Origin: Atopobiaceae bacterium
Lineage (GTDB): Bacteria; Actinomycetota; Coriobacteriia; Coriobacteriales; Atopobiaceae
Reading direction: 5' to 3'
Assembly: GCA_022482785.1 (NCBI GenBank)
Contig: JAKVON010000001.1
Coordinates: forward strand, 124,001-188,000
Length of the DNA: 64,000 nucleotides
Part shown: positions 1-64,000 of the stretch, piece by piece
How the letters are laid out: the number at the start of each line of letters is the position of its first letter
How positions within the stretch are numbered: position 1 is the stretch's first letter
Made by a program: the position numbers and the translations under genes
The notes under the pieces: generated by a model
The model's input: only the letters and a program-made list of their open reading frames with translations
What the model was told of the DNA's origin: nothing
The model's database searches: none

Positions 1-584
1 CGATGCTCGTGGCGCTCGCGGTGGGCCTCACCGAGGACACCTTCCCCGACATCCCCATCCTCTCGCTCTGCGTCTTCATGGTCTATAACGTCCTGTTCTT
101 GAGGCTCTTCGTCAGGAGGATCGACGTCGACGCCCTCACCGGCCTTCACAGCCGGGAGAGCCTCGGCCGATACCTCGCCAAGGCGATGACCGAGACGTCG
201 GGCAAGCGCAGCCTCGGGCTCTGCGTCGTCTCGGTCAAGGGGATGGGGGCCTATAACGACAGGTACGGCCACCTCGCGGGCGACGAGGCCCTCGTTGCGC
301 TGGCGCATGCCGTCGACGCCGCGTCGGTCGACCTCGACGCGTTCGCGGCGCGCGACGGGGGCGACGAGTTCTGCCTCGTCGTGAACGTCGCGAGGCATAC
401 GCGGAACGAGGTCGAGGCCGAAGTGCGCACCAGGCTCGAGGGGGCGCGGGGCGACGCCCGGGGCGGACGCGAACTTCCCTCATGCGACATAGCCTGCTCC
501 GGGTACCCCGCTTCCGCTCCCGACGCCGAGGACCTCGCCCACCCATCGGGGAGCAAGGTCCTGCGCAGCCAGCCCATCCTCTAG
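1..584 (+). CDS. C-terminal part of a membrane GGDEF (diguanylate cyclase-like) protein, cut by the window edge
   Basis: The frame is open to the left edge, so the N-terminus is missing. What remains begins in a hydrophobic segment and then enters a GGDEF domain with DALTGLHSR at its start and RDGGDEFCLV as the signature loop. The closest relative in the window is the cyclase at 17506-18681, which shares the same membrane-to-GGDEF junction. A complete GGDEF domain should make cyclic-di-GMP from two GTP. Here the tail departs from the family: after the SGYP strand the usual ADxxLYxxK helix is absent and the protein ends in an unrelated stretch (LRSQPIL). The active-site loop is present, but the domain may be inactive. 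I see no obvious single-base shift that restores the helix. Confidence 0.75.
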   Translation, partial: MLVALAVGLTEDTFPDIPILSLCVFMVYNVLFLRLFVRRIDVDALTGLHSRESLGRYLAKAMTETSGKRSLGLCVVSVKGMGAYNDRYGHLAGDEALVALAHAVDAASVDLDAFAARDGGDEFCLVVNVARHTRNEVEAEVRTRLEGARGDARGGRELPSCDIACSGYPASAPDAEDLAHPSGSKVLRSQPIL

Positions 585-603
585 GACGCGATCGCTCCGG
601 CGA

Positions 604-1539
604 TCAGTCCCCGGCGGCTAGGGCCGACTCGCTCCTCTCGGGAAAGAGGTCGAGGGCGATGCGGAACACCCCGTCTCGCACCTCTGCCCTGACGTCCATC
701 CCCATGCCGTGCGCGAGCTGCGAGACGGTGGCGAGCCCAAGGCCGGAGCCATCCGCCGACCTCGAGGCATCGGCCTGGTAGAAGCGGTCGAAGAGGCGAG
801 AGACGTCGATCGCGTCGGGATTCGCGACGTCGTTCTCCATCGTCACGACGTAGCCGTGCTGGATGACGAGGGGGGCAGACGAGCCGTACTTCAGGGCGTT
901 CGAGACGAGGTTCTCGAAGATCCTGCCGAGGGCGACCTCGTCGCAGCTGACCGCGAGACCCTCGTCGTCGAACCGTATGGCGGGCTCCCACCCGCGGCTC
1001 TCGAACAGGGGATACTCGCCGAAGAGCGCGTTCATGAGAATGGGCAGGACCTTGTTCCTCTGCATGTAGTACTTGGACTCGGGGTCCGATGCCTTCATAT
1101 AGAGGTAGAGCTGGTCGAGGAGCTCGCGCACGTTGTCGATCCTCGACTCGGCATTCGACAGCAGCCTCACCTCAGCATCCGGGTCCGTGGACTTCCGGGC
1201 AAGCTGCAGGTATCCCTTCGCGCCCATGAGCGGGGTGCGGACGTCGTGCGAGAAGCTCGAGAGCTCCTGGTTGAACTCGCTCAGGTCCTTCTCGCGCGCA
1301 AGGCGCTCGGCCTGCCTCTCGTCGAGCTGGGTCTCGATGGCCTTGCCGAGGCCCTCGAGGGCGGAGTCCGAGAAGTTGCAGGTTATCCGCGTGCCGCTCC
1401 GAGGGCTTCGCTCGTTCAGGGTGCGGGCCATGCCGCGCAGCTCCTGGCGGTACACCAGGGCCACGAGCCCGCCGCCGACGAGGAACGCGAGGACGGGCAC
1501 CAGGAGCATCGCCGTATCGCCTATCGACTCGCCCGTCAT
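604..1539 (-). CDS. Membrane sensor histidine kinase
   Basis: A 311-residue kinase with one N-terminal membrane segment (about residues 10-28), a short linker and a HisKA/HATPase core. The phosphoacceptor box reads FSHDVRTPL, the N box is NLVSNALKYG and the G2 box is GSGLGLATV. With no sizeable extracellular domain it resembles the intramembrane-sensing kinases that sit beside peptide-antibiotic ABC transporters. It follows the ABC permease by 18 bases on the same strand and has a good ribosome site (GAGGTG) before the ATG. Its likely partner is the divergent OmpR-type regulator at 3487. The stimulus cannot be read from the sequence. Confidence 0.9.
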   Translation of the reverse strand: MTGESIGDTAMLLVPVLAFLVGGGLVALVYRQELRGMARTLNERSPRSGTRITCNFSDSALEGLGKAIETQLDERQAERLAREKDLSEFNQELSSFSHDVRTPLMGAKGYLQLARKSTDPDAEVRLLSNAESRIDNVRELLDQLYLYMKASDPESKYYMQRNKVLPILMNALFGEYPLFESRGWEPAIRFDDEGLAVSCDEVALGRIFENLVSNALKYGSSAPLVIQHGYVVTMENDVANPDAIDVSRLFDRFYQADASRSADGSGLGLATVSQLAHGMGMDVRAEVRDGVFRIALDLFPERSESALAAGD

Positions 1540-1557
1540 GCCATCACCTCATCCGAG

Positions 1558-2238
1558 TTAGCATTCCACATGATCGATCGCAGCCACCGAGAGTGCCAGG
1601 CACACGGCGACGGCAAGAAGGGACGGCACGACCATCGCAGGCGACACCCCGGACGTCCCCGCGCCCCCGCCGAGCAGGCCGACGCTAGCAGCGAGCAGCC
1701 AGTTGGGGATGCGGACGAGCGAAGGGGGCTCGACGGAGATCGTCCTCAGGGCCTTGGAGACGAGATCGCCCACCGCAGAGGAAGCCAGCAGCAAGGAGAT
1801 GCCGATGCCGACCGCATCGCTGCGGAACGCGAGGACGGCGGTCACGACGGCCGACGAGCAGGCGAGGATCGCCAACCAGAACACGAGCAGGCCAGGCAGG
1901 ACGACGGAGGCGGCGTCGGCCATCGGGACGCCCGCGCCCGGGAGGAGCGAGGAGAGGAGCCGCACGGCCAAGGCGACGAGGAGGAGGACGACGTCGACGA
2001 GGGCGACGAGGACGTACTTCTCGAGGACGTAGGTCGCACGCCGGGGAAGGGTCACGAGGACGTTCTTGACGAACCCCGTGCGAAAGTCCTCGCCGACCAC
2101 GACCGCGGCGAGCACGAGGATGACCAGCGCGACGAGCTCGCCCTGGACGAGGGAGGCCAACACCGTGGCGACGAGGGCCAGCCAGAGCTTCCGCTCGTGG
2201 ACGAGACGGTAGAGGTCGCTCCTCATCAGCCTAAACAT
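1558..2238 (-). CDS. ABC-2 type transporter permease
   Basis: About 226 residues with roughly six hydrophobic segments and an N-terminal cytoplasmic stretch (MFRLMRSDLYRLVHERKLW) typical of lantibiotic-immunity and similar ABC-2 permeases. I chose the ATG at 2238, which overlaps the upstream ATPase stop by 8 bases and begins with the family's usual first residues; an in-frame start 15 bases upstream is also possible. It should form the membrane half of the exporter with the ATPase encoded just before it. The neighbouring kinase and regulator suggest a peptide-antibiotic response or immunity system, but no substrate gene is present. Confidence 0.8.
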   Translation of the reverse strand: MFRLMRSDLYRLVHERKLWLALVATVLASLVQGELVALVILVLAAVVVGEDFRTGFVKNVLVTLPRRATYVLEKYVLVALVDVVLLLVALAVRLLSSLLPGAGVPMADAASVVLPGLLVFWLAILACSSAVVTAVLAFRSDAVGIGISLLLASSAVGDLVSKALRTISVEPPSLVRIPNWLLAASVGLLGGGAGTSGVSPAMVVPSLLAVAVCLALSVAAIDHVEC

Positions 2239-3136
2239 AGACGTCGCCCCCACCGAGGAGGCCGGCGAGGATGCTGTCGACGTCGCTGCGAAGGGGCGAC
2301 AGCTCGAGCACGGGCTGGTCGGACTCGTGCAGCAGCGTGGCGAGCGCGACCTCGTCGCAGTCCTTCACGACGAGCAGCCCGTCGGGCTGCATCCGCACGT
2401 TCGCCTCGGGAAGGCGTTCTCCCAGAAGCACGATGGTGCGCTCGGGATGCGGGGTTCGCACGCGCATGCCGCCGATGCACGCCTTCTCGAGCTGCTCCGA
2501 CGTCATCTCCTTGAGCATCCGTCCCTGGTTCATGATGCCATACCTCGATATCCTGAAGTCTGCGATGCCGGGGGACCGCATGGCGCAGACCACGGTCGTG
2601 CCCGAGTCCTGGGAGGCCTCCTCGAGAAGGGCGCTCGCCAGATGCCGCTCGCGGGAGTCGAGACCCGCCAGCGGCTCGTCGAGCAGGAGGAGGTCGGGCG
2701 AGCCGACGAGGGCGAGGGCGATCCCCAGGAGGGCCCTCTGTCCCGAGAGGACGTCGCACGCCCTGGAGCCGGACTCGTCGGAGAGCCCGATCCGGTCGAG
2801 GAGGCCGGCGCAATGCTCCACCGCCCCCACAACCCCGAAGGCGAGCGCCTTGGCCATGAGGTTCTGGAAGACCGTCATGGAGCCGACCAGCCCGCAGGCG
2901 CCGATGCACAGGCCGAGCTTGCCACAAGGCTCGGAGGTGCCCCCGAACAGGACGACCTGGCCGGCGGAGGGCCGGGCGAGGCCCGCTATCATCCTGAGGG
3001 CCGTGGTCTTCCCCGCCCCGTTCGGGCCAACGAGCGCATAGATCTCGCCTTGCTCGACGCGCATGTCGAGCGACCCGACGACCGCACGGCGGCCATAGCG
3101 CTTTTCCAGCCCGCGTGCCTCTATGGCAGCTGTCAT
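2231..3136 (-). CDS. ABC transporter ATP-binding protein
   Basis: A 301-residue ATPase that begins with a strong ribosome site (AGGAGGTGACGGG then ATG). Walker A is GPNGAGKTT (about residues 38-46), the signature is a shortened LSGQ, and Walker B is LLLLDEPLAGLD. The usual switch histidine after Walker B is not visible: the strand reads TTVVCAMRSPG. This may be a degenerate H-loop. The C-terminal about 80 residues form the extension common in bacteriocin-immunity ATPases. It is the first gene of the ATPase-permease-kinase operon and pairs with the permease that overlaps its stop. Confidence 0.85.
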   Translation of the reverse strand: MTAAIEARGLEKRYGRRAVVGSLDMRVEQGEIYALVGPNGAGKTTALRMIAGLARPSAGQVVLFGGTSEPCGKLGLCIGACGLVGSMTVFQNLMAKALAFGVVGAVEHCAGLLDRIGLSDESGSRACDVLSGQRALLGIALALVGSPDLLLLDEPLAGLDSRERHLASALLEEASQDSGTTVVCAMRSPGIADFRISRYGIMNQGRMLKEMTSEQLEKACIGGMRVRTPHPERTIVLLGERLPEANVRMQPDGLLVVKDCDEVALATLLHESDQPVLELSPLRSDVDSILAGLLGGGDVYV

Positions 3137-3486
3137 CCCGTCACCTCCTGCTCCCGGGAGCCGGACGGACCGCGTTCGCCTGGCTTCGGGAGGACGCGCC
3201 CATTGTATTCCGCCATCCCCTCCATGTGAATGCGTCCCCTCCGATGCCGGCCCCGAAAAGGACGAGGCAGACGGACCCTTAACGAAGTCTTATGATTTCG
3301 CGTCATCTTTGCGTGGAAGGCACGAGTCGCCTTGGCCCGATGCGCACGTGAGCTGGGGCGGACGTCGTCGGGGGCATCGTCTTGGGGCGTGAGGGCCGGT
3401 TTCGAGACTAGAATCCCCAGGTATGGTTCACGAGGACGCAGAGACGACGCCGATGGGAGCAGACCGTCGGTCGGGGGGAAGCCCAT
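3137..3486. other. Divergent intergenic region between the ABC operon and the response regulator
   Basis: These 350 bases separate two divergent transcription units and show no convincing coding frame. A TAGAAT hexamer at 3409-3414 could serve as the -10 of the regulator gene; I see no good -35 at standard spacing. An AT-richer patch around 3279-3305, unusual for this DNA, may hold the minus-strand promoter. No clear operator palindrome was found. Confidence 0.4.
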
Positions 3487-4176
3487 ATGGCACACGAGCG
3501 AATACTCATCGTCGATGACGACCCGCACGTCGGAGCCATCGTCTCCCAGCACCTGGCCTCCCTCGGATACGTCTGCACGCAGACCCGCTCGGGCATCGAG
3601 GCTGCCCAGCTGCTCGAGCGCAAGCCGTTCGACCTCGTCCTGACCGACCTCATGCTGCCCGACTTCTCCGGCGAGGACCTCGTGCGCCTCTCCCGTCTCC
3701 AGAAGAGCACGAGGCCCGTGCTGGTGATCTCCGCCCGCACGTCCGTCGCCGACAAGGTCGAGCTGCTCAGGCTCGGGGCAGACGACTACCTCTCGAAGCC
3801 CTTCGACCTCGACGAGCTCGCGGCACGCATCGAGGTGCAGCTCCGAAGGCCGGAGCCCGCGGAGAGCAGGAGCACGATCCGATTCGGGGACTGGGTCCTC
3901 GACGGCACGGCGCGCACCCTCGTCGCGAAGGGCAAGGACATCCCGCTCACCAGGACCGAGTACAACATGGTCGAGCTCCTGGCCACCAACCCGAACAAGA
4001 TCTTCAGCAAGGAGGAGCTCTACCAGCTCGCCTGGAAGGAGCAGAACACGGCAGGCGACGATACGGTCTCCGTGCACATCTCCCATATCCGCGGCAAGCT
4101 CAAGGAGAGCGGGACGGACTCCTACATCCAGACCGTGTGGGGAATGGGATTCAGGCTCACCGACATCCGAGAATGA
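3487..4176 (+). CDS. OmpR/PhoB-family response regulator
   Basis: A 229-residue two-domain regulator. The receiver domain (about residues 4-118) has the acidic pair in VDDDP, the phosphorylatable Asp in LTDLMLPD, the Ser/Thr switch in VISAR and the Lys in LSKPFD. The DNA-binding domain (about 130-226) is a winged helix with TRTEYNMVELL and a VSVHISHIRGKL recognition region. It is divergent from the ABC-kinase operon at 604-3136 and is the probable partner of that kinase. By family behaviour it would activate the adjacent transporter operon once phosphorylated. Confidence 0.93.
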   Translation: MAHERILIVDDDPHVGAIVSQHLASLGYVCTQTRSGIEAAQLLERKPFDLVLTDLMLPDFSGEDLVRLSRLQKSTRPVLVISARTSVADKVELLRLGADDYLSKPFDLDELAARIEVQLRRPEPAESRSTIRFGDWVLDGTARTLVAKGKDIPLTRTEYNMVELLATNPNKIFSKEELYQLAWKEQNTAGDDTVSVHISHIRGKLKESGTDSYIQTVWGMGFRLTDIRE

Positions 4177-4186
4177 GCGCGATTCC

Positions 4187-5107
4187 TCACTCGAACCGGT
4201 CCCAGACGTCCCTCATCCCGTCGATCCACTCGTCGACGTGCGGCAGGAAGCCCTGCCGGCAGGCCGCCTGCATGTTGGAGATCGTGCTGTCATCGGAGGG
4301 CGGATAGACGACGGGGACCGTCATGTACTTGAGGAAAGACGCGAAGAGGCAACGGCTCGCCATGGCCTCGACGTCCTCGTCGCTCGTGCAGCCGAAGTAT
4401 CCCCGGACGTAGTCCTTCCAGAACCGCACGGACGTCGCGCAGTCCAGGTTGTCGATGAGGCGCATGAACCCGTCGTCGCCCGACCTCGCCGCCATCGAGA
4501 TGGAGAGGGCCGAGGCCCCGAGGTCGAAGATGGGATGCCCGCAGCCCGCGTCGCGCATGCCCACGACCGTGAGCTCCCCCGCGCAGTAGCGAGTGCAGCG
4601 CGGCTGGTAGTCCAGGTGCAGATAGGCATCGCCGTCAGGGATGGCGTCGAGCATCCTTGCGGCCGTCGCGACCTCATCCGCGGAGAACAGGCCCATCTCG
4701 ACCGTCCGCCCCAGATAGCTCGCGTACATCTCCTTGACGGGACGCATCTTGCCAGGGGCGACGTGGACGTCGTGCATCCTATGGGAGAGGGCGACGAAGT
4801 CGGAGAGATAGCCCTCGTAGCCGTCTGGGTCTGCCATGATCAGCTCGCCGAGGGTGCCCGACTCGAGGTTCTCGTAGATGATGCCGTAGTCGTCCCCCAC
4901 CTGGACCGTCTCGAAGGAGATGAGCGTCGGGATGCCCATGAGCAGGGTGCCCTTCGCGTTGGCCTTCTCCTGGTCGAGCTCGGGGAGGGATATCCCGAAG
5001 TTGTAGAGGAGCACCGCCGTCTCGTCATCGATCTTGTACTCCTTGGCCGCGGCGCTGGCGCCGACCAGGTTCCTCGGGCTGATCAGGTCTCTCGACAGCT
5101 TCCTCAT
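4187..5107 (-). CDS. APH-fold kinase-like protein with degraded catalytic loop
   Basis: About 306 residues from the ATG at 5107; the longer upstream frame only shadows the BMP gene. The N-terminal lobe (KEYKIDDETAVLLYN, then GIPTLISFETVQVGDDYGIIYE) resembles the TIGR02172 aminoglycoside-phosphotransferase-like family. The expected HGD catalytic loop is replaced by LHLDYQPRC, and the metal-binding motif is IFDLGA. One Asp is kept in each, so weak activity cannot be excluded. It is the last gene of the STAS/SpoIIE/kinase cluster, 37 bases after the BMP gene. Its nearest relative in the window is the pseudokinase at 12444-13343, which has lost the motif entirely. The substrate is unknown; a regulatory nucleotide-binding role is plausible. 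Confidence 0.7.
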   Translation of the reverse strand: MRKLSRDLISPRNLVGASAAAKEYKIDDETAVLLYNFGISLPELDQEKANAKGTLLMGIPTLISFETVQVGDDYGIIYENLESGTLGELIMADPDGYEGYLSDFVALSHRMHDVHVAPGKMRPVKEMYASYLGRTVEMGLFSADEVATAARMLDAIPDGDAYLHLDYQPRCTRYCAGELTVVGMRDAGCGHPIFDLGASALSISMAARSGDDGFMRLIDNLDCATSVRFWKDYVRGYFGCTSDEDVEAMASRCLFASFLKYMTVPVVYPPSDDSTISNMQAACRQGFLPHVDEWIDGMRDVWDRFE

Positions 5108-5144
5108 GTCTTCCTCCAGCTCTCGCCTTTTCCTTCCCGGGCGC

Positions 5145-6227
5145 TCAGCGTGCCGTGAGCTCCGAGACGTACTCCCAGTACCCCGACTCGTTCGCGGGGG
5201 GAACGATGTTCCCGTCCTTGATTCGCGCCTCGAGCGCGACGGCCGAGTCGTAGACCGTCTCGTCCATGAGGGAATGGCCGTCGGGGATGCCGACGCAGTC
5301 CTCGGCAAGGCCGAGGTCTATGTTGCCGCTCGTGCGGGCTCCGCTCCTGACGTCGTAGGACACCTGGAGGACGGCCTTGTCGACGCGCTTGAGCGCCGAG
5401 GTGAGAACGTTGTTCGGAGCAAGGTCAGACTGGTCGCGGTCGACGCCGATGACGAGTTTGCCCGCGTCCACGGCAGCCGAGATGACCCCCGTCCCCGCCG
5501 AGCCCGCCGCATGGAAGACGATGTCGCAGCCGTCCGCATACATCTGGGCGCCGGTCGACTTGCCCTTGGCGGTGTCGGTGAAGCTATCGAGATAGACATC
5601 GACGACCTCGACCTTCTTGCCGTCCTCCTTGGCCCCGTAGGCGACGCCCGCCTTGAAGCCCCACTCGAACTGGTCGACGATCGAGCTCCTCATGCCGCCC
5701 ACGAAGCCCACCTTGTTCGTGGTGGTCGTCTTCGCGGCGATATAGCCGACGACGAACGAGGGCTCCTGCGCGCGGAAGCTCACCCCGACGAGATTCGACG
5801 GGGCATCGTCGAACGTGCCGTCTATCAAGGCGAACGTCGTGTCGGGATATGCCTTCGCAGCTGCCGATATGGCATCGGCCATGTTGTAGCCGTTGCCCCA
5901 GACGAGGTCGCTCCCGATCTCCGCGGCCTTCCTGAGGTTCTGCTCGAGGTAGTCGTCCGAGGAAGGCTGGAGGTAGCTGCAGTACGAGTCGGTCTGGACC
6001 TTGAACTTGAGCAGGCCCTCCCAGCAGAGCTGGTTGAACGACTTGTCGCTCACCCCGGCCGTGTCGGTGACCATGGTCACCCTGAAGGCGTTCGCCGGGA
6101 CGGAGGTGGCGCCGGTGCCGTCCGTCGTGGTCGTGGGAATCGCCCCGAATCCCAGGAGGGCAATGGCCGTCGCGACGACGGCGCCTATGCCCGCCAGAAA
6201 GAGGGCGATGGTCTTCTTCTTGCTCAT
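5145..6227 (-). CDS. BMP/PnrA-family substrate-binding protein, membrane-anchored
   Basis: About 360 residues. The ATG at 6227 sits five bases after AGGAGG; a GTG two codons earlier is less well placed. An N-terminal hydrophobic segment (about residues 8-28) is followed by the Bmp fold: VTMVTDTAGVSDKSFNQL, a central GYNMADAI region and KVGFVGGM. Relatives (TmpC, PnrA, Med) bind purine nucleosides for an ABC importer. No lipobox cysteine is visible, so the protein would be tethered by its signal segment or released. No BMP-type ATPase or permease lies in the window; the neighbours are kinases, a phosphatase and a SpoIIE sensor. This suggests ligand sensing or an importer encoded elsewhere. Confidence 0.85.
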   Translation of the reverse strand: MSKKKTIALFLAGIGAVVATAIALLGFGAIPTTTTDGTGATSVPANAFRVTMVTDTAGVSDKSFNQLCWEGLLKFKVQTDSYCSYLQPSSDDYLEQNLRKAAEIGSDLVWGNGYNMADAISAAAKAYPDTTFALIDGTFDDAPSNLVGVSFRAQEPSFVVGYIAAKTTTTNKVGFVGGMRSSIVDQFEWGFKAGVAYGAKEDGKKVEVVDVYLDSFTDTAKGKSTGAQMYADGCDIVFHAAGSAGTGVISAAVDAGKLVIGVDRDQSDLAPNNVLTSALKRVDKAVLQVSYDVRSGARTSGNIDLGLAEDCVGIPDGHSLMDETVYDSAVALEARIKDGNIVPPANESGYWEYVSELTAR

Positions 6228-6283
6228 GGTCACCTCCTGTCAAAGCTCTTGGGCCGCGATACGGGCCCGATTGGTCGGAAGGC

Positions 6284-7261
6284 TCAGGCGCCCATCCCGC
6301 GGAGAAGCTCGAACATGCTCGGCAGGACCCTCTTTGCGAGCTTGAGCCCGGCGGGGGTCCGCGCCTGTCCCACCACCCACGCCGCGGAGGCGCAGCGCAG
6401 GTCGAGAAACGCGTGCACGTACTCGTCGGACCAGCACTCCCCCGGCAGCGCGTTCGCCCGCTCGTAGCCGCGACGCAGGCACGCCACCGGGTCGAACGCG
6501 TCCCCGGCCGCATGGGCGTAGCGAATCCCCTGGAACAGGAAGGCGGCCATGTCGTACATGAAGTAGTGGTAGCAGGAGTCGTCGAAGTCGAAGAGCCAGA
6601 CGTCGTCCCAGTCGAGGAAGGTGTTGAGCGGGGTCATGTCGCCGTGGATCATGCCGAACGTCTCGGGCGTGCGGGGCAGCGCGGCCACGCGGTCGCGGAT
6701 GCGGACCATCACCTCCATGACGTCGGCGGGGATGCTCTCGCCCAGCCCGTTGCGCCCGAAATCGAACCCGGGGGCCTCCGTCCAGACGGGCCTCTGGAAG
6801 TGGAAGCCCTCCTCGAACGAGGTACGGCTCGCCGCGTGGAGCTGGCCTATCTTCTCCCCGTAGAGCTCGAAGATGCGCTCGTTGTCGAAGTCGGCGTCGG
6901 CGGGGCTGATGCCGTTGGCCTTGCGCGAGACCACCACGTAGTACTCCGTGCCCGCGACCGTGATGACGTTGACCAGCCGATTGTCGAAGGGGACGGGATT
7001 GCATACCGTCCTGACGTGCTCGCGCAGGTAGTCCACGAACATGAGCTCGCCGTAGACGTCCTTGATCGGCTTGACGTCGGCATACGAGATCCTGATCACC
7101 GAGGGGCGCACGCTCTCGGAGAGGACGTAGGTGATGTTGCGGCTGCCCGAGGAGACGTGGCCTGCGGCGATGTCGAGGCCCGTGAGGGCCAGGACCTTCT
7201 CGCGGGCCTCGTCGAACTCCCCCTTCGTCGAGAAGAAGGACTCGTCCTCGTAGCCTAGCAT
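6284..7261 (-). CDS. APH/choline-kinase-family phosphotransferase (copy 1)
   Basis: 325 residues with an intact kinase core: catalytic loop MIHGDMTPLNTF (about residues 207-218) and metal site LFDFDDS. The N-lobe contains SGSRNITYVLSESVRPSVIRIS. A strong ribosome site (GGAGGTGAGAGC) precedes the ATG. It is a tandem paralogue of the next upstream gene, sharing nearly the whole catalytic segment (DWDDVWLFDFDDSC). The family phosphorylates small alcohols or amines such as choline, homoserine, methylthioribose or aminoglycosides; I cannot tell which here. Position between a BMP binding protein and a tyrosine phosphatase favours a nucleoside, metabolite or signalling role over drug resistance. A run of nine Gs (C9 on the plus strand, 7272-7280) abuts the ribosome site. 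Confidence 0.85.
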   Translation of the reverse strand: MLGYEDESFFSTKGEFDEAREKVLALTGLDIAAGHVSSGSRNITYVLSESVRPSVIRISYADVKPIKDVYGELMFVDYLREHVRTVCNPVPFDNRLVNVITVAGTEYYVVVSRKANGISPADADFDNERIFELYGEKIGQLHAASRTSFEEGFHFQRPVWTEAPGFDFGRNGLGESIPADVMEVMVRIRDRVAALPRTPETFGMIHGDMTPLNTFLDWDDVWLFDFDDSCYHYFMYDMAAFLFQGIRYAHAAGDAFDPVACLRRGYERANALPGECWSDEYVHAFLDLRCASAAWVVGQARTPAGLKLAKRVLPSMFELLRGMGA

Positions 7262-7296
7262 GCTCTCACCTCCCCCCCCCTACGAGCTCGAGGTCG

Positions 7297-8268
7297 TCAG
7301 ACCTCGAACGACCGGAGCGCCTGCGTGACATGCGGCCCGTACGCCTTCGCGCTCGCGATTCCCTTCGCGGTGCGCGACTGCTGCATGAGCCAGAGGCCCG
7401 AGGCGATGCGCAGGTGGAAGAACCGCTCCATGTAGTCTTTCGACCAGCACTCCATGGGCAGGGCCTGGTCCTTGCTCATGTAGCCCTTGACGAAGGCCTT
7501 CACCGGGTCGAACGTGGCGCCGGCCTGCTGGGCCGCGGTCTGGGCCTGGATGAGGAAGCAGGCGTTGTCGTACATGAAGTAGTGATGGCACGAGTCGTCG
7601 AAGTCGAAGAGCCAGACGTCGTCCCAGTCGAGGAAGGTGTTGATCGGGCTCATGTCGCCGTGGATCATGCCGAACGTCTCGGGCGTGCGGGGCAGCTCCG
7701 CGACCTTGTCACGGATGCGGATCATGATTTCCATGACGTCGGCGGGGATGTTCTCGCAGACGTCGTCCATCGTGAAGTTGAAGCCCGGTGCGTCGAGCCA
7801 ATCCGGGCGCAGGAAGCGGAAGCCCTCCTCGGCGGCCGTCCTGCAGGCCACGTGTAGCTCGCCGAGCTTGGCGCCATAGAGCTCGAAGACGCGCTCGCGA
7901 TTGAAGTCGTCCCCGTCAGGGCTTATGCCGTTGGCCTTGCGCGACACGACGACGAAGTACTGCTTGCCGCCGACGGTGATGGGGTTGACCAGGCTGTTGT
8001 CGAAGGGCACCGGATTGCAGACGGTACGCAGGTGCTCGCGGAGGTAGTCCACGAACATGAGCTCGCCGCGGATCGTCTTCGCGTCCTTGACCGAGGCCGG
8101 GGAGACGCGGATGACCGAGGGCCGCACGCTCTCGGAGATCACGTACGTCGTGTTGCGGCTGCCGTCCGAGGCATGACCCTTCGCGATGTCGAGCCCGGTG
8201 AGGTCGAGAATCGCCTGACGGGCCTCCTCGCGCTCCCCCTCCGTCGAGAAAAGCAAATCGCCATCCAT
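7297..8268 (-). CDS. APH/choline-kinase-family phosphotransferase (copy 2)
   Basis: About 323 residues from the ATG at 8268; a TTG at 8280, inside the upstream phosphatase gene, is the alternative start. The catalytic loop MIHGDMSPINTF and DFDDSC motif are intact. It aligns over its whole length with copy 1 downstream, so the pair is a tandem duplication that has diverged in the C-terminal third. It is transcribed with the SpoIIE and tyrosine phosphatase genes. The substrate is unknown; its retention beside a phosphatase suggests a matched phosphorylation step. Confidence 0.85.
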   Translation of the reverse strand: MDGDLLFSTEGEREEARQAILDLTGLDIAKGHASDGSRNTTYVISESVRPSVIRVSPASVKDAKTIRGELMFVDYLREHLRTVCNPVPFDNSLVNPITVGGKQYFVVVSRKANGISPDGDDFNRERVFELYGAKLGELHVACRTAAEEGFRFLRPDWLDAPGFNFTMDDVCENIPADVMEIMIRIRDKVAELPRTPETFGMIHGDMSPINTFLDWDDVWLFDFDDSCHHYFMYDNACFLIQAQTAAQQAGATFDPVKAFVKGYMSKDQALPMECWSKDYMERFFHLRIASGLWLMQQSRTAKGIASAKAYGPHVTQALRSFEV

Positions 8269-8272
8269 ATGC

Positions 8273-9055
8273 TCATCCAATCTCTTCGCAGAGGAGCGCC
8301 TCCAGGCGCCCCTGATCGTCTCTCGTGAAGCCGGCCTCGTCGAGCATCGAGGCGACGTCCATCTCGTCGAGGTCGTCGACGAGGCCTTCCATGGTCTTCG
8401 CGTCCGAGCTGAGCGCCAGGTCCATCATCCTCTCGTCCACCATAGAGGCCGCGTATTCGGCGCGCAGCCGGCGGTCGATCCCGCCCTTGTTGTAGACGGC
8501 GGTGACCATATAGTCAGCAACGATGTCCTCCTTGGGCACGCCGCACAGGTAGAGGCAGAGCGCCGCGACGATGCCCGTCCTGTCCTTGCCGGCAGAGCAG
8601 AAGAACAGGACGCCTCCACGCCCGAGGCCGTCGAGCACCGCCCCCATGGCCGACGCGCAGGCCGAGGCGTTGCTCCGCACCGCCTCGCCGTAGGCGACGG
8701 TCATGCTCTTGATCATGCGCTCCGCCTCGGCGGGGTCGAGGGCGTCCGCAGACCCGGGACGCAGGCTCTCCCTCGGCAGCTCGTCGACCTGCCGCATGAG
8801 GGAGACATGGACGTAGCGCATGGGCTCCGGCGGCATGACCGGACTCGTCTCGGCCTCGAAGTCGGAGCGGAGGTCAACGAGGGTTTCGATGCCCATCCGC
8901 CGGAGGGTCGCCCAATCGCCCGGCGCGAGCCTTGCCGGGGAGTCCGAGCGGACGAGAGCCCCCCATCGGGTCGAGCGGCCGGAGGCCGTGGGATAGCCGC
9001 CGAGGTCGCGAGCATTAAATGCGCCCTCGAGGGGGATGCGCCTCAGGCACCTCAT
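8273..9055 (-). CDS. Tyrosine-protein-phosphatase family protein (Y_phosphatase3)
   Basis: About 260 residues. The start at 9055 overlaps the SpoIIE gene stop as ATGA, so translation is probably coupled; the upstream frame is a shadow. Hallmarks are NARDLGGY near the N-terminus and the CX5R loop CSAGKDRTG (Cys nucleophile and Arg), followed by an ADYMVT helix. Members of this family dephosphorylate phosphotyrosine or phosphoinositide-like substrates and are usually cytoplasmic; no signal sequence is seen here. In this operon it could act on a product of the adjacent APH-type kinases or on a signalling protein. Confidence 0.88.
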   Translation of the reverse strand: MRCLRRIPLEGAFNARDLGGYPTASGRSTRWGALVRSDSPARLAPGDWATLRRMGIETLVDLRSDFEAETSPVMPPEPMRYVHVSLMRQVDELPRESLRPGSADALDPAEAERMIKSMTVAYGEAVRSNASACASAMGAVLDGLGRGGVLFFCSAGKDRTGIVAALCLYLCGVPKEDIVADYMVTAVYNKGGIDRRLRAEYAASMVDERMMDLALSSDAKTMEGLVDDLDEMDVASMLDEAGFTRDDQGRLEALLCEEIG

Positions 9056-11958
9056 AGGACGCCCTTCGTGAGCGTGAGGACGTTCTCGTCCCCGGCGCGC
9101 TCGTAGGACGCCGTGTCCATGAGGGTCTTCGTGAGGAAGATCCCCAAGCCGCCGATCTGGCGGTCCTCCGCCGAGAGGGTGATGTCGGGATCCTCGCGCG
9201 CGAGGGGGTCGTAGGCGATGCCCTTGTCGGCGAAGCGGATGACGAGAAGGCCGTCCTTGCAGGTGCACTCGATCGAGCAGGGACCCAGCTCGCCGCCATA
9301 GGCATAGTGGGCGATGTTGACGAAGACCTCCTCCACCACGAGGGCTATCTGGTTCAGGGCCTTGGGCCCCGCGCCGCCCTTCTCCGCGACGGCCTCGACG
9401 AAGCCCTGGACATGGTCGAGCTCGTCGATGTTGGCGTCTACGTCGAGGTGGGAGGCGGGGTTCTCGAGCGCGGCGAAGCCGTCGCGCCCGGCGAAGCGCA
9501 GGCACATCATCGTGATGTCATCGAACTGGGGCGCATCGCCGACGAAGCGGTCGATGTCCGCCTTCATGGCCGCCAGGACCTCATGGGACTTCATGCCGTC
9601 CGTCGCGTCGAGGGCGGAGACGAGGCGCTCCTCGCCGTAGAGCTCGTTCGAGGCGTCGGTGGCCTCCGTGACGCCGTCGGTGTAGAGGTAGAGCTCGTCG
9701 CCTGGATGGAGGTCGAGCTCGTAGTCCCGGTAGGTGACGCCGTCCATGCCGCCCAGGACCAGGCCGTGCCTGTCGCGGAACAGCTCGAACGTCCCGCCGG
9801 CGCGTCTGATGGCAGGATACTCGTGCCCGGCGTTCGAGCAGGTCATCTTGCCGGAGCGCACGTCGAGGATTCCCATCCAGGCGGTGACGAACATCTCGGC
9901 GTCGTTGCCCTCGCACAGCTCGTGGTTCGCGAGCATGAGGATGTCTGCCGGGGATACGCCGCCTCCCATGACCAGGCTCTTGATGAGCGTCTTGCTCTTC
10001 ATCATGAACAGCGCCGCCGGGATGCCCTTGCCGGAGACGTCGGCCATGACCATGACGAGGGTGCGGCCGTCGATCATGAAGTAGTCGTAGAAGTCGCCGC
10101 ACACCTCCTTAGCGGTGTGCATGGAGGCGCTGAGGTCGAACTCGGGACGCTCGGCGAAGGGGGTGGTCTCGTGGGGAATGGCCGAGAGCTGGATGGACCG
10201 CGCGAACTCGAGCTCCTGGTCGATGCGCTTCTCGGCCTGCTCGATGAAGAGCTTCAGGGTCGCCACCGTGCTGTTGATGTCGCGCGAGAGAGAGGTGAAC
10301 TCGACGCTCGCGTGCACGTCGACGACCTCGTCGAGCTGGCCTTGCGTGATGCGGCCGAGGCTGTCGTTGACCTTCCTCAGGTTCTTGACGATGACCGTCT
10401 TGACGAGCTGGTAGATCACCGTGAAGACGATGGAGAAGAGCAGCAGGTACATGAAGGCCGTCTCGTAGGCGAATATGTCGCGGTTCGAGAAGACCTCGCT
10501 GTTGGGCATCACGAGGAGCAGCTGGTAGTCCGTGTTGGCGATGTTGCGCAGGAGGCAGTAGCTCTCGACCCCGCCCACCGTGGCCGGGAAGTACGCGTCG
10601 CCCGTCGTCGTCTGGCTCACGCCGAGGTCGGAGAGGCTCTTGCCCAGGTCGTCGGACGTGCCGCCGATGACGGTGCCCGACTTGTCGGCGAGCAGGGCGT
10701 AGCCGTTCTGCCCGATGCGCCTGGTCTTGACCACCGTGTTGACGTCAGCGAGAGACTCGTACTCCGAGATGCGGGAGGAGTCGTACCCCACCTGGACGAA
10801 GCCGCCCGAGATGGCCGTTCCCGCATACATGAGCTGGATGGACGCGTCATAGCCGATCGGCTGGAAGTCCTGGAGGTAGTCGGTGGTGCTTCCGTCGAGC
10901 AGCACCAGGAAGGCGCTCGACTGGGCCGCCGAGGCCATGTCGTAGCCGACGTAGGCGTCGTTCGTCGAGTACGATATCCTGCCGTCCGTGCCGATGACGT
11001 CGACCTCGTAGATGTTGTAGGAGCTGGCCAAGGACCGCAGGAAGTCATTCGAGAGGCCGCCCGTCGAGCGAGCGTTGGTCACGTCGTTGGCGACGCTGCG
11101 CGAGCTCGAGCGGGCCTGCTCGGAGAGGAGGGCCTTGGCATTCTTGAGCTGGTCGGCCCGGCTGTCCATCTCGCTCTCGATGTCGTCGGCATTGAGCTTC
11201 ATGGTGGACTGGACGTTGGTCATGGTGATCTTGGTCTGCGCCGAGAAGGTGAAGCTGAAGACCAGCACGAACAGGACGACGATGAAGCCGAGGAGCCAGA
11301 CCTGGAAGGTCTTGGTGATCGGCCTCTCCGACTGGTCCTGGCGATGGATGCCACGCTTGAAGCGCCCGGACATGATGGAGATGACCAGGGAGGAGATCGT
11401 GAGGGCCGCCGCGTTGCCGAGGATCATGGGCGTCGAGATGGACTGGACCACCCCGAAGGCACGGACCGCGTCATCCATGTGGGTGAGCAGGATGGCGAGC
11501 ATGTGGAAGACCTCGACCATCGCGGCCGTGGTGAACGCGTAGAACGGCGACGGCTTCTTCCGCTCGAAGACCCGCACGCCGAGCAACGCGCCGACGAGCC
11601 CTGCGAAGACCGTCGAGATGCTGCAGGCGAGCGTGGTATACGAGCCGATTCCGAGCCAGGTCCCGGCGATGAAGCGATCGACGCCGCCGATGACGCCGGC
11701 TATGACGCCGGCCCACGGGTCGAAGATGAGCCCCGCGATGAGCGGGAAGGAGTCGCGCACGTTGAGCACGGCAAGATCCGTCTGGACCCCGAAGCGGGTC
11801 GACATGATGGCCGCGAGCCCGAACACGGCGCCGATGACGACCGAGCGTGCCCGGCCATCGCCCCGTTTCGCCATATTCCTCTCGTCAAGCTTCCACACAA
11901 GCCCTGACAGCACGCAGGAGAGCGCGACGACGAGAGCGAGCTGGAAGTCCGCGATCAT
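9052..11958 (-). CDS. Multidomain sensor: 5TM-LytS-type membrane domain, extracellular sensor, HAMP, SpoIIE phosphatase, HATPase kinase
   Basis: 968 residues. Residues 1-190 form a LytS-like 5TMR membrane domain (VRDSFPLIAGLIFDPWAG). A further membrane helix (about 217-240) leads to an extracellular sensor of about 240 residues, another helix near 500 and a HAMP-like linker. A SpoIIE/PP2C phosphatase domain (about 610-800) has VCGDFYDYF, VMADVSGKG and ELYLYTDGVTEA. The C-terminal 130 residues are an RsbW/SpoIIAB-like HATPase with VEEVFVNIAHYAYG. Phosphatase and anti-sigma-type kinase are thus on one chain, able in principle to both phosphorylate and dephosphorylate a STAS partner. The STAS gene lies six bases upstream. 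The signal is unknown. Confidence 0.92.
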   Translation of the reverse strand: MIADFQLALVVALSCVLSGLVWKLDERNMAKRGDGRARSVVIGAVFGLAAIMSTRFGVQTDLAVLNVRDSFPLIAGLIFDPWAGVIAGVIGGVDRFIAGTWLGIGSYTTLACSISTVFAGLVGALLGVRVFERKKPSPFYAFTTAAMVEVFHMLAILLTHMDDAVRAFGVVQSISTPMILGNAAALTISSLVISIMSGRFKRGIHRQDQSERPITKTFQVWLLGFIVVLFVLVFSFTFSAQTKITMTNVQSTMKLNADDIESEMDSRADQLKNAKALLSEQARSSSRSVANDVTNARSTGGLSNDFLRSLASSYNIYEVDVIGTDGRISYSTNDAYVGYDMASAAQSSAFLVLLDGSTTDYLQDFQPIGYDASIQLMYAGTAISGGFVQVGYDSSRISEYESLADVNTVVKTRRIGQNGYALLADKSGTVIGGTSDDLGKSLSDLGVSQTTTGDAYFPATVGGVESYCLLRNIANTDYQLLLVMPNSEVFSNRDIFAYETAFMYLLLFSIVFTVIYQLVKTVIVKNLRKVNDSLGRITQGQLDEVVDVHASVEFTSLSRDINSTVATLKLFIEQAEKRIDQELEFARSIQLSAIPHETTPFAERPEFDLSASMHTAKEVCGDFYDYFMIDGRTLVMVMADVSGKGIPAALFMMKSKTLIKSLVMGGGVSPADILMLANHELCEGNDAEMFVTAWMGILDVRSGKMTCSNAGHEYPAIRRAGGTFELFRDRHGLVLGGMDGVTYRDYELDLHPGDELYLYTDGVTEATDASNELYGEERLVSALDATDGMKSHEVLAAMKADIDRFVGDAPQFDDITMMCLRFAGRDGFAALENPASHLDVDANIDELDHVQGFVEAVAEKGGAGPKALNQIALVVEEVFVNIAHYAYGGELGPCSIECTCKDGLLVIRFADKGIAYDPLAREDPDITLSAEDRQIGGLGIFLTKTLMDTASYERAGDENVLTLTKGVL

Positions 11959-11964
11959 CGAACG

Positions 11965-12264
11965 CTAGCTCTCGATGGTCAGGACGTCCGAGAAGCCGGT
12001 GACCTCGAAGACGTCCATGACCGCCTCGCGGACGTTCCTCACGACCATGGTCCCCTGCTTGCTCATCCTCTTCTGGGCGGAGAGCAGCACGCGCAGGCCC
12101 GCCGAGGAGATGTACTCGAGGTCGCTGAGGTCGAACACGAGCGAGGTGACCCCCTCGAGGGAGTTCTTCAGCTCGGCCTCGAGCTGGGGGGCCGTCGTTG
12201 TGTCGAGCCTTCCGGAGACAGAGATGGTGAGGTCGGGGGCACTGCCCTTCTTGACGATTTCCAT
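11965..12264 (-). CDS. STAS-domain anti-sigma-factor antagonist
   Basis: 99 residues from an ATG preceded by GAGGAGGAATCC. The STAS fold is clear: ISVSGRLDTTTAPQLE and the phosphoacceptor loop DLEYISSAGLRVLL, in which the first Ser of SSAG is the expected phosphorylation site. It would be the switch protein of a partner-switching pathway and the likely substrate of the SpoIIE-HATPase protein encoded directly downstream. No sigma factor gene is present in the window, so the final target is unknown. A TAAAAT -10 lies upstream. Confidence 0.93.
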   Translation of the reverse strand: MEIVKKGSAPDLTISVSGRLDTTTAPQLEAELKNSLEGVTSLVFDLSDLEYISSAGLRVLLSAQKRMSKQGTMVVRNVREAVMDVFEVTGFSDVLTIES

Positions 12265-12357
12265 GGATTCCTCCTCTAGTTGCGTTTGATGCATCTTCCG
12301 TGCCGCCGCATGGTCGCGGCGAAGAGAGCCATTGCCGTGTGCATTCTTGCTGCTCGC

Positions 12358-12363
12358 ATTTTA
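12358..12363 (-). promoter_or_regulatory. Candidate -10 element of the STAS operon
   Basis: On the minus strand the 179-base gap before the STAS gene contains TAAAAT in otherwise GC-rich sequence, about 95 bases ahead of the start codon. No strong -35 is seen at 17 bases, so this is tentative. It would make the STAS-to-pseudokinase genes a unit separate from the gene at 12444-13343. Confidence 0.35.
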
Positions 12364-12443
12364 CCTGCTTTGAGAGGGCAGGCCGATGCGAACCCGGGAC
12401 ATCTCGCGTGAACGGCAGGAAGAATCTCCTGCGCCGGGCCATC

Positions 12444-13343
12444 TCAGAGACGCATGCTCCCGAGCATGGCGATGAGCTTGTCGGCGTTGGGGAAGAGCTG
12501 CTCCCGTGCGGCGACGATCACCGCCTTCTTGTACCTTTCGTCGAGGCTCGGGGCGCTTACCGGGGCGAGCATGACCTTGACGAGGCCGAAGAAGCGCATG
12601 AGCCGGTAGATTCGCTGGTACTCCTCATCGGACCTGACGTCGTAGTACGTGCGGAGCAGCCCCTCGCACAGGCGGACCGCCGACTCCCTGTCCATGTTGT
12701 AGACGAGGTAGCGCATCGACTCGGGGATGTCGGCCTCGGCGGACTGGGCAAGGGAGATGGTGACGCCCGACAGGTCGAAGAAGGGGCTGCCGTAGGCGAT
12801 GTGGCTGAAGTCGTTGAGGAAGAGCTCGTCGTCCTGGTAGCGGATGTTGGTGGGGGCGAGCATCTGGCTCAGGAAGGAGTCGCCGTCGGGAGCCGCCGCC
12901 ACGATGGCGCGCGCCTTGTCCTTCTCCTCCTCGGTGATGAGCTCGCCCATGGCATTGATGTCCCGATAGAAGTTGTCCTTCACGGAGGGAATCACGCCGG
13001 GCGTGACGTGGGTGGCATGGAGCCCCTTGATGAAGTCGGTGTAGAGCTCGACGTAATGGTCGAAGTTGCCCTTGTCGTCCATGATCTGCTGACCCAGCGA
13101 CTTGGCATGGAGATCCTCGTAGACGACTCCATACCGCTCGCCCACCTTGACCACGTCGAACGAGAAGAGGGCAGGGACGCCAAGCGTGAGGGCCTCCCTG
13201 GCATTGGCCTTCTGCTGCTCTATCTCGTCGAGCGCCTTGGGCGAGGTGAAGACCGTGACCATGGTCTCGTCGTCGACCATGTAGGACTCGTAGGTGACGG
13301 CCTGACAGACCTTCCTGGCGCCTTCGATGGAAATCTCTCGCAT
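12444..13343 (-). CDS. APH-fold pseudokinase
   Basis: 299 residues. The N-lobe (SYMVDDETMVTVFTSPKALDEIEQQKANAREA, split here only by description, then GVPALFSFDVVKVGERYGVVYEDL) matches the TIGR02172 kinase-like family and the gene at 4187-5107. Where HGDxxxxN should be it reads FLSQMLAPTNIRY, so the catalytic Asp is gone, while the later FFDLSG keeps only a vestige of the metal site. A good ribosome site (AAAGGAAC) precedes the ATG. It lies between the subtilase gene and the STAS operon, all on the minus strand. It is probably a binding or allosteric protein, not an enzyme. The assignment to the fold is firmer than any function. Confidence 0.7.
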   Translation of the reverse strand: MREISIEGARKVCQAVTYESYMVDDETMVTVFTSPKALDEIEQQKANAREALTLGVPALFSFDVVKVGERYGVVYEDLHAKSLGQQIMDDKGNFDHYVELYTDFIKGLHATHVTPGVIPSVKDNFYRDINAMGELITEEEKDKARAIVAAAPDGDSFLSQMLAPTNIRYQDDELFLNDFSHIAYGSPFFDLSGVTISLAQSAEADIPESMRYLVYNMDRESAVRLCEGLLRTYYDVRSDEEYQRIYRLMRFFGLVKVMLAPVSAPSLDERYKKAVIVAAREQLFPNADKLIAMLGSMRL

Positions 13344-13403
13344 GGCTTCGTTCCTTTCGTTTCGTGGCTTTGCTATTGAGCGGAGGAGGCGGACTCCCCC
13401 CGC

Positions 13404-16400
13404 TTACCGCCTCGAGAGCCTCCTGCCGAGGAAGGCCAGCGCAAGGCCGGCGAGCGCCAATGCGCAGGCGGCGACGGCAGGCGAGCCATCCGATGTCGAG
13501 GGCGTCGTCGAGGACGAGGACGTGCTGGCCGACGCGGCCGAGGCCGGCTCGATGGTAGGTACGGGCGAGGCCGGACCCGCCGGCGAGATGGGGCTGGCGG
13601 CGAAACGCGCCTCGAGCGCCGTCGGGGCGGCGGCCGTCGAGGCGTAGGTCGCATCCGACGAGACCTTGTTGCCCTCGGCGTCGTACCAGCCCTCGAACAC
13701 ATGGCCTGCGTCTGCCGTTGCCGTCCAGGTCACGGTGTCGCCCGAGCGCACGGAGAGCTCCGAGGCGCCGCTCCCCCGCCAGTCGGAGACGGTCGCCGTG
13801 CCGCCGCCGTCGGCAGAGACCGCCGCCGTCTCGGCGACGTCGGTGGTCGCGAGCTTGGCAGCGGCCGCGGCGGGCAGCGAGTAGAGGCCCGTGGAGAGGC
13901 CGTCCTCGGTCGCGTGGTCGACGCAGTTCAGGTAGAGCCTGCCGGCGAGCATGTACGCAGACCCCACGGTGAGGCCGTCGGCGGCGGAGAGCCCGTAGCT
14001 GCCGAGCTTGGTCATCGAGCCGTCGGTGCCGACGAGCTGCATGTCGCCGAACCCCGTGGTGGAATCCCATGCGCAGACGATGCCGTTACCCACCCCGCAA
14101 CGGAGGGTGACGCCGTTGGAAAGGAGCAGGCTTGTAACGCCCGTCGTGCCAAGGCCCGGAAGGTCGGCGAGGCTTTCGAGCGCAGGAGACGAGGACGAGG
14201 GGTCGCACGTGCCGAGAGCCAGTCCATAGGTGCCAGGGGATCCCTTCACCTCCATGAAGGTGAGCCCGTATGCCTTCGAGCCGACGCCCGCCATCGCATA
14301 GGTCTCGCCGGTGAGGGCGACCTTGGAGAACGATCCCTTCGAGTTACCCTCGACAATCAGGCAATTCGATTCGCCAGACCCGGCACAGAGACAGACTGCC
14401 TTCCCACCGACACTCGTCGACGAGATGATAGACGCGAAATCTGTCGCGAGGGTCGCGACGGTCGTGAAGCCCGACCATCTGTTGGCCTTGATGTCGTACA
14501 CGTTGCAGTAGACGGCCACCTGCTCGGCCGTGCCCGCCGTGGCCGGGACGTCATCGGTCGCGAAGGCATAGACGCTGCCGTTCGCGTAGCAGAACGAGAG
14601 GCCCTTCCGATATCCGTTGCCTTCCCCGGTCCACGGGCTGCCAGGAGCCGCGAGCTGGGTCCAGGCGCTCGTCGCGTCCGAGGGCTCGGTGCAGGAGTAG
14701 AGGTAGGTCCCCTGGCCGTCGGCACAGAAGAGACGGTCGGTGGCCGAGACGAGCTGGGCGACCGAGGCGTTCTCGGCGGTCGGCAGGTCATGCACGCGCA
14801 CGAGCGAGTCGACGGAGGCATCGGGCGTGACATAGGCGGCATTGTAGTAGCGACCCGTGACGCCGTCGACCACGTCGAAGCGATGGGCCTTCCCATCGAG
14901 GAGCGACGACGAGGCCGTGAGGGTGATCGAGCCAGCCTGCGTTCCCACGGCGGCAGGAGTACCTGCGTGCGACGTGTCGTCCACGTAGAGCTTCGCTCCG
15001 TCCAGGTTATAGCCATGCACCGTGACCTGGTTACCCGAGGTGGTGATCGACCAGGTGTTGGCGTTGACCTTGGAGCTGTCGTCATCGAGGGCGGCGGCGA
15101 AGGTGAAGCGGCCGTCGGAGGCGATGTGCTCCTCTTTTCCGCTCTTGTCCGTGAACGTGCCCGTGAGGGGGACCGTCCCTCCGCAGACGAGACCGCGCAG
15201 CTGGAGCGGCGTGGCATTGGAGTTGAGCGACGCCAGCTTCGCGATGCAGCCGGAGATCGTGGGGCAGGCCATCGACGTGCCCGACTCGTAGGCGTAGGGG
15301 ACGGTCGCGCTGTCCGCGTCGGTCGACGCCGTGGCCTTGCCGATCGCGAAGTCGGTGATCAGGCACGACTGCGTGCCCGTGACTGTCCTCTCGGTGCCGC
15401 TGGAGTCCAGGGCGTCGGTCATGAAATGGATGCCCACCTGGGCGGTGAGGCTCGCGTCGGAGCTCGCGGCGGCGCTGTCGCACGTCAGGTGGGCGTCATG
15501 GATGGAGAGGCCGTCCCCGTCTGCGGTGACGTGCGCGGGATCCGTGGCGTGGGACCCTCCGGCCAGAAGGTCGGTCCCACCTGGCGTCAGGAGGCGCTCG
15601 AAGGTCTGGGCCATCTCGAAGGGATCGTCAAAGTCCACCTGGGGCGTCACGCTCACCGCGTAGTCCGAGGCGGTGAAGCCCGTCTTGCCGTAGAGCGGGT
15701 TGTCGATGTTCCACGACACCAGGGCAATCACGTTCTTGCTGGTGTATCCTTCCGGCAGCTTGTCCAGGTCGACGGTTACCTCGAGGGCGTCCTGCCCTCG
15801 CACGGCGCCAGAGGCCACGGAGAGGGACACGGCACCGTTCGTGCCTTCCACGACGTCCCCGATGATCTTCGTCTTGGCGTCGTACTTCGCGAGCGACACC
15901 GTGAGGCCGCCCGACCCATACAGCTCGGCGATGTCGGTGAGGTAGGAGAGCTTGTCCTTCTTGCCGCCCTCGATCGAGAGAGCCGCGTCGAAGGATCCCG
16001 CGTAGGCGTTGGGGACGGTCGACAGGATGGTTGAGCCGGGCGCCGCGACGTCGACCGCCGTCGCATCGTACGAGGTGTAGTTCGCAAGGGCCCCCTTGTC
16101 GTTGCTCGCGGCGACGTTGATGCAGTAGGGACTCTCGAGCATGGCATGCTTGTGGTCTCCGCTCACGTCCACGCCGTCATTGCCGGCGGCGAAGCACGAG
16201 AGCACGCCCGCCTTGCCCGCCTGGTTCACGGCGTAGTCCTCAACGGCGTTGTAGGGAGCCTTGTCTCCCTGCGAGCCCCAGGAGTTGTTGACCGCGACGA
16301 TGTTCACGCCCGCAAGCTTGGCCTTGATGAGATACTGGTAGCAGGCCATCGTGTCGCAGAGCGGCAGGGAGCCCGAATCGTTGGCGGCGCGGAGCCCCAT

Positions 16401-17297
16401 GATCTTGGTATTTCCATTGCCCGCGACGCCTGCTACCCCGATCTCGTTGTTCGACCGGGCCGCGACGATGCCAGCGACGTGCGTGCCGTGCTCGACGTCG
16501 CCTTCGGGCATGGGGTCGTAGGTGTTGTCGTTGCCGTTGTAGCCATACGTGCCCGCGGGGCCTATGCCCAGGCCCCCGGGGTTCTTCCACATGTTTTTGG
16601 CGAGGTCCGGGTTGGTGTAGTCGACGCCGGTGTCGATCACGGCCACGACGTTCTCGCCGGTGCCCGTGCCCGCAGCCTCGTAGTCGACGCCCGCAGTCGA
16701 GCCTGCCACCTCGCTGCCCGCGCCGCTCAGATTCCAGAGCCAGTCTGAATAGGTGTCGTTCGTGAGCGAGGAGGGCTCGTAGAGGTAGTTGGGGCTCGTG
16801 CACTCCACGCAGGGCAGGGCCTCGAGCGAGTCGACCAGGTCGGCCACGGACATGTCGTCGCGCTCGACGAGGGCGACGCGCACGTCGGAGCCCGAGGCGA
16901 TGGCGGAGCCCGTGGGCTCGGACTGCACGGAGAGGGCCCCGTCCGTCCCTGCCCCGGTCGAGGCCGCGGCGTCGTCCGCCGCGGAGAGGTCCCAGGAGTC
17001 CTGGGCGGAGAAGCCGGCGTCCGCGAGCGGGTCGGCCTCGGACTGGATGGAGATGTCGCCCGTGGAGCCCTTGGCGGCACCGCTCGCATGGTAGACCACG
17101 AGGGCCTGGTGCGGCTCGCAGGTCCCGTCGGCCTCGGCCTGGACGGCCAGCTCGTGCGCGGCAGACGTGGTGGCGGGATCGTCGCCCGTCTCGGCAAGCG
17201 CCGGGACGGCACCGGCAGGAACGAGCCCCGCCGTCATCACGACCGCCAAGGCAAGAGCCCCGAGCCTGCGCCAGGGCGCCGGATGTCTGATTCCCAT
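13404..17297 (-). CDS. Large secreted subtilisin-family (S8) serine protease with C-terminal membrane anchor
   Basis: About 1297 residues from the ATG at 17297 (GGGGGAG ribosome site; a GTG eight codons upstream is weaker). A signal peptide (LGALALAVVMTAG...ALA) precedes a pro-region. The catalytic triad is intact: Asp about 222 (VIDTGVDY), His about 270 (EHGTHVAG), Ser about 675 (ESGTSMACP). Nearly 400 residues separate His and Ser, so the catalytic domain carries a large insertion. Residues about 800-1160 look like a beta-propeller or Kelch-like region. Near 1200 is an InlB/Flg_new-type repeat (AGHVFEGWYDAEGNKV). The tail is Ser/Thr-rich, then one hydrophobic helix and GRRLSRR. There is no LPxTG, so sortase anchoring is not supported. 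Confidence 0.9.
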   Translation of the reverse strand: MGIRHPAPWRRLGALALAVVMTAGLVPAGAVPALAETGDDPATTSAAHELAVQAEADGTCEPHQALVVYHASGAAKGSTGDISIQSEADPLADAGFSAQDSWDLSAADDAAASTGAGTDGALSVQSEPTGSAIASGSDVRVALVERDDMSVADLVDSLEALPCVECTSPNYLYEPSSLTNDTYSDWLWNLSGAGSEVAGSTAGVDYEAAGTGTGENVVAVIDTGVDYTNPDLAKNMWKNPGGLGIGPAGTYGYNGNDNTYDPMPEGDVEHGTHVAGIVAARSNNEIGVAGVAGNGNTKIMGLRAANDSGSLPLCDTMACYQYLIKAKLAGVNIVAVNNSWGSQGDKAPYNAVEDYAVNQAGKAGVLSCFAAGNDGVDVSGDHKHAMLESPYCINVAASNDKGALANYTSYDATAVDVAAPGSTILSTVPNAYAGSFDAALSIEGGKKDKLSYLTDIAELYGSGGLTVSLAKYDAKTKIIGDVVEGTNGAVSLSVASGAVRGQDALEVTVDLDKLPEGYTSKNVIALVSWNIDNPLYGKTGFTASDYAVSVTPQVDFDDPFEMAQTFERLLTPGGTDLLAGGSHATDPAHVTADGDGLSIHDAHLTCDSAAASSDASLTAQVGIHFMTDALDSSGTERTVTGTQSCLITDFAIGKATASTDADSATVPYAYESGTSMACPTISGCIAKLASLNSNATPLQLRGLVCGGTVPLTGTFTDKSGKEEHIASDGRFTFAAALDDDSSKVNANTWSITTSGNQVTVHGYNLDGAKLYVDDTSHAGTPAAVGTQAGSITLTASSSLLDGKAHRFDVVDGVTGRYYNAAYVTPDASVDSLVRVHDLPTAENASVAQLVSATDRLFCADGQGTYLYSCTEPSDATSAWTQLAAPGSPWTGEGNGYRKGLSFCYANGSVYAFATDDVPATAGTAEQVAVYCNVYDIKANRWSGFTTVATLATDFASIISSTSVGGKAVCLCAGSGESNCLIVEGNSKGSFSKVALTGETYAMAGVGSKAYGLTFMEVKGSPGTYGLALGTCDPSSSSPALESLADLPGLGTTGVTSLLLSNGVTLRCGVGNGIVCAWDSTTGFGDMQLVGTDGSMTKLGSYGLSAADGLTVGSAYMLAGRLYLNCVDHATEDGLSTGLYSLPAAAAAKLATTDVAETAAVSADGGGTATVSDWRGSGASELSVRSGDTVTWTATADAGHVFEGWYDAEGNKVSSDATYASTAAAPTALEARFAASPISPAGPASPVPTIEPASAASASTSSSSTTPSTSDGSPAVAACALALAGLALAFLGRRLSRR

Positions 17298-17505
17298 GCT
17301 CTCCCCCAAACGTCGCCGCACAGCCGGCGAATCACCCGGAGAAGCTTACCGCCCGGCATCGGGGGCACGGAAGGGCATGCCGCCCGGGAGTCGGTTCCGT
17401 CGGCGGCCGGACCGTCCGGGCATGCCACGCGACGCGATGGGGGCTGGGGAGGAGGCATTCCGTTAAGAAATCCTTAAGGCGTCGGAGCCTCGGGGACGCA
17501 CGCCC

Positions 17506-18681
17506 CTAGCGTGGCCCCATGCCCCTCATCCTGTACCAGCCGCGCTTCTCCGCATAGAGCATGGCATCCGCCTGGCGGAGGACGTCCTCGGGATTGGTGG
17601 TCGGCTCCGAGCAGGTCGCGTAGCCGATGCTCGCCGAGATCGGGCATGGGGAGGCGTCGGGGGACTTCCGGGAGTGGGCCTCCTCGACGGACCTGGTGAT
17701 CCCCGCGACGATCTTTTCGGGAGCATGCTCGGAGACGTCTGCCACGAGGCAGAACTCGTCCCCGCCGTAACGGGCGATGAAGGCATCGTACGCACCGGAG
17801 ATCGACTGCAGCGCGAAGGCGAACTCCCTGAGCGCATTGTCACCTGCGACGTGCCCGTAGCCGTCGTTGATGGCCTTGAAGTCATTGACGTCCATCATGA
17901 ACACGGCAACGGGATGCTCGGGCGAGGCCGCCTGGAGGCGCTCCTCGAGATACCGGTTGAGGCGACGGCGATTGTTGAGGCCCGTGAGGGCGTCGGAGAA
18001 GATCTGCTGGTCCTGCACGGAGAGAAGGAACAGGTTGATGACCATGAACGTGCTCATGGACACGATGGGCACCGTGGGCAGCGAGTCCTCGAAGAGGCCG
18101 GAGAGCAGCGGCACGACCATGTATGCGGTATAGAGCAGGTACTCCCGCCTGCGCTGCCTCGAGTGCTCGCCCATCATCCTGACGACCGCCATGACGGCAG
18201 GGACGAGCAGGTACGTATAGTCGACGATGGCATGCGGAAGGTAGAGGGGGCCGTCTGCGAAGGCATAGTCCGGGCCGATGTCGAAGACCCAGCCCGTGAA
18301 GACCGAGAGGACGTCGAGAACGCAGACGATGACGACGGGAAGGGTCGCGAGCACCCGGAACCGCCTGGTGTCAGGCAGCTTGGAACCGAGACGGTCCAGC
18401 ACGTACTGGAACCAGTAGTAGCATCCTAGCGCGACGGCGATGAGGTCGATGGCGCAGGCCATGGCGAAGCCGGAGGTGTCGAGGGTGACGAAGCCTCCCT
18501 CCGCGAGGGCGGTGGGGATGTCGGCGAGAATCATGACGAGGTAGGCATAGATCATGTTCCTGAGCTGCAGCATCTCGTGCTCGGAGCCGAGGCTGTCGCT
18601 CATGCGGACGAGGGCGGTCAGCGCATAGACGAAGCAGAAGGCGTCTATCACGACGTACGCCGTGTAGAGATTGTCCGCCAT
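17506..18681 (-). CDS. Membrane diguanylate cyclase (GGDEF)
   Basis: About 391 residues from an ATG preceded by GGAGGCGAGGGC; an upstream in-frame start adds a non-conserved 31 residues. Seven or so hydrophobic helices fill residues 1-220, followed by a complete GGDEF domain: DALTGLNNRRRL, MDVNDFKAINDGYGH, ARYGGDEFCLV and ADAMLYAEKRG. It should make cyclic-di-GMP at the membrane. It lacks a visible RxxD inhibitory site immediately before the GGDEF loop (the residues are SGAYDAFIA). The truncated gene at the left edge is a paralogue. No EAL or PilZ gene is nearby. Confidence 0.92.
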   Translation of the reverse strand: MADNLYTAYVVIDAFCFVYALTALVRMSDSLGSEHEMLQLRNMIYAYLVMILADIPTALAEGGFVTLDTSGFAMACAIDLIAVALGCYYWFQYVLDRLGSKLPDTRRFRVLATLPVVIVCVLDVLSVFTGWVFDIGPDYAFADGPLYLPHAIVDYTYLLVPAVMAVVRMMGEHSRQRRREYLLYTAYMVVPLLSGLFEDSLPTVPIVSMSTFMVINLFLLSVQDQQIFSDALTGLNNRRRLNRYLEERLQAASPEHPVAVFMMDVNDFKAINDGYGHVAGDNALREFAFALQSISGAYDAFIARYGGDEFCLVADVSEHAPEKIVAGITRSVEEAHSRKSPDASPCPISASIGYATCSEPTTNPEDVLRQADAMLYAEKRGWYRMRGMGPR

Positions 18682-18789
18682 GCCCTCGCCTCCGCCGTCG
18701 TCACGTCCCCGGTGCAGCAGCTGCCAATAATAGCCGAAGGCGAGGACCCCGGCACCCATCGGGACGTCCGCCATCCCCGAGAGGCTGTC

Positions 18790-20367
18790 TCACTCCCCCT
18801 TCGGGCGACGCCTCCGGCCGATGGCCCACCGGCCGACGAGCACGGCGACGGCGACGCCCGCGGCGACGGCGACGCAGATCGCGGCGACCGGCAGGCCGTT
18901 GCCCGACAGGCTCGCATACGCCTCCCGCGAGGTCGTGGCCGACTTGTCGGTCGCGACGTCATCGGCGAACTCCTCGAAGGCGCTCGCGTACATGTCGTCC
19001 GCCTGGGCGAGCGCCTTGCCCGAGAGCTCGTCGAAGATGGCCGCGGCCTCGTCGCCCGACTCCCCTGCGGCCTCGTAGCGCGCGTCCATGGCGTCGACGC
19101 CCGCGACGTACTCCTGTTCCAGCTGCTTCCAGGCGTCGCGGACCTTCTTGCCGTAGGTGTCCCTGCCCTGCAGGGCGATGGTGGCGAGCCTGCGGAACCT
19201 CCAGAACGCCGTGGTGTCGTCGGCCTGCGTCGTGCTCTTGGTGTAGGCGTCCGGATACTGCGTGACGTTTCCGTAGGAGGGCACGTAGACGCCCATCTCG
19301 GGGTTCGAGAGGCACTCCCACAGTATCTGCGGCTTGCCGTCGCGGAGCCACAGCACATGGGACTGGGAGGTCGACGCCACGCCGACCGGCCGCACCTCCG
19401 GATGCTCGTTGGCGTCGTACTTCGTGCCCTCGTAGCGATAGCGCATGAACTCCATGACGTCCTCGAGCGATATCTTCTCGTCGGGCGTCATCAGCATGCT
19501 GTAGGTCTGGCTCACGTCGTAGTCGCCCGTCTGGGAGCCAGAGAACACGTGGTGGCCGCCCCAGACGCGAATCTGGGAGAAGTCGCACTTGGCCCGGCAG
19601 TATGTCGCGGTGGTGTCGATCTGGCCGTTCCGCTCCTTGTAGAAGCCGCTCTCCTTCGCGCAGGAGACGAGGCCGTCGGAGACGATGACGTTCTCCGTGT
19701 CGTTGACGTCGACCGTCCCGATCAGGCCGTCGTTGGCGATGACGGCGTAGGAGTCGTCGGGAATCCTGACGGCCGCCCATTGGTGTCCGCAGTAGATCTC
19801 GATGTACCACGTCTCGGTGTCATCGGCGAACACGACCCCGCTGCCCTCCGCGCTGCCGTACTGCTCTACGAGCGCCCCGAGACGCTCGACGCCCTCGCGA
19901 GCCGAGCTCACGTAGGGGATCACGATGGTGGGGATGTTGCTCTCGGCGATGCCGTTCTTGACGACGGGATCCGCCGCGAGGGCAGCCTCGTTGGCATGGA
20001 TGGTCTCGGTCGCCGAGATGCACACGTGCCTCTCGTTGATCGCCGCCTCGTACTCGTCGCCATCGCCCGTCTGCACGAAATGCGGCGTGGCGACGAACTG
20101 GTAGCTGCTGGCCGGCAGCGTGCAGGTGAACCCGTTGTACGCGTCGGTATAGGTCCAGTCGGACTCGCGCTGCTGCGCGGGGAAGCTCACCTCGCGAAAG
20201 GGCGAGAGGCCATGGGAGTCGACGTTGCGCGAGATGATCCTGCTGCCGTCTGCGCTCACGTTCCTGCCCACGATGACGGTGGTGCAGGCCAAGGCCACGG
20301 ACGGCATCGCAAGGGCGGGGAGGAGGGCGAGCAGGACGGCTGCGGCGAGCCTCGAGCGAGTCTTCAT
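18790..20367 (-). CDS. C69-family dipeptidase, membrane-anchored
   Basis: 525 residues. A signal peptide (about residues 1-27, VALA before the cleavage site) ends exactly before Cys in ACTTVIVGRNVS; in family C69 that Cys becomes the N-terminal nucleophile after processing. Further family blocks are DGSRIISRNVDSHG, GVVFADDTETWYIEI and VIANDGLIGTVD. A C-terminal helix (GLPVAAICVAVAAGVAVAVL) and basic tail (GRRRRPKGE) anchor it at the cell surface. It would cut dipeptides outside the cell, fitting an amino-acid-fermenting anaerobe and the nearby surface subtilase. The start has a strong ribosome site (GGGAGGGGAG). Confidence 0.92.
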   Translation of the reverse strand: MKTRSRLAAAVLLALLPALAMPSVALACTTVIVGRNVSADGSRIISRNVDSHGLSPFREVSFPAQQRESDWTYTDAYNGFTCTLPASSYQFVATPHFVQTGDGDEYEAAINERHVCISATETIHANEAALAADPVVKNGIAESNIPTIVIPYVSSAREGVERLGALVEQYGSAEGSGVVFADDTETWYIEIYCGHQWAAVRIPDDSYAVIANDGLIGTVDVNDTENVIVSDGLVSCAKESGFYKERNGQIDTTATYCRAKCDFSQIRVWGGHHVFSGSQTGDYDVSQTYSMLMTPDEKISLEDVMEFMRYRYEGTKYDANEHPEVRPVGVASTSQSHVLWLRDGKPQILWECLSNPEMGVYVPSYGNVTQYPDAYTKSTTQADDTTAFWRFRRLATIALQGRDTYGKKVRDAWKQLEQEYVAGVDAMDARYEAAGESGDEAAAIFDELSGKALAQADDMYASAFEEFADDVATDKSATTSREAYASLSGNGLPVAAICVAVAAGVAVAVLVGRWAIGRRRRPKGE

Positions 20368-20390
20368 GGCGCTCCCCTCCCGAGAGGAAC

Positions 20391-22149
20391 TCAGATGGTC
20401 AGCAGCAGGTTGTTCAAGCCGCCGATGTAGCGGTAGTCCATGTCCTTCACGATCTTCTGCGTCATCTTGATGCCGATGTTCGAGGAGATGTCGCCATCGT
20501 CCGACAGCTCGCCGACGTATGCGATGGGGTTGAAGCCACGACCGTTGTCGCGGATGCGCAGCGTGACGTCACCGTCGTCCTTGATCTGGGCGCACATGTC
20601 GATGTAGTTTCCGCCGCTCGTCTTGAACGCATGCTCGACGATGTTGTCCGCCATCTCCTCGGCGGCAAGGGCGATCTTGTACGAGCGCCTCTCGTCCACG
20701 CCGTTCTCGCGGCAGAAGTCCTGCAGCGCCTGGGAGATCCTGACGACGTCCTGCGAGTTGTCCCCGATGGAGAACGACCACACCGCCTTGAGCCCGCTCG
20801 CGAAGTCGGGCCTCAGCATGAGCCAGTCGCCTGCGGTGCGAGGTATTTTCCTGCCATGGATCGAGACGATGAGGAACACGATGACAAGCAGGGTCAGGTT
20901 CGCCACGAGCGGGGCCACCCAGTAGCCGAGCACGCCCATGGCCCCCGTCATGATCAGGGCCGCCGGCACGAACAGGACCAGGTCGCTCATGACGCAGATG
21001 AAGTTCGCCATCAGGTTGTTGTGGACCCCCTGGTACACGTACTGGAGCGTCTCGGCGAGAACGCCGGTGGGGAGGAAGACGGCATACCAGCGAAGCGCCA
21101 CGACGGACACCTCGAGGACCTGCTCGTCATGCGTGAAGATGGAGGCGAACGGCCGGGCGAACACGTAGACCGCCGCGGCGAGGATCACCATCATGACGAG
21201 CTCGGTCGAGACGGACTTCTTGAGGAGCTTCACGAGCTCCCCCTCGTCGCGCTCGCCGTAGAACATGCCGGCAAGCAGCATGGTCGCCATCTCGAGCCCC
21301 ATCGAGAGGAAGATGAACAGCGCGGCGACGCTGTTCCTGATGGTCGCGCCCGCGAGGTTCTCGGCGCCGTAGCCGAGGATGATCACGTTGGTGATGATCA
21401 TGCCGGCGGCCTGGCAGATGCGCATCGCGGCGCTAGCGCTGCCGGACCTCGCGGCTCGGCCGAGCTCCCGCGCCCACCCCATGGGCCTGACGAACCTGAG
21501 GTGGTTCTCCTTCTGGAGGAGATGGAGGCACAGGATCGCGAGGTAGACCAGGTAGCAGCAGAAGGTCGCCAGGCCGATGCCCCACATGCCCATCGAGCTG
21601 CCCAGCACGTAGTCGAGGACGGCGTTGCTGATGCCCATGCCCAGCGTCCCGGCGAGGACGAGCTTGTCCCCGCCGTCCATGCGCACGTAGCGGTCGACGG
21701 ACCCGCAGATCATGGTGGGCACGACGCTGAGCATGATTCCCCGCATGTAGGCGGCGCCGTCGGGAAGCAGGTAGGCCTTGTCGCCCTTCGCGCCGAGGCC
21801 GGCGATGATCGCGTCGGCGCCGAAGAACCCGAGGGCGGCGAGGGACGACGGACACGACGAGGCTCACGAGGAATATCATCGTGAAGTTGGAGTCCGCCTG
21901 GCCCTTCTCGCCCTTGCCCACGTGGTCGAGGTAGAGGGTGATGCCGCCGTTTCCCAGCATGAGCGAGAGGGCGTTGATGATGAGCGTCGTCGGCATGACG
22001 AGGCCGTAGGCGGCCGTGCCCACCGGCCCCACGAGCATGCCGATGAAGATGGTGTCGATGATCGAGGCCAGAGAGGCCGGGATGATCATGAGCATGGAGA
22101 AGACCAGGCTCTTGTTATAGACCTTCTTGATCAGAACCGAATTGTCCAT
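20391..22149 (-). CDS. MATE-family transporter fused to an RsbW-like HATPase domain, interrupted by one frameshift
   Basis: Reading begins at the ATG at 22149 (MDNSVLIKKVYNKSL) and follows a MATE/MOP flippase fold. At a CCC run (plus-strand GGG, 21842-21844) the frame shifts. Removing one base joins VSLVVSVV to LAALGFFGADAI and restores about 585 residues. Roughly twelve hydrophobic helices are followed by a C-terminal 130-residue HATPase domain of the anti-sigma type: LAAEEMADNIVEHAF, IRDNGRGFNP and GIKMTQKI. A transporter tethered to a serine-kinase-like domain suggests transport-linked signalling to a STAS partner such as the one at 11965. It lies 23 bases upstream of the C69 gene. I treat the shift as probable sequence error because four other genes show the same kind. 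Confidence 0.8.
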
Positions 22150-22267
22150 GCTGGCTCTCCCGATATGCTCGCCTATGCCGCCTCGCCACGTTGCCCCATC
22201 CCCGCCGCGTCCGCAAGGGCCGAGCCCGCAGGCCGTCGGCGGACGGTCTCCATCGCTTGCCCAAGCA

Positions 22268-22299
22268 GCGCGACGGCCCCTCGGAGGGGACCGTCGCGC
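22268..22299. terminator. Strong hairpin between the reductase and MATE genes
   Basis: GCGCGACGG and CCCCT on one arm pair with AGGGG and CCGTCGCGC on the other, with a loop of a few bases. No T-run follows on either strand, so it may be a factor-assisted terminator or an RNA-stabilising stem. It lies downstream of the minus-strand reductase gene and upstream of the MATE start. The rest of the 230-base gap holds no evident gene. Confidence 0.5.
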
Positions 22300-22379
22300 C
22301 GCATGCATGCAGAATCATTAAGAAAGGGATAAGGTCGCCCTCGGAGCAAGGGTCCCCGCATCGCGGCACGGGCCTCCCC

Positions 22380-23258
22380 CTATGCCTTCGGCCACCCGAA
22401 GTCGCGCAGGCAGAGGTCGACGTCGTCGGCGAAGGTGCCCAGGCCGATCCCGGCCGCCTCGATCTTGTCGGAGGCGAGGCGGAAGTCGCGGGGCCTTTCC
22501 GCATAGGTCTCCTCGTCGGGGAGGACGAGCCGGGCGACCTCGGCATCCGTGCAGCCGAGCCTCCGCGCGACGAGACGGGCGCTCTCGTAGGTGGTGAGCC
22601 CGTTCTGGCTCGCGAAGTGGTAGGCGCCGCTCGGCAGCGACAGGATGGCGGGAAGCTGGCCGGCCAGCCGCTGCGCGTAGGTCATGTTGCGCCGCTCGTT
22701 GACGCGGAAGGGGGTCGGCCTTCCCGCACGCACGGCCGCCAGCACGTTGGTAAGGATGTTGGGGGAGGGACGCACGCCAGGCATGGCCAGGCCGAACATC
22801 CACGAGAGGCGGAGGATGAGGTAGTCGTCGAGGTTCTCGCGCATCCAGGCGTCCGCCTCGGCCTTCTGCTGCCCGTAGCGGGTGACCGTGCCCATCTCGT
22901 CGTCCTCGGCGAAGGGGGCTTCGCCCGGGGCGGCATTGAAGCACTGCTCGGTGGAGATGAACACGATGCGCCTGCCACGCCCCTCGCACGCCTTCGCTAT
23001 CTCGATGGCGCTCTCGACGTTCACGCGATGGGTCCCCTCGGGGTCGCCCTCGCAATGGGAGGTCGTCGCGTCGGCAGCCATGTGCAGGCACACGTCAAAG
23101 TCGAGCCCCTCGAAGAACCGCCCGGCCTCGGACGGGCGAGAGAAGTCGACGTCCGTATGGGAGATGGGCACGAACTCGTAGGAGTCCGCGTTGTAGAGCC
23201 GGATGAGGCTCGCCAGATACCCGTTCGCCCCGGTTATCGCCACGCGCGTCTTGCTCAT
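22380..23258 (-). CDS. NAD(P)-dependent sugar-nucleotide reductase/epimerase (RmlD-like)
   Basis: 292 residues of an extended short-chain dehydrogenase. The nucleotide-binding loop is TGANGYLAS at the N-terminus, and the catalytic pair is in TRYGQQKAEAD (Tyr-x3-Lys). The overall order, with VCLHMAADATTSHCE and RLSWMFG, resembles dTDP-4-dehydrorhamnose reductase and MAT2B-like proteins. No rhamnose or other sugar-nucleotide gene adjoins it; its operon partner is deoC, 35 bases upstream. The true substrate is therefore uncertain. Confidence 0.8.
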   Translation of the reverse strand: MSKTRVAITGANGYLASLIRLYNADSYEFVPISHTDVDFSRPSEAGRFFEGLDFDVCLHMAADATTSHCEGDPEGTHRVNVESAIEIAKACEGRGRRIVFISTEQCFNAAPGEAPFAEDDEMGTVTRYGQQKAEADAWMRENLDDYLILRLSWMFGLAMPGVRPSPNILTNVLAAVRAGRPTPFRVNERRNMTYAQRLAGQLPAILSLPSGAYHFASQNGLTTYESARLVARRLGCTDAEVARLVLPDEETYAERPRDFRLASDKIEAAGIGLGTFADDVDLCLRDFGWPKA

Positions 23259-23293
23259 TCGATCGTTCCTCCCCTATCCTCGCGACGTCTCCG

Positions 23294-24004
23294 CTACAGC
23301 TCGATGGTCTCCGCACCCGTGGACGCCAGGCGCGCCTTGATCTCCTCGATGATGGGGATGCCGGCGCTGCAGCCGATGCGCTCGGCGCCGGCGCGCACCA
23401 TGTCGAGGAAGGCATCGGCCGTGCGGATCCCGCCGGCCGCCTTGACCTTCACCCGAGGGTCGACGTGCTCGCGCATGAGGCGCACGTCGTCCGCCGTGGC
23501 ACCGCCCGTCGAGAAGCCCGTCGAGGTCTTCACGAAGGTGGGGAGCACCTCGCTCGCGACGCGGCACAGCCCGAGCTTCTCGTCGCGGGCGAGCAGGCAG
23601 TTCTCGAAGATGACCTTCGAGGGGACGCCCGCCTCGCGGCAGGCGGCGACGATCTCGGCCATCTCCTCCCTCACGTAGTCCCAGTTGCCCGCCTTCACCT
23701 CCGTGAGGTTGGCCACGTAGTCGATCTCGTTCGCCCCGTTGGCCAGGGCGTCTCGCGTCTCGAAGACCTTGGTCGCGATGCTCGTCTGCCCGAGGGGGAA
23801 GCCGATGGCCGCGCCCGTGTGGACGTCGGTCCCCGCCAGCAGCCCCGAACAGAGCTTGGCCTGGACCGAGTTGATGGCGACCATGCGGAAGTGATAGCGC
23901 ACGGCCTCGTCGCAGAGCCGCTCCATGTCCTGGCGGGTGGCGTCCGGATGCAGGTTGGTGTGGTCGACGAGCTGGGCGAGGTCATCGATGGAGTAGCTCT
24001 TCAT
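23294..24004 (-). CDS. deoC: Deoxyribose-phosphate aldolase
   Basis: About 236 residues from the ATG at 24004, preceded by GGAAGGAATCCCC. The enzyme splits 2-deoxyribose-5-phosphate into glyceraldehyde-3-phosphate and acetaldehyde in deoxynucleoside breakdown. The Schiff-base Lys is in FVKTSTGF and the second active-site Lys in VKAAGGIRT; NEIDYVANLTEVK and GFPLGQT are further class blocks. It is divergent from a GntR regulator across a gap containing a perfect ATATGTC/GACATAT inverted repeat, which suggests ligand-controlled expression. The BMP-type nucleoside-binding protein at 5145 could feed the same pathway, but that link is only inference. Confidence 0.95.
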   Translation of the reverse strand: MKSYSIDDLAQLVDHTNLHPDATRQDMERLCDEAVRYHFRMVAINSVQAKLCSGLLAGTDVHTGAAIGFPLGQTSIATKVFETRDALANGANEIDYVANLTEVKAGNWDYVREEMAEIVAACREAGVPSKVIFENCLLARDEKLGLCRVASEVLPTFVKTSTGFSTGGATADDVRLMREHVDPRVKVKAAGGIRTADAFLDMVRAGAERIGCSAGIPIIEEIKARLASTGAETIEL

Positions 24005-24049
24005 GGGGATTCCTTCCTTCGCGGCTTCTCTTGTCGTGGACACTCTAAC

Positions 24050-24064
24050 ATATGTCAGACATAT
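24050..24064. promoter_or_regulatory. Perfect inverted repeat, candidate GntR operator
   Basis: ATATGTC-A-GACATAT is a perfect 7-bp inverted repeat around a central A, in an AT-rich patch midway between the divergent deoC and gntR starts. GntR/UTRA regulators bind sites of this size and symmetry. A TACACT hexamer at 24114-24119 could be the -10 of the gntR gene. Confidence 0.6.
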
Positions 24065-24161
24065 AATGAAGTAAAAAAGATGTAGCAGGGAAAACTTTAT
24101 CGTCCCTCTCGGTTACACTGAACCTATTATGTCCGCTTTATCAACGAGAGACGGTGCCAGG

Positions 24162-24869
24162 ATGAACCTCTACGCGAGCATCGGAGACGACCTCCTCTCC
24201 AAGATCCTCGACGGGACCTACGAGCTGGGCCAGACCATCCCCACGGAGATGGAGCTCGCCGCCAGCTACGGGGTCAGCCGCTCCACCATCAGGCAGGCCC
24301 TCCAGTCGCTGGTCAGCACGGGCTACCTGGAGAAGCGCAAGCGCCGCGGCACCATCGTGACCAGGCCCAAGGTCGACCAGTCGTTCGCCATGGGCATCGC
24401 GAGCTTCGAGGACGACATGCGCCGCCTCGGTCGCAGCGCGAGCACCAACGTGATCGCGCTCAAGCGCACGGGGGCGCAGGGCGAGGTCGCGGACGCACTC
24501 GGGCTGCCGCAGGGTCAGGAGGTCTACAAGCTCGTCAGGCTCCGCTCGGTCGACGGGCAGCCTAACGTCTTCGTCGAGAGCTACGTCCCGGCCCTCCCCT
24601 ACCCCGGGCTCGATGAGGTCGACCTCGAGCGGACGAGCCTCTACGACGCCATGGACGGATGCGGGCGGCCCGTGGCGACGGCGAGAAGGAGGCTCGAGGT
24701 CACGAAGGCCGATGCCACAACGGCCGCGCTCCTCGACGTCGAGGTGGGAGATCCGCTGTACCTGTTCCATACGGTCGCGCGCGACGAGGGCGGGACCCCC
24801 GTCGAGTACTCCGTCGCCACCTACCACGGGCAGAGCAACTCCTTCGAGTTCGAGGTGACCAGGCGCTAG
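24162..24869 (+). CDS. GntR-family transcriptional regulator (HutC/UTRA type)
   Basis: About 235 residues from ATG 24162, where the usual family opening (LYASIGDDLLSKILDGTYELG) begins. ATG 24129 would add 11 residues, but that start lies only about 10 bases after a candidate -10. The winged helix (about 5-70) has YGVSRSTIRQALQSLVSTGYL. The UTRA ligand domain follows (VYKLVRLRSVDGQPNVFVESYVP is typical, split here by description). It is divergent from deoC and probably represses it and itself through the palindrome in the shared gap. The effector is likely a sugar phosphate or nucleoside derivative. Confidence 0.9.
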   Translation: MNLYASIGDDLLSKILDGTYELGQTIPTEMELAASYGVSRSTIRQALQSLVSTGYLEKRKRRGTIVTRPKVDQSFAMGIASFEDDMRRLGRSASTNVIALKRTGAQGEVADALGLPQGQEVYKLVRLRSVDGQPNVFVESYVPALPYPGLDEVDLERTSLYDAMDGCGRPVATARRRLEVTKADATTAALLDVEVGDPLYLFHTVARDEGGTPVEYSVATYHGQSNSFEFEVTRR

Positions 24870-24879
24870 GCCGGAAGGC

Positions 24880-25230
24880 TCATCTTGACTGCCGGTAGAG
24901 CCAGGTGCGCGCGGCATCCACCTTGTAGGCGGGGTCGAACGAGACCATGTGCTCCATGTTCTTGCCTGGGTTCGCGCTCATGACCGTTCCCGCCACCCAA
25001 GAGGGGAAGTTGCAGGCGTGCCCCTCGTCGAGCATGGCCTGCGCGCCCGAGTTGATCCTATCGGCATCCCAGGTGGCATCGAGGGTCGCCGTCGAGTAGG
25101 CGACCCCGTCGGCCGCGAGCATCCGCTCGACGTTTCCCTGGCCGGAGGTGGCCTTGGAATCGCCGCCCGCCCCATTGCCCGGTACTGGTCGCATCCCCGC
25201 ATCAGTACCGCGAAAGTGCGAGTGGCTCAA
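24880..25230 (-). pseudogene. Possible C-terminal remnant of a hydrolase
   Basis: The open frame gives up to 116 residues, but only the last about 75 look protein-like (AADGVAYSTATLDATWDADR, then NMEHMVSFDPAYKVDAARTWLYRQ by description). The MEHMVSFDPAY stretch resembles the catalytic-His end of an alpha/beta-hydrolase or tannase-like esterase. No nucleophile-bearing half exists upstream; the frame instead runs into repeat sequence at 25181-25315. I do not recognise it with confidence. It may be the stump left by a deletion, or a small gene of unknown function. Confidence 0.3.
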
Positions 25231-25315
25231 ACGGGCGCGGGACGAAACCGCAGGTCGCCAAGGGCCGCGAGTGGTACTGAACGCATCCTCGAGCCATGGC
25301 GTGGTACTGGTCGCA
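25181..25315. repeat. Cluster of four short GGTACTG-type repeats
   Basis: GGTACTGGTCGCA occurs at 25181-25193 and exactly again at 25303-25315. GGTACTGAACGCA is at 25273-25285, and an inverted shorter copy (GCATCAGTACC) is at 25199-25209. The core ACTGGTACC also forms the arms of the terminator at 25381. The region shows no credible coding frame and could be a remnant of a repetitive intergenic element. Confidence 0.55.
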
Positions 25316-25374
25316 CTCTCGCGCCGCCTCGGCCTGCCGCGCGAGTACGGCGCGCGGCACAGGCTGAAGCCTCG

Positions 25375-25414
25375 AAAAAAGGCCTGGTACCAGTCTCTCG
25401 ACTGGTACCAGGCC
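25375..25414 (-). terminator. Rho-independent terminator of the lipoprotein gene
   Basis: GGCCTGGTACCAGT and ACTGGTACCAGGCC form a perfect 14-bp stem with a six-base loop (25381-25414). On the minus strand the stem is followed directly by six Ts (25375-25380). It lies about 30 bases past the stop of the minus-strand lipoprotein gene. The clearest factor-independent terminator in the window. Confidence 0.92.
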
Positions 25415-25446
25415 TGCGCCCGCAGGGATGCTACGCGAGGGCTCGC

Positions 25447-25947
25447 CTACGACCAGGACGGCGTGAGGGTGCCGGTGCCCGTCGAGGAGTCGAACGTGAG
25501 CGTCAGCGTGGCTCCGCTGGTGCTGGCGTTGGTGAAGTCGACGTTGTAGAAGTCGATGGTCGTCCCCTCGGAGTCGCCCATCTGGAAGTCCCACACCAGG
25601 GTGTCAGCGGTGAAGGTGAAGTTGCCCGTGCCGCTCTCGCCGTTGGCGAGCGTGCTGGTGAGGAGGTTGCTGCCCCACGAGCTCTGCCCGGAGGGGCTGG
25701 CGCAGAACGTGGTGAGCTCGACGCCGGTGTTGTTGACGACCGTGATGGGCACGGTCACCGAGGTCGCGGCGGCGGTGCTCGCCGCGCTGGTGCTGGCGGC
25801 AGCGGTCGAGGCGGCGGCAGACGAGGCAGCGCTCGTGCTGGCGGCGGTGGTGGTGGCGGAAGGGGTGGAGCTGCTCCCGCAGCCGGCGGCGAACATGATC
25901 ATCGCACCCGCAGCGGCGACGCCGACGATGTTCCTCTTGAGTCCCAT
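25447..25947 (-). CDS. Small lipoprotein with Ala/Ser/Thr-rich linker
   Basis: 166 residues from the ATG at 25947, seven bases after AGGAGG; an ATG two codons earlier lies too close to the ribosome site. A signal peptide ends in FAAGC, a lipobox, so Cys is probably lipidated. Residues about 25-65 are almost only Ala, Ser and Thr, a flexible wall-spanning linker. The C-terminal about 100 residues are beta-rich with no charged clusters (VPITVVNNTGVELT, TADTLVWDFQMGDSEG). I do not recognise the domain. A TACAAT -10 lies upstream and a strong terminator downstream, so it is a single-gene unit. Confidence 0.8.
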   Translation of the reverse strand: MGLKRNIVGVAAAGAMIMFAAGCGSSSTPSATTTAASTSAASSAAASTAAASTSAASTAAATSVTVPITVVNNTGVELTTFCASPSGQSSWGSNLLTSTLANGESGTGNFTFTADTLVWDFQMGDSEGTTIDFYNVDFTNASTSGATLTLTFDSSTGTGTLTPSWS

Positions 25948-26025
25948 GTGCATTCCTCCTGTGTCTTCCGAGCGCGGCCTGCGCTCTGCTCGGCGGGCAT
26001 CTCGTTGCCGCCGAAGTTCGGACGC

Positions 26026-26031
26026 ATTGTA
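26026..26031 (-). promoter_or_regulatory. Candidate -10 element of the lipoprotein gene
   Basis: On the minus strand TACAAT lies about 78 bases ahead of the lipoprotein start. TTACAA, about 17 bases upstream of it, is a weak -35. The gene stands alone, with its own terminator, so a promoter is expected here. Confidence 0.4.
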
Positions 26032-26096
26032 GACGGGGGGACTCGGTCTTGTAATCATCCCTTTTTCTCATACCTCGCCGAGGGCGCGAGGGGCGG

Positions 26097-27215
26097 CTAT
26101 TCCAGGTCCTCGAACGCGAAGCGGTAGTCGAGGCCGAGGTCGTCACGGACGGCGAGGAGGTCCCTCTGGACGCCCGCGCCCACGGGATCGCCCTTGTCCT
26201 TGCGGTCCTGCCAGGCGAGGTACTCCTTCTCCCCCGCCGTGTAGATGCGGGACTCCCCCGGCGCCTTCCTCGAGGCGCGCAGGTCGCGGCAGATGCCCCC
26301 CGCGATCGCCTTGAACGTGTCGAGGCCCATGAACGCCTCGGGGTCGACCACGAAGAAGAAGTGCCCGAGATGGTACATCTGCGGGCTCCCGTCGGGCGCG
26401 ACGCCCGTGAGGGCCTTCATGTACTGCCCGCCGGCAAGCGCGGACGAGAGGATCTCGACCACCGCCGCATAGCCATACCCCTTGTAGCCGGCGAGCTTGT
26501 CGCCGATGCCGCCGAGCGGCGCGAGCGCCGCCGTGCCCGTCGAGAGCGCCTCGAGGATCCGGGCGCTGTCGGTCATGGCCTCGCCCCTCTCGGAGACGAC
26601 CGTGCCCGCGGGCGTGGGCATGCCCTCGCGCGCGTAGTACTCGATCCTCCCCCGCTGGACGATCGAGGTGGCGCAGTCGATGCAGAAGGGAAACTCCTCG
26701 TCCGTCGGGAAGGCGAAGGTCAGAGGATTGGTGCCCATCATGTTCTCGACGCCGAACGTCGGGGCGATGGAGGGGCGCGCGTTGGTCCCGCACAGGCCGA
26801 GCAGCCCCTCCCTGCTCGCCATCGTGGCCCAGTAGCCGGCGATGCCGTAGTGCGTCGAGTTCCTGATGGCACCGCCCGCCATCCCGCATTCCCTGGCCTT
26901 CTCGATGAGACGCCCCATCATGTGATGGCTCGCGACCATGCCCATGCCGTCATGGGCGTCCATCACGAGCGTGGTGGGGGTCTCGCGGACGACCTCGAGG
27001 TCCGTCGTGGGGAGGAGCGTCCCCTTCTTGAAGCGGTCGATGTAGATGGGCTTGAAGCGGTTCACGCCATGGCTCTCGATGCCCCTGCGGTCGGACTCGA
27101 GCAGCACGTCCGTGCAGATGGCGGCATCGTCGCGCGGCACGCCGTAGCCCACGAAGGCATCCGTCATGAAGCTTTCCAGCTGGTCCCACGGTACGTATGG
27201 TCTCGTCTCGGGCAT
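26097..27215 (-). CDS. Malate/L-lactate dehydrogenase family (Ldh2) oxidoreductase
   Basis: 372 residues from the ATG at 27215 (GAGGAG seven bases before). The fold is the non-Rossmann NAD(P) family that includes YlbC, DpkA and ureidoglycolate dehydrogenase: SDRRGIESHGVNRF holds the catalytic His, and NSTHYGIAGYWA, MGTNPLTFAFP and GDKLAGYKGYG are family blocks. These enzymes reduce 2-oxo acids such as malate/oxaloacetate, pyruvate or 2,3-diketogulonate; the substrate cannot be fixed here. It is divergent from ettA across about 100 bases. Confidence 0.9.
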   Translation of the reverse strand: MPETRPYVPWDQLESFMTDAFVGYGVPRDDAAICTDVLLESDRRGIESHGVNRFKPIYIDRFKKGTLLPTTDLEVVRETPTTLVMDAHDGMGMVASHHMMGRLIEKARECGMAGGAIRNSTHYGIAGYWATMASREGLLGLCGTNARPSIAPTFGVENMMGTNPLTFAFPTDEEFPFCIDCATSIVQRGRIEYYAREGMPTPAGTVVSERGEAMTDSARILEALSTGTAALAPLGGIGDKLAGYKGYGYAAVVEILSSALAGGQYMKALTGVAPDGSPQMYHLGHFFFVVDPEAFMGLDTFKAIAGGICRDLRASRKAPGESRIYTAGEKEYLAWQDRKDKGDPVGAGVQRDLLAVRDDLGLDYRFAFEDLE

Positions 27216-27320
27216 CGTCCCGCTCCTCACGTGAGCTGTATCCGACAGTTCTCCCGTATGTACCCGCTGGCGGCAGATGGTACGCTACCTGGGTCCATCA
27301 GCCGAACCGAGGAGCGGGAC

Positions 27321-29000
<1,680 letters not shown>

Positions 29001-29044
29001 CCCCTCCGGCAGGGTGCCGGCCGGAAAAAAAGCAGCCAGGTCGT

Positions 29045-29073
29045 TTGACACCCGCCCCGAGGCGGGGTACAGT
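29045..29073 (+). promoter_or_regulatory. Sigma-A-type promoter of the trp operon
   Basis: TTGACA (29045-29050, a perfect -35) is followed by exactly 17 bases and TACAGT (29068-29073, -10). The spacer itself is an inverted repeat (CCCGCC-CCGA-GGCGGG), which could slow opening or bind a regulator. The predicted start near 29080 lies just before the T-box leader. Confidence 0.8.
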
Positions 29074-29079
29074 TCTCCG

Positions 29080-29373
29080 CAATCGAATAGCACCGCGAAA
29101 CCAATGAGGCGGAAGTAACGGTGGCCATGGACGCACAGAGAGCCCGCGATGCTGAGAATCGGGCCGAACCCAGACCATCAAATGGGCCGCCGAGGGCACC
29201 GGGAAAGGCGAGAGCCGAGTATCGAGTGACGTAGGGCACGCGTCAGTTGCCAGGGATGTGATCGCATCCCGCAGAGAGCGTGGCTTCTCGGAGCCACGAA
29301 TCAAGGTGGTACCGCGAGCTGACAGCCCGTCCTTGACGTGAGATTTCTATCTATGCGTCGGGAGGGCTTTTTT
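29080..29373 (+). promoter_or_regulatory. Tryptophan T-box riboswitch with intrinsic terminator
   Basis: The leader contains the T-box core AAGGTGGTACCGCG at 29303-29316, the AGAGAGCCC/GCTGAGAATCGGGC arm of Stem I near 29141, and an AGTAA loop motif near 29115. On the 3' side of Stem I, AAATGGGCC places TGG at 29183-29185 as the specifier, the Trp codon. The terminator arms are AGCCCGTCC from 29324 and GGAGGGCT near 29361, followed by six Ts (29368-29373). Uncharged tRNA-Trp would pair with the specifier and T-box, form the antiterminator and allow trpE to be read. The specifier assignment is by manual folding. Confidence 0.9.
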
Positions 29374-29402
29374 CATGCCCTCCCCAGGGACGGGAGGGCG
29401 AG

Positions 29403-30890
29403 ATGGAGTTCAGGCCGACACTCGACGAGGTGCGTTCGCTCGCCGCCGAGGGCACGTACGGATCGATACCCGTGAGCTGCGAGATTCTCTCGGATTCGGT
29501 CACGCCCCTCATGGCGCTGCGGCGCATGCAGCTCGTGAGCGACCACTGCTTCCTGTTCGAGAGCGCCGAGCCGCACGGCAGCCGGGGGCGCTACTCCTTC
29601 CTCGGCTACGGCCCGCGGCTCTGCATCTCGGCAAGGGACGGGAGGGTCGTCGTCGAGGGGGACGGCAAGAGCTCCGTGCGAGACGGACGGCCCGGCGACG
29701 TCATCCGCTCCGTGCTCGCAGGGTGCAAGGCGCCGAGGCTCGGCTACCTCCCTCCCTTCGCGGGGGGCCTCGTGGGCTACTTCTCCTATGACTATTTCAA
29801 ATACGCCGAGCCCAGCCTCGTGCTCGACGCCCATGACGACGAGGACTTCGCCGACCTCGACCTCATGATGTTCGACAAGGTCGTCGCCTTCGACAGCTAT
29901 TCGCAGAAGGTCGTCCTCATCTATGACATGCCCGTGCCCGCTGACGCCGAGGAGCTCGCCGCCTCCTATCGCCGGGCCACGGACGAGCTCGCCTCGATGA
30001 GGCGGCTCGTGCTCGAGGGCGAGCAGAGGGCCAACGTCTCCGGACGAATCACGAGCCCCGTACGCACCTTGTTCGACGAGGGCGCATACGCCGAGATGGT
30101 GCGCCGCGCCCAGGAGTTCATCAAGGCCGGCGACATCTTCCAGGTGGTGCTCTCCAACCGCCTCGACGCCGACTTCGAGGGCACCCTCCTCGACACCTAT
30201 CGCCTGCTCCGTACCATCAACCCCTCTCCATACCTCATCTACCTGGCCTCGTCCGAGCTCGAGGTGGCGGCGAGCTCGCCCGAGACGCTCGTGCGTCTCC
30301 AGGACGGCGAGGTGTTCACCTTCCCACTCGCCGGCACCCGCCCACGCGGGGCCACCCCCGAGCTCGACCTCGCGCTCGAGCGCGACCTGCTCGCAGACGA
30401 GAAGGAGCTCGCCGAGCACAACATGCTCGTCGACCTCGGCAGGAACGACGTGGGCAAGATATCCGAGTTCGGGAGCGTGAGGGTCGAGAAGCACCTCGCC
30501 GTCGAGCGGTTCAGCCACGTGATGCACCTTGGGTCAACCATCTCCGGGCATATCCGCCAGGGGTGCGACGCCATCGACGCCATCGATTCCATCCTGCCGG
30601 CAGGCACCCTCTCGGGTGCCCCCAAGATCCGCGCGGCGCAGATCATCAACGAGCTGGAGGACAACAAGCGCGGCATCTACGGAGGGACGATCGGCTACAT
30701 CGACCTGGCCGGCAACCTCGACATGTGCATCGCGATCAGGCTCGCCTACCACAAGAACGGCAAGGTGTTCGTACGCTCCGGAGCGGGCATCGTGGCCGAC
30801 TCCGTCCCTGGCAACGAGTATCGCGAGTGCGTCAACAAGGCGCGCGCCGTCGTCGCGGCGCTCGAGTCCGCGCAGAGGGGGCTGGACTGA
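29403..30890 (+). CDS. trpE: Anthranilate synthase component I
   Basis: 495 residues, full length. It converts chorismate and ammonia (from TrpG) to anthranilate. The N-terminal domain carries the Trp feedback-site region (FLFESAEPHGSRGRYSFLGYG, in part). The chorismate-binding domain has AGDIFQVVLSNR, FPLAGTRPRG, VDLGRNDVGK, PAGTLSGAPKIRA and SGAGIVADS. The start follows GGGAGGGCGAG and lies 30 bases after the T-box terminator. trpG starts at the base after its stop. Confidence 0.97.
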   Translation: MEFRPTLDEVRSLAAEGTYGSIPVSCEILSDSVTPLMALRRMQLVSDHCFLFESAEPHGSRGRYSFLGYGPRLCISARDGRVVVEGDGKSSVRDGRPGDVIRSVLAGCKAPRLGYLPPFAGGLVGYFSYDYFKYAEPSLVLDAHDDEDFADLDLMMFDKVVAFDSYSQKVVLIYDMPVPADAEELAASYRRATDELASMRRLVLEGEQRANVSGRITSPVRTLFDEGAYAEMVRRAQEFIKAGDIFQVVLSNRLDADFEGTLLDTYRLLRTINPSPYLIYLASSELEVAASSPETLVRLQDGEVFTFPLAGTRPRGATPELDLALERDLLADEKELAEHNMLVDLGRNDVGKISEFGSVRVEKHLAVERFSHVMHLGSTISGHIRQGCDAIDAIDSILPAGTLSGAPKIRAAQIINELEDNKRGIYGGTIGYIDLAGNLDMCIAIRLAYHKNGKVFVRSGAGIVADSVPGNEYRECVNKARAVVAALESAQRGLD

Positions 30891-31469
30891 ATGATCCTGA
30901 TCATCGACAACTACGACAGCTTCACCTACAACCTCTACCAGCTCATCGGATCCATCGAGCCCGACGTCGAGGTGGTGAGGAACGACGCCGTCGACGTCGG
31001 GGGGATACGGGCCCTGGCGCCGAGCCGGCTCGTCCTGTCCCCCGGCCCCGGGCGGCCCGAGGACGCCGGAATCTGCGTCGAGGCCGTCGGCGCGCTCGCG
31101 GGAGAGCTTCCCATCCTGGGGGTCTGCCTGGGCCATCAGGCCATCTGCACGGCATTCGGCTCGACGGTGGGGCCCGCCTCGCGCCTCATGCACGGCAAGC
31201 GCTCCCCGACGCGCCTCGACGCGACGAGCGCGCTCTTTCGCGGCCTGCCCCCCACGATCGAGGTCGGACGCTACCACTCGCTCGCCGTGGACCCCGCCAC
31301 GCTGCCCGCCTTCCTGCATGTCACGGCGACGGCAGACGACGGCGAGGTCATGGCCGTGGAACATGAGAGCCTTCCCGTCTTCGGCGTCCAGTTCCACCCC
31401 GAGTCGATCCTCACCCCGGACGGGGCCGCCATCGTCCGCAACTTCCTGCAGGTGCGATGGCCGAGCTAG
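30891..31469 (+). CDS. trpG: Anthranilate synthase component II (glutamine amidotransferase)
   Basis: 192 residues of a class-I amidotransferase. The catalytic triad is visible: Cys in GVCLGHQA, and His and Glu in [23 protein letters not shown] is the classical TrpG/PabA opening. It begins immediately after the trpE stop, and is a stand-alone subunit not fused to trpD as in enterics. A 66-base gap precedes trpD. Dual use in folate synthesis (as PabA) is possible, because no pab gene is seen. Confidence 0.96.
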
Positions 31470-31535
31470 CGAACAGGCACCAGCGACGGAGGACGCGGCA
31501 CGCAACCAGGGCATCATCACAGAGAGGACCACATC

Positions 31536-32567
31536 ATGATTCACGAGGCAATCGTCAAGATCGTCGACAAGCAGGACCTCACCTACGACGAGGCGTACCA
31601 GGTCATGAACGAGATCATGGACGGGAGCACCACCCAGACTCAGAACGCCGCCTTCCTGGCCGCGCTCTCCACGAAGTCGGCCAAGGCCGAGACCATAGAC
31701 GAGATAAGCGGCTGCGCCCAGGCCATGCGCGACCACGCCACCAAGGTCGAGCACGACATGGACGTCCTCGAGATCGTGGGGACGGGCGGCGACAACGCCC
31801 ACTCCTTCAACATCTCGACCACCTCGGCCTTCGTGATCGCCGCGGGCGGGGTCAAGGTGGCGAAGCACGGCAACCGCGCCGCGAGCTCGCTGTGCGGCAC
31901 CGCCGACTGCCTCGAGGCCCTGGGCGCCAACATCTCTCTCGAGCCCGGGCAGTGCGTCGAGCTCCTCAAGGGCGTGGGCATGTGCTTCATGTTCGCCCAG
32001 AAGTACCACACCTCCATGCGCTACGTGGGCGCCATCAGGCGCGAGCTGGGCATCCGCACGGTCTTCAACATCCTGGGGCCGCTCACCAACCCCGCGCACC
32101 CCAGCTACATGCTGCTCGGCGTCTACGACGGCTACCTGGTCGAGCCCCTCGCCAAGGTGCTGGCCGAGCTGGGCGTGAAGCGCGGCTTCGTGGTCTTTGG
32201 CACCGACAGGCTCGACGAGATCTCCGCCTCGGCGCCCACCACGGTCTGCGAGCTCAGGAACGGCTACTATCGCACCGTCACCATCACGCCCGAGCAGTTC
32301 GGTCTCGAGCGCTGCTCGAAGGACGACCTCCTCGGCGGCACCCCGGAGGAGAATGCCCGGATCACGCGCGGCGTGCTCGAGGGCGAGCAGGGTCCCCGCC
32401 GCACGGCGGTCCTGCTCAACGCGGGCGCCGGCCTCTATCTGGGAGGCGCCGCCACCTCGATGTCCGACGGCGTCGAGCTCGCCGGGCGCCTCATCGACTC
32501 CGGCAAGGCGAAGGCCACCATGGAGGAGTTCTGCGCGGCGACGAGCGCATACGGGGAGCAGGCATGA
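31536..32567 (+). CDS. trpD: Anthranilate phosphoribosyltransferase
   Basis: 343 residues, the usual length. It joins anthranilate to phosphoribosyl pyrophosphate. The PRPP-binding loop is [19 protein letters not shown] and the anthranilate site includes [20 protein letters not shown] is a further family block. The start is preceded by AGAGAGGACC. Its stop overlaps the trpC start (ATGA), so translation is coupled. Confidence 0.97.
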
Positions 32568-33350
32568 TTCTCGACCAGCTTGCGGCGCACGCGAGGGAGA
32601 GGGTGGCGGCGGCGGAGGCGAGGCGCCCTCTCGCGGACGTCAGGGCAGCCGCAGAGTCGCTGCCCCCCAAGGCCCACGCCTTCTCGGCGGCGCTCGCCGC
32701 GCCCGGGCTCTCGTTCGTATGCGAGGTCAAGAAGGCGAGCCCCTCCAAGGGCGTCATCGACGAGCGGTTCGACTTCGAGGGCATCGCGCGAGCCTACGAG
32801 CGGGCGGGGGCCGACGCCGTCTCGTGCCTCACCGAGCCCGAGTGGTTCCTCGGCTCCGACGAGGTGTTCTCGGCGGTGCGCCGCATCGTCTCGGCACCGA
32901 TGCTGCGCAAGGACTTCACCGTCGACGAGTACCAGATCTACGAGGCCCGGCTGCTTGGCGCCGACGCCGTGCTGCTCATCTGCGCGATCCTCTCCGACGA
33001 CGAGCTCTCGCGGGGCATCGGGCTTGCAGGACTCGCTCGGCATGGACGCCCTCGTCGAGGCACACGACGAGGGCGAGCTGGCACGCGCGGGGGCGGCCGG
33101 GGCCCGCATCGTGGGCGTCAACAACCGCGACCTGCGCGACTTCTCGGTGGACCCGACGAGGGCGGCCAGGCTCGTGGGGGCCGCCCCCGCAGACGCCCTC
33201 TTCGTCGCGGAGTCAGGCGTCCGCGAGCCCGCCGACGTGCGCGGCCTCTCGTCGGCGGGCGTCGACGCGGCGCTCGTGGGCGAGGCGCTCATGCGCGCCG
33301 CGGACAAGGCGGCGACGCTCGCGGCCATGCGAGAGGAGGCGTCACGATGA
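32564..33350 (+). CDS. trpC: Indole-3-glycerol phosphate synthase, interrupted by one frameshift
   Basis: The first frame gives [17 protein letters not shown] (catalytic Lys), [17 protein letters not shown] and [17 protein letters not shown]. At a GGG run (33020-33022) the family match moves to the +1 frame and continues [43 protein letters not shown] and EALMRA to the stop. Deleting one G gives 261 residues, the normal length, with all motifs. The reading-frame break is therefore a one-base insertion, most likely a sequencing error in a gene flanked by intact trp genes. It overlaps trpD and trpF by ATGA. Confidence 0.88.
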
Positions 33351-33958
33351 GCTGCAGGATCAAGCTCTGCGGCATCCACACGACGGAGGGGGCCGAAGGC
33401 GTCAACGCCACCCGTCCGGACTTCGCGGGCCTCGTCTTCTGGCCGAGGAGCTCCCGCTTCGTGAGCGACGACGAGGCCGCACGGCTGCGCGGCATCATCG
33501 ACGACGACATCCCCTGCGTGGGAGTCTTCGTCGACGAGCCGGTCGAGCATGTGGCGTCGCTCGCCCGGGCGGGCACGATCGACATCGTCCAGCTGCACGG
33601 CAACGAGGACGGGGCCTACATCGCACGCCTGAGGGGCCTCGTGCCCGGAGTCGAGGTCTGGAAGGCGTTCGTGGTGCGGGACGAGGCGGACCTGCGGGCC
33701 GCACGCGAGAGCGAGGCCGACGTCGTGCTCCTCGACAACGGCAGGGGCACGGGGCGGGCCTTCGACCACGGCCTGCTCGCTGGGGGGCTCGGACGGCGAT
33801 GGGTGCTCGCGGGAGGGCTCGATCCCGAGAGCATCACGGCGGCAATCGAACGCTTCGCCCCCTGGTGCGTCGACGTGAGCAGCGGCGTCGAGACCGATGG
33901 CGCGAAGGACCCGGAGAAGATGAGACGCGCCGTCGTCGCGGCGCACGGAGGAGGAGAG
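33347..33958 (+). CDS. trpF: Phosphoribosylanthranilate isomerase, continuous in frame with trpB
   Basis: About 204 residues with [28 protein letters not shown] (catalytic region), [33 protein letters not shown] and [18 protein letters not shown]. It isomerises phosphoribosylanthranilate. There is no stop codon after the last family block: the frame runs straight into TrpB through [12 protein letters not shown]. It is either the N-terminal half of a TrpF-TrpB fusion, or its stop has been lost to a sequence error. Its start overlaps the trpC stop. Confidence 0.9.
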
Positions 33959-35194
33959 ATGCAAGGGACAGAGACCGACACGGCAGCGCGGCTCACGAGT
34001 GACGAGATGAGCCCGCGCTTCGGCATCCACGGGGGGCAGTACATCCCCGAGACGCTCATGAACGCGGTCATCGAGCTCGAGGACGCCTATCGTCGCTTCA
34101 AGGACGACCCCGAGTTCACCTCGGAGCTCACCGCGCTGCTCGACGACTACGCGGGTCGCCCCAGCCGACTGTACTACGCCAGGCGCATGACCGAGGACCT
34201 GGGAGGCGCCAAGATCTACCTCAAGAGGGAGGACCTCAACCACACGGGCGCCCACAAGATCAACAACGCCCTCGGCCAGGCGCTTCTCGCCAAGAAGATG
34301 GGCAAGACCCGTCTCATCGCCGAGACGGGAGCCGGCCAGCACGGGGTTGCCACCGCCACCGCGGCGGCCCTGCTCGACATGGAGTGCGTGGTCTACATGG
34401 GCGAGAAGGACACCCAGCGCCAGGCCCTGAACGTCTACAAGATGAGGCTCCTCGGCGCGGAGGTCGTCCCCGTGACCAGCGGCACCGCGACCCTCAAGGA
34501 CGCGGTCTCGGAGGCCATGCGCGAGTGGACCAGCCGCATCGCAGACACCCACTACTGCCTGGGCTCGGTCATGGGACCGCACCCCTTCCCCACCATCGTG
34601 CGCGACTTCCAGGCGATCATCTCGCGCGAGATCAAGGCGCAGCTCGCCGAGAAGGAGGGTCCGGGCACGCTGCCCGACGCCGTCCTCGCGTGCGTGGGCG
34701 GCGGCTCCAACGCCATCGGCTCGTTCTACCACTTCATCGACGACCCGTCGGTGCGGCTCGTCGGCTGCGAGGCGGCCGGGCGCGGCATCGACACCTTCGA
34801 GACGGCCGCCACCCTGAGCACCGGGAGGCTCGGCATCTTCCATGGCATGAAGAGCTACTTCTGCCAGGACGACCTGGGCCAGATCGCGCCGGTCTACTCC
34901 ATCTCGGCGGGCCTCGACTACCCCGGGGTGGGACCGGAGCACGCGTGGCTCCACGACATCGGGCGCGCCGAGTACGTGGCCGTCACCGACGAGGAGGCCG
35001 TCCAGGCCTTCGAGTACCTCTCGCGGCTCGAGGGCATCATCCCGGCCATCGAGAGCAGCCACGCGCTCGCGCACGCCATGCGCCTCGCGCCCACCATGCG
35101 GCCGGACCAGATCATCGTCGTAACGCTGTCGGGCAGGGGCGACAAGGACTGCGCCGCCATCGCCCGCTATCGGGGAGAGGACATCTCGGAATGA
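33959..35194 (+). CDS. trpB: Tryptophan synthase beta chain, in frame with TrpF
   Basis: About 411 residues from the internal Met at 33959, close to usual TrpB length. It condenses indole and serine with PLP. The PLP Lys lies in [42 protein letters not shown], and [16 protein letters not shown] are further blocks. The Met codon is directly preceded by GGAGGAGAG, a good ribosome site, so a separate TrpB could be made even if a fusion is also translated. Its stop overlaps the trpA start (ATGA). Confidence 0.95.
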
Positions 35195-36001
35195 GCAGCG
35201 AGCAGAGCATCCGCATCGCCGACGCCTTCGCGCGCGGCAAGGCCTTCGTCCCGTTCGTCACGGCGGGAGACCCCGACCTCGAGACCACGGAACGCCTCGT
35301 CCGCGCCATGGCAGAAGCCGGGCGCGGACCTCATCGAGCTGGGCATCCCCTTCTCGGACCCCACCGCGGAGGGGCCGGTGATCCAAGGGGCCAACATCCG
35401 CTCGCTCGCGCAGGGGACGACGACCGACAAGGTCTTCGAGCTGGTGAGGAACGTCCGCGGCCGCGGGGGCGTGACGGTCCCCATCGTGTTCATGACCTAT
35501 GCCAACGTCGTCTTCTCCTATCCCGGCGGCATCCGGGCCTTCTGCGAGAGGGCGGCCGAGGCCGGCGTCCAGGGGCTGATCCTGCCCGACGTGCCCTTCG
35601 AGGAGCACGAGGAGTTCGCCGCTCCCGCACGCGATTGCGGGCTCGAGCTCGTGAGCATGATCGCCCCGACGTCGAACGACCGCATACGCACCATCGCGCG
35701 GCAGGCGGAGGGGTTCGTCTACTGCGTCTCGTCCCTCGGGGTCACGGGAGAGCGCTCGAGGATCACGAGCGACATCGGCGGCATGGTCAGGCTGGTGCGA
35801 GAGGTGAGCGACGTGCCCGTGGCCGTGGGCTTCGGCATCTCGACGCCCGAACAGGCGGCACGCATGGCCTCGATCGCAGACGGCGCCATCGTGGGGAGCG
35901 CGATCGTGCGCATCATCGCCGAGCATGGGCGAGACAGCGTGGAGGCCGTCTCCGAGTACGTGCGCGCCATGAAGGATGCCGTGCGGCCGCGCGTCCAGTG
36001 A
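35191..36001 (+). CDS. trpA: Tryptophan synthase alpha chain, interrupted by one frameshift
   Basis: The first frame reads [27 protein letters not shown] (quoted in part) with the start overlapping trpB. At a GGG run (35320-35322) the match moves frame; removing one G yields [21 protein letters not shown] (in part), holding the catalytic Glu and Asp region. It continues through [26 protein letters not shown] and [14 protein letters not shown] to give 269 residues. The enzyme cleaves indoleglycerol phosphate and passes indole to TrpB. As with trpC, a one-base sequence error is the simplest explanation. Confidence 0.88.
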
Positions 36002-36041
36002 CCCAAGGACTATCCTGGAGCCGCAGGGGAAACGGAGGGTC

Positions 36042-36278
36042 GTGTCGTATTCGAGGGACATAGCACGCAAGCGCGCGGCCGACGCGCATCGGCCCGCAGA
36101 CGCGGGAGGCTCGAATTCCGGTGCCTTTCGCGCCTGCGGGCGCAAGAAGCGCTATGCCACGCGGGTCGAGGCCAAGAAGGCCGCCGACAGGTGCTCGAGG
36201 AGACAGGACGCCCCGAGGATCCACGTCTACGAATGCCCCATCTGCGGTGGGTGGCACCTCACGCACAGGAAGGCATAG
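36042..36278 (+). CDS. Small zinc-ribbon-like protein (CPICGGWHLT type)
   Basis: About 78 residues from a GTG that follows GGAGGG closely; an in-frame upstream region overlaps the end of trpA and is probably not translated. The core is FRACGRKKRYATRVEAKKAAD then VYECPICGGWHLTHRKA. The CxxC plus CGGWH pattern suggests a small metal or nucleic-acid-binding protein. Proteins of this shape are frequent in actinobacterial genomes but have no assigned role that I can name. A hairpin follows the stop. Confidence 0.6.
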   Translation: MSYSRDIARKRAADAHRPADAGGSNSGAFRACGRKKRYATRVEAKKAADRCSRRQDAPRIHVYECPICGGWHLTHRKA

Positions 36279-36286
36279 CGCCTCGG

Positions 36287-36325
36287 GGCGTCGAGGCTCG
36301 GTCTGGCGCCGTTCGCCTCGACGCC
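36287..36325. terminator. Bidirectional hairpin between convergent genes
   Basis: GGCGTCGAGGC and GCCTCGACGCC form a perfect 11-bp stem with a 17-base loop. It sits between the plus-strand small zinc-ribbon gene and the minus-strand enolase gene, whose 3' ends face each other. No T-run is present, so termination efficiency is uncertain. Confidence 0.6.
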
Positions 36326-36340
36326 GGAGCAGGCCGGCCC

Positions 36341-37681
<1,341 letters not shown>

Positions 37682-37688
37682 TTAAATC

Positions 37689-37703
37689 CTACCACTTTGG
37701 TAG
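37689..37703 (-). promoter_or_regulatory. Palindrome within the candidate enolase promoter
   Basis: On the minus strand, TTGGGT and TAGGAT are 17 bases apart about 60 bases ahead of the enolase start and could serve as -35 and -10. The spacer includes the inverted repeat CTACCA-AAG-TGGTAG. A regulator bound there would block the promoter. The remaining 150 bases of this gap show nothing further. Confidence 0.4.
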
Positions 37704-37853
37704 TAATTACCCAACACGAGAGGAATCTATCGGGGAATCGACAATGGGACGACCTGCTCGCATCGGAATGGCGCCCAGCGGCCACGAGGAAGGCCGTCGG
37801 GAAGCAGGCAAGGCGCCCCGCGACGATCTCCCGCAAGGCCGCCAGAGGCGCTA

Positions 37854-38474
37854 TCACAGACGGGAGAGCCCCTCCTGCGACCAGGCACCGAGCGCGCCGA
37901 TCCCGAAGAGGGCGAGGGCGAGCATCGGTGCTGCCAGAAAGGCGGGGAGGCCCTCCCCCACCGGCAGGGATGACGGCGCGAGGGCGAGGCGCGGGAGGAA
38001 GCCGAGCACGACGAGCGAGGCCATGCCCCCGACGAGGAGAGCCGCGCTGGCCACGGCGACGCGCCTCCCCGCCGCCCGCCTCCTCTCGGGGGTGACCTCG
38101 CGCCGCACGTGCCCATGGCCGGAGGCCTCGGCCCTCGCCATGGGCCAGACGCACTGCCCCACATGGAACGACGCCGCGAGGAACAGCCAGCAGACGGTTC
38201 CGGCGCCCCCGCGCGTCAGGCATGCCGCGACGGCGAGGGCGAGGCAGAGAGCCGTGACGACGAGCTGCGCCACGCGGGGCGCCTTCCAGCCGCCACGGCG
38301 CAGGGAGCGCCACCAGCGCAGGTTGAGCAGGTTGTGGAGGACGGCGAGGACGAGGAACGCGACGCACGGGAGGGCGCCCGCGGCGAGCGGCAGCGCGACG
38401 AGGCACGCCATGAGGCCGAGGTCGATCCCCGCCTTCACGTCGTGCATGCGCCTGGCGGAGGCCCTCGCCGCCAT
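37854..38474 (-). CDS. Membrane protein, DUF4405-like
   Basis: 206 residues with four or five hydrophobic helices. The stretch VLAVLHNLLNLRWWRSL resembles the His-bearing helix of DUF4405/cytochrome-b-like membrane proteins; a second His lies in ASFHVGQCVWP. Haem binding is possible but unproven. It starts eight bases after the esterase stop on the same strand, so the two are probably co-transcribed. Confidence 0.55.
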   Translation of the reverse strand: MAARASARRMHDVKAGIDLGLMACLVALPLAAGALPCVAFLVLAVLHNLLNLRWWRSLRRGGWKAPRVAQLVVTALCLALAVAACLTRGGAGTVCWLFLAASFHVGQCVWPMARAEASGHGHVRREVTPERRRAAGRRVAVASAALLVGGMASLVVLGFLPRLALAPSSLPVGEGLPAFLAAPMLALALFGIGALGAWSQEGLSRL

Positions 38475-38481
38475 GGGACGG

Positions 38482-39192
38482 CTACCTGCGCCCTTCGGCG
38501 GCCGTGCCGAGGAGCCAGGTGATCCCCTTCGCCACCCGAAGGTCCATGTCGCGGAAGTGGTTCCCCGGGTTGAGCTCGAAGGTCACGGGAATGCCGCGCC
38601 GCTCGTAGCTGTCGCGCACCAGGCGAAAGACCGACTCCGTCACCCGGAGCGCCGGGTTCCTGACCGAGCTCTCGCGGTCGCCCAGGGAGAGGTAGACGCC
38701 CTGCGGCGAGGCAACGAGGTCATGCGTCGTCGCGAAGTCGCCAAACCCCGGGTACCAGAGCGACCCCGACGCGCAGACGGCCCCCGCGAAGGCGTCCGTC
38801 TCGTAGAGCGACCACAGCGCGAAGAGGCCCGCCATGGAGTAGCCGGAGACATAGGAACCCGCCGCCGTCTCGCCGAGCGTGTCGGACGCCCATGGGACGA
38901 CGCTTCCCAGGAGCCATTCCAGGTATGCGGGCGCATCGCCCGCGAAGTGGTCGTCCTTCGTCGCGACCGGCTCGGAGGGCCAGGGCGACAGGCACTGGTC
39001 CCAGGAGAATCCCGAGATCGTGACCAGGTCGAACGGGGCACAGCCGAGCTGCGAGCAGCGGGAGAGCACCGCGCCCCCGCTCTCCGCGTAGTCGTTGCTG
39101 AACACGACGGGCAGCCCTTCGCCCGCGGCTCGATAGGCCGTGACGGCACGACCGTCGAGCGTTGCATGCGTTATCTCTGGCGACACGGCCAT
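38482..39192 (-). CDS. Alpha/beta-hydrolase, putative esterase (Fes/IroE-like)
   Basis: About 236 residues from ATG 39192; an ATG two codons earlier is possible, and the remaining upstream frame is basic low-complexity and unlikely to be coding. The nucleophile elbow is SGYSMAGLFALW, and the catalytic His is probably in NPGNHFRDMD. There is no signal peptide, so it should be cytoplasmic. The fold resembles enterobactin-esterase-like putative esterases, but no siderophore gene is near. The substrate is unknown. Confidence 0.75.
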   Translation of the reverse strand: MAVSPEITHATLDGRAVTAYRAAGEGLPVVFSNDYAESGGAVLSRCSQLGCAPFDLVTISGFSWDQCLSPWPSEPVATKDDHFAGDAPAYLEWLLGSVVPWASDTLGETAAGSYVSGYSMAGLFALWSLYETDAFAGAVCASGSLWYPGFGDFATTHDLVASPQGVYLSLGDRESSVRNPALRVTESVFRLVRDSYERRGIPVTFELNPGNHFRDMDLRVAKGITWLLGTAAEGRR

Positions 39193-39419
39193 GTGCATCC
39201 CCCTCGCGTCAAAGACCCCAAGAGCGCCGCACGGCCGCGCGTCCTCCCGGGCAAGGAAGTCGCCTCGTCTCCGTCGACGGGGCGCCCGGCCTCGACGTCC
39301 GCCGCGCGGGTGGTCATTCATGCTCCACTCGTCTGATGATAGGATAGCGTTCTGACCATGAAACCAGCCTGTTTTCCAGGCTGGAAATCGCTTGGGAGAA
39401 CGCCGTCGCGAGGAGCAAC

Positions 39420-40112
39420 GTGAGAATCGTCATCATCAACGGGCAGGGCCACAAGGGAAGCACGCGCATGGTCGCGCGCGAGCTTGCCGAGAGGGTCGGC
39501 GGGGAGATAACGGAGTTCTTCCTGCCGCGCGATTTCGACGAGCCGTGCGTCGGCTGCTGGACCTGCTTCAAGACGGACCTCACGCATTGCCCCCACTACG
39601 CCAAGCTGCGACCCATCGTGAGCGCCCTGGACGAGGCCGACCTCATCATCCTGGCGAGCCCCGTCTACGTCTACCATGCCACCGGGCAGATGATGGCACT
39701 GCTCGACCACTTCGGCACGCGCTGGATGGTCCATAGGCCCGAACCGCGCTACTTCCGCAAGCAGGGCGTCTGCGTCTCCACCGCGGCGGGAGGCGGCATG
39801 CGCTCGACCAACAGGGACATGGCCGACAGCCTCGCGTTCTGGGGCGTGCCGAGAATCCATCGCCTCGGCTTCGCCATCCATGCGGGAAGCCCCGCGGGGA
39901 TATCAAAGAAGTCGCGTGCCGCGATCGAGCGCAAGGTCGAGGCGACCGCGCGACGCATCCGCTCGGACGCCGGCCGGCGGCACGTGAGCGCTCGCAACCG
40001 CTACTGGTTTTTCCTCATGCGTTTCCTTCACCGGGGCATCTGGAGGCAGGAGCCCGACTGGTCGTACTGGGAGGAACGCGGCTGGCACGCCAAGGGACGT
40101 CCCTGGAAGTAG
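39420..40112 (+). CDS. Flavodoxin-fold NAD(P)H-dependent oxidoreductase
   Basis: 230 residues from a GTG with AGGAG four bases before. The FMN-binding loop is NGQGHKGSTRMVARE and a second flavin contact is ILASPVYVYHATGQMM. CVGCWTCFKTDLTHCP gives a CxxCxxC-like cluster, seen in iron-sulfur flavoproteins and related reductases; it may bind a metal cluster or be redox-active. The C-terminal about 40 residues are basic and aromatic. It is divergent from the esterase gene. Confidence 0.82.
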   Translation: MRIVIINGQGHKGSTRMVARELAERVGGEITEFFLPRDFDEPCVGCWTCFKTDLTHCPHYAKLRPIVSALDEADLIILASPVYVYHATGQMMALLDHFGTRWMVHRPEPRYFRKQGVCVSTAAGGGMRSTNRDMADSLAFWGVPRIHRLGFAIHAGSPAGISKKSRAAIERKVEATARRIRSDAGRRHVSARNRYWFFLMRFLHRGIWRQEPDWSYWEERGWHAKGRPWK

Positions 40113-40185
40113 CCAGACCCTTAAGAAAGATAAAAGAAACCCCGTCTTTTGAATACTGGTCGAAATTAGGGGAACCTTGCTCGTA

Positions 40186-40206
40186 GTTTTGACTCTATGT
40201 CAAAAC
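40186..40206 (+). promoter_or_regulatory. Inverted repeat upstream of the MscS-related gene
   Basis: GTTTTGAC-TCTAT-GTCAAAAC is a perfect 8-bp inverted repeat in AT-rich sequence about 60 bases ahead of the start. It could be an operator or a small leader hairpin. A TTAAGAAAGATAAAAG stretch lies about 50 bases upstream and may hold the promoter. Confidence 0.45.
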
Positions 40207-40266
40207 CACACAGCACCGGGGCGTCCCATGGCTCCTCGGCAGGCTTTCTAGGAGAGGAGCACGACA

Positions 40267-41483
40267 ATGGATTGGGTATCGAACTTCGCGAACCCCCTGA
40301 TCGGTGGTTTGCCCGGGGTCATACAGGCGGTAATCCTGCTTCTTGTGGCATGGATCATCGCCGCGGCCCTTCGCGCGGGCCTGAAGAAGCACCTTCGCTG
40401 GGCGTTCGGGAAGCGCTCCAAGGACGTCGAGGTCGACTCCTCGACCTATGACGAGACGATCGAGCTGCTCGGAAACGTCCTGTTCGCCATCATCTTCATC
40501 CTGTTCTGCCCGGCGCCTTCGAGCGCCTGGGGATGACGAGCGTCTCGGCGCCCCTCACCTCGATGGTGACCATCTTCCTGAACTTCCTGCCCAACATCAT
40601 CGCCGCGATCATCATCATCGCGTTCGGGGCGTTCCTGTCCAAGCTCGTCAAGCAGCTGGTGGTCAAGGCGCTCAGGAAGACCAAGCTCGACACCCTGCAG
40701 GAGAAGTGCGGCATCGAGGCGAAGCAGGGCTCCGGGTTCTCCGACGTCATCGGGGCCATCGCCTATGCGCTCGTCATGATCGTCTTCGTCGTCGCGGCGA
40801 CGCAGGTCCTGAACATCCCGTCGATCTCCGATCCCGCGACGAGCATGGTCTCCCAGATCTTCAACGTCATTCCCTCCGTGTTCGTGGCGATCGTCCTCGT
40901 CGCGTTCGGCATCTTCCTCGCCAACCTCGTCGGCAACCTCCTCGAGACCGTCCTTTCCGGCACCGGCCTCGACCAGTGGTCGCGCGGCTTCATGCCTCAC
41001 GAGGAAGGCTCCGAGGAGCCCTCCGTCTCCGTCTCGCATGTCGTCAACGTCATCGTCAAGGTCGTCATCGACATCATCTTCGTGGTGGCCGCGATCCAGA
41101 TCCTCAACATCCAGGTCCTCACCAACGTGGGCACCGCCATCATCGGCTATATGCCCGCGGTGCTCGCCGCCGTCCTCGTGCTCGTCGTCGCCTGGATCGG
41201 CGGGAACGCCGCCGAGAAGGCGATCCTCAAGTCGAACCCGAAGGCGTCCGGCGTCGCGTTCGCGACCAAGGCCGCCGTCATCGCCCTCGCGGTCTTCATG
41301 GCCCTGAGCCAGCTCGGCATCGCCGAGAAGATCATCAACGTGCTGTTCCTCGTGATGGTCGCCTCCGTGGGCATCGCCTTCGCCATCTCCTTCGGCATCG
41401 GCGGCCGCGACTGGGCCAAGTCGACGCTCGAGGGCATCAGCAAGAGCACCGAGGACCAGCTCGACGACAAGGGCTCCCACTAG
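40267..41483 (+). CDS. MscS-related TM-helix-repeat membrane protein, interrupted by one frameshift
   Basis: The first 80 residues (MDWVSNFANPLIGGLPGVIQAV, in part) end at LFAIIFILF, where the frame meets an early stop at 40536. The other frame carries PGAFERLGMTSVSAPLTSMVTI and continues for more than 310 residues. Adding one base near 40514 (TTC-TG read as TTC-CTG) restores about 405 residues. The protein consists of three repeats of a conserved TM_helix unit (IAAIIIIAFGAFLSKLV, VAIVLVAFGIFLANLVG, LAAVLVLVVAWIGGNAA), as in small mechanosensitive-channel relatives. The MscS beta domain is missing. Probably a sequence error. Confidence 0.8.
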
Positions 41484-41510
41484 CCTGACGAGCGACACCT
41501 CCCCCCTGTA

Positions 41511-41549
41511 CGCGGCCGGCCCTCCCCACGGAAGGTCGGCCGCGCTTTT
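41511..41549 (+). terminator. Rho-independent terminator after the MscS-related gene
   Basis: GCGGCCGGCCCTCC pairs with GGAAGGTCGGCCGC (one mismatch, one G-T pair) around a short loop, then CTTTTC follows on the plus strand. It lies about 30 bases past the stop. Confidence 0.85.
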
Positions 41550-41580
41550 CTGAGGGCCCGCGTGCCTGGGACCGAGGGGC

Positions 41581-42324
41581 TCAGCCCTCGCAGGTATGCT
41601 CGCCGCACCCGCTGTGGCCGGCACAGCCGCCGCCCTCGTGGCCGGCGTGATGGGAGCACGTCGCATTGGGGTCGAACGCGAGCGTGCCTGCGACGAGGGC
41701 TGCGACCGCCGAGTCCGCCTCGCCGCTCACCCCGCCGAAGACCTCGATGCCGGCGGCCGAGAGGGCCTGGCGCGCGCCGCCGCCGATGCCGCCGCATACG
41801 AGGACGTCGACGCCACGCTGGGCGAGGAACCCCGCGAGCGCCCCATGGCCCGCCCCCTCGGTGTCGACGACCCCGGAGGAGCTGATGGCTCCGTTCTCGA
41901 CGGAGTAGAGCTTGAACTGTGCCGTGTGGCCGAAGTGCTGGTAGATCTGGCCGTTCTCGTAGGTTGCCGCGATCTTCATGGTGACGTTCCCTTCCGTTTG
42001 CGATGTGGGGAGCGCCGAGCCCGAACCATGGCCGCACAGCTCGTACGGGCCGCCCTCGATCGCGAGCTCCCTGCCGTTGACGAGGAACTCCGCAAGCTTG
42101 GCGCGGGCGCTTCCATAGACCGCCTGCGCCGTCGCGCGGGCGACGCCCATCCGCGCCGCGCACTGCTCCTGGGTGAGCCCCTCGAGGTCGATGAGGCGAA
42201 TCGCCTCGAACTCGTCGAGCGTCATCGTCACGGGCGGAACGGGCGGCATGGCATCCCTTGCGGGCGCGAAGCGGCAGCAGCGCGGCACCGCGCTCACCCG
42301 ACGCATCTTGCACGGTCTCGGCAT
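41581..42324 (-). CDS. DUF134 helix-turn-helix domain fused to a NifX/NafY-type cluster-binding domain
   Basis: 247 residues from ATG 42324 (GGGGAGAG just before). Residues 1-95 form a DUF134 domain: MPRPCKMRRV, LDEFEAIRLIDLEGLTQEQC (with a sigma-70-region-4-like helix-turn-helix, ARMGVARATAQAVYG). From Met 116 a NifX/NifB-C-like domain follows (MKIAATYENGQIYQHFGHTAQF, in part, and DVLVCGGIGGGARQAL). The tail is rich in His and Cys (CSHHAGHEGGGCAGHSGCGEH, in part). Relatives bind iron-molybdenum-type clusters. An internal ATG at 41979 has GGAAGGGAA upstream, so the NifX part might also be made alone. It is the last gene of the Hyd/Hyp/nitrogenase-like cluster and lies behind a perfect palindrome it may bind. 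Confidence 0.85.
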   Translation of the reverse strand: MPRPCKMRRVSAVPRCCRFAPARDAMPPVPPVTMTLDEFEAIRLIDLEGLTQEQCAARMGVARATAQAVYGSARAKLAEFLVNGRELAIEGGPYELCGHGSGSALPTSQTEGNVTMKIAATYENGQIYQHFGHTAQFKLYSVENGAISSSGVVDTEGAGHGALAGFLAQRGVDVLVCGGIGGGARQALSAAGIEVFGGVSGEADSAVAALVAGTLAFDPNATCSHHAGHEGGGCAGHSGCGEHTCEG

Positions 42325-42338
42325 CTCTCCCCTTCGTT

Positions 42339-42358
42339 TAATTGGCATATGCCAATTA
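42339..42358. promoter_or_regulatory. Perfect 20-bp palindrome, candidate operator
   Basis: TAATTGGCATATGCCAATTA is fully self-complementary and stands out in GC-rich DNA. It ends 15 bases before the start of the DUF134-NifX gene. On the minus strand a TTGTCA (plus 42360-42365) and an ATTAAA 17 bases later bracket it, so a bound protein would occlude a promoter. The DUF134 helix-turn-helix protein itself is the obvious candidate ligand. Confidence 0.65.
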
Positions 42359-42415
42359 CTGACAACAACGTTATACACCTTGGAGACGCGAGGGGCGCCG
42401 GCGCACGCGGCCTGT

Positions 42416-43594
42416 CTACAGGGCCTGTCCCAGCACGTCCTCGAAGCCGGGACCCACGAACCGTGGGATCTCGTCCCTGAGCATGCGTCCCGAGTACGCC
42501 TCGTGGGGAAGCCTCACGAAGGGGACGTGGGAATGCCCCTCGAGCAGCACCTCGTAGAGGGGGTCGGCGATCACCAGGTCGGAGGCACGCATGATGCTTG
42601 CGACCTCCTCCTCGCCACGCACCGCGACGTCGGCGGGGCCGAGCATCGCACAGGGGTCCTCGAGCGGGCAGGCGATGCGGACGTTGCCCTCGCCGAGGTC
42701 ATGCGCCAGACAGTGGCGGAGCGAGGAGGCGAAGACCGCCTCGCCGACCACGGTTATCTTGCGGCCGCCAGAAGCCGCCGCATCGCCTTCGCCCAGCCGC
42801 CGCGCGACGCCATCCCGGGAGGTCTCGCTCACCATCCGGGCGAGCTCGGCCGAGGCGGCGGAGCCGACGGGGCAACCCACCACGTACGGCGTCCCATACT
42901 TCCTCGCCAGCACCTCGGCACAGTCGAGGCCGGACGACGAGACGACGATGTTGACATCGGCCTGCCCTGCCCGCATGAGCTGGTCCAGGGCGTCTCCCAT
43001 GGCCCAGCAGCTCACGAGCTCGAAGCCGCTCGTCTCGCAGAAGTCACGCAGGGCCTCGGCGTTTCCCACCACCGAGAAGTCGAGCGGGGTCACCCCGAGC
43101 AGGTTCACCCGAAGTCGGCCGCCACGAGCCGGGGCGGATTCGCCTCCCTCGGGGCAGAGACGCCCCGCGATGCCCGCGAACGCCTGACGCGCGCCTGCGA
43201 CGTAGCTCTGCATGCCGCTCGTCCTGAACCAGAAGGTGGGAATCCCGCAACGCCTTTCTATGATGTGCGCGACGCCTCGGAAGTCGGTGCCCATGAGCAG
43301 CGCCACCGGAGAGCCGAAGACTGCGACGAACCGGGGGTGGCGCTCCCGCGCGATCTCGACCACGTCGTCGATGTAGGCGTCATCGTTTCCCAGCACGGCG
43401 TCGTATTCCGAGAGCCCCGAGATGTAGACCATGCTGTCCATGTCGTACCAGCGCGGCTCGTCGTGTGTGGCGAAGGTGGAGTTGCAGCCCGACGCGTCGT
43501 GCATCACGATGAGCCCGCCCAGCTCATAGAGGGCAGAGCAGATGCCCGAGAGGTCACAGGCGTAGTTCGGGGTGTTCACGCGGGCCTGTCTCAT
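42416..43594 (-). CDS. Nitrogenase component 1-like protein, D-type, set 1
   Basis: 392 residues of the NifD/BchN/CfbD superfamily, shorter than NifD (about 490). Cluster-type cysteines are Cys13 (YACDLSG), Cys19 (GICSAL) and Cys37 (ASGCNSTF). The segment where NifD has its third ligand reads FGSPVALLMGTD, with Ser instead of Cys. FeMo-cofactor ligands are not recognisable, so nitrogen fixation is not supported. It aligns without gaps to the set-2 protein at 50502 over the first 49 residues. It overlaps the K-type gene by ATGA and would form a heteromer with it, reduced by the NifH-like protein at 44972. The substrate is unknown. Confidence 0.85.
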   Translation of the reverse strand: MRQARVNTPNYACDLSGICSALYELGGLIVMHDASGCNSTFATHDEPRWYDMDSMVYISGLSEYDAVLGNDDAYIDDVVEIARERHPRFVAVFGSPVALLMGTDFRGVAHIIERRCGIPTFWFRTSGMQSYVAGARQAFAGIAGRLCPEGGESAPARGGRLRVNLLGVTPLDFSVVGNAEALRDFCETSGFELVSCWAMGDALDQLMRAGQADVNIVVSSSGLDCAEVLARKYGTPYVVGCPVGSAASAELARMVSETSRDGVARRLGEGDAAASGGRKITVVGEAVFASSLRHCLAHDLGEGNVRIACPLEDPCAMLGPADVAVRGEEEVASIMRASDLVIADPLYEVLLEGHSHVPFVRLPHEAYSGRMLRDEIPRFVGPGFEDVLGQAL

Positions 43595-44979
43595 CGCCGC
43601 CCCTCCCCCACGCCATCCCGCGGACGCAGGCGGTAGTCCTCGATGCCTCGGGCCTTGACCTGGATGATGCTCCTCGCGTCCCTCTCGTCGCGGAACGCCT
43701 CCTCGAGCATGCCGGCGAGACGCGAGATGCCGGTGAACCCGAAGAGGCCGTCGTTCGAGATCATGTTGACGAAGCGGCCCGTGCCCGTGAAGTAGGCCGC
43801 CTTCTGCCCGATGGCCACGAGCTCCCGGCCGGCCTCCTCCGCGCGCCCCGCCGCATCGCGGCCGCGCAGGCGCATCCTGAAGTCGACCATCGCGCTCACG
43901 AGCAGGTCAGGATGATGCCGCCTCACCCAGTCGAATGCCGCCTCGTCACCCGGCAGGACGGCGTCGGCGTAGACCTCCGTTACCTCGAAGCCGTGCTCGA
44001 GCAGGAGTCGCGCGAGGCCGAACGGACGCGGCGTGGCGGCGGCGTCCATGCGTATCTCCGCCGAGCCAAGCACGCGGCGCGCCCGGCCGAGGTCCTCGCC
44101 TGCCCTGGCCTCCAGCGCATCGAGGTCTGGCATCCCGAGCCCGGCCTTTCCCGCGAGCGCCTGGAGCGACGCGCGAATCTCTTCGCCGTCCCATGAGTAG
44201 GGCAGGTAGACGGCCTCCTGGCCGAGCCTCTCGCCGAGGTCGCGGACGGCCTCGGCCGCCACCGGCCAGTGGTAGACGTTGAGCCAGCTCGTGGCCATGT
44301 CCAGATAGTCCTGGTAGGTCTCGGCGTGGCAGAGGTCGCGCAGGCGGCAGCCCCCGGATGCCAGCATGGAGACGATCTCGCATCCGGGGTCGAGGGCGAA
44401 GGGGCTCCCGATGGTGTTGACGGAGCGGCGGTCGCGCGCGGCCGGCCTCAGCACCGCGTAGTTCTGGCGCCACTGGACGTCCTCGTAGCCGAGCTTCGAC
44501 CTGCGCATCGTGCAGTTCATGTATGCCGGCACGAAGTCGATGTCGGGAAAGCGCCCCGCGAGCTCGTCGAGCAGGTGCGGGACGTCGAGCGCCATCAGGT
44601 CATGGATGCAGGAGGAGGCCACGAACACGCAGGGGGGCCGCCTGCCGAGCCGGTCGAGGCAGTCGGACACCCCCTCGTAGACGAGCTCCTCCATCGAGCC
44701 GTCATAGAGGGCCTCCTCGCCCACCTCCACCATCGAGAAGCGATCGGAGAAGCCACCCTCCGCCGCGGAGAGCACCACGCCGCGCAGGCAGTTGCCAGGG
44801 CATACGTAGACCTCGTGCGCGCCGGGCACGAGCATGGGGGTATGGGCGATCGTCCAGGTTCCCCGGGCAGGCGGGGTGTACTCGGCCCCCACGGGAAAGA
44901 GCGACGTCCCCTCGACGTCGCCGATGCGACGCTCCGCGAGGTCAACGGGCACGCGCGGCGCGCTGAGGGGCTCAAGCAT
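43591..44979 (-). CDS. Nitrogenase component 1-like protein, K-type, set 1
   Basis: 462 residues. Candidate cluster ligands are Cys60 and Cys64 ([11 protein letters not shown]), Cys117 and Cys124 ([12 protein letters not shown]). The spacing of 60 residues between Cys64 and Cys124 matches Cys71-Cys131 of the set-2 protein at 51683, and resembles NifK Cys95-Cys153. [12 protein letters not shown] is a family-like opening. It is probably the partner of the D-type protein downstream. Start ATG 44979 overlaps the NifH-like gene by eight bases. Confidence 0.85.
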
Positions 44980-45742
44980 GGGGCCCCTCCCCCTTCGCGA
45001 CGGCGAGTACCTGGTCCGCGAGGGCGCGGTACGCCTCGGCCGCGGGGCTTGCGGGGAAGGCCTCGAGCACGGTCTCGTGCAGCTCGTCGGCGTCCTGCAC
45101 CGTCTCGGAGCGCTCGAGGGAGCCCACGACGTGCGAGTGGATGTCCTCGCAGAGCTTTGCGACGCTCTCGTCCTCGTTCCTCACGTCGCGACGGTTCAGG
45201 ATGACCCCGCCCAGCGTGGCGTAGTCACGCTCCTGGAAGGTCTCCACCGCGAGGGCGATGTTCATCGCCGCGTGGATGGACATCGCCTCGCCCGAGGTGA
45301 CGATGAAGACCTGGTCGGCATAGCCCTCGCGGATGGGCATGGAGAATCCCCCGCACACCACGTCGCCGAGCACGTCGAACATCACGACGTCTGGTTGGTA
45401 GACGTCGTAGGCATGCTTCTCGTCGAGGAGCTCGAGGGCGGCGATGATGCCGCGACCGGCGCAGCCCAGCCCGGGACGGGGACCTCCCGCCTCCACGCAG
45501 AGCACGCCCGCATACCCCGGCGTGACGAGCTCGTCGAGCGAGACGCCGCGGCCACGGGCGCGCAGCGCGTCCACCACCGGCTCCTTCGCCACGCCATGGA
45601 GCAGGTTGATCGTGGAGTCGGCCTTGGGGTCGCAGCCGATCTGCATGACGGCGAGCCCGGACTGGGCGAAGGCGACCGCCAGGTTGGAGACCGTGGTCGA
45701 CTTCCCGATGCCGCCCTTGCCATAGAACGCGAGCTTGTACAT
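44972..45742 (-). CDS. NifH-like ATP-dependent reductase, set 1
   Basis: 256 residues of the NifH/BchL/CfbC family. The P-loop is GKGGIGKST. The two cysteines that bridge the [4Fe-4S] cluster across the homodimer are present, Cys94 (GLGCAGRG) and Cys130 ([10 protein letters not shown]), as is DPKADST. It should deliver electrons, driven by ATP hydrolysis, to its own component 1, most likely the two proteins encoded directly downstream. It follows hypE by 18 bases. It shares about the same length and motif positions with the set-2 protein at 52982. Confidence 0.95.
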
Positions 45743-45760
45743 GTCGTCGTCTCCCCTCGC

Positions 45761-46771
45761 TCAGCAGATGCGCGGGAGGAGCTCTCCCGTGGGCTCGGGA
45801 AGGATCGCCTCGCTGCCGATGGGCGTGTGGATGACGACCCTGCCGGCATGCTCGGCCGTGACGCGGCCGATGAGGGCGGCACCCGCGGTGTGCTCGCTCG
45901 CGCGCAGCGCGTCGAGGGCGGCCTGCTCGCTGCCCGCAGGCACGATGACCACGACGCGGCCCTCGCAGGCCAGGTAGAGCGGGTCGAGCCCGAGCATCCC
46001 GCAGACGCCTGCCACGGCGTCGTCCACGGGGACGGCCTCCTGGTCGAGGCGCACCCCCACGCCGCTCTGCTCGCAGATCTCGTAGAGCACCGTGCCCACC
46101 CCTCCCCTCGTGGCGTCGCGGATCACGTGCGTATCGGGCACCGCGCCGAGCAGCGACGCGACGCCCGCCGCCAGAGGGGCGCAGTCGCTCGTGACGTCGG
46201 CCTCGATCTGGAAGTCGTTCCGCGCAAGGAGGATCGCGCATCCGTGGCGGCCGACGTCGCCGCTCACGATGATCGCGTCGCCCGGCTCGGCCTTGTCGCC
46301 CGCCGGCGCGACGCCCTCCATGACCTGGCCGACCCCGGCCGTCGTGATGAAGCAGCCATCCACCTGGCCCCTCTTCGCGACCTTGGTGTCGCCGGCCACG
46401 ATCTCGACGCCCACCTCGGCGGCGGTCGCCTCCATCGAGCTCGCGATGCGCTCGAGCGCGTCGAGGGGAAAGCCCTCCTCCAGCACGAACGAGCAGGTGA
46501 GATAGAGCGGACGGGCCCCCATGCAGGCGACGTCGTTCACCGTCCCGCAGATGGAGAGCTTGCCGATGTTGCCGCCGGGGAACTCCGCCGGAGACACGAT
46601 GAAGCCGTCGGTGCTCATGGCGATCCTGCCGGCAGGCGCCTCCATCACCGCTGCGTCATCTGCGGTGAAGTGCGGGTTGTCGAAGTGGCTTCGAAAGATG
46701 TCGTGGATGAGACGGGCGGACTGCCTGCCGCCCGCGCCGTGCGCCAACGTGATGCGATCCTGTTCCATCAT
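45761..46771 (-). CDS. hypE: Hydrogenase maturation protein HypE
   Basis: 336 residues. HypE dehydrates its C-terminal S-carboxamide to a thiocyanate that supplies CN to iron. The protein ends in PRIC: the terminal Cys that carries the group is intact. ATP-binding blocks are LAHGAGGRQS, DDAAVM, STDGFIVSP, GTVNDVACMGARPLYL and RDATRGGVGTVLYE. Two adjacent ATG codons follow AGGAGG; the second is better spaced. It works with HypF (carbamoyl donor) and HypC-HypD, all encoded just upstream. Confidence 0.97.
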   Translation of the reverse strand: MMEQDRITLAHGAGGRQSARLIHDIFRSHFDNPHFTADDAAVMEAPAGRIAMSTDGFIVSPAEFPGGNIGKLSICGTVNDVACMGARPLYLTCSFVLEEGFPLDALERIASSMEATAAEVGVEIVAGDTKVAKRGQVDGCFITTAGVGQVMEGVAPAGDKAEPGDAIIVSGDVGRHGCAILLARNDFQIEADVTSDCAPLAAGVASLLGAVPDTHVIRDATRGGVGTVLYEICEQSGVGVRLDQEAVPVDDAVAGVCGMLGLDPLYLACEGRVVVIVPAGSEQAALDALRASEHTAGAALIGRVTAEHAGRVVIHTPIGSEAILPEPTGELLPRIC

Positions 46772-46777
46772 GCCCTC

Positions 46778-47827
46778 CTACCGGGAGATGTCGTATTTGA
46801 AGAACGCCGAGCACGCGCCCTCGCTCGAGACCATGCATGCCCCCACGGGATGCTCGGGCGTGCAGGCCGTCCCGAAGAGCGGGCACGCGTTCGGGCTGAT
46901 CTTGCCCTGGAGCACGTCGCCGCAGCGACATCCGGGGTTGGCCCGCCCCTCGATCGTGGGCACGTCGTACTTCACGCGCGCGTCGAAGTCGGCGAACCCG
47001 TCTTTGAGCCTGAGGCCCGAGCCCGCGATGACGCCGAGGCCGCGCCACTCGGAGTCGACGGGCTCCATCATCTCGGAGACGATCCTGCGGGCGGGGACGC
47101 TCCCCTCGTCGCTCACCACGCGCGGGTAGCAGTTCACGAAGAACGGCTCGCCCCGCTCGCTCATGCGGACGATCACCGCGAGGGCGGCGAGCAGCTCGGA
47201 GGCCGTGAACCCGGCGACGACGCCCGAGACCCCCTCGCCGAGCAGCTCGCGATAGATCGCCGTGCCGGTCATGGTGCTCACGTGCCCGGGATAGAGGAAC
47301 GCGTCGGCCGAGCCCTTGAGCGCACGATAGGCGTTGTCCATCGTCTTGTTGGCGGTGAGCAGCGAGAAGTTCGCGAGGCCGCGCCCCTTCGCGTTCCTCA
47401 CGGCGATGCAGCTCGCAGGCGTCGTCGTCTCGAAGCCCACCGAGAGGAAGACCACCTGCTCGTCGGGATGGGCCTCCGCATACCCCTGCGCATCGATCGG
47501 CGAGTAGACCATCTGCACGCGGGCCCCCTCGGTGCGCGCGGATGCGAGGCTCCCGCTGGTGCCCGGGACCCTGACGAGGTCGCCGAACGTACACACCGTG
47601 CAGCCACGCTCGAGGGCGAGGAACAGGGCCTCGTCGATGTAGCCCACGGGCGTCACGCAGACCGGGCAGCCCGGTCCAGAGATCAGCCGGAGCCCCTCGG
47701 GCAGCATGCCGCGGATTCCCAGCCTGAAGATCTCGTGGGTGTGGGTGCCGCACACCTCCATGATGCGCAGCGGCCGCCCGTCGTAGGAGCGGATGAGCTC
47801 GGCCGCCCTCCTCGCGTTCTCGTTCAT
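46778..47827 (-). CDS. hypD: Hydrogenase maturation protein HypD
   Basis: 349 residues. HypD is the iron-sulfur scaffold where Fe(CN)2CO is built with HypC. The motifs are MEVCGTHTHE, SGPGCPVCVTP, GFETTTPA and the C-terminal cluster site NPGCRCGDVL, NACPLFGTACTPEHPVGACMVSSEG (in part). It overlaps hypC by ATGA, so the complex partners are translationally coupled. Confidence 0.97.
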   Translation of the reverse strand: MNENARRAAELIRSYDGRPLRIMEVCGTHTHEIFRLGIRGMLPEGLRLISGPGCPVCVTPVGYIDEALFLALERGCTVCTFGDLVRVPGTSGSLASARTEGARVQMVYSPIDAQGYAEAHPDEQVVFLSVGFETTTPASCIAVRNAKGRGLANFSLLTANKTMDNAYRALKGSADAFLYPGHVSTMTGTAIYRELLGEGVSGVVAGFTASELLAALAVIVRMSERGEPFFVNCYPRVVSDEGSVPARRIVSEMMEPVDSEWRGLGVIAGSGLRLKDGFADFDARVKYDVPTIEGRANPGCRCGDVLQGKISPNACPLFGTACTPEHPVGACMVSSEGACSAFFKYDISR

Positions 47828-48069
47828 GCCCGAGCCTGCGAGTCGGCCGAGGACCCTCCGGGGAGCACGGCGTCGAGCAGCGCGTCGGCCTCGTCCTCGT
47901 CGCTCGAGGTGATGCGCGCGATGGCCGCCCCCGCGTGGATCATCACGTATTCGCCCGGCTCGAGGTCATCGACGAGCTCGGCGGATACCGTACGCCTGGC
48001 ACCCGTCGCCTCGACGACCGCCACCCCATCCTTGACCTGCATCACCTTCGCTGGAAGTCCCACGCACAT
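47824..48069 (-). CDS. hypC: Hydrogenase maturation chaperone HypC
   Basis: 81 residues from ATG 48069. The essential N-terminal MCVGLPAKV, with Cys2, is present, followed by DLEPGEYVMIHAGAAI. HypC carries the iron between HypD and the hydrogenase large subunit. The start lies one base past the hypF stop. The last 25 residues are longer and more acidic than typical. Confidence 0.95.
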   Translation of the reverse strand: MCVGLPAKVMQVKDGVAVVEATGARRTVSAELVDDLEPGEYVMIHAGAAIARITSSDEDEADALLDAVLPGGSSADSQARA

Positions 48070-48070
48070 G

Positions 48071-50505
48071 TCACGCCACCCCAATCCTCTCGTCTTTTCC
48101 GCCATCGCGGGAGATCCCGCGAGCCATTCCGAAGAGCGCCTGGCCAAGCGCGATGCCGCCGTCGTTGGGCGGGTACATCGCATGGCGCAGGACGCGGAAC
48201 CCCTCTCTCTCGAGGCCTCTCTCGCACAGGTCGAGGAAGAGCACGTTTCCCATCACCCCGCCGCTCAGGGCCACCGTCGAGAGGCCGCTGGCGCGCCGGC
48301 AGGCCACGCAGCCGTCGACGACGGCGGCGGCCATCGCCTCGTGGAACCCATAGGCCAGCGCATCCGCATCCTGCCCGGCGACGTGCCGAGTCGCAAGCTC
48401 GGCCACGAGCGGGGCCACGGGGATCGAGAAGCGGCCCTCCCCGTCGAAGGCGAGCCTGGGACGCGCAAGCGGCGAGACGCTGCCCTCGCACGGGATGCGC
48501 CCGGCATGGCGCTCGGCGGCGAACTGGAGCACCATCGCGGCCTCGCTCTCGCAGGTGGAACGATGCCTGAGCCCGAGGGCGGCCGAGGCCGCATCGAAGA
48601 CGCGCCCGGCGCTGCTCGAGGCCACGGAGTTGATGCCGCCCGCAATCATCGACCTCACGAGGTCGAACTGGGCGCCTTCGCAGATGCCTGCGGCGAGCGC
48701 GAGGGCCCGGGCCGCCTCGGCCCCATCGCAGGCCTCGAGGAGGAGCGCCACGGCGACCCTCCATCCCTCCCGTGCCGCGAGGTCCCCGCCCGCCTGGGAG
48801 AACGTGCCGAGATGCCCCATGCGCTCGAAGGAGCCCATGCTCGCGAGGAGGAACTCCCCTCCCCAGACGGTCGCGTCGTCGCCATAGCCCGTCCCGTCGA
48901 AGGCGACCCCAATCACGGGGTCGAGCCGGCCGTTCTCCGCCATGCAGGCAAGCACGTGGGCATAGTGGTGCTGGACCTCGACCACGGGTATCCCCGCCGC
49001 CTCCGCGAGCTCGTGGGCGAGCGCCCTCGAGTTGTAGAGGGGATGGGCGTCGCACACGACGACCTCGGGGCCGATCTCGAGCAGCTCCGACATGCGGGCG
49101 ACGGCCTGGGAGAGCGCCGCGACGCTGCGGACGTCCGAGAGGTCGCCCACGTAGGGCGCCATGTACATGAGGCCGCCGGACGTGAGGCAGAACGCGTTCT
49201 TGAGCTCGCCCCCGATGGCGAGACCGGAGGGGCCTGGTCGAGAGGGGCGTCGACCATGCAGGGAAGCGGCGCGTAGCCCCGCGAGCGACGCTGCATGTAG
49301 GGGCCGCCGCGGTGCCACGCCATGACTGAGTCGTCCGCCCGGAGCCTGATGGCCCGGTCGTTCGTGAGGATCGCGTCGCACATCCCGCCGAGGCTTCCGA
49401 GCACGTCGGCATCGTCGCGGCAGATGGGGGCACCCTTGGGGTTGGCGCTCGTCATCACGAGGCAGTCGCTCATGGGCCTGCCGTCCGGGTAGTCGAACAC
49501 GAGGAGCTGCACGGGCGCATAGGGCAGCATGACCCCCACGTTGGGGTTGTCGGGCGCGACCGAGGCGGCCAGCCTGGTGGCAGGCCCGCCCTCCGCGCCG
49601 TCGCGCCGGGCAAGCAGCAGGATGGGCTTGTTGGGGCCGTCCAGGACCTCCTCCTGGCCGGGGAGCACCACGCACTCGCGCCGCACGGCGTCGAGGTCGC
49701 GGGCCATCACGGCGAGGGGCTTGAACGGGCGGTCCTTGAGGGCGCGCAGCCGTGACACGGCCTGCTCGTTGGTGGCGTCGCAGCACAGGTGGAAGCCCCC
49801 GACGCCCTTGATGGCGACGATGCCGCCCCGCCCTATCACGCCTCGCACGTAGGTGATGGCCTCGCCTCCGCGAAGGCTCGGGGCCCCGTCGCCGACGGGA
49901 AGCGTGAAGACCTCGGGGCCGCAGTCGTTGCAGCAGACCGGCTGGGCGTCATAGCGCCTCGAGGCGGGGTCCGCGTACTCGCGGGCACACTCGGGGCACA
50001 TCGGGAACTCCCCCATGCTCGTGCGCTCGCGGTCGTAGGGCATCGAGTCGAGAATCGTGACGCGCGGGCCGCAGGCGGTGCAGTTGATGAACGGATGCAG
50101 GTAGCGCCTGTTCGAGGGGTCGAACAGCTCGGCCTTGCACGAGTCGCAGACGGCGATGTCGGGCGAGACGAACATGGCGCCCGCCTCGCGCTCGCTCTCC
50201 ACGATGCGGAACGCCCGCTCCCCCGCGTCGATGCCTGCGGCCGGCATGGCCCCCTCCGGCCATTCGTCGCCCTCTCCCAGCTCCCTGCTCTCCGTCTTGA
50301 GGACGGCGGAGCGCGCGGGCGCCTCCTCCGCGAGGGCCCGCTCGAGCTCGTCCAGCTGACGCCGGCTGCCCTCCGCGAAGACCTCCACGTACGAGCCCCT
50401 GTTGCTCACGGTCCCAGAGACGCCGACCCTCGTGGCGACCCGATCGACGAAGGGCCGGAAGCCCACGCCCTGGACGATGCCGAACATGCGGATGCGGCGC
50501 CTCAT
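48071..50505 (-). CDS. hypF: Carbamoyltransferase HypF, interrupted by one frameshift
   Basis: Restoring one base near 49235 joins two frames into about 811 residues. The order is acylphosphatase domain (GIVQGVGFRPFVDRVA), two zinc fingers (CDSCKAEL, NCTACGPR, CPECAREY, CCNDCGPE), a YrdC-like domain (IVAIKGVGGFHLCCDA), then the Kae1-like domain (VEVQHHYAHVLACMAENG, GTGYGDDATVWGGEF, SGGVMGNVLF). The break falls in CAGGCCCCTCCGG of the minus strand after VDAPLDQAP. HypF makes the carbamoyl group for CN ligands from carbamoyl phosphate. The remaining reading frames are intact on both sides, so I favour a sequencing error. It overlaps the upstream gene by ATGA. Confidence 0.9.
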
Positions 50506-51686
50506 AGCCGTTCCGCCTCCGCGAGGCCGGCGAGGAAGCCCAGCTCGGAGGCAGGGGCGAGGACCTCTCCCGAAACCGCGAAGTGAGGGAGCGGGGCCAG
50601 GAGGACGCCGGTGCCCCGGAGCGCCCGGCCGAAGAGCCCGTCGGCGACGACCAGCTCGTAGCCGCGGGAGCGAACCAGCTCGACGAACTCGTTCTCGCCC
50701 TTGAGGTAGAGGTCCCCCTCCCGCATGAGGCCCTCGTCCATCCGGAAGAACGAGGCGACGTCCACGCGCGCGCCGGAGCGCGCCGCGAGGCGCGCGCGCA
50801 CCTCGTTGGCGAGGACCTGCTGGTGCACGACGAGGGCGCTGGACGCGTGGCCGAGCGAGGAGGCGAGCGCGCCGATCGACCCGTCGAGGGCCGCCGACGC
50901 GGGGTCGTCGCCGCCGAGCGCGAGCCCCACCTCGAGCTCGGCCCCGCTCTTCCGCGCGATCTGCCTGGCCACGAGATAGCCTGCAGGAGAGGTCGCGAGC
51001 AGGCGCGGCGTCTCGAGGGCATGGAGGAAGGCAGGCAGCCCGGCGCCCATGCCATACGTCGCCGAGGCGAGGCCGCGCGAGGAGAGGCGGGCAGAGAGCG
51101 CCGCGGCGCTGTCCGCGGCCGGCAGGTCGAGCGGGGTCGCCCCCCAGACGCCCACGTCGCACGTGCCGCCGTCCCGCTCCGCGAGGCTCTCGTGCAGGGC
51201 GGCGGCCGGCGTCGGGACGCCGCCCTCCGCATCGCGCCTGCCGCGCTCGACGAGGGCCAGGATCGCCCGATAGGCCTTCGCCTCGCCCCTCTCGTAGAGG
51301 TCCATCCCGGTCGTGTCGATCCAGATGGCGGCTATTCCGAACCTCTTCTCGACGACATGGCAGAGCGCCTGGTAGTCCGTGGCGATGACGGAGGGGACGG
51401 GCGTCCCCACCAGGGCGACGAACGCGGGGTCGCACGCCTCGATGGCGTCGCCCAGCTTGCCCAGCAGCCGATCGTCCCTGCCCAGGATGGCATCCATGTC
51501 GCGCAGGCCCGCGGAGAAGACGGCGCTTCTCGTCCGGGACCAGCGCGGCTCGTCGAAGCCGCAGATGTTGCCCGCGCACCCGCCGGCGTCGCACACCACG
51601 ATCATGCCGCCCAGCTCGTAGAGAACCGAGACGGCACCCGACTGGTCGGGCGAGAAGGGAGAGAGGTAGCGGTAGAGTCCCCTCAT
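50502..51686 (-). CDS. Nitrogenase component 1-like protein, D-type, set 2
   Basis: 394 residues from ATG 51686, overlapping the K-type gene by ATGA. The opening (SPDQSGAVSVLYELGG) lines up residue for residue with the set-1 protein at 42416, but Cys13 is Pro and Cys19 is Val here. Cys37 (AGGC) is kept and Cys32 and Cys42 are new. At the third NifD ligand position it has VGTPVPSVIATD. Its cluster environment must therefore differ from set 1. The DEPRW motif is shared. The function is unknown; it is probably the partner of the K-type protein at 51683. Confidence 0.8.
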   Translation of the reverse strand: MRGLYRYLSPFSPDQSGAVSVLYELGGMIVVCDAGGCAGNICGFDEPRWSRTRSAVFSAGLRDMDAILGRDDRLLGKLGDAIEACDPAFVALVGTPVPSVIATDYQALCHVVEKRFGIAAIWIDTTGMDLYERGEAKAYRAILALVERGRRDAEGGVPTPAAALHESLAERDGGTCDVGVWGATPLDLPAADSAAALSARLSSRGLASATYGMGAGLPAFLHALETPRLLATSPAGYLVARQIARKSGAELEVGLALGGDDPASAALDGSIGALASSLGHASSALVVHQQVLANEVRARLAARSGARVDVASFFRMDEGLMREGDLYLKGENEFVELVRSRGYELVVADGLFGRALRGTGVLLAPLPHFAVSGEVLAPASELGFLAGLAEAERL

Positions 51687-52978
51687 CGCGCGCCCCCCTC
51701 GAGAGCCACCGACAGCTGGTCGAGCAGGTCGACCAGTCCGCGGTAGCCGAAGGGCTGCGCCTCGGAGTTCCATGCGACGTTGGCCGATCCCGGGCAGTAG
51801 GCACCGGCGTCCTTGCCGATGCTCGCGTCGGCGCCCTCGTCGGACGCGTAGTTGACCATCGTCGGCGATATCCCCGCATAGACGCGCGTCTGGGGAGAGG
51901 CCGCGGCGAGCCTCCTGATGTGGGGGTGCTGCCCCTCGGTCACGTTGGAGAACACCGCGGGCACCACGAGCCCCAACGAGACGAGCGCGCAGGCCAGCTC
52001 GAAGGGATCGGCATTGCACATCTCGCCCACGGCGACAGAGGCGCCCCAGTAGCGCTCCGAGAACGACTCGCAGGTCCGGCGAGCCTCGTCGAGGTACGCG
52101 CCGTCATCGAGCCCGATGCCCACGCCGGATGCGAAGAGCTGGTACTGCCGGTGGATCCTCTCGGGGTCGTAGAGCCGGGCGAGCTCGACGTAGGGCATCC
52201 CGAGCCGCTGGCGGAGGTCCTCCGCGGCCGGGCGCGCCTCGGGATCAAGGACCAGGTTGAAGTTCGCCGCGCCCAGCCCGCGGTACTCCTCGAGCGTGCG
52301 CATGGCCGAGACCTGGTTGACATGGCGGATGCCAGCCGCCCTCAGGAGCGCGAAGAGCTCGCCCCGTGGGTCGAGCGGGGTGAAGAAGCCCATGAGGTTG
52401 ACCGTGTCGGGCCTCACGTCGAGGCGTTCCACCAGCGAGTAGATGGTCGTGCGGATGGCAGACATCGGGGGGCGCCTCCCCTCTCGCTCGAGGGCGTACA
52501 TGTAGCTCGGCACCACGTCGACGCCGCACCGCTCCTGCGCGGCGCGGCACACTCGCTCGAGGTCGGTGCCCATGAGGGCGTCCACGCAGGTGATGCACAC
52601 CACGACCACCTTGGGCACCGGGTCGCACGCGGACAGGATCTCCTCGATGGCCTCGGGAATCTTCGAGAGGTGGTTGCCCGTGACGAGGTCGCTCTCGCTC
52701 ATGAGCAGGTAGAACAGGCGATCGGCATACCCCTCCTCGGTGCTCAGGACCGTCGAGTTGCGCGCGCAGGCGTCGGGCGACACCAGCAGCATCACCGACT
52801 CGGGGATGACCAGGGTCGCGCGCTTGACGCCGAAGCCGAGCGCCCCTGGCGAGTTGTAGGCGAGCGTGGCGGGAGAGCTGTAGATGAGGTGGCAGGCGGG
52901 CACGAAGTGGTCGGGGATGTCCCCCCTGCCCCGTCGCGCGAGCTCGGCGACCGTGATGTTGTAGGGAGCTGCTGCCAT
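51683..52978 (-). CDS. Nitrogenase component 1-like protein, K-type, set 2
   Basis: 431 residues. Candidate cluster cysteines are Cys71 (SPDACARNS), Cys128 and Cys131 (VVVCITCVDALMGTDLE). The last stretch is a strong component-1 signature. It is related to the set-1 protein at 43591 with the same 60-residue spacing between its two conserved Cys. The start is three bases after the upstream NifH-like stop and the end overlaps the D-type gene, so the set is made as a unit. Confidence 0.83.
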   Translation of the reverse strand: MAAAPYNITVAELARRGRGDIPDHFVPACHLIYSSPATLAYNSPGALGFGVKRATLVIPESVMLLVSPDACARNSTVLSTEEGYADRLFYLLMSESDLVTGNHLSKIPEAIEEILSACDPVPKVVVVCITCVDALMGTDLERVCRAAQERCGVDVVPSYMYALEREGRRPPMSAIRTTIYSLVERLDVRPDTVNLMGFFTPLDPRGELFALLRAAGIRHVNQVSAMRTLEEYRGLGAANFNLVLDPEARPAAEDLRQRLGMPYVELARLYDPERIHRQYQLFASGVGIGLDDGAYLDEARRTCESFSERYWGASVAVGEMCNADPFELACALVSLGLVVPAVFSNVTEGQHPHIRRLAAASPQTRVYAGISPTMVNYASDEGADASIGKDAGAYCPGSANVAWNSEAQPFGYRGLVDLLDQLSVALEGGAR

Positions 52979-52981
52979 GGG

Positions 52982-53743
52982 CTAGCCCACGTCCCCTCGG
53001 GATGCGGACAGAAGCCCGGCGAGATCCACGAACTTCCTGCTCAGAGGCAGTGTGGGGTCTCCCTCGACAATGGTCTTGCCCTCCTCCTCGAAGCGGTTGA
53101 TGTCATCGCTCCGAGGGATGTCGGCGAGGACGTCGAAGCCATGGGCATCTGCGAAGGCACGCACCTTCGCCTCCTCGTCCGGCACGTTCCTGCGGTTGAG
53201 GACGATGCCGCGGACCTTGGCGTAGTTGCGGTCGGAGAAGTTGTCGACCGCCTTGGCGATGTTGCCCGCCGCATAGAGCGACATCTTCTCGCCCGACGTC
53301 ACGATCAGGACCTCGTCGGCGTAGCCCTCCCGGATGGGCGCGGCGAACCCGCCGCACACCACGTCGCCGAGCACGTCGAACAGGACGACGTCCGGCTGCT
53401 CGCGCTCGAGGAGCCCGAGCTCGTCGAGCAGGGCGAAGGTCGTGACGATCCCCCGTCCCGCGCAGCCCACGCCTGGGGTGGGGCCTCCCGTCTCTATGCA
53501 GCGCACCCCACCGAACCCCACCCGCATGACGTCGTCCAGCTCGGGGGGCTCGTCGTGTTCGCGCATGTAGTCCATCACGGGCTGCAGGGGCTCGCCTGCG
53601 AGCAGGTTGATGGTCGAGTCGGCCTTGGGGTCGCATCCGATCTGGATGACCCTCCGGCCCGTGGTCGCGAAGGCCGCGGCGAGGTTTGAGGTGACGGTCG
53701 ACTTGCCGATGCCGCCCTTGCCGTAGAGCGCGATCTTCAGCAT
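52982..53743 (-). CDS. NifH-like ATP-dependent reductase, set 2
   Basis: 253 residues from ATG 53743, overlapping the hydF stop by seven bases; the longer frame upstream shadows hydF. P-loop GKGGIGKST, Cys94 in GVGCAGRG, Cys130 in [10 protein letters not shown] and DPKADST are all intact. It should be an electron donor to the K-D pair directly downstream. Close likeness to the set-1 NifH (44972) suggests an ancient duplication of a whole H-K-D module. Confidence 0.95.
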
Positions 53744-54966
53744 GCGGGCCTCCCCGTCGTGCCGTCGCCCAGCTCGGCCAGGACGTCGGGGAACAGCTCC
53801 AGGCTCCGGCGCAGGATGCCGTGCATCTGGGCGATGGCGATGCCGTAGTTGGTGAACGGCACCCCCTGCTCGCGGGCCCTCCTCCGCCTGCTCGTGACCT
53901 CGGCCTCGTTGAGCATGCAGGCGCCGCAGTGGAGCACCAGGTCGAACCCCGTGAGGTCGTCCGGGAACTCTCCGCCGGAGGTGTAGGAGAAGTCGAGGTC
54001 GGCCCCGGTGTAGCCGCGAAGCCAGCCGGGGAGCTTCACGGTGCCGATGTCCTTGCACTGCCGATGGTGCGTGCAGCCCTCCGAGACGAGCACGCGCGAG
54101 CCGTCCCGCAGCCCGTCGAGCGCGGCCGCGCCCCGCACGGCGTCGCGCAGGAATCCCTTGTGGCGAGCCATGAGGATGGAGAAGGAGGTCAGGGGCACGT
54201 CCCCTGGCACGATCCCGGCCACGACCCCGAACGCCTGGCTGTCGGTGACGACCATGCGGGGCGGGGCGGCGAGCGAGCCGAGGGCGCCCTCGAGCTGGTC
54301 CTCGCGCGTCACGACGTTCACCGCCCCGGCGTCGAGCACGTCGCGGATGGCCTGCTGCTGGGGCAGGATCATCCTGCCCTTGGGGGCGGCCGTGTCGATG
54401 GGGGTCACGAGCACGACCATGTCACCCGGCGAGAGGAGGTCCCCCACGATGCGGGAGTCGAGCGCCTCGTTCGTGGTGAGGCGCGCGATGCGCTCCTTGA
54501 GCCCGTCGATCCCCTCGAGCGTGAGGGCGCTCGCGTATGCCTCGTGGCCCCTTGGCTCGGGGCGCACGGAGAGCAGGTCGCATTTGTTGCGGACGACGAG
54601 GTAGGGCAGGCCGCGACGCTCGAAGAGCCCGACGAGCTCGGCCTCGGAGGGCGTCAGGTCCCTGGTCGCGTCGGTCACGAGGACCGCGACGTCGGTGCGG
54701 TCGAGCACGCGGCGGGCACGCGCCACGCGCTGCTCGCCGAGGGCCCCCGTGTCGTCGAAGCCCGGGGTGTCTATCACGACCACGGGCCCGAGGGGCAGGA
54801 TCTCCATCGCCTTCGAGACCGGGTCGGTGGTGGTGCCGAGCGTGTCCGAGACCACCGAGAGGTCCTGCCCGGTCACGGCGTTGACCAGGCTCGACTTGCC
54901 GGCGTTCCTCAGCCCGAAGAAGCCGATGTGCACCCTCTCGCTGGACGGCATGTCCGTGAGGCCCAT
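53737..54966 (-). CDS. hydF: [FeFe]-hydrogenase H-cluster maturation GTPase HydF
   Basis: 409 residues. The GTPase domain has [10 protein letters not shown] (G1), IDTPGFDD (G3) and VRNKCD (G4). The C-terminal [4Fe-4S] site is complete: Cys298 and His300 in GCTHH, then His346, Cys347 and Cys350 in LHCGAC. HydF is the scaffold on which the binuclear [FeFe] centre is assembled before transfer to HydA. It starts one base after the hydE stop. The hydrogenase itself is not in this window. Confidence 0.96.
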
Positions 54967-54967
54967 C

Positions 54968-56080
54968 TCACTCCCCTCCTTCCAGACGACGGCACGCGGC
55001 CGCCGCCCGCTCGCGTGCGCCCGCGCCCGCCCCGAAGCCGGGCGCGTCGCCGCGTCCCACGACGAGGCGACGCCCGATCGACTCCATGCGCCGCCGCATG
55101 CATCCGATGCAGGCGGCGGAATCGTCGGAGACGCAGATCTTGTTGTCGTAGAGCAGGTAGTCCCCGCGCCTCTCCTGTGGGGTGAGGCTCGGCATGACGA
55201 CGTTGGCGCCGGCGAGGATCCCCCGCTCCCGCCCGTCGGGGGCTATGGTCCCCAGGGCCGTGGTGGCGGGAAGAAGGACGCCCGGCAGCATGAGGCGAAC
55301 GCAGCTGAGGAGGAAGAGCGTGTCTGCCAGGGTTCCCGCCCGCTCGCCAGCGAAGGGGGTGGCGTGATGGGGGACGAAGGGCCCCATGCCCACCATCTGC
55401 GGCTGGAGCTCGTGCAGGAACAGCATGTCCGCGGCGAGGTCGTCGGCCGTCTGGAAGGGGCTCCCCACCATCATGCCGGCACCCACCTGGTAGCCGATGC
55501 CCTTGAGGTCCCAGAGGCAGCGGATGCGATGCTCGAAGCTCATGTCGCCAGGGTGCAGCCGCGCATAGTGCGCAGGCGAGGCCGTCTCGTGACGCAGCAG
55601 GTAGCGATTCGCGCCGGCATCGAAGAGCGCCTGGTAGCTCTCGTGGGAGCGCTCCCCGAGGGAGAGGGTGATGGCGCAGTCCGGGAAGCGCTCGCGCAGG
55701 AAGGCCACGACGGGCACCAGGCGCTCGTCGTCGAAGCGCAGGTCCTCGCCGCCTTGGAGGACGAACGTGCGGAAGCCGAGCTCGTAGCCACGTCGGCAGC
55801 AGTCGAGGAGGACGTCGTCGGAGAGGCGGTAGCGGCGCAGGCCGGCGTTGGAGCGGCGCAGGCCGCAATAGAGGCAGTCGTTCTTGCAGACGTTGGTGAA
55901 CTCGACGATGCCGCGCAGGTAGACGGCATCGCCGAAGACGCCACGCACGACCGCGCGCGCTCGTTCGGCGGCATGGGACTCGTCGTCCGGCGTCCTGTTC
56001 TCTATGAGGCCGACCCAGTCACGGTGCGAGAGCGCATGCTCCGCCTCGAGACGGGCCAGCAGGTCATGTGTCGTTGACAT
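54968..56080 (-). CDS. hydE: [FeFe]-hydrogenase maturation radical SAM enzyme HydE
   Basis: 370 residues. The radical-SAM site is Cys65-x3-Cys69-x2-Cys72 (VCKNDCLYCG). The second, optional HydE cluster motif is also present: Cys316-x7-Cys324-x2-Cys327. FVLQGGEDLRF and GSPFQTADDL are family blocks. HydE acts on the HydG-derived Fe(CO)2(CN)-cysteine complex to build the [FeFe] core. It lies 39 bases after the TM1266-type gene and is followed by hydF. No hydG is in the window. Confidence 0.95.
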   Translation of the reverse strand: MSTTHDLLARLEAEHALSHRDWVGLIENRTPDDESHAAERARAVVRGVFGDAVYLRGIVEFTNVCKNDCLYCGLRRSNAGLRRYRLSDDVLLDCCRRGYELGFRTFVLQGGEDLRFDDERLVPVVAFLRERFPDCAITLSLGERSHESYQALFDAGANRYLLRHETASPAHYARLHPGDMSFEHRIRCLWDLKGIGYQVGAGMMVGSPFQTADDLAADMLFLHELQPQMVGMGPFVPHHATPFAGERAGTLADTLFLLSCVRLMLPGVLLPATTALGTIAPDGRERGILAGANVVMPSLTPQERRGDYLLYDNKICVSDDSAACIGCMRRRMESIGRRLVVGRGDAPGFGAGAGARERAAAACRRLEGGE

Positions 56081-56118
56081 GGCTGTGGGCTGGGGCTCAG
56101 GGAATCGCGACGTCGCGG

Positions 56119-56391
56119 CTACTCGCCGGCGACGCCGTCCTCGAACTCGTAGGTGGAGTAGGCCACCTTGACGCTCACGCCCTCGAGGGCCCCCACCTTG
56201 CCGGCGACGTGGCTGATCGTGTCCTGGGGGGCGTCGAGCACCAGGCTGATGATCGAGATGCCGCGCTTGGGATAGGGGATGCCCATGCGACCCACCACGT
56301 AGGACCGTGCCTCGTGGAGAATCTCGTTGATCGTCTCGACCGACTCCGGGTCTTCGACGATGATGCTCAGTGCCGCTACGCGCGTCTTCAT
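56119..56391 (-). CDS. TM1266-type iron-only hydrogenase system regulator
   Basis: 90 residues of an ACT-like, NikR-C-type small domain: VAALSIIVEDPESVETINEILHE (in part) followed by RMGIPYPKRGISIISLVLD. Proteins of the TM1266 group usually sit beside hydE/hydF/hydG. It is the first gene of the long minus-strand operon and has GAGGAAG before its ATG. The regulatory mechanism is unknown. A TATGAT -10 with an upstream TG lies about 80 bases ahead. Confidence 0.9.
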   Translation of the reverse strand: MKTRVAALSIIVEDPESVETINEILHEARSYVVGRMGIPYPKRGISIISLVLDAPQDTISHVAGKVGALEGVSVKVAYSTYEFEDGVAGE

Positions 56392-56471
56392 TGCTTCCTC
56401 TTCCGTCTCAATGGAATTTCAACGTCAGATTCGTCTTCCCGGGCACGCCTCGGCCGCGGGGAATCGAGGCC

Positions 56472-56477
56472 ATCATA
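56472..56477 (-). promoter_or_regulatory. Candidate extended -10 for the hydEF/nitrogenase-like/hyp operon
   Basis: On the minus strand TGC-TATGAT matches an extended -10 element in an otherwise GC-rich 246-base gap between divergent genes. There is no good -35 at 17 bases, as expected of some extended -10 promoters. It would give a leader of about 75 bases before the TM1266-type gene. Confidence 0.4.
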
Positions 56478-56637
56478 GCATGCCCCGGCAGTCCCGTGCG
56501 GCGGGGGACATCCCCGAGAGGTGCCTGGGATTCCGGGGGTTTCGCGTCGCTTCTGCCTTCTGTAACGATTTTTTAAGAATCTGTATCCCAGGCGGCTGCT
56601 ATTCTAGGAAGGGCAGCGAAGGGGGAGTTGAAGGCTT

Positions 56638-59334
56638 TTGCCCACATCGCAGGAAATCTTCGAGAATGCCCTCGTCCCGATTCTGGGCATCTGCGTCCTC
56701 ATCCCCCTGTTCGTGGCCATCTTCATTGAGCCTAGGAGGGACTACAGCCGCCGCGTCTATTCCCTCATGCTCTTCGCCTGTGTCGGGATCCTCGCGACCG
56801 AGGCGTGCGAATGGGTCTCGAACGGCCGCGCGGTCGGCATCTGGCTCGACGTCTACCGCACCACCCAGTGTCTCCTCTTCGTCTTCCTCGCGGCGGCGTG
56901 CTTCCTCTGGACGGTCTACTCGTACTACTGGTTCAACGGCCATGGACCCTCGGGGAGGGTCTTGGCCGCCCTCGCGCTGGGGCCCACCCTCGACGTCGCC
57001 TTCCTGGTCGCGAACCTCTTCACGGGCAGCATCTACTCGATAAGCGCGGGGGCGCTCTACGCGCGCGGCCCGGCCTTCACGGCCTTCATCCTCTTCTGCT
57101 ACGTCTACCTGATCGTCGCCATCATGGCCACGGCAATGCACGCCCCCGCGGCGGACCAGGCCAGCGAGGAGAGGGGCGCGCGGCTGTTCCTCCTCTTCTT
57201 CGTCTTCCCCGTGGTGGGGCCGGTGCTCCAGTACGCGCTTCCCGAGATCCCCGTGATGGGCATCTCCCAGGCGATCTCGCTGCTGGCCATCTACGTCGCC
57301 GTCCAGCAGCGCACCAACGAGAGCTACGCCGTCGAGATGGCCCGGCTCCAGGACGAGAGCGCCCGCTACGAGAGGTCGATGGAACGGCTCCTCTCGATCG
57401 ACCCGGGGGCCCTCTCGTCGTTCCGCCTCAACCTGACCAAGAACACGTTCGCCAACCTCCACGAGAGGTCGGGGATGGTCGGGGAGCGGATTCGCCACGA
57501 CACCATGGACGGGCTCGTCGAGGCCGTCGCGTCGCTCGTCACGGAGCAGGGCGAGGCCGCGGCGTTCCGCACGCTGTTCAGCAGGGAGAACCTCCTCGCC
57601 CGGTTCTCCGAGAACCAGGCCCAGCTCTCGTTCGACTACCACCGGATGCTCGACAGCGGGGAGTCGCACTCGGTCAGGACGAACCTGACCATGCTCTCCA
57701 ACCCCACGACGAGGGACGTCGAGGCCATCGCCTACACGGTCGACGTCGACACGCAGGAGAAGGACGAGCGGGTCATCTCCGCGATCACGACGAGGGAGTA
57801 CGACTACATCGCCCTCATCGACGTGGAGACGAGGCGGATACACTTCCGCCGGGCGGCGCGGAAGGACGCGGACTCGTTCGGCTTCGGGCTCGGGGACTAC
57901 GACCAGGTCATCAAGAGGACGATCGTCGAGACCTATGGGATCCAGGGGTCGGAGGAGCGGTTCCGGAAGGTCGCCTTCGACGTCGTCCGCAAGGCCCTCG
58001 CGCAGGAGCCCGAGTACAGCATCGTGTTCTCCTGCCCCTCCCCCACGGGTGACGAGATCCAGAAGAGGACCACCTTCCAATACCTCGACGACGAGCAGAA
58101 CGAGATCCTCTTCTTCCGCAACGACATAACCGAGGAGATGCGGCAGGAGTGCGAGCATGCCGACGCCCTGCAGACGGCGCTCCTGCAGGCCGAGCACGCG
58201 AACGCCATGAAGACCGAGTTCCTCTCGAACCTGAGCCACGACATGCGAACCCCCCTCAACGCCGTCCTGGTCTATGCCGCCCTGTCCAAGACGGAGAAGG
58301 ACCCCGGCAAGGCGAGGGGCTACCTCGACGGCATCGAGCAGTCCGGGCGGATACTCCTCTCGCTCGTCAACGACACGCTCGACCTCTCGAGGATCGAGAC
58401 GGGAGCGGTGACGCTGAGGCCCGAGCCCACCCCCTGCCAGGACGTCGTCTCGAAGATCATCCTGACGATCAAGCCCATGACGGACGCGAAGCACATCCGC
58501 CTCGTCGTCGACAACAGCCGTGCCGTGATGGCGACCATCGACATCGACGCCCTCCGCGTGCAGGAGGTCTTCATCAACCTCCTCTCGAACGCCGCCAAGT
58601 TCACCCCCGAGGGCGGCACCGTGACGTTCGCGATAGAGAGCGAGGAGCGGGAGGGCGTCATCCGGGACAGGGTCACCGTCAGCGACACGGGATGCGGCAT
58701 GAGCCCGGAGTTCGTCCCGAAGATGTTCGAGCCGTTCTCGCAGGAGGACCCTGCCTCGTCGGCGGGCGTCTCGGGATCGGGGCTCGGGCTCTCCATCGTG
58801 AAGAGGCTCGTCGACCTGATGGGCGGCACCATCGAGGTCAAGAGCGAGCAGGGCAGGGGCACCGCCGTCACGGTCTGCCTCGACTTCAGGCGCATCGACA
58901 CCGGCGAGGGGGCGAAGAGGCCGCCCGAGGGCCGGCTCGAGGGGCGGACCATCCTCCTGGCCGAGGACAACGCAATGAACACCGAGGTCGCGAAGGCCCT
59001 CCTCGAGGGTGCCGGCGCGGAGGTCGTCTGCGCCAAGAACGGGAAGGTCGCCTGCGACCTGTTCTCCGGCTCGGGGGAGGGCTCCTTCGACGCCATCCTC
59101 ATGGACCTCCGCATGCCGGTCATGGGCGGGCTCGAGGCGGCCCGCACCATCAGGGGCATGGACCGCCCCGACGCAGCCGCCATCCCCATCGTCGCGGTCT
59201 CTGCGGACGCGTTCGACGACAACGTGCAGGCAAGCCTCGAGGCGGGCATGGACGGGCACGTCGCGAAGCCCATCGACCCCGACAGGCTCTTCGGGCTGCT
59301 CGACGAGCTCGGCGCGGGCCACGCCCGCGGCTAG
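56638..59334 (+). CDS. Hybrid sensor histidine kinase with multi-helix membrane sensor
   Basis: 898 residues from a TTG at 56638. About seven hydrophobic helices (residues 10-225) precede a coiled linker and a PAS-like region (about 290-500). The kinase core follows: HisKA box NLSHDMRTPLNAV, N box INLLSNAAKFT, G1 DTGCGM and G2 GSGLGLSI. A receiver domain ends the protein (ILLAEDNAMN, phosphoacceptor ILMDLRMPV, VAKPID). No HPt domain is fused. It is divergent from the Hyd/Hyp operon and converges with the second hybrid kinase, sharing the four bases CTAG as both stops. Confidence 0.92.
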   Translation: MPTSQEIFENALVPILGICVLIPLFVAIFIEPRRDYSRRVYSLMLFACVGILATEACEWVSNGRAVGIWLDVYRTTQCLLFVFLAAACFLWTVYSYYWFNGHGPSGRVLAALALGPTLDVAFLVANLFTGSIYSISAGALYARGPAFTAFILFCYVYLIVAIMATAMHAPAADQASEERGARLFLLFFVFPVVGPVLQYALPEIPVMGISQAISLLAIYVAVQQRTNESYAVEMARLQDESARYERSMERLLSIDPGALSSFRLNLTKNTFANLHERSGMVGERIRHDTMDGLVEAVASLVTEQGEAAAFRTLFSRENLLARFSENQAQLSFDYHRMLDSGESHSVRTNLTMLSNPTTRDVEAIAYTVDVDTQEKDERVISAITTREYDYIALIDVETRRIHFRRAARKDADSFGFGLGDYDQVIKRTIVETYGIQGSEERFRKVAFDVVRKALAQEPEYSIVFSCPSPTGDEIQKRTTFQYLDDEQNEILFFRNDITEEMRQECEHADALQTALLQAEHANAMKTEFLSNLSHDMRTPLNAVLVYAALSKTEKDPGKARGYLDGIEQSGRILLSLVNDTLDLSRIETGAVTLRPEPTPCQDVVSKIILTIKPMTDAKHIRLVVDNSRAVMATIDIDALRVQEVFINLLSNAAKFTPEGGTVTFAIESEEREGVIRDRVTVSDTGCGMSPEFVPKMFEPFSQEDPASSAGVSGSGLGLSIVKRLVDLMGGTIEVKSEQGRGTAVTVCLDFRRIDTGEGAKRPPEGRLEGRTILLAEDNAMNTEVAKALLEGAGAEVVCAKNGKVACDLFSGSGEGSFDAILMDLRMPVMGGLEAARTIRGMDRPDAAAIPIVAVSADAFDDNVQASLEAGMDGHVAKPIDPDRLFGLLDELGAGHARG

Positions 59335-61331
59335 GGCTGCGGCCCCGCCTTTTGGGGGCAGTGCCGCCGTATCGTCTCGATCATGACAGGCACGTCCAGC
59401 GGCTTGGCGATGTGAGAGTTCATGCCCGCCTCGAGTGCCTTCCGCACGTCCTCGTCGAAGGCGTTGGCGGTCATTGCGACGATGGGAATCTCCGCGGCAT
59501 CGGCCCTGTCGAGCGCGCGGATGCGCCCGGCGGCCTCGTAGCCCGTCGCCTTGGGCATCTGGATGTCCATGAGGATGACGTCGAACGTGCCGGCCGGTGC
59601 CGAGGCGAAGACTTCGACGACCTCCTCGCCATCGGAGGCGCATGTCACCTCGGCGCCGTTCCTCCCGAGGATGCTCTGGGCTATCTCCCTGTTCATGAGG
59701 TTGTCCTCGGCGAGCAGGATGGAGACGCCCGCGAGCGGCGAGCCGCTCCCGATCGGCGCCGGGACGTCGTCCGGCTGCGCGGCGAGCGACGCCGCCTGCT
59801 CCGGCGTGGCGACGCGGTATGGGAGGGCCACGGTGAAGGCGCTGCCCTCCCCCCTCTCGCTCGAGACGGAGACCGTCCCTCCCATCAGCTCCACCATGTT
59901 CCTCACGATCGCGAGCCCGAGGCCCGTTCCGCCGTACTTCTGGCTGATGCTGGCATCCGCCTGCTCGTAGGGCTCGAAGACCTTCCTCTGGAACTCGGGG
60001 GACATCCCAATCCCGGTGTCGGTGACGGTGAAGGTCGTCGCGACGCGACGCTCGGCGCCCTCGTGCCCGTCGTCCGCCTGTCCGACCGAGCATTCGACGG
60101 TGCCGCCGGAGGGCGTGAACTTCAACGCGTTCGAGAGCAGGTTGGTCAGGACCTGGTTGATGCGGAGCCGGTCGCCGAGGACCACGTCGTCCGTGATCCC
60201 CTCGTCCGAGAAGACGAGCGTGACGCCCTTCGACTGGGCCTGCGAGGAGTACACGGTCTCGAGGCGGCCGAGCACCTCGCGGATGCTGAACGGGTCGCAG
60301 GCGAGCTTCACGGTCCCGTTCTCGATCGCCGAGAGGTTGAGCACGTCGTTGACGATGAGGAGCAGGCTGTTCGCGGCGATCCTCGCCTTCCTCATGTAGT
60401 CGCCCCGCCTGGAGGGGTCGTCCTCCTGGTCGGCCAGGGCCATGAAGCCCATGACGGCATTGAGCGGGGTGCGGATCTCGTGCGACATGCGCGAGGTGAA
60501 CGAGCCCTTCGCGATGCTCGCCGCCCGGGCGCTGATGAGGGCCTCGCTGAGCTCGCGGTTCTTCGCATTCATGGCGCGCAGGTAGACGAGCATGCTCGCG
60601 ACGAGCGCCGCCAGCAGGACCACCATCCCCACGACGGCGAAGGTGCCGGCATTCTCGCCGACCTGCAGCGATGCCAGGGAGTTCGCCTCGAGCCGGGACG
60701 AGAGGTCCTCGCGGAAGGTCTCGACGGCGTCCCGGATGGCCTGCTTCGAATCCTCGTAGGACGAGCCGAAGAGGAAGGCCTGGGCAGACGAGATCTTCTC
60801 GCTCGGCCCCAGGGCCTCGTCGGAGGAGCTCAACGTGTAGTCGCGCACCTCCTGGGGCACGCCGGAGAGGTCGAGGCCGTAGCCCTCGCAGAGCATTCGC
60901 ATCGCCCAGGTCTCCCCTGCGAGGAGCGTGTCGGAGACCTCCTTCGCCCGGAGCATGTGGCTGGTCTCCTGGACGGTGAGCTCGGAGTGGAGCAGCTTCT
61001 CCACCGCGACGTCACGGCTCTGGGCGACGTCGACGACGTTCCAGAAGGCCTCGAGGTGCGAGCGGTCGCCGCTCAGGGAGAACTGCCTCACCTCGCCGGT
61101 CATCTTGTCCGACGCGTCCATGAAGTCGCTGATGGCCGACTCGCAGTAGCTGCGACTCGTCTCCATGGCATCGAGGTCGCGCGACCTCTGGATGGTCTGC
61201 TGGATGGTGAAGAAGATTCCGACCATCACGAGGGCCGCGAGGGAGATCATGAGCGCCGCAAGCAGCGTCTGCTTCTGGACCGTTCCCCGATCGACGCCGC
61301 GTGCGGGCGGCATCGCCCTACGAGATGACAT
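59331..61331 (-). CDS. Hybrid sensor histidine kinase
   Basis: About 666 residues from ATG 61331, overlapping the upstream solute-binding gene by 14 bases; ATG 61313 is an alternative. A helix at about 22-45 and another at about 240-262 bracket an extracellular domain of about 190 residues. The core has MSHEIRTPLNAVMGF, NLLSNALKFTPSGG, DTGIGM and GTGLGLAIV; the receiver has ILLAEDNLMN, ILMDIQMPKATG and IAKPLD. It probably senses through the periplasmic-type binding lipoprotein encoded directly upstream. No HPt partner is seen. Confidence 0.92.
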   Translation of the reverse strand: MSSRRAMPPARGVDRGTVQKQTLLAALMISLAALVMVGIFFTIQQTIQRSRDLDAMETSRSYCESAISDFMDASDKMTGEVRQFSLSGDRSHLEAFWNVVDVAQSRDVAVEKLLHSELTVQETSHMLRAKEVSDTLLAGETWAMRMLCEGYGLDLSGVPQEVRDYTLSSSDEALGPSEKISSAQAFLFGSSYEDSKQAIRDAVETFREDLSSRLEANSLASLQVGENAGTFAVVGMVVLLAALVASMLVYLRAMNAKNRELSEALISARAASIAKGSFTSRMSHEIRTPLNAVMGFMALADQEDDPSRRGDYMRKARIAANSLLLIVNDVLNLSAIENGTVKLACDPFSIREVLGRLETVYSSQAQSKGVTLVFSDEGITDDVVLGDRLRINQVLTNLLSNALKFTPSGGTVECSVGQADDGHEGAERRVATTFTVTDTGIGMSPEFQRKVFEPYEQADASISQKYGGTGLGLAIVRNMVELMGGTVSVSSERGEGSAFTVALPYRVATPEQAASLAAQPDDVPAPIGSGSPLAGVSILLAEDNLMNREIAQSILGRNGAEVTCASDGEEVVEVFASAPAGTFDVILMDIQMPKATGYEAAGRIRALDRADAAEIPIVAMTANAFDEDVRKALEAGMNSHIAKPLDVPVMIETIRRHCPQKAGPQP

Positions 61332-63189
61332 AGTACTCGCCGGCCTTCGGGAGCCCTGACGCCGAGGCGAGCTCGTTGCCAAGGCATTTCGAGAGCGTCA
61401 GGTCGCCCTTCGAGAAGAGTGCCGCGAGGCCGCTCTTGTTGGCGGACAGCGCGGAGTAGACCCGCGCGCTGACGGCGACCGAGTGGCTCCCCTCCTCGGG
61501 GACCACGCCTCCGTCGACGCCCTCGATCCCGTCGATCTGCCCGGTCTTCTCCATGCGGACCGTCATCCCGGCGAGCGCCGGATAGTCGAGGTAGGGCTCG
61601 GGCGCGCCGGCGGGAAACGTCGTCGAGTAGTGGATGCAGCTCGCGAGGAGCTCCCTCAGCTGCGCGGTCGAGAGCGTGCCGACGTACACGTTGCCGTCGA
61701 CGACCAGCGCCGCGACGTCGAGGTCGGTGTAGGCCCCCTTGTAGATGGGGGACGCGGCCTCGCGCGAGTCGATCACGGAGAAGTCGGTCCCGGCCTGGCT
61801 CCTCACGGACTGCGCCAGGACGCTTCCGGCCGGCGAGCACAGGTGCTGGTCGAGCGAGATGCCGGCCTCGACGGAGGAGGTTCCCACCACGGTGGGCTCG
61901 GTGGTCTTGAAGAGCCCGGCATCGAGCGTGTCGAGCAGCGCCTCGTTGCTCGCGCCATCGGCGATGAGGGCCCTCATGACCGCGGGCACCGCGGAGAAGG
62001 AGTTCGAGTTGATCTGGCGGATGGAGACCTTCCCTCCCTCGATGAGCGGCCTGACGCTCTCCATCGAGGGCTGGAGGGCCAACGTTATCCCCTTCGTGTA
62101 CGAGACCAGGCCGGCCGTATTGTAGTCGAGCTTCTCCTGGGCGCCCCCCGAGAGCATCGCCGACAGGACCTCGGTGCACGCGGCGTCACGCGCGGCGTCG
62201 GCCGACGCCTCCTTGGAGAGGGCCACGCTGAACACGGGGTAGCTGAGCAGACGGCTGTCGTCGGAGGTCTGCCCGAAGAAGGGCAGCGCCGAGAAGTGGT
62301 ACTGGCTGGCCTGCGAGGAGAGCTGGTCGGAGGAGGCCCTGCCGATAGCCACCTGACCGGCGAGGAGCTCTGACGTGAGCTGCTGGTCGGAGGAGGTGAG
62401 GCACTCGCTCGTGAGGATGCCCGCGTCCTTGAGGGAGCGCAGCGTGTCGAAGATGCTCGAGAACCCATCGGCGTCCACCTGGGTTGCCTGGCCGCTCTCG
62501 AACGAGGCGAGATAGGAGAGCCCGTCGCTCGTACCGAGGTATCCGGCGGAGCCGAACCCCTGGAGCATGGCCACCGCGCCATAGCCCGTCGTGCAGTCCA
62601 CGGCGAACGGGTCGACGCCATGCTCGCGGAGCTGCCCGCAGGCGGAGACGAAGCTCGCCATGTCGGTGGGGAGCGCAATGCCGTAGCGCTCGAAGACGTC
62701 GGTGTTTGCGAAGAGCCCCTCGACGGTTCCGGGCCCCGGGAGCCAGCACTGCTTGTCCCCGATCCGGAACGGGACGAGCGACTCGGCCGAATACCTGCCC
62801 GCGAGGTCGAGGCCCGAGAGGTCCGCGAGGTAGGGCTCGAGGTCACGAGCGCTGTCGCTCTCGTACTTCCTGATGCATACGAGGTCCGGCATGTCGCCAT
62901 GCTTGGCGCCGTAGATCACGTTCGAGAAGGTGTTGCGGTTGTTGGTCCAGTCGATGTAGACGTCGGGGCACTGCTGCTCGACGTAGGCACGCCACTCGGG
63001 AAAGCTGCTGTCGTTGTACATCGAGACCGTGACGATGGGCTTGCCGTCCTCGGTGACGTGCGACGAGGACGAGGAGGCCTTACCGGGCAGGCAGCCCGAA
63101 AGCAGCGTCGCGGTCGCGAGGGCCAGCAGCAGGACGGCGAGCAGGGCGAAGCGAGCCCGTCGCAGAGCGGTATCGCTCGTCCCCCTCAT
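61318..63189 (-). CDS. Solute-binding lipoprotein with C-terminal 5'-nucleotidase-C-like domain
   Basis: 623 residues. A signal peptide ends in LLSGC, a lipobox. Residues about 50-430 match an ABC-sugar-type binding fold (PIVTVSMYNDSSFPEWRAYV, in part; GDMPDLVCIRKYES; PGTVEGLFANTDVFERYGI, in part). The last 200 residues resemble the C-terminal domain of 5'-nucleotidases (TDLDVAALVVDGNVYVGTLS, ELLASCIHYS). No transporter permease is linked. The gene overlaps the start of a hybrid kinase, so it is likely the ligand-sensing partner of that kinase. Confidence 0.82.
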   Translation of the reverse strand: MRGTSDTALRRARFALLAVLLLALATATLLSGCLPGKASSSSSHVTEDGKPIVTVSMYNDSSFPEWRAYVEQQCPDVYIDWTNNRNTFSNVIYGAKHGDMPDLVCIRKYESDSARDLEPYLADLSGLDLAGRYSAESLVPFRIGDKQCWLPGPGTVEGLFANTDVFERYGIALPTDMASFVSACGQLREHGVDPFAVDCTTGYGAVAMLQGFGSAGYLGTSDGLSYLASFESGQATQVDADGFSSIFDTLRSLKDAGILTSECLTSSDQQLTSELLAGQVAIGRASSDQLSSQASQYHFSALPFFGQTSDDSRLLSYPVFSVALSKEASADAARDAACTEVLSAMLSGGAQEKLDYNTAGLVSYTKGITLALQPSMESVRPLIEGGKVSIRQINSNSFSAVPAVMRALIADGASNEALLDTLDAGLFKTTEPTVVGTSSVEAGISLDQHLCSPAGSVLAQSVRSQAGTDFSVIDSREAASPIYKGAYTDLDVAALVVDGNVYVGTLSTAQLRELLASCIHYSTTFPAGAPEPYLDYPALAGMTVRMEKTGQIDGIEGVDGGVVPEEGSHSVAVSARVYSALSANKSGLAALFSKGDLTLSKCLGNELASASGLPKAGEYYVIS

Positions 63190-63344
63190 GCCCGGACCCC
63201 AAGCGCCATTTCAGCCCACTTCCACGATATGTCGAGAGCCATGCCCCATTCTAGGAATTCGGCCCGTGCCACTGGTGGCGATATCGGCCAATAGCATGCC
63301 TGCGCGGGTCGCTGTCGGCGGCGGGAGCCATTTCGGACGCAGGC

Positions 63345-63454
63345 TGGCAGGAAAGCCGAGCGGTGCACTCTCGTTTCGCGGATTCGGATGCACCGCTCCG
63401 CATTCCTGCCACGGAACGGCAATCTCGGGTGCACCGCTCCGCATTCCTGCCACG
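63345..63454. repeat. Direct and inverted 25-base repeats
   Basis: TGCACCGCTCCGCATTCCTG (first 20 of 25 bases) occurs exactly at 63389-63413 and 63430-63454, with a 41-base period. An inverted, slightly diverged copy spans 63345-63367 (TGGCAGGAAAGCCGAGCGGT, in part). The inverted and first direct copies could fold into a long stem. Two direct copies without further units do not make a CRISPR array. Confidence 0.75.
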
Positions 63455-63519
63455 CGCGAGGCCTCCGCCCCCGTTGCCGAACAACGCCCCCTTGCCGTTC
63501 ATTCTCAGCCCCCTACACT

Positions 63520-63530
63520 GAACATTGTTC
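63520..63530. promoter_or_regulatory. GAACATTGTTC palindrome at the TetR promoter
   Basis: An 11-base palindrome lies directly after TACACT (63514-63519), a candidate -10, about 35 bases before the TetR start. Its position fits autorepression by the TetR protein. The same TACACTGAAC string precedes the GntR gene at 24114, so only the palindromic part is specific. Confidence 0.45.
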
Positions 63531-63562
63531 GGGGAAAGGCACATCGCCCGGGAGGAGCGCCC

Positions 63563-64000
63563 ATGCCACGAAGGGTCACGAGCAGCGACCGGATTCTCGA
63601 GGGCTCCGCCGCCCTGGCAAGGGAGCGCGGGCTCGCTTCCCTCAGCATCCGAGGCGTGGCCGGGGCGTGCGGCATCTCGACCGGGACGATCTATGCCTAC
63701 TTCCCGTCGCGCGACGAGCTCGTCGCGGCCACGGCGGAGAGGCTGTTCGAGGGTGCCTTCCGCGAGTCCTTCTGCCACCCCTCGCCTTCCGAGGGCTACC
63801 TCGCCTACTGCGAGCGCCTCTATCGCTCGCTCGACGAGAGGCTCTCCCAAGGGGGCTCCGACTGGCTCGGGCAGTTGCATTCGCTCGACCAGGGAGCCCG
63901 CGAGGCCGGCCGGAGGCGCATGGAGAGGCTTCTGGCTCACATGCTCGCAGGGCTCGAGGACGTGCTCGAAAACGACCCGGACGTCCGTCGCGAGAGGCTG
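63563..64000 (+). CDS. TetR-family transcriptional regulator, cut by the window edge
   Basis: At least 146 residues, starting after GGGAGGAGCGCCC and still open at the right edge. The N-terminal helix-turn-helix is classical: ILEGSAALARERGLASLSIRGVAGAC (in part), then GISTGTIYAYFPSRDELVAA. The ligand-binding region has begun (YCERLYRSLDERLS). The target is unknown; it probably represses itself through the GAACATTGTTC site and perhaps genes beyond the window. Confidence 0.9.
   Translation, partial: MPRRVTSSDRILEGSAALARERGLASLSIRGVAGACGISTGTIYAYFPSRDELVAATAERLFEGAFRESFCHPSPSEGYLAYCERLYRSLDERLSQGGSDWLGQLHSLDQGAREAGRRRMERLLAHMLAGLEDVLENDPDVRRERL

Follow-up and report, generated by a model that had tools for sequence, protein, structure and literature searches.

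HypCDEF and two nitrogenase-like complexes, encoded in one Atopobiaceae operon, as a probable replacement for HydG in H-cluster assembly

What could [FeFe]-hydrogenase maturases, [NiFe]-hydrogenase maturases and two nitrogenase-like protein sets be building when they are encoded in a single operon? The question is raised by a window (the whole stretch of DNA that was analysed, 64,000 nucleotides) from an Atopobiaceae bacterium, contig JAKVON010000001.1 of assembly GCA_022482785.1. The answer preferred here, at a rough probability of three in four, is that HypCDEF and two complexes resembling NifH and NifEN replace HydG, the NifEN-like proteins acting as machines and not as clients.

The original prediction had placed thirteen tightly packed genes on one strand, and profile matches confirmed all of them in the predicted order (minus strand, 56391-42416; Table 1). 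The largest intergenic gap is 38 bases, and six gene pairs overlap, by 4 to 8 bases, the ATG at 50505 being taken as the hypF start. Scans for promoters and terminators found none. In this assembly hypF is interrupted: the N-terminal portion runs from 50505 to about 49240 in one frame and the C-terminal portion from about 49230 to 48071 in another. The break is likely an assembly error, since in 11 of 13 mapped relatives the gene reads through as a single frame of 772-831 residues; of the remaining two, one meets the end of its contig within hypF, and the other (L064/L026) is broken at runs of N. A gene with DUF134 and NifX-like parts lies on the same strand 37 bases after D2 (42378-41584); it was considered as a cofactor chaperone and rejected, no relative of it being found in 100 other loci with the operon or parts of it.

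Table 1. Genes of the operon in order of reading, with their positions in the window and the profile matches that identify them.
Feature	Position	Strand	Match
TM1266-type regulator of [FeFe]-hydrogenase systems (PF21699)	56119..56391	-	TM1266-like, 99 bits
hydE, radical SAM maturase	54968..56080	-	TIGR03956, 528 bits (cut-off 255)
hydF, GTPase scaffold of H-cluster assembly	53737..54966	-	TIGR03918, 516 (cut-off 326)
H1, NifH-like ATPase	52982..53743	-	Fer4_NifH, 283 bits
K1, nitrogenase component-1 fold	51683..52978	-	Oxidored_nitro, 108 bits
D1, partner of K1	50502..51686	-	Oxidored_nitro, 28 bits, just below its cut-off of 28.6
hypF, carbamoyltransferase	48071..50505	-	HypF C-terminal domains; a single apparent frameshift near 49240 interrupts the gene
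hypC, iron carrier	47824..48069	-	HypC, 73 bits
hypD	46778..47827	-	HypD, 380 bits (cut-off 193)
hypE, cyanide donor, C-terminal PRIC	45761..46771	-	HypE, 406 bits (cut-off 252)
H2, second NifH-like ATPase	44972..45742	-	Fer4_NifH, 287 bits
K2, nitrogenase component-1 fold	43591..44979	-	Oxidored_nitro, 35 bits
D2, partner of K2	42416..43594	-	Oxidored_nitro, 90 bits

The gene cluster is present in many gut and rumen anaerobes, and it is also carried by C. ljungdahlii, C. ragsdalei and C. carboxidivorans. Related loci were kept for 80 out of 321 relatives. The core H1-K1-D1-hypF-C-D-E recurs in several phyla; in most cases K2-D2 accompany it, and hydE, hydF and the TM1266-type regulator often do (the regulator in 48 of the 80 loci). 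Of the 67 loci with H1, K1, D1, hypC, hypD and hypE all present, 66 have them in identical order. D1 is fused to K1 in several relatives. Of the 14 operon-bearing members of the window's family, 9 lack H2 at the locus. By the criterion of the original prediction, blocks lying at separate loci in relatives would refute a joint pathway; H1-K1-D1-hypFCDE do stay together, and K2-D2 mostly with them. The genes hydE and hydF wander: in G008 and G038 each of the two is on a different contig from the operon, and in G031 and G056 this is true of hydF only. In L071 and L215 the first mapped gene upstream of the operon is hydA. When the remaining genes of the 80 loci were clustered, no specific partner recurred, so an overlooked conserved client beside the operon was rejected; the largest cluster of neighbours, an ABC-ATPase-like protein as judged from its sequence, occurs in 9 of the 80. 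HydE and K2-D2-H2 occur in the absence of a K1 orthologue in three genomes that lack HydG (L201-L203); these carry a FecBCD-type importer near K2-D2, and K2-D2 remains with hydE or the regulator.

The distribution of HydG carries most of the argument. Many of the genomes in the sets are MAGs; the first set consists of the genome of origin and 99 relatives. HydE scores over its cut-off in 21 of these 100, 14 of them with the operon (counting G053, though its contig stops before K1) and the other seven with HydG; none of the 21 has both (chance 9e-6), and every one of the 14 operon genomes has HydE. HydG was not found over its cut-off in the genome of origin, which is 85.5% complete, or in the 13 other operon genomes of this set. 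Among 291 Clostridia, HydG occurs in 183, HydE in 194 and a K1 orthologue (at least 600 bits) in seven, all of which fall among the 18 genomes labelled, from printed E-values versus curated cut-offs as in the family counts, as having HydE and lacking HydG (Fisher 1e-9, or 1.6e-8 without the centre G116, which was chosen for having the operon). Eight of those 18 have neither K1 nor K2. A set of 49 operon genomes was reached through 50 of the 80 loci kept (L072 left out; three of the 49 are also in other sets), and just two of them, C. drakei and C. thailandense, carry both the operon and HydG. A HydG-profile match of some kind is present in 45 of the 49 and absent from four; in 13 of the 45 the place of the match was read, and each time it proved to be HydE. 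What these sets show is that HypCDEF, the two NifEN-like pairs and the NifH-like reductases co-occur with HydE and, with few exceptions, stand in genomes that lack HydG.

The HydE of these genomes is an ordinary one. In a tree, HydE sequences from operon and HydG genomes intermix, with 10 label changes, or 6 after weak nodes are collapsed, and a specialised HydE was rejected, as no site separates the 56 operon HydEs (a few from the same or near-identical genomes) from 24 of HydG genomes at thresholds of 85% and 70%. The mixing suggests that both routes probably supply the same HydE step.

As to the enzyme that would be matured, an [FeFe]-hydrogenase domain was detected in all 49 operon genomes reached through loci, and there are three matches in the genome of origin (G000). 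Hydrogenase genes alone prove no client, since such matches occur in HydE-less relatives as well: HydE over the cut-off is missing in 43 of 61 family members, and 40 of the 43 have [FeFe]-hydrogenase domain matches. Among the 40, G004 possesses HydF together with a fragment of HydG; in the other 39, which hold hydrogenase genes all the same, neither HydE, HydF nor HydG was found. The canonical-type hydrogenases of maturase-free G002 and G005 (two proteins read) retain the H-cluster motifs, and seven of the 14 operon genomes have just one or two matches, like their maturase-free relatives. Taken together, the near-complementarity with HydG, the ordinary HydE, the [FeFe]-hydrogenase domain in 49 of 49 genomes and the hydA beside the operon in two point to the known H-cluster as the product of the operon and to the H-K-D complexes as assembly machines.

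Work on acetogens bears on the same question. PMC9431212 describes HydG as the enzyme from which the H-cluster receives its CO and CN, and reports HydE and HydF, with HydG not identified, in C. ljungdahlii, C. ragsdalei, C. coskatii and C. sp. AWRP; the same four have HypCDEF without HypA or HypB. Its authors have no straightforward explanation for the missing HydG; they propose atypical HydG-like genes in the acetogens other than C. autoethanogenum, and also a route from trace diatomics (PMC9431212). No account of the present gene set or route was found among open-access full texts.

Key cysteines are conserved in the operon proteins, in counts that exclude matches of less than 75% of query length or with stops. 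Invariant are C65, C69 and C72 of HydE (28/28 rows), C94 and C130 of H1 (79/79), C71, C128 and C131 of K1 (80/80), C37 and C42 of D1 (72/72), Cys2 of HypC (66/66), nine cysteines of HypD (26, 54, 57, 300, 302, 315, 322, 331 and 339; 70/70), C336 of HypE (67/67) and C37 of D2 (49/49); K2 has C64 and C124 in 55/55 rows and C60 in 53/55. Alignment A1 left out the K1 of G012, broken in L027, and the near-duplicate G036. HypC Cys2, the C-terminal cysteine of HypE and the HypD cysteines are functional residues of Hyp maturation in [NiFe] systems. K1 and K2 were also folded, a fused K1-D1 alignment being left out (its D1 rows were apparently placed onto K1). The nearest solved relative of K1 is NifE by sequence and a chain of the MoFe protein by predicted fold; that of D2 by sequence is NifE, and the K2 model (pLDDT 90.9) is nearest to NifEN. 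None of the K-D proteins passes a curated NifD, NifK, NifE or NifN model, the best score being 54 bits against 505 for NifE, and K2 matched no NCBIfam model at E 0.01. Nor do they exceed the score of the curated DPOR and CfbCD models; methylthio-alkane reductase was compared by fold alone.

The original prediction took the blocks for one joint system, and this has held up: they are kept together over several phyla, HydE accompanies the operon in 14 of 14 genomes of the first set, and a search of the 61 family genomes, 14 of these with the operon, found no [NiFe] large subunit. That last result also led to the rejection of Hyp genes serving a [NiFe] enzyme in this family, and it makes untenable there the reading of a merely pooled locus, with HydE and HydF for [FeFe]-hydrogenases, HypCDEF for [NiFe]-hydrogenases and the H-K-D sets unrelated to either. 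PMC9431212 credits its Clostridium acetogens with a group 1a [NiFe] hydrogenase, as such pooling would have it, though it does not find HypA or HypB in five of the acetogens and the absence of HydG is left unexplained; the reading is very improbable.

Less improbable, though unlikely, is that the K-D complexes are the clients, HypCDEF with HydE and HydF building a novel iron-carbonyl-cyanide cofactor for K1-D1 and K2-D2, which would catalyse some reduction. The K-D genes do lie within the operon, beside which no other specific gene recurs, each pair retains cysteines able to hold a cluster, family relatives exist in genomes without HydE, and the fold of K1 is nearest a catalytic chain of nitrogenase. 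Such clients leave unexplained the mostly missing HydG, the unspecialised HydE and the hydA beside the operon, and by sequence K1 and D2 are closest to an assembly scaffold. On the same evidence, including the [FeFe]-hydrogenase domain throughout the 49 genomes, the original prediction's two ideas, a new cofactor and H-K-D proteins as targets, are not the best supported; the evidence points to the H-cluster and to machines that assemble it. Somewhat more doubtful again is a partial replacement in which HypCDEF give the cyanide and the two H-K-D sets, though under common regulation, belong to a different pathway. K2-D2 relatives occur with a FecCD-type importer in genomes without HydE, with no Hyp in the stretch read, so that members of the H-K-D family do something else in other genomes; the near-constant association of H1-K1-D1 with hypC-D-E, and that of K2-D2 with hydE or the regulator where HydG and K1 are both missing, speak against two separate pathways.

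If HypCDEF and the H-K-D complexes do replace HydG, HypF and HypE would convert carbamoyl phosphate to cyanide and attach this to the iron that HypC-HypD carry, in the manner of [NiFe] maturation. At this stage H1 with K1-D1 may act as a low-potential, ATP-driven reductase that most simply supplies or rearranges CO, either from CO2 or by swapping one CN for CO. H2 (or H1) with K2-D2 would form a NifEN-like scaffold that holds and reduces a single-iron unit and passes an Fe(CO)2(CN)-type synthon to HydE; which pair belongs to which step is a guess, for which the three K1-less genomes with the importer give the sole hint to step order. HydE and HydF would then act as usual and load HydA. It is judged somewhat better than an even bet that there is such a second, tyrosine-independent H-cluster route, in which nitrogenase-type, ATP-driven complexes turn a Hyp-made Fe-CN/CO unit into the substrate of HydE, and that the variant with K2-D2 and the FecBCD-type importer imports its iron unit. 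If so, the cofactors of [NiFe]-hydrogenase, [FeFe]-hydrogenase and nitrogenase would be linked by one chemistry of assembly. Syngas acetogens, like bacteria of the gut and rumen, would build the H-cluster from carbamoyl phosphate by [NiFe]- and nitrogenase-type machines, which would explain why genes for HydG, HypA and HypB cannot be found in acetogen genomes. Nitrogenase-like proteins would have a new kind of job, and there would be a new gene set for producing hydrogenases in other hosts.

With HydE-HydF-HydG maturation the operon shares a HydE and HydF that are ordinary members well above curated cut-offs, a TM1266-type regulator and an [FeFe]-hydrogenase domain in the genome; it differs in having ten genes from two other systems in place of a detected HydG. 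With HypABCDEF maturation it shares HypF, HypC, HypD and HypE, key cysteines included, but not HypA or HypB, its Hyp genes being linked instead to H-K-D and HydE/HydF in a family without a detected [NiFe] large subunit. NifH serves both NifDK and NifEN, and here too one or two NifH-like proteins go with two K-D pairs; the component-1 fold and NifH-type ATPase are common to both, and NifE and NifN are among the nearest solved relatives, though the K-D proteins reach about one tenth or less of the curated score for any NCBIfam nitrogenase model. Finally, the loci with a FecCD-type importer (L038-L041 and L211-L214, the importer genes of the latter assigned by sequence alone) hold the same H-K-D family without HydE, HydF or Hyp in the stretches read. 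K2-profile scores are 325-375 in L211-L214 versus 615-658 in L201-L203, and this family is perhaps the stock from which K2-D2 arose.

The thirteen genes of the operon lie close together on the minus strand of the window (see table): six overlap their neighbours, and no gap exceeds 38 bases. HydE, HydF, HypD and HypE score far above their NCBIfam equivalog cut-offs; none of K1, D1, K2 and D2, the nitrogenase component-1-like proteins that accompany the NifH-like H1 and H2, comes near any such cut-off. hypF is interrupted by a single apparent frameshift in the assembly (2.61 Mb, 33 contigs, 85.5% complete) but reads through uninterrupted in 11 of 13 mapped relatives, and the breaks at L064, the locus of the top-identity K1 match (Atopobium sp. 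UBA2090), coincide with runs of N. The gene 37 bases past D2 encodes a protein with DUF134 and NifX-like (Nitro_FeMo-Co) domains, which may act as chaperone or sensor for a cofactor; 100 loci with the operon or parts of it yielded no relative. Two hybrid histidine kinases with receiver domains lie upstream of the operon.

Features of the operon in the window and of related loci
Feature	Source	Coordinates	Strand	Gene order or content
Operon (profile matches)	window	56391 to 42416	-	TM1266-like regulator, hydE, hydF, H1, K1, D1, hypF, hypC, hypD, hypE, H2, K2, D2
hypF frameshift	window	~49240	-	
DUF134 + NifX-like gene	window	41584-42378	-	
Hybrid histidine kinase	window	56638-59331	+	
Hybrid histidine kinase	window	59334-61382	-	
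L071	E. pyruvativorans	hydA 4266-6038; hydE from 6422	same strand	hydA, hydE, hydF, regulator, H1, K1, D1, hypF, C, D, E
L215	G306	hydA 3441-5183; H1 5551		hydA, H1-K1-D1-hypFCDE-regulator-K2-D2-hydF-hydE
L201				K2-D2-H2 + FecBCD-type importer, adjoining hydE, hydF, regulator
L202				K2-D2-H2 + FecBCD-type importer, adjoining hydE
L203				K2-D2-H2 + FecBCD-type importer, adjoining regulator

HypCDEF and the H-K-D complexes probably stand in for HydG in assembly of the [FeFe]-hydrogenase H-cluster. The first set of 100 genomes comprised the window's own, 60 of the same family and 39 of the same order (the family is taken to be Atopobiaceae). By Oxidored_nitro search and region maps the operon set is present in 14, all of that family and including G053, whose contig stops short of K1. 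HydG is above cut-off in seven genomes of this set, all lacking the operon, and HydE in 21, namely the 14 operon genomes plus the seven with HydG; HydF is above cut-off in 22, the additional genome (G004) carrying a HydG fragment. HydG was seen in the family members G013, G030, G047 and G052. The hyd genes of the Eggerthellaceae equol gene clusters, which contain hydE, hydF and hydG according to excerpts of PMC8898433, may be a case related to these.

The same exclusion is seen in Clostridia, in a set of 291 genomes made up of Ruminococcus bicirculans as centre, picked for carrying the operon, and 290 others of its class. HydG occurs in 183 of them and HydE in 194. Seven, counting the centre, have a K1 orthologue, and each of these seven has HydE but lacks HydG (Fisher test, 1e-9, or 1.6e-8 without the centre). 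Among 49 operon genomes reached through their loci, three of them shared with the first set or the Clostridia set, two have HydG (C. drakei and C. thailandense); HydE was profile-confirmed at all 13 places read from these 49. The HydG search of the complete C. carboxidivorans P7 and the one-contig G036 gave only sub-cut-off matches of ThiH or HydE size, and none of the four Megasphaera operon genomes (G102, G103, G137, G146) has HydG above cut-off, G146 having no HydE-sized match in that search.

Scanning the K1 alignment against a collection of 84,980 species gave 321 relatives, of which the best 80 loci were retained; they come from Clostridia, including Clostridium ljungdahlii, C. ragsdalei, C. 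carboxidivorans P7, Coprococcus comes, R. bicirculans and Eubacterium pyruvativorans, and also from Megasphaera, Absicoccus, Treponema, Lentisphaeria and Olsenella. Profile maps of these 80 found H1 in 80, K1 in 80, D1 in 79, hypC and hypD in 69 each, hypE in 67, K2 in 57, D2 in 56, the regulator in 48, H2 in 42, hydE in 29 and hydF in 25, with some genes partial and many loci clipped by contig or flank ends. H1, K1, D1, hypC, hypD and hypE are all present in 67, on a single strand in every one and in order in 66, and the R. bicirculans chromosome (L138, L216) has all thirteen genes on one strand. Several Atopobiaceae, among them L024, L124 (Olsenella profusa) and L128 (O. massiliensis), encode K1 and D1 as a single fusion protein some 800 residues long. 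H2 is not at the locus in nine of the 14 operon genomes of the first set; where it is missing, one NifH probably serves both K-D pairs.

An [FeFe]-hydrogenase client is consistent with the Fe_hyd_lg_C domain being found in all 49 locus-reached operon genomes. All three H-cluster motifs, scored with patterns of our own, were found in 19 of the 20 loci read (the best 20 from those genomes). L071 is the sole clear case of hydA beside the operon in 80 stretches, L085 having a 30% identical protein. The [NiFe] large subunit was found in none of the 61 Atopobiaceae genomes, which speaks against a [NiFe]-hydrogenase role for the operon in this family. The client argument is weaker inside this family, since 40 of its 43 genomes without HydE also have Fe_hyd_lg_C matches: 39 members have [FeFe]-hydrogenase domain genes and none of HydE, HydF and HydG above cut-off. 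In G002 and G005, whose canonical-type proteins were read, the H-cluster motifs are retained, and identity to the counterparts in maturase-bearing genomes is 60-82%. Neither K1 nor K2 was found in eight of 18 Clostridia with HydE and no HydG (G213, G222, G247, G308, G331, G363, G406, G431), and the contigs around HydE read in G247, G308, G331, G363 and G406 showed no HydG and no K-D gene.

In the HydE tree, sequences of the operon group (56 loci or genomes) and of 24 HydG genomes are intermixed: parsimony counts 10 changes, where shuffling gives a mean of 21 and never fewer than 14, and the number falls to six once nodes below 0.9 support are collapsed. No site separates the two groups at the thresholds used. 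The mixing argues for a common HydE substrate at the end of both routes and for several switches between them. Invariant residues include HydE C65/C69/C72 (28/28 rows), HypC Cys2 (66/66), nine HypD cysteines (70/70) and the HypE C-terminal Cys (67/67), which leaves the known chemistry of each family possible. K1 keeps C71, C128 and C131 (80/80) and D1 keeps C37 and C42 (72/72); K2 keeps C64 and C124 (55/55) and C60 (53/55), and D2 keeps C37 (49/49), which would suffice to bind [4Fe-4S] clusters where the partners of each pair meet. By sequence, the closest solved chain is NifE for both K1 (6e-15) and D2 (9e-18). The K2 model (pLDDT 90.9) is closest to NifEN chains (1e-15), with iron nitrogenase next (1.9e-15), and the K1 model (pLDDT 86.2) to a MoFe-protein chain (4e-16), with NifE next (1e-14).

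A variant offers a hint of the order of steps. The HydG-less, HydE-bearing Clostridia G217, G290 and G376 have no K1 orthologue; their K2-D2-H2 (K2 profile scores 615-658) is accompanied by a FecBCD-type importer, and at L203 a TM1266-like domain is fused to the importer ATPase. A similar importer also accompanies more distant H-K-D sets, in genomes that either lack HydE or carry HydG. K2-D2 would thus stand next to HydE in the pathway and could be supplied in two ways, by Hyp with K1-D1 or by the importer, Hyp at L201-L203 being judged from the loci; how the two K-D pairs would share the work is a guess, as is the carbonyl source in the HydG-free route. The HydG product has cysteine as a ligand, and genes that resemble cysteine synthase in sequence lie near the operon in L117, L121, L128 and L215.

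Two organisms offer leads in their hydrogenases, though neither genome is among the best 80 of the 321 loci: C. autoethanogenum, from which an [FeFe]-hydrogenase complex has been isolated (PMC6288185, in excerpt), and Megasphaera elsdenii, whose [FeFe]-hydrogenase is mentioned in excerpts of PMC12874204 and PMC7820892. As described in excerpts of PMC9431212, C. ljungdahlii, C. coskatii, C. ragsdalei and C. sp. AWRP have HydE and HydF with HydG not identified, and HypC-F with HypA/HypB absent; C. carboxidivorans is without HydG but has HypA/HypB and two hypC-D-E sets, and C. autoethanogenum is without HypA/HypB, its HydG being assigned from motifs. The authors state there that the missing HydG has no straightforward explanation, and suggest either that CO and CN are taken up in trace amounts or that a radical SAM protein resembling HydG, but atypical, does its work. 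Both gaps described in those excerpts, HydG and HypA/HypB, would be explained by the operon.
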